A stretch of DNA of 14,190 nt from Candidatus Alcyoniella australis (GTDB lineage: Bacteria > Lernaellota > Lernaellaia > JAVCCG01 > Alcyoniellaceae): contig JAVCCG010000097.1 of assembly GCA_030765605.1 (NCBI GenBank), forward strand, positions 1-14,190, in the 5' to 3' direction. How positions within the stretch are numbered: the stretch's first letter is position 1; each line of letters opens with the position of its first letter. This document shows positions 1-14,190 of the stretch, piece after piece. The notes below the pieces were generated by a model. It did no database searches. It was not told the DNA's origin and saw only the letters and a program-made list of their open reading frames with translations. Made by a program: the position numbers and the translations under genes.

Positions 1-1527
1 CTCGAGAGTCGCCTCGAACCACTGGGCCTCGGGCTCGATCTGCAAACCGCGCAGCAGCGGCCCCAGGTCCGACTGCTCGCAGAGCATGTTCAGCGCATCG
101 CGCAACGGCAACGCAACGCCCATGGGCTCCACCGCCCTGCGCTGCAACGCCATTAACGGCGTGCTGCCGCAGGCCACGGAGAGCATATCGTTGCACTCCA
201 GCGGCAGAGCCTCGGGCAGTACGATGTCGGCAAGCATGCTCGATTCGTTGAGGAACGGAGTAACGGCCGCGATCATCCCTACCCGCTGCTGGTCTGCCAA
301 CGCCCGCCCCAGCTGTGCGCCCTGGGGTAGGTCGTAGACCGGATTGGCGCAGTGCAGCAGCAGCGCGCCTCCGCCATCGAGCAGCTCGGAGTAGGCTTGC
401 AACGGATCGCTGGGCTGCGCTGTCTCGCCCTGGCCAAAGGTCTCGGGGAAGGTCAGCCCGCCCTCGGCGTCGATTGCGCCGACCAAGGCGGCCAGCGCCC
501 AGGCGGCGGCTGCTGCTTGGTCGCCATCGGGCCGCGCGGCAACCGAGTCGGCCACCAGCACGCTCAGCGGCAGGTTGTCGGCAATGCTGCGCGCAGTCGC
601 GGCAACGCTGCCCGCGCTTAGTCCCAGGTCTTGCTCCGCCTGCTCGGCCGTGGGCCATTGCGCATGGCGCGCGGGGTCAACGTCGCAAAGCGAAACCAAC
701 GAGGCGTCGATGCGGCCCAGGCCCACCAGTTCCCTCGCCAAAGCGGCCAGCAGCAGCCTGTCGCCTCCGGGCCGCACTGGCAGCCAGATGTCGGCACGCC
801 CGGCGGTATTGGACAATCGCGGGTCGATCACGATCAGCTTGGCCCCGCGCTCCACCCGGGCTTGGGCGATCTGCATCGCATCCTGGATGTAGCGCCGTCC
901 GCCCTCGAACGGATTGGCCCCCACGCAAAGGATCGAGCGCGCTCGCACTAGGTCGGCCACGGGGGGCGCCAGGCCGAAAGCCTGCTGTGCGGCGAAGTCC
1001 AGTGCGCGACGCCGCGACGTGCCGAGGCTGACCAGCTTTGATCCGGGTAGCGCGCGTTGGAACGCGGCCAGGGGCGCGGGGATTCGGTCGTCCATCGCCT
1101 CGCTGTGCACCAACGTACCCTTGGACTGTGCCAGGGCGCTCCCCAACGTATTGACCGCCTCGGCCCAGCTGATCGGCTCGAACTTGCCCGAGCCGCGCGG
1201 GCCCACGCGCTTCAGCGGCGACGTAATGCGATCCGGCAGATAGTGCAGGTTGATCGCGGCCAGGCCCACGGCGCAGATCCGGCCTTGGCCCAGGGCGCTC
1301 TGAGGATTGCCCATCAGCGTAATCAAACGCTCGTTGCGCGTGTAGGCGCTGATTCCGCAGGCCGCGGGGCACATGCGGCAGGTGGTGGACGTGGGCAGGT
1401 CGGCTTTATGGGTGGTGCGCGATACGTGCAGGGTCGGGCCCACGCCTTGCGCCGGAAGCGCGCGCAGCCCGGTCGCGGCTGCCGAGGCGGCCATCCCGAG
1501 CTTTAGAAATCTGCGCCTATCGAGCAT
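1..1527 (-). CDS. Tat-exported molybdopterin-oxidoreductase-like large subunit (PsrA/QrcB/ActB-type), C-terminus cut off by window edge
   Basis: This is the large subunit of a complex-iron-sulfur-molybdoenzyme-type assembly; 509 residues are visible with no stop. The N-terminus has a Tat signal (RRRFLKLG, residues 4-11) followed by a hydrophobic stretch, so it should be exported folded. A 4Fe-4S motif is present at C50, C53, C57 and C85 (CX2CX3CX27C), typical of this superfamily. Rossmann-like blocks follow (ILCVGANPFEGG at about 199-210; KLIVIDPRLSNTAGRADIWL at about 229-248). In the region where catalytic relatives place the Mo-ligating Cys, SeCys or Ser (roughly 140-190), I see only LGTSRRRALDFAAQQAFG, with no Cys; this resembles the cofactor-free QrcB and ActB proteins. 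The ATG lies 2 nt after the NrfD stop, with no strong ribosome binding site, which suggests translational coupling. The family call is firm. Whether it binds molybdopterin or catalyses anything is uncertain. Confidence 0.9.
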   Translation of the reverse strand, partial: MLDRRRFLKLGMAASAAATGLRALPAQGVGPTLHVSRTTHKADLPTSTTCRMCPAACGISAYTRNERLITLMGNPQSALGQGRICAVGLAAINLHYLPDRITSPLKRVGPRGSGKFEPISWAEAVNTLGSALAQSKGTLVHSEAMDDRIPAPLAAFQRALPGSKLVSLGTSRRRALDFAAQQAFGLAPPVADLVRARSILCVGANPFEGGRRYIQDAMQIAQARVERGAKLIVIDPRLSNTAGRADIWLPVRPGGDRLLLAALARELVGLGRIDASLVSLCDVDPARHAQWPTAEQAEQDLGLSAGSVAATARSIADNLPLSVLVADSVAARPDGDQAAAAAWALAALVGAIDAEGGLTFPETFGQGETAQPSDPLQAYSELLDGGGALLLHCANPVYDLPQGAQLGRALADQQRVGMIAAVTPFLNESSMLADIVLPEALPLECNDMLSVACGSTPLMALQRRAVEPMGVALPLRDALNMLCEQSDLGPLLRGLQIEPEAQWFEATLE

Positions 1528-1529
1528 TT

Positions 1530-2426
1530 TCACATCAAAGGCAGCGCTTGGCCGCCGAAAACCGTGACGTAGCGCATGAAGAAAATCCCGATCACCACCA
1601 GCAGTCCGGCGATGGTCAGTCCGGGCACGGTGCGCAGCCGCGGATGAAAAACGATAATCAGCGGCACGACCTTGCCCAGCAGGTTCTCAACCCCCACGAA
1701 CAGCGGCGAGAGGTTGCCGCCGAGGATCAGCCAAGCGGTCTCCTGCGCGCCGTGATGGCTGATCGAGAGCACCGCGATGTCGCAAAACACCATCACCAAA
1801 TCGACCACGAGCGCCCAGCCCAGAATTTTCGCTAATCCGTCGACCAGGTCGCGCGGCACTTTTTTCTCGGCGCTGAAAAAGCGGAACTGCACCACGGCAA
1901 TCACGATCATCAGCGCAATGCCGCTGACGATCGCCGAGACCAGAAACAGTATCGGCATCAGCGCGGTGTTCCACAGCGCGCGCGCTTTGCCAAATGCCAG
2001 GATGAATCCGGTGTAGCCGTGAACCGAGATCGCCAACGGAATGCCGACCAGCCCCAAGATCTTGGTCATCCGCATGTCGCCGCGGAACATGAACAGGCCG
2101 TAGACAATGCAGTTCAGCGGATAGAGCACCAGCAGGAACCCGCCGTACGACATCGGCGAGTGCAGATTGATGTAGGTGAAGTGGTTCCAGATCGAGCGCA
2201 CCGGCCAGCCGACCTGCAGCAACAGCGCCACGGGCGCGGCCATTAAAAGCAGCGTGGCCGTGACCACCGCGGTCTTGCCTATCGGCTTGTAGCGCTTCAT
2301 GCCGAAGCCGTAGCTCAGGGTGCTGATGATGAACGAGCCCGCGGACAGGCCGGTGAGGTAGAAGTAGATCGAGATCAGCCAGCGGAAGGTCACCTGGTGC
2401 GGCACGTCGTAGAGCAGTCTCACCAT
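1530..2426 (-). CDS. NrfD/PsrC-type quinone-interacting membrane subunit
   Basis: This 298-residue polytopic protein is of the NrfD family, the membrane anchor that exchanges electrons with the quinone pool in Psr, Nrf, Qrc and ACIII complexes. About eight hydrophobic spans are visible. The family signature is HGYTGFILAFGKARALWNTA, followed by PILFLVSAIVSG, the region that lines the quinone pocket in PsrC. The start is the ATG overlapping the stop of the upstream ferredoxin subunit by 7 nt (ATGGTGA); a weak AAGG lies about 8 nt before it. An upstream in-frame extension would lie wholly inside the ferredoxin gene and is not plausible. Its position between the four-cluster ferredoxin and the molybdopterin-like subunit is the standard B-C-A arrangement of such complexes. 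The direction of quinone reaction cannot be read from the sequence. Confidence 0.93.
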   Translation of the reverse strand: MVRLLYDVPHQVTFRWLISIYFYLTGLSAGSFIISTLSYGFGMKRYKPIGKTAVVTATLLLMAAPVALLLQVGWPVRSIWNHFTYINLHSPMSYGGFLLVLYPLNCIVYGLFMFRGDMRMTKILGLVGIPLAISVHGYTGFILAFGKARALWNTALMPILFLVSAIVSGIALMIVIAVVQFRFFSAEKKVPRDLVDGLAKILGWALVVDLVMVFCDIAVLSISHHGAQETAWLILGGNLSPLFVGVENLLGKVVPLIIVFHPRLRTVPGLTIAGLLVVIGIFFMRYVTVFGGQALPLM

Positions 2427-3025
2427 CGCCGCACCTTGCGCTTGACCGACATCGTCGCCTCGTCGAAGTCGATGTAATAGACCCGCGGCTGCGTGCCCAT
2501 CTCGGGCATCAGCACCTGGGTCGGGTTGGACGCGATCAAGCGGCTGATCTCCGATTGCGGGTCGTTCAGATCGCCGAACACGCGCGCGCCGACCGGGCAG
2601 GCCTCGACGCAGGCCGGAAGCAGGCCCACGTCCACACGGTGCATGCACCAATGACACTTCTCGACAATGCGCTTGATCGGGTGGATGTAGCGCACCTCGT
2701 AGGGACAGGCCGCCATGCAGTAGCGGCAGCCTACGCAACGATGCGGGTCGTAGGTCACGATGCCGTCGGGGCGTTTCTTGTTGGCCTGCACCGGACAGAC
2801 CGTGACGCAGATCGGCTCCTCGCAGTTGTTGCACAGCAGCGGTAAAAATGCTTTGCGCGTGGCCGGGAAGCTCCCCTTCTCGACCTGCTTGACCCACGAG
2901 CGGAACACGCCCAACGGCACGTCGTTCTCGCTCTTGCAGGCCACGGCGCAACTGTTACAGCCGATGCAGCGCCGCAGATCGACCAGGAACCCGTAACGCA
3001 CGCCTTCGCCCTGCCCGCTATGCAC
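2420..3025 (-). CDS. Four-cluster 4Fe-4S ferredoxin subunit (PsrB/DmsB/QrcC-like)
   Basis: This 201-residue electron-transfer subunit should connect the NrfD protein to the molybdopterin-like protein. Sixteen cysteines fall in four sets: C20/C23/C26/C30, C65/C68/C73/C77, C97/C100/C103/C107 and C124/C127/C139/C143. That is the full complement of the DmsB/PsrB/NrfC family, with the usual CX2CX11CX3C final set. There is no signal peptide; relatives are carried across the membrane with a Tat-exported partner, which here would be the large subunit downstream. The chosen start is GTG at 3025, overlapping the upstream gene's stop by 8 nt; a second GTG nine codons in (before RYGFLVDL) is an alternative. 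Length is typical of the family and no cluster ligand is missing. Confidence 0.93.
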   Translation of the reverse strand: MHSGQGEGVRYGFLVDLRRCIGCNSCAVACKSENDVPLGVFRSWVKQVEKGSFPATRKAFLPLLCNNCEEPICVTVCPVQANKKRPDGIVTYDPHRCVGCRYCMAACPYEVRYIHPIKRIVEKCHWCMHRVDVGLLPACVEACPVGARVFGDLNDPQSEISRLIASNPTQVLMPEMGTQPRVYYIDFDEATMSVKRKVRRW

Positions 3026-4013
3026 CGGGGACCTGCCTGGCGCGCGCTGTTTCGCGGCGCGCCTCGTCGCGTCGACGCTGACGATCTTGCAGCACCGAGG
3101 CCGCGGCCACGCTCGGGCCGGAGTTGCCTACCGGGCACTTGGCCGCGCACTTGCCACAGCCCACGCAGTACTTGGCCAGCTCGGCCACGTGCTGGTAATT
3201 GCCGGTGCGCGCCTCGAGCACCATGACCATCGGGAACGGATCGCTGCCGACCATCTTAATCGGGCAAACCCCGACGCAGGCCTGGCAGTTGTAGCAGGTC
3301 AGGCTCTGGCCGGTGCCCGGCACCAATGCCGGCTGCAGCACGAAATCGAACAGCAGCAACACGATGAACAGAATCGCCAGCGCGTTGAACGTGATCCGTC
3401 CGGCGCGGTTTTCCGAGACAAAGAACGCCGCGCGGCTGATGGGCGACAGTTTCGGACGATCCTCGCGGCCCGCGAGCAGCGCGTCTTCCAACGCGTGCTG
3501 GAACGCGGCCGTGTCGCGCTGGTTGCGAAACACGAAACCGGCCATGCCGCTTAAATCGGTGCTGGTCATGCCCCGCACCTGCGCCAGCAGATCGTCGAAA
3601 GCGTAGGCCGTCTCTTGGTTGCGCGTCAGGGTCACATCGGCGATCGCGCCGCGCTCCACGCGCAGCTCGAGTTGCAGCGGTCCGTTGAGCGCTGCCGCCT
3701 CGCCGAAATACTCGCCGTCAGGCACGGTCGTCAGATTGACCGGCGTGTTCTGTTCGTAGAATTGCGCCATGCTTCGCGCGTCGCCGCGGGCGTTGATCTG
3801 CACCAGCAGCGCCACGCCAAGCACGCCCAGCAGCGGCCAGACCAGGGCCATGCCGCCGCGTTTGCGGTCGCGAAGACCCACGGCCGCAATCATCACGGCC
3901 AACGCCAGCAGGATGTAGAGCCGTCCGGGCACGAACGCCAGGGCCAACAGCGCGGCGAACGCGGTCAAGCGATAGGGCCGCGAGATCAGTCGGCGCAGGC
4001 GCTCGTGGTTCAT
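3018..4013 (-). CDS. Membrane protein with FMN_bind-like domain and two C-terminal 4Fe-4S clusters (NosR-like layout)
   Basis: This 331-residue protein has hydrophobic segments at about 17-47 (one or two spans), 57-73 and 209-226. A soluble region lies at about 96-180 and two 4Fe-4S motifs sit at C240/C243/C246/C250 and C283/C286/C289/C293. The soluble region resembles FMN_bind domains (DGEYFGEA start; TSTDLSGMAG at 150-159), as in NosR, RnfG and NqrC, which carry FMN esterified to the Thr of an SGAT motif. Here that motif reads SGMA, so the acceptor Thr appears to be Ala (A158); covalent FMN is therefore doubtful. The start is the ATG in an ATGA overlap with the upstream gene, preceded by AGGAAAG; an ATG seven codons earlier (4034) is possible but has a worse context. 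It probably relays electrons between the membrane face and a soluble or quinone partner. I infer this role from domain layout only. Confidence 0.85.
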   Translation of the reverse strand: MNHERLRRLISRPYRLTAFAALLALAFVPGRLYILLALAVMIAAVGLRDRKRGGMALVWPLLGVLGVALLVQINARGDARSMAQFYEQNTPVNLTTVPDGEYFGEAAALNGPLQLELRVERGAIADVTLTRNQETAYAFDDLLAQVRGMTSTDLSGMAGFVFRNQRDTAAFQHALEDALLAGREDRPKLSPISRAAFFVSENRAGRITFNALAILFIVLLLFDFVLQPALVPGTGQSLTCYNCQACVGVCPIKMVGSDPFPMVMVLEARTGNYQHVAELAKYCVGCGKCAAKCPVGNSGPSVAAASVLQDRQRRRDEARRETARARQVPGA

Positions 4014-4561
4014 CCGCTTTCCTGCTCGAGCCATTGGGCCACGCGGTCGATAAACTGCCGTCCGACCAGCCCGTCATCATAAGCGTGCTGGATTGCCTGA
4101 CGCCGGATCGCGCCGCGCTGCATCGCCGCGATGGTGCGCTGCTGCATGGTCGAGTAGATCCGCGGCAAATCGAGGTTTACCACGCAGAAACTGCGGCAGT
4201 TACCGCAGCGCACGCACTTGAGTCCACCGGCCCTGAGAAAGCGCTCATAGTCGGCCACGCGCGCGGAGACCGTCAGCTCGGCCTGCAGGCCGATTCCCAC
4301 CGGGCAGCGATCCTGGGTGCCGTAGCAGGCGCGGCACTCGTAACAGTAGAGGGTCTGGGGCACGCCGCCGATTAACGGCTTTAACGCGTCCACAGCCAGG
4401 GCCGTGCCGATGGCGAGCATTGCCGCACGATTGAGATTTTTGGTCAGCGGGCGGTCGGAGATATCGGAAAAGAACTGGTAGCGGTGGATCCCGGGCATCA
4501 CCAGCGGCTGCTGCAGCCGGTCGCGCTTGTGCTCGGGTTTGTCCTTCTTCTGCGACGCCAT
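4010..4561 (-). CDS. Membrane-anchored dicluster ferredoxin
   Basis: This 183-residue protein has a charged N-terminal tail, one likely membrane segment (about 45-66) and two 4Fe-4S motifs. The first, C73/C76/C79/C86, has an enlarged last gap (CX2CX2CX6CP) instead of the usual CX2CX2CX3CP. The second, C116/C119/C122/C126, has normal spacing but Val in place of the usual Pro after the last Cys. The C-terminal part (130-183) is helical and charged. The layout parallels the cluster half of the downstream FMN_bind-like protein, and the two genes overlap by 4 nt (ATGA), so they probably work as a pair. It starts 6 nt after the stop of the 51-codon gene. It is most likely an electron carrier of this operon's complex; I do not recognise a named family. 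Confidence 0.85.
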   Translation of the reverse strand: MASQKKDKPEHKRDRLQQPLVMPGIHRYQFFSDISDRPLTKNLNRAAMLAIGTALAVDALKPLIGGVPQTLYCYECRACYGTQDRCPVGIGLQAELTVSARVADYERFLRAGGLKCVRCGNCRSFCVVNLDLPRIYSTMQQRTIAAMQRGAIRRQAIQHAYDDGLVGRQFIDRVAQWLEQESG

Positions 4562-4567
4562 CTGTTT

Positions 4568-4723
4568 CTACCTATGCGGTAACATCGCGGCCATCGCCAA
4601 TCCGGCGATGATCCCGCCCACCACGCCCTGGGCCAATTCCTTGGGCGATTTCATATCAAGCGCGTAGGCCGTGATCAGCCCACTGACCGCGCCTCCGACT
4701 GTGAATGCGATCCAAAGGCTCAC
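4568..4723 (-). CDS. 51-residue membrane protein resembling the C-terminus of the neighbouring transporter
   Basis: This small gene starts at a GTG overlapping the transporter stop (GTGA) and ends at TAG, 6 nt before the next gene, so it fills an otherwise empty slot in a continuous operon. The product has two hydrophobic segments (about 2-20 and 32-48) separated by a short polar stretch (DMKSPKELAQG). It lines up without gaps over most of its length with the last 50 or so residues of the transporter: both have a Gly/Ala-rich first helix, then E..QG.VGG..A.L, then P.R near the end. It may be a detached or duplicated C-terminal hairpin of the transporter, or an accessory subunit. Support comes from tight spacing at both ends, coupled start and coherent membrane profile; no named family is recognised. 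Confidence 0.75.
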   Translation of the reverse strand: MSLWIAFTVGGAVSGLITAYALDMKSPKELAQGVVGGIIAGLAMAAMLPHR

Positions 4724-6423
4724 GACTTGGCCTCCCGCGGCGCGGGCGTCAGTCGGGAGGGCACCATCAGCGAGATCACCAGCGCTGCCAGCGCTCCGCC
4801 CACCGCGCCCTGCATAATCTCAAGTCCGGCCAAACCATAGAGGCTGAACGAAAGCACGGCCCCGGCGAACGCGCCCAGCGCGAGAAATCCGACGCGCTGC
4901 CAACGTTGTCCCGAGGCGATCGAGATCGACGCCTTGCGGCCGATGAACAGCGTGCCCACGATCGTGGCCACTACCACCACTGCCGCGTAGAGCGCCAGTT
5001 GCAGCATGTCCGACGCGCTGGGGTAAAACATCTCGGATTGCGAGCGGAACAGGCCGAGGTTGGCAAAGCGCATGTACAGCGCAGCCAGCGGCGCCATCAC
5101 GGCCATCGAGGTGAAAACGTAGGCGCCCTTGATGTAGCCGCTCTCCGCGCGCATCTGCCCCTCGCCCATCATCCCGCCGCCGCCCAGGGGGCTGGGTCCG
5201 CAGGAGGTGGTGGCGTTGATAATGTAGGCCGCCATGGCGATGGCAAGCTGATCCCAGGTGATGAAGTTGAACCCGGCCGGACCGAACTGGTAGAGCACCG
5301 GGACCAGCGCAGCGGTTAATATCCGCGAGCACGACAGCGGCAGGATCGTCTGGATCTGCACGAAGATCGCCAGCATCCCGGCCACGCCCAGCAAAGGGAA
5401 TTTCGAGAGGGCCGAGAGCACCACTCCCAGTGCGTCGAATCCGCCGGTGGCGGCCAGCGCTCCGGCAGCGAGAAATCCGGCGATCATCGCGGCCACGGGC
5501 AGCAAAATGATCCCGGCCATCAGGTCGCGGATTCCGGCGCGGGAGATGATTACGATCAGCACGGCCGCGCCGGCGAGCACGGTCTGTACCGGCAGTTTGC
5601 CGAACAGCTCGAACACCGAGGCGAGCAAGGCAAAGACAAAGATCACCAGGCTGGCGTAGCCGACCAGCGTGGCCTTGGGCGGCTCGACCTTGCGTCCGGC
5701 CATCTCCGTGTCGGCGATGCGATCACGCAGAGTCACGTCGTCGGGGTAGAGCCGCTGGGTGATGAACTTGAGAAACAGCGCGGTCACCGCCGTGCCGAGC
5801 ATCAGCGCAAAGGCCTGGGGCGCGCGCAACATTCCTGCGGCCGCCGCGTCGAAATGCGCGCCGAGAAATCCCTCGCCGATCTGCCCCACCCCACCGATGG
5901 GGCTGGGACCGCACGAGCCGAAGGCGTTGCGCGAGAACGCGCCGATCAGCACGATCATCTGCGTGCGCGTCAGCACGTTCATCCCACCCTCGGCGGAAAA
6001 GGCGAACAGCAGCGGCAGCAGCGCCGCGGCGATAATCCGGCCGCAGGGCAGACTGGCGATCATCGGCACCTGGATCAGGATCACCAACGTGCCGGCCAGG
6101 CCGATGATCGGCACCCGCTGCAGCGCCATGATCAAGACCTTGAACGCCTCGAACCCACCCGAGATCTGCAATGCTCCGGCCATGAAGAGTCCGGCGAGCA
6201 GCGCGGTGATCGGGTGGAGGATAATCCAGCCCATGGCCTCGTTGGGCATGGCGAGCACCGCGGGCAGACCGTCGAAAACCGCGCGATGCGCAGCGCCGAG
6301 CGCCAGGATCACCAGCGTGGTGATCACCAGCACGGTCTGCACCGGCATGTTGATCTTGCGCAGCAGGGTCAGCACCATCACGCCGACGAACAGCAGCAGT
6401 GTCAGTGCGCCCAGCCAGGTCAT
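4720..6423 (-). CDS. Polytopic transporter-like protein built from two internal repeats
   Basis: This 567-residue integral membrane protein has more than ten hydrophobic spans. Residues about 26-185 and 277-422 are repeats of each other. Each begins with PVQTVL (27-32 and 278-283), continues through a Gly-rich helix, then a Cys-Arg element (LPCGRIIAAALLP at 125-137; LSCSRILTAALVP at 363-375), and ends in SCGPSP(I/L)GG (170-178 and 407-415) followed by GEG. Twin Gly/Ser/Pro-rich breaks at equivalent places are typical of transporters with two pseudo-symmetric halves, such as the ion transporter superfamily, but I cannot name the family or substrate. A third section (about 470-556) adds further spans. 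The start is the ATG in an ATGA overlap with the upstream gene, with GGAAG 5 nt before it; earlier in-frame starts lie inside that gene. An ion-translocating role alongside the redox subunits is inference. Confidence 0.88.
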   Translation of the reverse strand: MTWLGALTLLLFVGVMVLTLLRKINMPVQTVLVITTLVILALGAAHRAVFDGLPAVLAMPNEAMGWIILHPITALLAGLFMAGALQISGGFEAFKVLIMALQRVPIIGLAGTLVILIQVPMIASLPCGRIIAAALLPLLFAFSAEGGMNVLTRTQMIVLIGAFSRNAFGSCGPSPIGGVGQIGEGFLGAHFDAAAAGMLRAPQAFALMLGTAVTALFLKFITQRLYPDDVTLRDRIADTEMAGRKVEPPKATLVGYASLVIFVFALLASVFELFGKLPVQTVLAGAAVLIVIISRAGIRDLMAGIILLPVAAMIAGFLAAGALAATGGFDALGVVLSALSKFPLLGVAGMLAIFVQIQTILPLSCSRILTAALVPVLYQFGPAGFNFITWDQLAIAMAAYIINATTSCGPSPLGGGGMMGEGQMRAESGYIKGAYVFTSMAVMAPLAALYMRFANLGLFRSQSEMFYPSASDMLQLALYAAVVVVATIVGTLFIGRKASISIASGQRWQRVGFLALGAFAGAVLSFSLYGLAGLEIMQGAVGGALAALVISLMVPSRLTPAPREAKS

Positions 6424-6740
6424 CGTTGCTTCCGTTGCGTGGCGCGCGCGCTGACGTGCCAACCGCGCGACGAGCGGATCACCCGCACACGGTCGCCGGG
6501 CATCAGACAACCGGCGCAGGTCTCGCAATCCAAAGCGTCGGCCTCGATCTCCTGCGGCTGCTCTCCGGCTTCCGCGTCGAGGCGCAGACGCACACGGCAG
6601 CCGATGATGGCATATGCCGGGTCGTCGCCGTTCACCGCGCCGAGCACTGTGGCTTCGCTGCCGGCGCGCATCCGGTACAGCTCAGCGGCCAGCCACAGCG
6701 CCAACAACGCAACGGAGGTGATCCAGACCACGGTCTGCAT
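6420..6740 (-). CDS. Small single-span protein with a beta-rich domain and CxxCxxC motif
   Basis: This 106-residue protein has an N-terminal membrane segment (about 4-22) and then a soluble domain with alternating hydrophobic residues suggesting a small beta-barrel. A Cys cluster, DCETCAGC (C72, C75, C78), is followed by PGDRVRVI; a further Cys is at 48. The domain is reminiscent of NfeD/OB-type barrels and, loosely, of the Cys-containing barrel of RseC, a protein associated with Rnf/Rsx redox systems, but the order of membrane and barrel parts differs from RseC. The cysteines could hold a metal or cluster or be redox active. It starts by a TGATG junction with the NHL gene and ends by an ATGA junction with the transporter gene, so it is firmly inside the operon. 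Function unknown. Confidence 0.8.
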   Translation of the reverse strand: MQTVVWITSVALLALWLAAELYRMRAGSEATVLGAVNGDDPAYAIIGCRVRLRLDAEAGEQPQEIEADALDCETCAGCLMPGDRVRVIRSSRGWHVSARATQRKQR

Positions 6741-7702
6741 CAGATCCCCTCGACCAGCACGATCGTCGGTCCCGCCGCGTCGAGCACAGCCAGCCGTCCG
6801 TCCGCATGGCGGCTCAGGGCGATGGGACGCCGCAGCTCGATTTCGATCGCGGGCAGCGGCCCGCCGTGACGGAACGCGGTCAGCCGCGCGTTGCCCGTGT
6901 CGGCCACGATCAGCAGACCGTCGGGTCCGGCCAGCATGTCTTGCGGCATGTTCAGCTCGCCCGCGCCCGAGCCCTGGTTGCCAAAGGTAAAGCCGAAGCG
7001 TCCCTCGGAATCTAGCTCGAGCACCCGTCCGTGTTTGGAGTCCAGCACCAGCAGGCCGCTATCGCGCGCGGCCACTGCCGTGGGCAAACGCAGGCCGTAG
7101 TCCAGGCCCTGCGGGCCCGAGGGCTGCGGGTCCTCGCCCAACACGCCCAGGGCTGCGATCACCTCGCCCGACGATTGGTCGAACAACTGCACGTTGTGGC
7201 CGCGGGTGTTGGCCACGATCAGCCGTCCGGCGTCCAGGGCCAGTCCCTCGGGGTTGAACAGCTTGCCCGGCGTGCCGCCCAACGAGCCGTACTGGCCCAC
7301 AAAGCGGCCGTCGGTGTTGTGAACGGTTACGCGGCCGTTGTTGGTATCGACGATCCACAGCCGTCCGGCCTGATCAATGCGCAGTGCGCCGGGCCAGTTG
7401 AACCGGCCCTGTCCGCTGCCCGGTCCGCCGAAGGCTGTCAGCGGCGCGCCGCGCGGATCGAGCCGCACCACGCGGTAACGTCCGGCCTCGCAAAGCCAGT
7501 ACGTGCCGTCGGTTGCGCAGGCCAGCCCCCGCGGGTGGCGCAGGTCGAGCTCGATGCGCTCCACCACGCCGGTCCGGACCAGGGAGGTCGCGGGCAACGG
7601 CGACAGCGCGGCAATCGCCACGCCCGAGCCTATGGCTTTGACGAAACTGCGACGCCCCCGATCAGGCGGATCGGGGGCGCTAGAGCGTTTTTTCTTCAGC
7701 AA
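6740..7702 (-). CDS. Tat-exported NHL-repeat beta-propeller protein
   Basis: This 320-residue protein has a twin-arginine signal (GRRSFVKAIGSG, residues 16-27) and then about six NHL-type blades. These are recognisable by repeated blocks such as HPRGLA, FNWPGALRIDQAGRLWIVDT, FNPEGLAL, LRLPTAVAA and MNMPQDML-like spacing, each followed by a hydrophobic strand and an asparagine- or glycine-rich turn. NHL propellers usually act as binding or scaffold domains; some bind ligands or partner proteins. The start is TTG at 7702: it is the only start codon between an in-frame upstream TAA and the Tat motif, and a modest GAG-type ribosome binding site precedes it. It is the first gene of the nine-gene redox operon, about 56 nt downstream of a predicted transcription start. 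A periplasmic accessory or substrate-binding subunit is likely but unproven. Confidence 0.9.
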   Translation of the reverse strand: MLKKKRSSAPDPPDRGRRSFVKAIGSGVAIAALSPLPATSLVRTGVVERIELDLRHPRGLACATDGTYWLCEAGRYRVVRLDPRGAPLTAFGGPGSGQGRFNWPGALRIDQAGRLWIVDTNNGRVTVHNTDGRFVGQYGSLGGTPGKLFNPEGLALDAGRLIVANTRGHNVQLFDQSSGEVIAALGVLGEDPQPSGPQGLDYGLRLPTAVAARDSGLLVLDSKHGRVLELDSEGRFGFTFGNQGSGAGELNMPQDMLAGPDGLLIVADTGNARLTAFRHGGPLPAIEIELRRPIALSRHADGRLAVLDAAGPTIVLVEGI

Positions 7703-7726
7703 ATCCGCTCTACCCCGGCTGTCTTA

Positions 7727-7770
7727 AGGATTACCGACGACTCTAGTTCCAAAATATCATCGATAATCCT
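7727..7770. repeat. Perfect 7-bp inverted repeat flanking the predicted transcription start
   Basis: AGGATTA (7727-7733) and TAATCCT (7764-7770) are perfect inverse copies 30 nt apart. The right copy overlaps the predicted -10 box and the left copy lies in the leader. This could be a paired operator for a dimeric regulator or pair in RNA; it could also be chance at this length. Confidence 0.3.
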
Positions 7771-7794
7771 AGTCGCTGTCCCCGAACCTGTCAA
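7766..7794 (-). promoter_or_regulatory. Sigma70-type promoter for the redox operon
   Basis: On the minus strand a perfect -35 box TTGACA (7794-7789) is followed by a 17-bp spacer and TAGGAT (7771-7766; four of six consensus positions). Transcription would begin near 7759, giving a leader of about 56 nt before the TTG start of the NHL gene. It lies immediately downstream of the terminator of the preceding gene run, exactly where an independent promoter is expected. Confidence 0.6.
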
Positions 7795-7799
7795 AATCG

Positions 7800-7852
7800 A
7801 AAAAACTTGTTCGGATTCGCTTCCGGACGCCCGCCGGAGATGGCCTCGAATC
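7800..7852 (-). terminator. Likely intrinsic terminator of the zinc-ribbon/Yip1 gene run
   Basis: Reading the minus strand just after the stop at 7859, GATTCG (7852-7847) pairs with CGAATC (7819-7814). Inside it TCCGG (7838-7834) pairs with CCGGA (7826-7822) around a short loop. Six T residues (7805-7800) follow about 8 nt later. The compound stem and T-tract fit an intrinsic terminator, although the distance from stem to T-tract is longer than ideal. Confidence 0.55.
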
Positions 7853-7858
7853 GCGCGC

Positions 7859-8947
7859 TCAGCCGCCCAATCCCCGGCCCATCAGCGAGGTCAGCATCGA
7901 AATGCCGAACAACGCTCCGCAGCCGCAGAGCACAATCAACGGCAGCAGCACTCCGGCCACGGCCCGTCCGTAGCTCGTGCCGTGCATTTCCTTGATGCCG
8001 ATCACGGTCAGCACCAAGATCCAGATCCCGGCCAGCGTCCCGACCACGGGGATCGCCTGGAACAGCTGCACGCCGCTGGCGTAGCAGTAGGCGCGCAGGG
8101 TCGCCTTGAACCCGTTGCCCGCTGCGCCAAGGACCAGCAGTCCCACGTGGAACAGCGCCGCACCCAGCAGCAGCGCCAGAAAGAGGATCCCCGGCGAACA
8201 GAACATGGCTATGGACAGATAGTTGCTGTTGGCAAAGAACTGCTCCGAGCCCTGGGGTATCGGCGTCACCCCGTACTTAATCAACCCCAAACCGGCCAGC
8301 ATGCCCAGGACGCCCCAGATCACGCCGAAGGCCAGCGCCTTGCCCAACGAGCCCGCGGGCTCGAGGTAGCGAAAGAAGGTCACCGGGCTGAAAATCAGCG
8401 AGCCGAACGAACGCATCAACCAGGCAAAAAAACCCAGGCTCTCCGGGTCCTCGACCACCACCGATTCCGAGTCGTCGCCCACTGCGCCCGCCCGACCCAG
8501 GTCGACGTATTGGGCCATTACCGCCGCGCGCTGTCCGGGCCGCAACGAGTCCAGCGGCTCCATCTGCGGATAGCGGAACTCGCCTCCGCAGGAACGGCAA
8601 CGGTAGACCTCGGGCTCGTCAACGCCGACCTGCGCGCTGCACAGCGGGCAGCTGACATTGCGGTGCTGATGAAGCTGGAGTTCCTCCCGGGGATGGCTGA
8701 ACGAGCTGTAATCGTCCATCTCCTGCATCCACTGCATTCCGTCCGCAGCATCGCCCGGACCAGGCTGCGGCGCATCGATCGGCCGATCGTCCTGCGCTTT
8801 CAACGGCCGGTCGATCGGGGACGGCTCAGCCGCGGCGCTGAACTCGCTCCAACACTTGGGACAGCGGTATTGCCCCTCGCCGCCGAAGGTCAGTCCGGCG
8901 TTGATCTGCTCGCCGCAATTGGGGCATTTTACTATCTCTTGGCCCAT
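7859..8947 (-). CDS. Membrane protein with two zinc ribbons and a Yip1-like domain
   Basis: This is the third and longest of three tandem paralogues (362 residues). It has an N-terminal MJ0042-type zinc ribbon (C8/C11/C29/C32). A second, unshared ribbon (C100/C103/C117/C120) follows after an acidic, Pro-rich linker. A Yip1-like membrane region of about five spans (roughly 185-355) contains the shared block FFRYLEP near its start and a GTLAGIWILVLTVIGIKEMH block near the end. MJ0042 ribbons are common at the N-termini of deltaproteobacterial membrane and signalling proteins; Yip1 domains are membrane proteins of poorly known bacterial role. The ribbons would face the cytoplasm, with no signal peptide. 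A GGGAG site precedes the ATG. The gene ends at a probable terminator. Specific function unknown. Confidence 0.87.
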   Translation of the reverse strand: MGQEIVKCPNCGEQINAGLTFGGEGQYRCPKCWSEFSAAAEPSPIDRPLKAQDDRPIDAPQPGPGDAADGMQWMQEMDDYSSFSHPREELQLHQHRNVSCPLCSAQVGVDEPEVYRCRSCGGEFRYPQMEPLDSLRPGQRAAVMAQYVDLGRAGAVGDDSESVVVEDPESLGFFAWLMRSFGSLIFSPVTFFRYLEPAGSLGKALAFGVIWGVLGMLAGLGLIKYGVTPIPQGSEQFFANSNYLSIAMFCSPGILFLALLLGAALFHVGLLVLGAAGNGFKATLRAYCYASGVQLFQAIPVVGTLAGIWILVLTVIGIKEMHGTSYGRAVAGVLLPLIVLCGCGALFGISMLTSLMGRGLGG

Positions 8948-8983
8948 GCCCTACTCCCAGCTTGGAATCGTCGCTCTCGGCTC

Positions 8984-9835
8984 TTAGAAACTGGCGGCCA
9001 TTATCCCGCCGACCAGCAGAGACGTTCCTACGCAGCAGAACACGAGGAGCAATCCAATCGGCGTGAGCACCGCGCCCACGGCCTTACCGTAGGTGGTCTG
9101 GTGCACCTGCTTCAGCCCGATAATGTACAGCACGCCCATCCAGATTACCGCGATGAACCCGCCGACGAACGGCACTACCTGTACGATGTTGAGTCCGCCT
9201 GCGTAACAGTAGACGCGCATCGTGGCCCAGAAGTCTTGGCTGCGGCCGCGGAAGATGATCATGAACAGGTGCAGCACCGCGCTGGTGATAAAGGCGTTCA
9301 TCAGCACGCTCAACGGACCGATGATCGGCGTGCCGATCAGCATCACCAGAAAGTAGTTGCGCATGAAGTGCGGGTCTTGGAACATGCCGAACACGCCCAT
9401 ATCGGGCATTCCCGGAGGCGTGGCGCCGCCCATGCCCACCGAGCCCATCAGCATGTTCTGCGCGAACGCCCACAATACGCCGAAGAAGTAGCCGATCGTG
9501 CCCAGGATTACGACGTAGAGCAACGCGCTGCCCATCGGCCGATTCGGGTCGAGGCTGCGGAAGAATCCCACCGGGTCGACGATCGTCTGCTTCAGGGTCT
9601 GGAACATCCCGCTTACAAATCCCAGCTCGTCGCGACGCTCGAACGGCGTGGCCTGGGGAGCGCTGGGCGTGAACCGAATGTCGTAGGCCGACGATCTTGG
9701 CGGCTGGGGCTGCTGGGACTGCACCTCGCCGGTGTATTGAAATTCGTGGCCGCAGGCCGGACAGCGGTAGCGGCCCGGCGCGCCGACGTTGAGCTGGGCG
9801 GTACAGCTCGGGCACTTGACTATCTGCTCGCTCAT
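8984..9835 (-). CDS. Zinc-ribbon Yip1-like membrane protein (middle paralogue)
   Basis: This 283-residue protein has one zinc ribbon (C8/C11/C25/C28), a short Gln/Pro-rich linker, and a Yip1-like membrane domain with about five spans. FFRSLDPNRPMGSALLYVVI marks the start of the domain, a central YCYAGGLNIVQVVPFVGGF block matches its paralogues, and GLKQVHQTTYGKAV comes near the end. The ATG has a good GGAGAGG ribosome binding site 8 nt upstream. It lies 65 nt after one paralogue and 36 nt before the next, so the three probably arose by tandem duplication and are largely co-transcribed. It is the most compact of the set. Function unknown; a role in membrane or envelope organisation is only a guess from the Yip1 name. 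Confidence 0.87.
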   Translation of the reverse strand: MSEQIVKCPSCTAQLNVGAPGRYRCPACGHEFQYTGEVQSQQPQPPRSSAYDIRFTPSAPQATPFERRDELGFVSGMFQTLKQTIVDPVGFFRSLDPNRPMGSALLYVVILGTIGYFFGVLWAFAQNMLMGSVGMGGATPPGMPDMGVFGMFQDPHFMRNYFLVMLIGTPIIGPLSVLMNAFITSAVLHLFMIIFRGRSQDFWATMRVYCYAGGLNIVQVVPFVGGFIAVIWMGVLYIIGLKQVHQTTYGKAVGAVLTPIGLLLVFCCVGTSLLVGGIMAASF

Positions 9836-9877
9836 CTGATCGACCTCTCCGGTATTCGAGAATAATCAGGATTTTTA

Positions 9878-9906
9878 AGTATAGAACAAATCAGCGCCTC
9901 TCAGAA
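9878..9906 (-). promoter_or_regulatory. Possible internal promoter for the middle paralogue
   Basis: TATACT (9883-9878, five of six -10 positions) sits 17 bp after TTCTGA (9906-9901), a poor -35 that overlaps the stop of the upstream gene. The surrounding gap is AT-rich compared with the rest of the window. It could give extra expression of the last two genes. Confidence 0.3.
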
Positions 9907-10860
9907 CACGCAGATCAGGCAACAGGTCAACATCGTGGGCAGCATCCAGGCCAGCAGCGCCTGGAAGAGGCTGATGTGCTGCACCTGCCTCAGCCCGATG
10001 ATCTGCAGCGTCGAGATCCAGACGAAACCCAGCGGCGGTCCGACCAACGGCAGCATCATCGCTATCCCCACGCCCGCGGAGTAGCAGCAAACGCGCAACG
10101 TGGCGTTGAACCCGTGATTGCGCGGGTTGAACGCATTGACGAACACATGCATCAGCAGCGCGCTGAGCAGCAGCCAGACGACGATCCCCAACGGCACCAA
10201 CAGCGGCGAGATCGCCAGATTGATCAGGTTCGAGCGGTAGATAAACTCCGGCGTCATGTACGGCGCCAGGGACTGTCCAAAGTCGCCCAGGCTGTCGAGC
10301 ATGCCGGTAATTTGGTCGAGTTGCTCGCCCTTAATCGGCATCAACATGTACTGCAGAAAGGTGAACACGCGCGCCAGCAGTTTGCCCACGCCGGCGAGCA
10401 CTATAGCGTAGACCAGTGCCGGGCCGTAACCCGGACGCGGATCGAGCGTAGCGAAAAAGCGCAGCGGATCTTTGATCGTGGCCCACAACGTGAGCAGCGC
10501 GCCGCGCACCAGTCCGTAGCGCTCGCGTTGCTCAAGGGGCGCGGGCTGGTACTCGAAACTCTGTGGAGTAATCGGCTCGGGCATCCGGGGCGGCAGATCG
10601 ACAGTTGGGGTCGGTTGCCTGGTCTCGGGCTGGGCGGCCTGCGTTGCGTCTGGCTCGTAGCTCGCCGCGGGCGCGTCTGGATCGGGTCCGCGATAGACGT
10701 GCCCGCCGTGGGTCAGCACCTGCGGTTGTTCTTGGGCAGTCGCGGTCGGTTGCAACGGATGGCGGAACTCGTGGCTGCACGCCGGGCAGCGGTAGCGGCC
10801 GGGTCCGCCGACCTCGAGCAGCGCATTGCACTGTGGACAGTTAATGGTCTGATGATCCAT
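9901..10860 (-). CDS. Zinc-ribbon Yip1-like membrane protein (first paralogue)
   Basis: This 319-residue protein has a zinc ribbon (C8/C11/C25/C28) with spacing identical to the middle paralogue, including GRYRCPAC. A Thr/Pro/Gln-rich linker of roughly 90 residues follows, then a Yip1-like membrane domain (FFATLDPRPGYGPALVYAIV; CCYSAGVGIAMMLPLVGPP; GLRQVQHISLFQALLAWMLP). The chosen ATG at 10860 has AAGGGG about 6 nt before it; a GTG two codons earlier would sit too close to that site. It begins 9 nt after the stop of the upstream exported protein, so the two are co-transcribed. The long linker suggests the ribbon is held away from the membrane. Partner and function unknown. Confidence 0.87.
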   Translation of the reverse strand: MDHQTINCPQCNALLEVGGPGRYRCPACSHEFRHPLQPTATAQEQPQVLTHGGHVYRGPDPDAPAASYEPDATQAAQPETRQPTPTVDLPPRMPEPITPQSFEYQPAPLEQRERYGLVRGALLTLWATIKDPLRFFATLDPRPGYGPALVYAIVLAGVGKLLARVFTFLQYMLMPIKGEQLDQITGMLDSLGDFGQSLAPYMTPEFIYRSNLINLAISPLLVPLGIVVWLLLSALLMHVFVNAFNPRNHGFNATLRVCCYSAGVGIAMMLPLVGPPLGFVWISTLQIIGLRQVQHISLFQALLAWMLPTMLTCCLICVF

Positions 10861-10869
10861 CCGCACCCC

Positions 10870-12105
10870 TTACTTAACTAGTTTCCTCTGCCGCCGCATT
10901 GCGATCTCGCCCAGGGTCAGGCCGGGGCTGGACTCGACATAGGCCGGCACGTCCGAGTAACGGTCGAGTACAATGCCCAATCCGTAACGCGCCTGACCGG
11001 GGCTGTCCAGCAGATCCAGGGTCAGACGGGCGTGCTCGAGCCAGGCATGGCCCGCGCACTGCTCGCTACAGCGTGCGTCGCGCGCCAACCTCTCAAGGCG
11101 CATCATCACCTGCTGCGGCATATAGCCCAGCCGCGCCAAACCCGCAAGGCGCTCCACAGCCTCGACGTCGGCCGGGACCACGCGGTCTTGGGCGAAAATC
11201 GGCACGGCCCCGCTCTGAAGCGCCGTACGGACGTAGAGGTCCTGAGCCTGACCAAAGCGCGATCGATTGTTGTCGACCACCGCCCGCACGCTCAACGCCC
11301 GACCCTCAAGCAGCAGCGAGCGCGCCGCGTCCGCCGGGTTGTCGCAGGCCTGCTTAATGCGGCCAAGCACCATGTACAGCCGCGGCGGCTCCACGGCCCG
11401 CTGCTCGAGCAGACGCTCGAGGCGGTCGAGCAACGCCTGGGAGGCGGGCAGCACCCGGCCGTCGGCCAGGCGCGGCTCGCGACCGTGTTTCTCCAGGACG
11501 TCGAGCAGTCCGTCCACGGCCTGAGCGCCTTTGCCCTTGCGCATCAAGATCGGCGCGCGCACCAACGCGCGCTCGACCTGAACCGGCCCGTACCACGGAC
11601 TCGGCGCGTAGGGCGATCCGACCACGCCGTCGGCCAGACGTAGCGCTGGGTCGTCAAGCACCTGCAGCGCAGCGTTGTCGTCCTGGATCAGACGCGCCCA
11701 CTGGAGCTGTGCGGCGTGCTTGAGATCGATCGGCCCGCCGCCCTCCCAGAAGTTATCGAGCTTGGTGCCGTTGGGATAGAACTGCATGATCTGGAGGCAG
11801 GCCCGCCTGGCCGCCAAAAGGTTGCCGCGTCCAGCCTCGATCCGCGCCACGGCGAACAGCGCGGCCTTGCCCTCCTCGGACAGCGGGTAGGCGCCGAAGG
11901 TCACGTTGTACTCGTTCAGCAGGTGGTCCCACGGCGGCGGCTGGATGGCCCAAAGCCTTTCGAGGCGCTGATTGATCAGGAACATCCCGTAATTGACCTC
12001 GGCCGGAGAAGGCCGGCGCAACGCAGCGGCCGTAGCGCTGAGCAACGGCGCGCCGAGCACGGCCAGCCCGAGCACGATTGCGATCGTCGTGCGTCTGAAT
12101 CTCAA
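10870..12105 (-). CDS. Exported helical-repeat (TPR-like) protein of unknown function
   Basis: This 411-residue protein starts with a signal peptide (MRFRR, hydrophobic core, ATAAA cleavage-like site near residue 27). The rest is almost wholly helical, with Ala/Leu/Arg-rich amphipathic segments, for example ALFAVARIEAGRGNLLAARR and ARSLLLEGRALSVRAVVDNN, in the style of tetratricopeptide solenoids, although I cannot place canonical TPR motifs exactly. A single Cys pair (CSEQC) sits near residue 345. The start is TTG, supported by a TGAGG ribosome binding site 6 nt upstream and by the immediately following signal peptide. It probably resides in the periplasm or at the outer membrane and shares an operon with the zinc-ribbon/Yip1 genes (9-nt gap). 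A scaffold role is inferred from fold type only. Confidence 0.8.
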   Translation of the reverse strand: MRFRRTTIAIVLGLAVLGAPLLSATAAALRRPSPAEVNYGMFLINQRLERLWAIQPPPWDHLLNEYNVTFGAYPLSEEGKAALFAVARIEAGRGNLLAARRACLQIMQFYPNGTKLDNFWEGGGPIDLKHAAQLQWARLIQDDNAALQVLDDPALRLADGVVGSPYAPSPWYGPVQVERALVRAPILMRKGKGAQAVDGLLDVLEKHGREPRLADGRVLPASQALLDRLERLLEQRAVEPPRLYMVLGRIKQACDNPADAARSLLLEGRALSVRAVVDNNRSRFGQAQDLYVRTALQSGAVPIFAQDRVVPADVEAVERLAGLARLGYMPQQVMMRLERLARDARCSEQCAGHAWLEHARLTLDLLDSPGQARYGLGIVLDRYSDVPAYVESSPGLTLGEIAMRRQRKLVK

Positions 12106-12113
12106 ACCGACCT

Positions 12114-12125
12114 CAGGCTAGCCTG
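12114..12125. repeat. 12-bp perfect palindrome next to a ribosome binding site
   Basis: CAGGCTAGCCTG is its own reverse complement. It abuts and slightly overlaps the TGAGG ribosome binding site of the exported helical-repeat gene. It could be an operator or a small hairpin limiting ribosome access; chance is also possible. Confidence 0.3.
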
Positions 12126-12172
12126 CATTATTCATGATGGTTTGTAACGAGGCGTGCAAAATGCCTCAAAAA

Positions 12173-12583
12173 TTAAAAAGCCAGATCAGGGCAGCCGTCG
12201 TCGTCGTTGTAGCCGTTAACGGTCTCGGGAATCGTCGGGCACAGGTCAATGGCGTCGGGGATGCCGTCGAGGTCGAGGTCCTTAACGCCGGCCGGTCCCG
12301 GACCGTCGAGGTAATAGCTCACGCGGTCAAGATTGCGTTGGATCAGCACCAGGTGATCGCGCGCCGCCTCGTAATCGCGCTCGTCGGCCTCCTCGCGCGC
12401 CGCCTCAAGGTGCACGATCGCGCGCGCCATCTCTTGCGGCGAGCGTTCGATTGCCCCGCGTTGCCTCAGGCCCTCGATGGCTTGCTGATACGAATCGACC
12501 TGCGAGTCGACATCGGCCTTGACCGCGCAGCCCAGGCAGAACAGGCAGGCCAGCAGCGCCAACGCCGTTGCCGCGCGGCTCAT
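12173..12583 (-). CDS. Small lipoprotein-like protein ending in a thrombospondin type 3 (Ca-binding) repeat
   Basis: This 136-residue protein has a hydrophobic leader ending in CLGC (C19), a slightly imperfect lipobox. A helical middle (about 48-90, AIVHLEAAREEADERDYEAA) resembles DUF4398-type helices. An Asp-rich tail, DLDLDGIPDAIDLCP followed by NGYNDDDGCPD (102-133), is a classic thrombospondin type 3 calcium-binding repeat with its paired Cys. In many envelope proteins such repeats lead into a C-terminal OmpA peptidoglycan-binding domain; here the protein simply ends. The start is the ATG in an ATGA overlap with the upstream lipoprotein gene, preceded by GAGGAA. It is likely an outer-membrane or periplasmic structural lipoprotein. 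Larger upstream in-frame starts are excluded because they run through two other reading frames' genes. Confidence 0.82.
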   Translation of the reverse strand: MSRAATALALLACLFCLGCAVKADVDSQVDSYQQAIEGLRQRGAIERSPQEMARAIVHLEAAREEADERDYEAARDHLVLIQRNLDRVSYYLDGPGPAGVKDLDLDGIPDAIDLCPTIPETVNGYNDDDGCPDLAF

Positions 12584-12891
12584 TGCTGTTCCTCGCCGCG
12601 GTTGAGGGTCTGCACCTGTTGGGCGATCGACAGCGCCTTGCTGCTGCTGTCCATGCTCAGCTTGGCAAAATGCAGGGCCGCGGAGAAGTCCGACTCGTCG
12701 AGCTGCTGCTGCGCCTCGAACAGGTACTCCTGGGCCAGAGTGAACTCGAAGGGCGCCAGGTAATCGGCATGGGCCTCGCCGGCCTGAACCACCATTTTGC
12801 CCGCCTGGGTCACGTTCTTGCCCGCAGTGCAGCCCGAGACCAGCAGCACGGCGACCAGGGTGCACAGTGTAAAAATCTTTGCATAGCGCAT
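12580..12891 (-). CDS. Small DUF4398-like lipoprotein
   Basis: This 103-residue protein has a good lipoprotein signal (VSGC, acylated Cys at 21) and then a helical domain with APFEFTLAQEYLFEAQQQLD and DFSAALHFAKLSMDSSSKA. This pattern matches DUF4398 proteins: AP-x-E-F, then alternating Ala/Leu helices. Such proteins sit in the envelope of Gram-negative bacteria, often beside OmpA-type proteins. The ATG is preceded by AAAAGGG and a plausible promoter lies 30-60 nt upstream. It overlaps the next lipoprotein gene by 4 nt, so both are made together; similar helices in the second protein suggest related folds or a hetero-oligomer. Exact role unknown. Confidence 0.85.
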   Translation of the reverse strand: MRYAKIFTLCTLVAVLLVSGCTAGKNVTQAGKMVVQAGEAHADYLAPFEFTLAQEYLFEAQQQLDESDFSAALHFAKLSMDSSSKALSIAQQVQTLNRGEEQQ

Positions 12892-12921
12892 CTGTGAATA
12901 CCCTTTTTAGTAGATCGTAAA

Positions 12922-12951
12922 AGTATAGCACGAACGCATCACTGGTTTCAC
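12922..12951 (-). promoter_or_regulatory. Probable promoter of the lipoprotein/zinc-ribbon run
   Basis: On the minus strand GTGAAA (12951-12946, four of six -35 positions) is followed by 18 bp and TATACT (12927-12922, five of six -10 positions). It lies 31-60 nt upstream of the first lipoprotein start, inside the 128-bp divergent gap shared with the plus-strand crotonase gene. No equally good plus-strand promoter was seen. Confidence 0.45.
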
Positions 12952-13019
12952 CGTCGGTTTTATCCAACGGCCAAGGCTGGTATTTTAAAATCCGCCGAAA
13001 TTCAGTCAAGGAGCAGACC

Positions 13020-13814
13020 ATGGAGTTCGAGGACGTTTTATTCGAACGCACCGAGCATACGGCGAAGATCAGCATCAACCGGCCCGAGGTCTACAACGCC
13101 TTTCGCACCCAAACCATCGAGGAGCTGCACAGCGCCCTGGCCCAGGCTGCGGACGACAGCTCGATCGGCGTGATCGTGCTGCGCGGAGCGGCCGGCGGGC
13201 CGCGCCCGAGTTTCTGCTCGGGAGGCGATGTCAACGAGATGCTCGCCCTGGATCCGGCGAACGGCCGCGTTTTTCTCTACAAGCTGTTCAACCTCTTCCA
13301 GCGCATCCGCAACGCGCCCAAGCCGGTAATCGCGGCCGTGGACGGCTTCTGCCTCGGCGGCGGCAACGAGATCAACCTTGTCTGCGATTTGACCCTGGCC
13401 ACCCGACGCTCGGTGTTCGGCCAGGTCGGCCCCAGCGTGGGCTCGATCCCGCTGCTCGCCGGAACCCAACTGCTGCCGCGGCTGGTGGGCGACAAGCGCG
13501 CCAAGGAGATCATCTTTCTCTGCCGCCGCTACAGCGCGAGCGAGGCGCTGGACCTGGGCTGGATCAACCACGTGGTTGACGACGAGGGACTGGACCAGGC
13601 TGTGGACCAATGGTGCGAACGAATTTTGCAGATGAGCCCGCAGTCGCTGCGGATTGCCAAGGCCTCGCTCAACTTCGAGAGCGATCAGCTGCTGCCCTCG
13701 TTCACCCACGGCATTGAGGCTCTGGCCCTGACCTACGGGTCGGAGGAACTGACCGAGGGGATGCAGGCGTTTTTAGAGAAACGCAAACCCGAGTTCAACA
13801 ACTTCCGCAAATAA
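13020..13814 (+). CDS. Crotonase-superfamily enzyme, MenB/BadI-like (enoyl-CoA hydratase/isomerase family)
   Basis: This 264-residue protein acts on a CoA thioester. FCSGGD (65-70) and CLGGGNE (111-117) form the usual oxyanion hole. The segments FGQVGPSVGS (133-142), FLCRRYSASEAL (166-177) and the C-terminal FLEKRKPEF (251-259) match MenB (dihydroxynaphthoyl-CoA synthase) and BadI (ketocyclohexanecarboxyl-CoA hydrolase) more closely than ordinary hydratases. The active site is mixed. Glu117 aligns with the first catalytic Glu of hydratases, while the second Glu is replaced by Gly137 as in MenB/BadI. The MenB/BadI Asp-x-Gly-Tyr region instead reads IPLLAGTQLLPRLVG, which is hydratase-like. The ATG has a strong AAGGAG site 7 nt upstream. 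It stands alone on the plus strand. Exact substrate (beta-oxidation, ring cleavage or other) cannot be told. Confidence 0.9.
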   Translation: MEFEDVLFERTEHTAKISINRPEVYNAFRTQTIEELHSALAQAADDSSIGVIVLRGAAGGPRPSFCSGGDVNEMLALDPANGRVFLYKLFNLFQRIRNAPKPVIAAVDGFCLGGGNEINLVCDLTLATRRSVFGQVGPSVGSIPLLAGTQLLPRLVGDKRAKEIIFLCRRYSASEALDLGWINHVVDDEGLDQAVDQWCERILQMSPQSLRIAKASLNFESDQLLPSFTHGIEALALTYGSEELTEGMQAFLEKRKPEFNNFRK

Positions 13815-13831
13815 GACTAACGCAGTCCGCC

Positions 13832-13849
13832 GGTCGTAATACAACGACC
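13832..13849 (+). other. Hairpin after the crotonase gene
   Basis: GGTCGT and ACGACC pair around a 6-nt loop 18 nt after the stop codon. No T-tract follows, so it is not a convincing intrinsic terminator; it may stabilise the transcript end or be incidental. Confidence 0.3.
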
Positions 13850-13887
13850 AACGCCGCGCCCGGCACCGTTGAGTTGACCGAATGGCA

Positions 13888-14039
13888 CGCGAGCGCCCGG
13901 CTTGGAGCCGGGGGCAAAACTCGCAAGCATTACCTGTTTATGGCTCAATAATGCTCTCCGCGTCGCGGCATGGGTCTACGCAAAATGACCAGGGAAATAT
14001 GCGAGCCTTGCTACGGCTCCAAGCCGCCCACTGCTCGCG
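13888..14039. repeat. Nested inverted repeats in the non-coding gap (structured RNA or miniature element candidate)
   Basis: The gap 13815-14158 holds no convincing gene. Within it three pairs are arranged co-linearly: CGCGAGC (13888-13894) with GCTCGCG (14033-14039); CGGCTTGGAGCCG (13899-13911) with CGGCTCCAAGCCG (14014-14026); and CTCGCA (13920-13925) with TGCGAG (14000-14005). The left middle arm is also a hairpin by itself (CCCGGCT-tgg-AGCCGGG, 13896-13912). A further internal stem AGCATTA/TAATGCT (13926-13932 with 13949-13955) is present. I see no transposase and no recognisable RNA family. It could be a folded small RNA, an mRNA 3' structure, or a miniature inverted-repeat element. Confidence 0.5.
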
Positions 14040-14158
14040 CGGGGGAGGAGAGACGGCGTGTTCCTCGGGCAACGAAGCGAATCGATTTCGATTAAAAGTT
14101 GGCCTCGAATTTATGCCGAGAGAAGAGGTGTTGATCGAGGTGGCAAGGTGAGTAGTTT

Positions 14159-14190
14159 ATGAAAACCCTGAGGCAATGCGCCGCTCGCCC
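14159..14190 (+). CDS. Possible start of a gene running off the right edge
   Basis: An ATG at 14159 opens a frame (MKTLRQCAAR) that remains open to the window end, only ten codons. AAGGTGAG (14145-14152) stands 6 nt before it, a good ribosome binding site. Too little is visible to name a product, and it could be a chance frame. Confidence 0.3.
   Translation, partial: MKTLRQCAAR

Follow-up and report, generated by a model that had tools for sequence, protein, structure and literature searches.

The window, a stretch of 14190 bp that is the entire contig C97, raises the question of what could be the function of nine consecutive, tightly coupled minus-strand open reading frames (7702-1), in which parts of a Psr/Qrc-like quinone complex lie beside membrane Fe-S proteins and a transporter. 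The nine genes were found where the earlier note had placed them. They and the site in front of them are listed below from the 5' end of the operon.

7766..7794, minus strand: promoter-like site TTGACA-17-TAGGAT (consensus scan, 10/12)
6740..7702, minus strand: NHL, Tat-exported NHL beta-propeller, 320 aa (PF01436, 1.8e-21; Tat motif RRSFVK)
6420..6740, minus strand: SMALL, protein with one transmembrane (TM) segment and a small soluble CxxC-type domain, 106 aa (same-place homologues)
4720..6423, minus strand: TRA, twin-repeat membrane transporter of DASS/INDY-like (IT) fold, 567 aa (AF2 model, fold comparison)
4568..4723, minus strand: TAIL, two-TM protein related to the last two TMs of TRA, 51 aa (34% match to the TRA C-terminus)
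4010..4561, minus strand: FDX, membrane-anchored Fe-S protein with two Cys clusters, 183 aa (clusters conserved in the alignment; one predicted TM)
3018..4013, minus strand: FMNFES, three-TM protein with a degenerate FMN_bind-like domain and C-terminal 2x[4Fe-4S], 331 aa (Fer4 matches; the homologue L006 matches FMN_bind, PF04205)
2420..3025, minus strand: FES, PsrB/QrcC/DsrO-type [4Fe-4S] protein, 201 aa (NCBIfam DsrO, 203 bits, cut-off 200)
1530..2423, minus strand: NRFD, PsrC/NrfD-type quinone-reactive membrane subunit, 297 aa (PF03916, 5.1e-40)
1..1533, minus strand, continuing on contig C105: MOLY, Tat-exported molybdopterin-oxidoreductase-like protein (PF00384/PF04879; Tat motif RRRFLK)

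Adjacent genes overlap by 1 nt (NHL/SMALL), 4 nt (SMALL/TRA, TRA/TAIL, FDX/FMNFES, FES/NRFD and NRFD/MOLY) or 8 nt (FMNFES/FES). The overlaps of 1-8 nt described earlier were thus recovered, while the "gaps of 2-6 nt" came down to a single one of 6 nt between TAIL and FDX. The 8-nt overlap is also kept in the related loci L011 and L039, so the start was chosen correctly and the coupling cannot be put down to chance. The consensus scan yielded five promoter-like sites against 2.0 expected from shuffles; TTGACA-17-TAGGAT, previously called a strong promoter, is a plausible promoter of the operon, its use being unproven. No Rfam family or tRNA was detected in the window.

Position 1 of the window is a contig end and lies inside the MOLY gene. 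Contig C105 of the same genome begins with an exact 127-nt overlap to C97, and when the two are joined the MOLY gene is unbroken and codes for 721 aa. The join is based on this assembly overlap and on synteny, the gene order over both contigs matching that of the contiguous relatives L010 and L011. Four genes are added by C105, which code for a heptahaem cytochrome c, a membrane-tethered Fe-S protein (FES2), an FrdB-like Fe-S protein (FRDB) and an FrdA-like flavoprotein (FRDA). The full operon is therefore 13 genes, and the window holds the first nine, about two thirds of it. The multihaem cytochrome that had been sought by extension to the left does follow; the gene set as first described was correct for its nine members and lacked the catalytic heart, the FrdA/FrdB-like pair, which lies beyond the contig end. 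We read the locus, with a probability of roughly 0.6, as a fumarate-respiration operon in which a quinol- or cytochrome-fed cytoplasmic fumarate reductase is combined with a dedicated dicarboxylate transporter.

FRDA carries an FAD_binding_2 domain, and its substrate-binding and catalytic residues (H, TE, R, H, R) were conserved in all 11 members compared, the copy of the window's own genome among them. The covalent-FAD His was replaced by Asn and the eighth motif position was Glu in all 11. Loss of the covalent FAD bond leaves fumarate reduction intact and abolishes succinate oxidation (PMC5773532), and Glu at that position of the FAD motif marks QFR, Gln being found in SQR (PMC10308238). Judged by these residues, FRDA should work in the direction of fumarate reduction and not of succinate oxidation, and the reaction would take place at a non-covalent FAD.

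A MAG of this phylum has been proposed as a possible propionate oxidiser (PMC13248872); this lifestyle would need the reverse reaction and counts against the fumarate reading. The same complex might then act as a membrane-potential-driven succinate dehydrogenase in syntrophic propionate oxidation, with cytoplasmic succinate being oxidised and electrons drawn outward along the Fe-S proteins to quinone and the haems of the periplasm. Such potential-driven enzymes are known in syntrophs, the related MAG has genes for most of the propionate pathway, and the electron path of the operon links cytoplasmic FRDA to the periplasmic heptahaem cytochrome. Canonical SdhB (PF13085) was found neither in FRDB, nor in the window's own genome (G000), nor in six other carriers, and the only other FrdA-like match in this genome was NadB; both results also count in favour of the fumarate reading. 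Reversal is nevertheless unlikely, given the Asn and Glu described above, the inability of mutants without the covalent bond to oxidise succinate and the presence of canonical SdhB in several carriers besides.

No curated SdhA, FrdA or TfrA cut-off was reached by FRDA, its nearest named family being TfrA (333 bits against an NCBIfam cut-off of 718), and in the tree it stood apart from NadB and the SdhA paralogues with support of 1.0. FRDA shares with QFR FrdABCD and SdhABCD the FAD_binding_2 domain, all tested fumarate residues, the QFR-type Glu and a 2Fe-2S plus 4Fe-4S partner (FRDB). It differs from them in the missing covalent-FAD His and an N-terminal extension of ~90 aa, and FRDB differs in having no PF13085. 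No SdhC/D or FrdC/D membrane anchor, that is, no cytochrome b gene of this type, was found among the 13 operon genes, and these enzymes are likewise not set among a transporter, a heptahaem cytochrome and an NrfD block. TfrAB of methanogens and the 8-methylmenaquinol:fumarate reductase SdhABE also have no haem-b anchor, and TfrA and TfrB are among the best NCBIfam scores of the pair; however, these scores are far under the cut-offs, no CCG domains (PF02754) were found in FRDB and the membrane partners differ.

FRDA reads "PTLHYQNGG" where known enzymes have "HYTMGG"-like sequences, and its substrate may therefore be a related one. Many substrates are known for fumarate-reductase-like enzymes (PMC8238504), and the QNGG in place of the canonical TMGG beside the active site would suit an enzyme that reduces another alkene acid, for example of acrylate or methacrylate type, carried by TRA. 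All five carboxylate-binding and catalytic positions checked in FRDA are nonetheless kept, and several loci have fumarase and malic enzyme next to the operon, which makes a substrate of this kind improbable. Fumarase beta lies directly upstream of the operon in some carriers, and in one locus fumarase alpha and malic enzyme are present too.

The operon recurs across wide phylogenetic distances, in no fewer than three bacterial groups, with its order mostly kept: the FEN-1099/Ca. Lernaellota relatives (the class of the window), Desulfobacterota and a Zixibacteria-like phylum. The sequences come almost wholly from MAGs, and the searches of the Zixi-like phylum and of the phylum of genome G522 hit the same 14 genomes and were counted once. 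The shared core consists of TRA, TAIL, the two Fe-S/FMN membrane proteins, an Fe-S protein and the FrdA/B-like pair, usually with the heptahaem cytochrome. This bears on the possibility that the Psr/Qrc-like respiratory complex just happens to lie next to a transporter operon with which it has nothing to do, for which the mobility of the Psr-like block inside the operon and its absence from the Zixi-like locus could be cited. The order NHL-SMALL-TRA-TAIL-FDX-FMNFES is repeated in distant groups, which refutes chance for the core, and the divergence of TRA correlates with that of FRDA (mirror-tree, r = 0.93, a value of little weight as it carries no species-tree correction). Chance neighbourhood is thus very hard to credit, and the linked redox and transport unit proposed by the earlier note is borne out. 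Its union with the Psr-like module holds in the window; elsewhere the module is optional and movable. For NRFD the mirror-tree values, likewise uncorrected for the species tree, were 0.10 with FRDA and 0.45 with TRA and may reflect two sequence clusters only.

The Psr/Qrc-like parts named earlier were confirmed by the profile matches of MOLY, FES and NRFD, and the operon resembles Qrc, Psr and alternative complex III in having these three and a multihaem cytochrome side by side. The Mo-ligand Cys of PsrA was not found in MOLY of the window or in nine relatives compared, the aligned stretch being variable. QrcB retains the [4Fe-4S] cysteines, as MOLY does, and has no Mo-ligand Cys, a feature that MOLY may share. 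The Qrc cut-offs were not reached (QrcB 153/440, QrcC 135/400 and QrcD 50/570 bits), nor was that of TtrB by FES (225 bits against 416). The operon further differs from Qrc in that a heptahaem or trihaem cytochrome replaces QrcA and in that the block sits in a fumarate reductase operon, where it is optional. As in DsrJOP of DsrMKJOP, the Desulfobacterota copies have a trihaem c protein before FES and NRFD, and FES lies above the DsrO cut-off; in contrast, DsrM and DsrK are absent from the operon and NRFD is far under the DsrP cut-off. In fumarate respiration, menaquinol or periplasmic cytochromes would deliver electrons to this block, which would work without molybdenum catalysis, and to the heptahaem membrane-anchored cytochrome c.

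FDX and FMNFES may then carry the electrons to the cytoplasmic side, in other lineages via FMN, and from there they would pass to the membrane-tethered FES2 and on to FRDB (2Fe-2S/4Fe-4S). FMNFES shares the TM-FMN_bind-TM-4Fe-4S layout of NosR/RnfG/PceC-type proteins and extracytosolic flavinylation systems, but the flavinylation motif [ST]GATx[TS] is absent from the window copy, which has LSGMAGFVFRN instead. The protein that the earlier note counted as a flavin carrier has, in the window, lost its motif for FMN attachment. The motif is intact in the Zixi-like copies and partly so in L006. The text of the flavinylation survey mentions neither NrfD nor succinate dehydrogenase.

The transporter was modelled with AF2 from 21 sequences (pLDDT 81.9, pTM 0.84); an earlier model from 8 sequences (pLDDT 56) was discarded. 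The best match was NaS1 (VIA Z 21.6, rmsd 3.9 over 419 residues), followed by NaDC3 (VIA Z 20.7), with many DASS entries at Z 14-21; the nearest folds were NaS1, Pho90, NaDC3-succinate, AtDiT1, LaINDY and VcINDY. In the model, residues 1-460 form the inverted-repeat elevator fold of the IT superfamily, and on this basis a DASS/INDY-like fold is predicted with confidence. The twin-repeat design claimed earlier agrees with it, as does the detached tail, TAIL being homologous to the TRA C-terminus and kept as a gene of ~50 aa in nearly all carriers. TRA matched no Pfam family, the 8 members searched gave no PF00939 (DASS) hit at E<=1, and no solved structure was retrieved with the TRA sequence. 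Profile alignment to DASS by hhalign (probability 38%, E 3e-4, a weak sequence tie) was collinear and placed the DASS SNT motifs on PCGR and SCSR of TRA. Both Ser-Asn-Thr hairpin-tip motifs are absent, being replaced by these PCGR and SCSR-type motifs with invariant Cys and Arg. TRA thus shares fold and repeat organisation with DASS/SLC13 (INDY), and differs from it in these motifs, in four invariant Cys, in three extra C-terminal helices and in the separate tail gene.

Eight residues of TRA (C127, R129, N166, C171, C365, R367, N403 and C408) were invariant in 21 homologues, the four Cys down to ~36% identity. Nqr and Rnf have an intramembrane cluster. The Cys, two per repeat, might similarly hold a metal or an Fe-S cluster at the core of the fold, in which case TRA would pump ions in a redox-linked manner or conduct electrons rather than carry solutes. 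In loci that lack NHL and the Psr block, TRA still lies beside TAIL, FDX and FMNFES, and a remote relative in genome G314 adjoins DsbD_2 and Fe-S genes in the absence of the FRD pair, a hint of a redox role untied to fumarate. Against this stand the DASS/INDY-like fold, whose known members move anions, and the location of each Cys on a hairpin tip or unwound helix, the elements that form substrate and ion sites in DASS, so that a substrate role is equally possible. Neither RnfA/E nor NqrD/E chains appeared in the fold lists of TRA, which is not proof of difference. A pump or conduit is improbable. Similarly little credence is given to a single assembly in which fumarate reduction, or the reverse succinate oxidation, would be physically coupled to the elevator motion of TRA, with the Cys as redox-active or metal-binding pairs at two pseudo-symmetric ion/substrate sites, fed by the adjoining Fe-S/FMN proteins, so as to drive dicarboxylate or ion transport.

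The operon proteins may form one membrane assembly, as the earlier note suggested; a transporter that handles the dicarboxylates of the enzyme is the simpler reading than redox-transport coupling. As part of the fumarate-respiration operon, TRA would move C4-dicarboxylates, perhaps by exchanging fumarate (or malate) against succinate. DASS exchangers have basic residues in place of Na+ sites (PMC7553777), and the two symmetric hairpin-tip arginines of TRA may stand in for these sites.

In the open-licence literature, fumarate reductase was looked for together with NrfD, NHL, NosR, Qrc, DsrMKJOP, Zixibacteria and alternative complex III, and no matching system came to light, in agreement with the earlier note, which had recognised no described system. 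The locus would represent a new form of fumarate reductase, with its own transporter and without a cytochrome-b-type anchor in the operon, in poorly known anaerobes (FEN-1099/Lernaellota relatives, Syntrophaceae and Zixibacteria-like bacteria). Since FRDA/FRDB is the only FRD/SDH-like pair found in the genome of the window, it likely decides how the C4 branch of central metabolism closes, and whether the proposed syntrophic propionate lifestyle is possible. TRA would be a new transporter family, with the puzzle that Cys and Arg are invariant at the places of the DASS SNT motifs and sodium sites.

SMALL matched no Pfam or NCBIfam family, and its homologues at the same place have a conserved C-x-x-C region. 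NHL keeps its place in the class relatives and in Desulfobacterota; in the Zixi-like phylum it does so in family f262.

Nine consecutive minus-strand genes had been claimed in the earlier note, and all nine proved to be real open reading frames (ORFs). They were located as follows:

7794-7766, minus strand: sigma-70-like site before NHL (sequence scan)
7702-6740, minus strand: NHL, propeller protein
6740-6420, minus strand: SMALL
6423-4720, minus strand: TRA, twin-repeat transporter
4723-4568, minus strand: TAIL, detached transporter tail
4561-4010, minus strand: FDX, ferredoxin
4013-3018, minus strand: FMNFES, FMN_bind/Fe-S membrane protein
3025-2420, minus strand: FES, Fe-S protein
2423-1530, minus strand: NRFD, NrfD-like
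1533-1, minus strand: MOLY, molybdopterin-like, cut by the left end of the window

Seven of the eight junctions from NHL to MOLY are overlaps (1, 4, 4, 4, 8, 4 and 4 nt) and one is a gap of 6 nt. The 8-nt overlap between FMNFES and FES was also present in the relatives L011 and L039.

The window is the entire contig C97 of a 4.29 Mb genome (98% complete), and MOLY is truncated at its left end. The start of a second contig of this genome, C105, overlaps the end of C97 exactly over 127 nt, and joining the two restores MOLY as a single open frame of 721 amino acids. Beyond it, all in the same direction, lie CYTC (a heptahaem protein with one N-terminal transmembrane segment, overlapping MOLY by 4 nt), FES2 (a 4Fe-4S protein with a C-terminal transmembrane segment), the FrdB-like FRDB and the FrdA-like flavoprotein FRDA. 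The order is identical in the contiguous relatives G002 (L010) and G004 (L011); this agreement is evidence for the join that does not rely on the overlap.

TRA was present in four of 60 sampled relatives (own genome counted), all from the window's class. In the Desulfobacterota-like phylum to which G062 belongs, nine genomes among 395 had it, one as a remote form. The small phylum holding Zixibacteriota MAG CSMAG_2382 was represented by 14 genomes, and TRA was present in 11, one of these a tail-only match. The Desulfobacterota order is NHL-SMALL-TRA-TAIL-FDX-FMNFES-CYTC-FES2-FRDB-FRDA-trihaem cytochrome-FES-NRFD-MOLY, preceded in L058 by genes for malic enzyme and fumarase alpha and beta. The FES-NRFD-MOLY block lies between FMNFES and CYTC in the window's class and was not found at the locus in the Zixi-like phylum, some members of which carry fumarase beta ahead of NHL. 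Family f123 of that phylum has TRA-TAIL-FDX-FMNFES-FES2-FRDB-FRDA without NHL. The constant core is therefore these seven genes, to which CYTC is usually added. In two Zixi-like loci (L125:6381-18568 and L132:6447-13882, both plus strand) TRA and a retained TAIL are separated by several intervening, unrelated genes, which by eye look TPR, radical-SAM-like and methyltransferase-like. In a Syntrophaceae MAG (L037:7585-8345, minus strand), FRDB and FRDA are separated by two inserted short genes, one of which looks by eye like the nucleotidyltransferase from a toxin-antitoxin pair.

Nearly all of the TRA genomes that were checked also hold FRDA of the operon clade; it was not found in TRA genomes G061 and G314, nor in class members without TRA (G001, G003 and G005). 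The protein matches FAD_binding_2, scores far under the cut-offs of named families (highest TfrA, 333 of 718 bits) and is separated in a tree (support 1.0) from the NadB and SdhA paralogues that these genomes encode. All 11 full-length members keep the catalytic-aligned residues His (QYHPTG), Thr-Glu (ITE), Arg (PRD), His (LHY) and Arg (NRL), with Asn at the covalent-FAD His position and Glu as eighth motif residue. In complex II, variants that lack the covalent flavin bond can still reduce fumarate and no longer oxidise succinate (PMC5773532), and at that FAD-motif position Glu is associated with fumarate reductases and Gln with succinate dehydrogenases (PMC10308238). The only other FrdA-like match in the own genome is NadB. 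PF13085 had no match in its FRDB and was not found elsewhere in this genome or in six other carriers; of the 14 control genomes, 11 had a match.

Among the electron carriers, FMNFES has the layout TM-FMN_bind-TM-4Fe-4S. Zixi-like copies keep its flavinylation motif whole, L006 has RGATYTS, and the window copy (3018-4013, minus strand) has lost it, with LSGMAGFVFRN in its place; in the window's class the loss accompanies a four-residue insertion, the fold region being retained. MOLY keeps the four N-terminal cluster cysteines; the Mo-ligand Cys of PsrA was not found in the window copy or in nine relatives compared, over an aligned stretch that is variable. FES scores above the DsrO cut-off.

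No match to TRA was obtained in Pfam, NCBIfam or PDB sequences. An AF2 model built from 21 homologues (pLDDT 81.9, pTM 0.84) was grouped with DASS/SLC13 proteins by Foldseek and VIA, with Z scores of 21.6 (NaS1), 21 (Pho90), 20.7 (NaDC3-succinate), 18.6 (AtDiT1) and 18.5 (LaINDY); VcINDY (14), ArsB (15.9) and TRAP (11-15) were lower. Profile comparison with PF00939 proteins was collinear over 417 columns and weak (probability 38%, E 3e-4), their SNT motifs falling in this alignment on PCGR and SCSR of TRA. C127, R129, C171, C365, R367 and C408 are invariant in 21 sequences. Basic residues replace the Na+ sites in DASS exchangers (PMC7553777), and the two arginines of TRA may do likewise. TAIL is similar to the final two helices of TRA. 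A true PF00939 DASS transporter is also encoded in the own genome (L168, G000:C126:58334-59776).

Our reading is that the operon probably encodes a respiratory complex of the fumarate reductase type whose membrane partners are new. Electrons would enter from quinol (NRFD/FES/MOLY) or from periplasmic cytochromes (CYTC) and cross via FDX/FMNFES to FES2, FRDB and FRDA, where fumarate would be reduced to succinate; TRA would exchange dicarboxylates, with NHL and SMALL as probable accessories. The same system may also run in reverse, in a direction driven by potential. Parts of the operon are similar to QFR/Tfr, Qrc/Psr, DsrJOP, NosR-type proteins and DASS families, but differ from each at defining features, and no description of the whole gene set was found in the open-licence papers searched. 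The remote TRA form of G314, which adjoins DsbD_2 and Fe-S genes without an FRD pair, hints that TRA may have a redox role not confined to fumarate. In this second redox setting for the family (L062:1566-7740, minus strand; TRA-like protein at about 35%), a small membrane protein, DUF1858 and several Fe-S proteins accompany DsbD_2.

Upstream of the operon, three tandem paralogues (7859-10866, minus strand; 362, 283 and 321 aa) carry an N-terminal zinc ribbon and a Yip1 domain. The 411-aa product of 10870-12105 (minus strand) has an N-terminus of the export type and matched nothing in Pfam. Two small lipoprotein-like ORFs (12173-12891, minus strand) match DUF4398, one over the cut-off, and one also weakly matches TSP_3. 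An enoyl-CoA hydratase/isomerase (ECH_1) gene at 13020-13814, plus strand, is divergent from the other genes.
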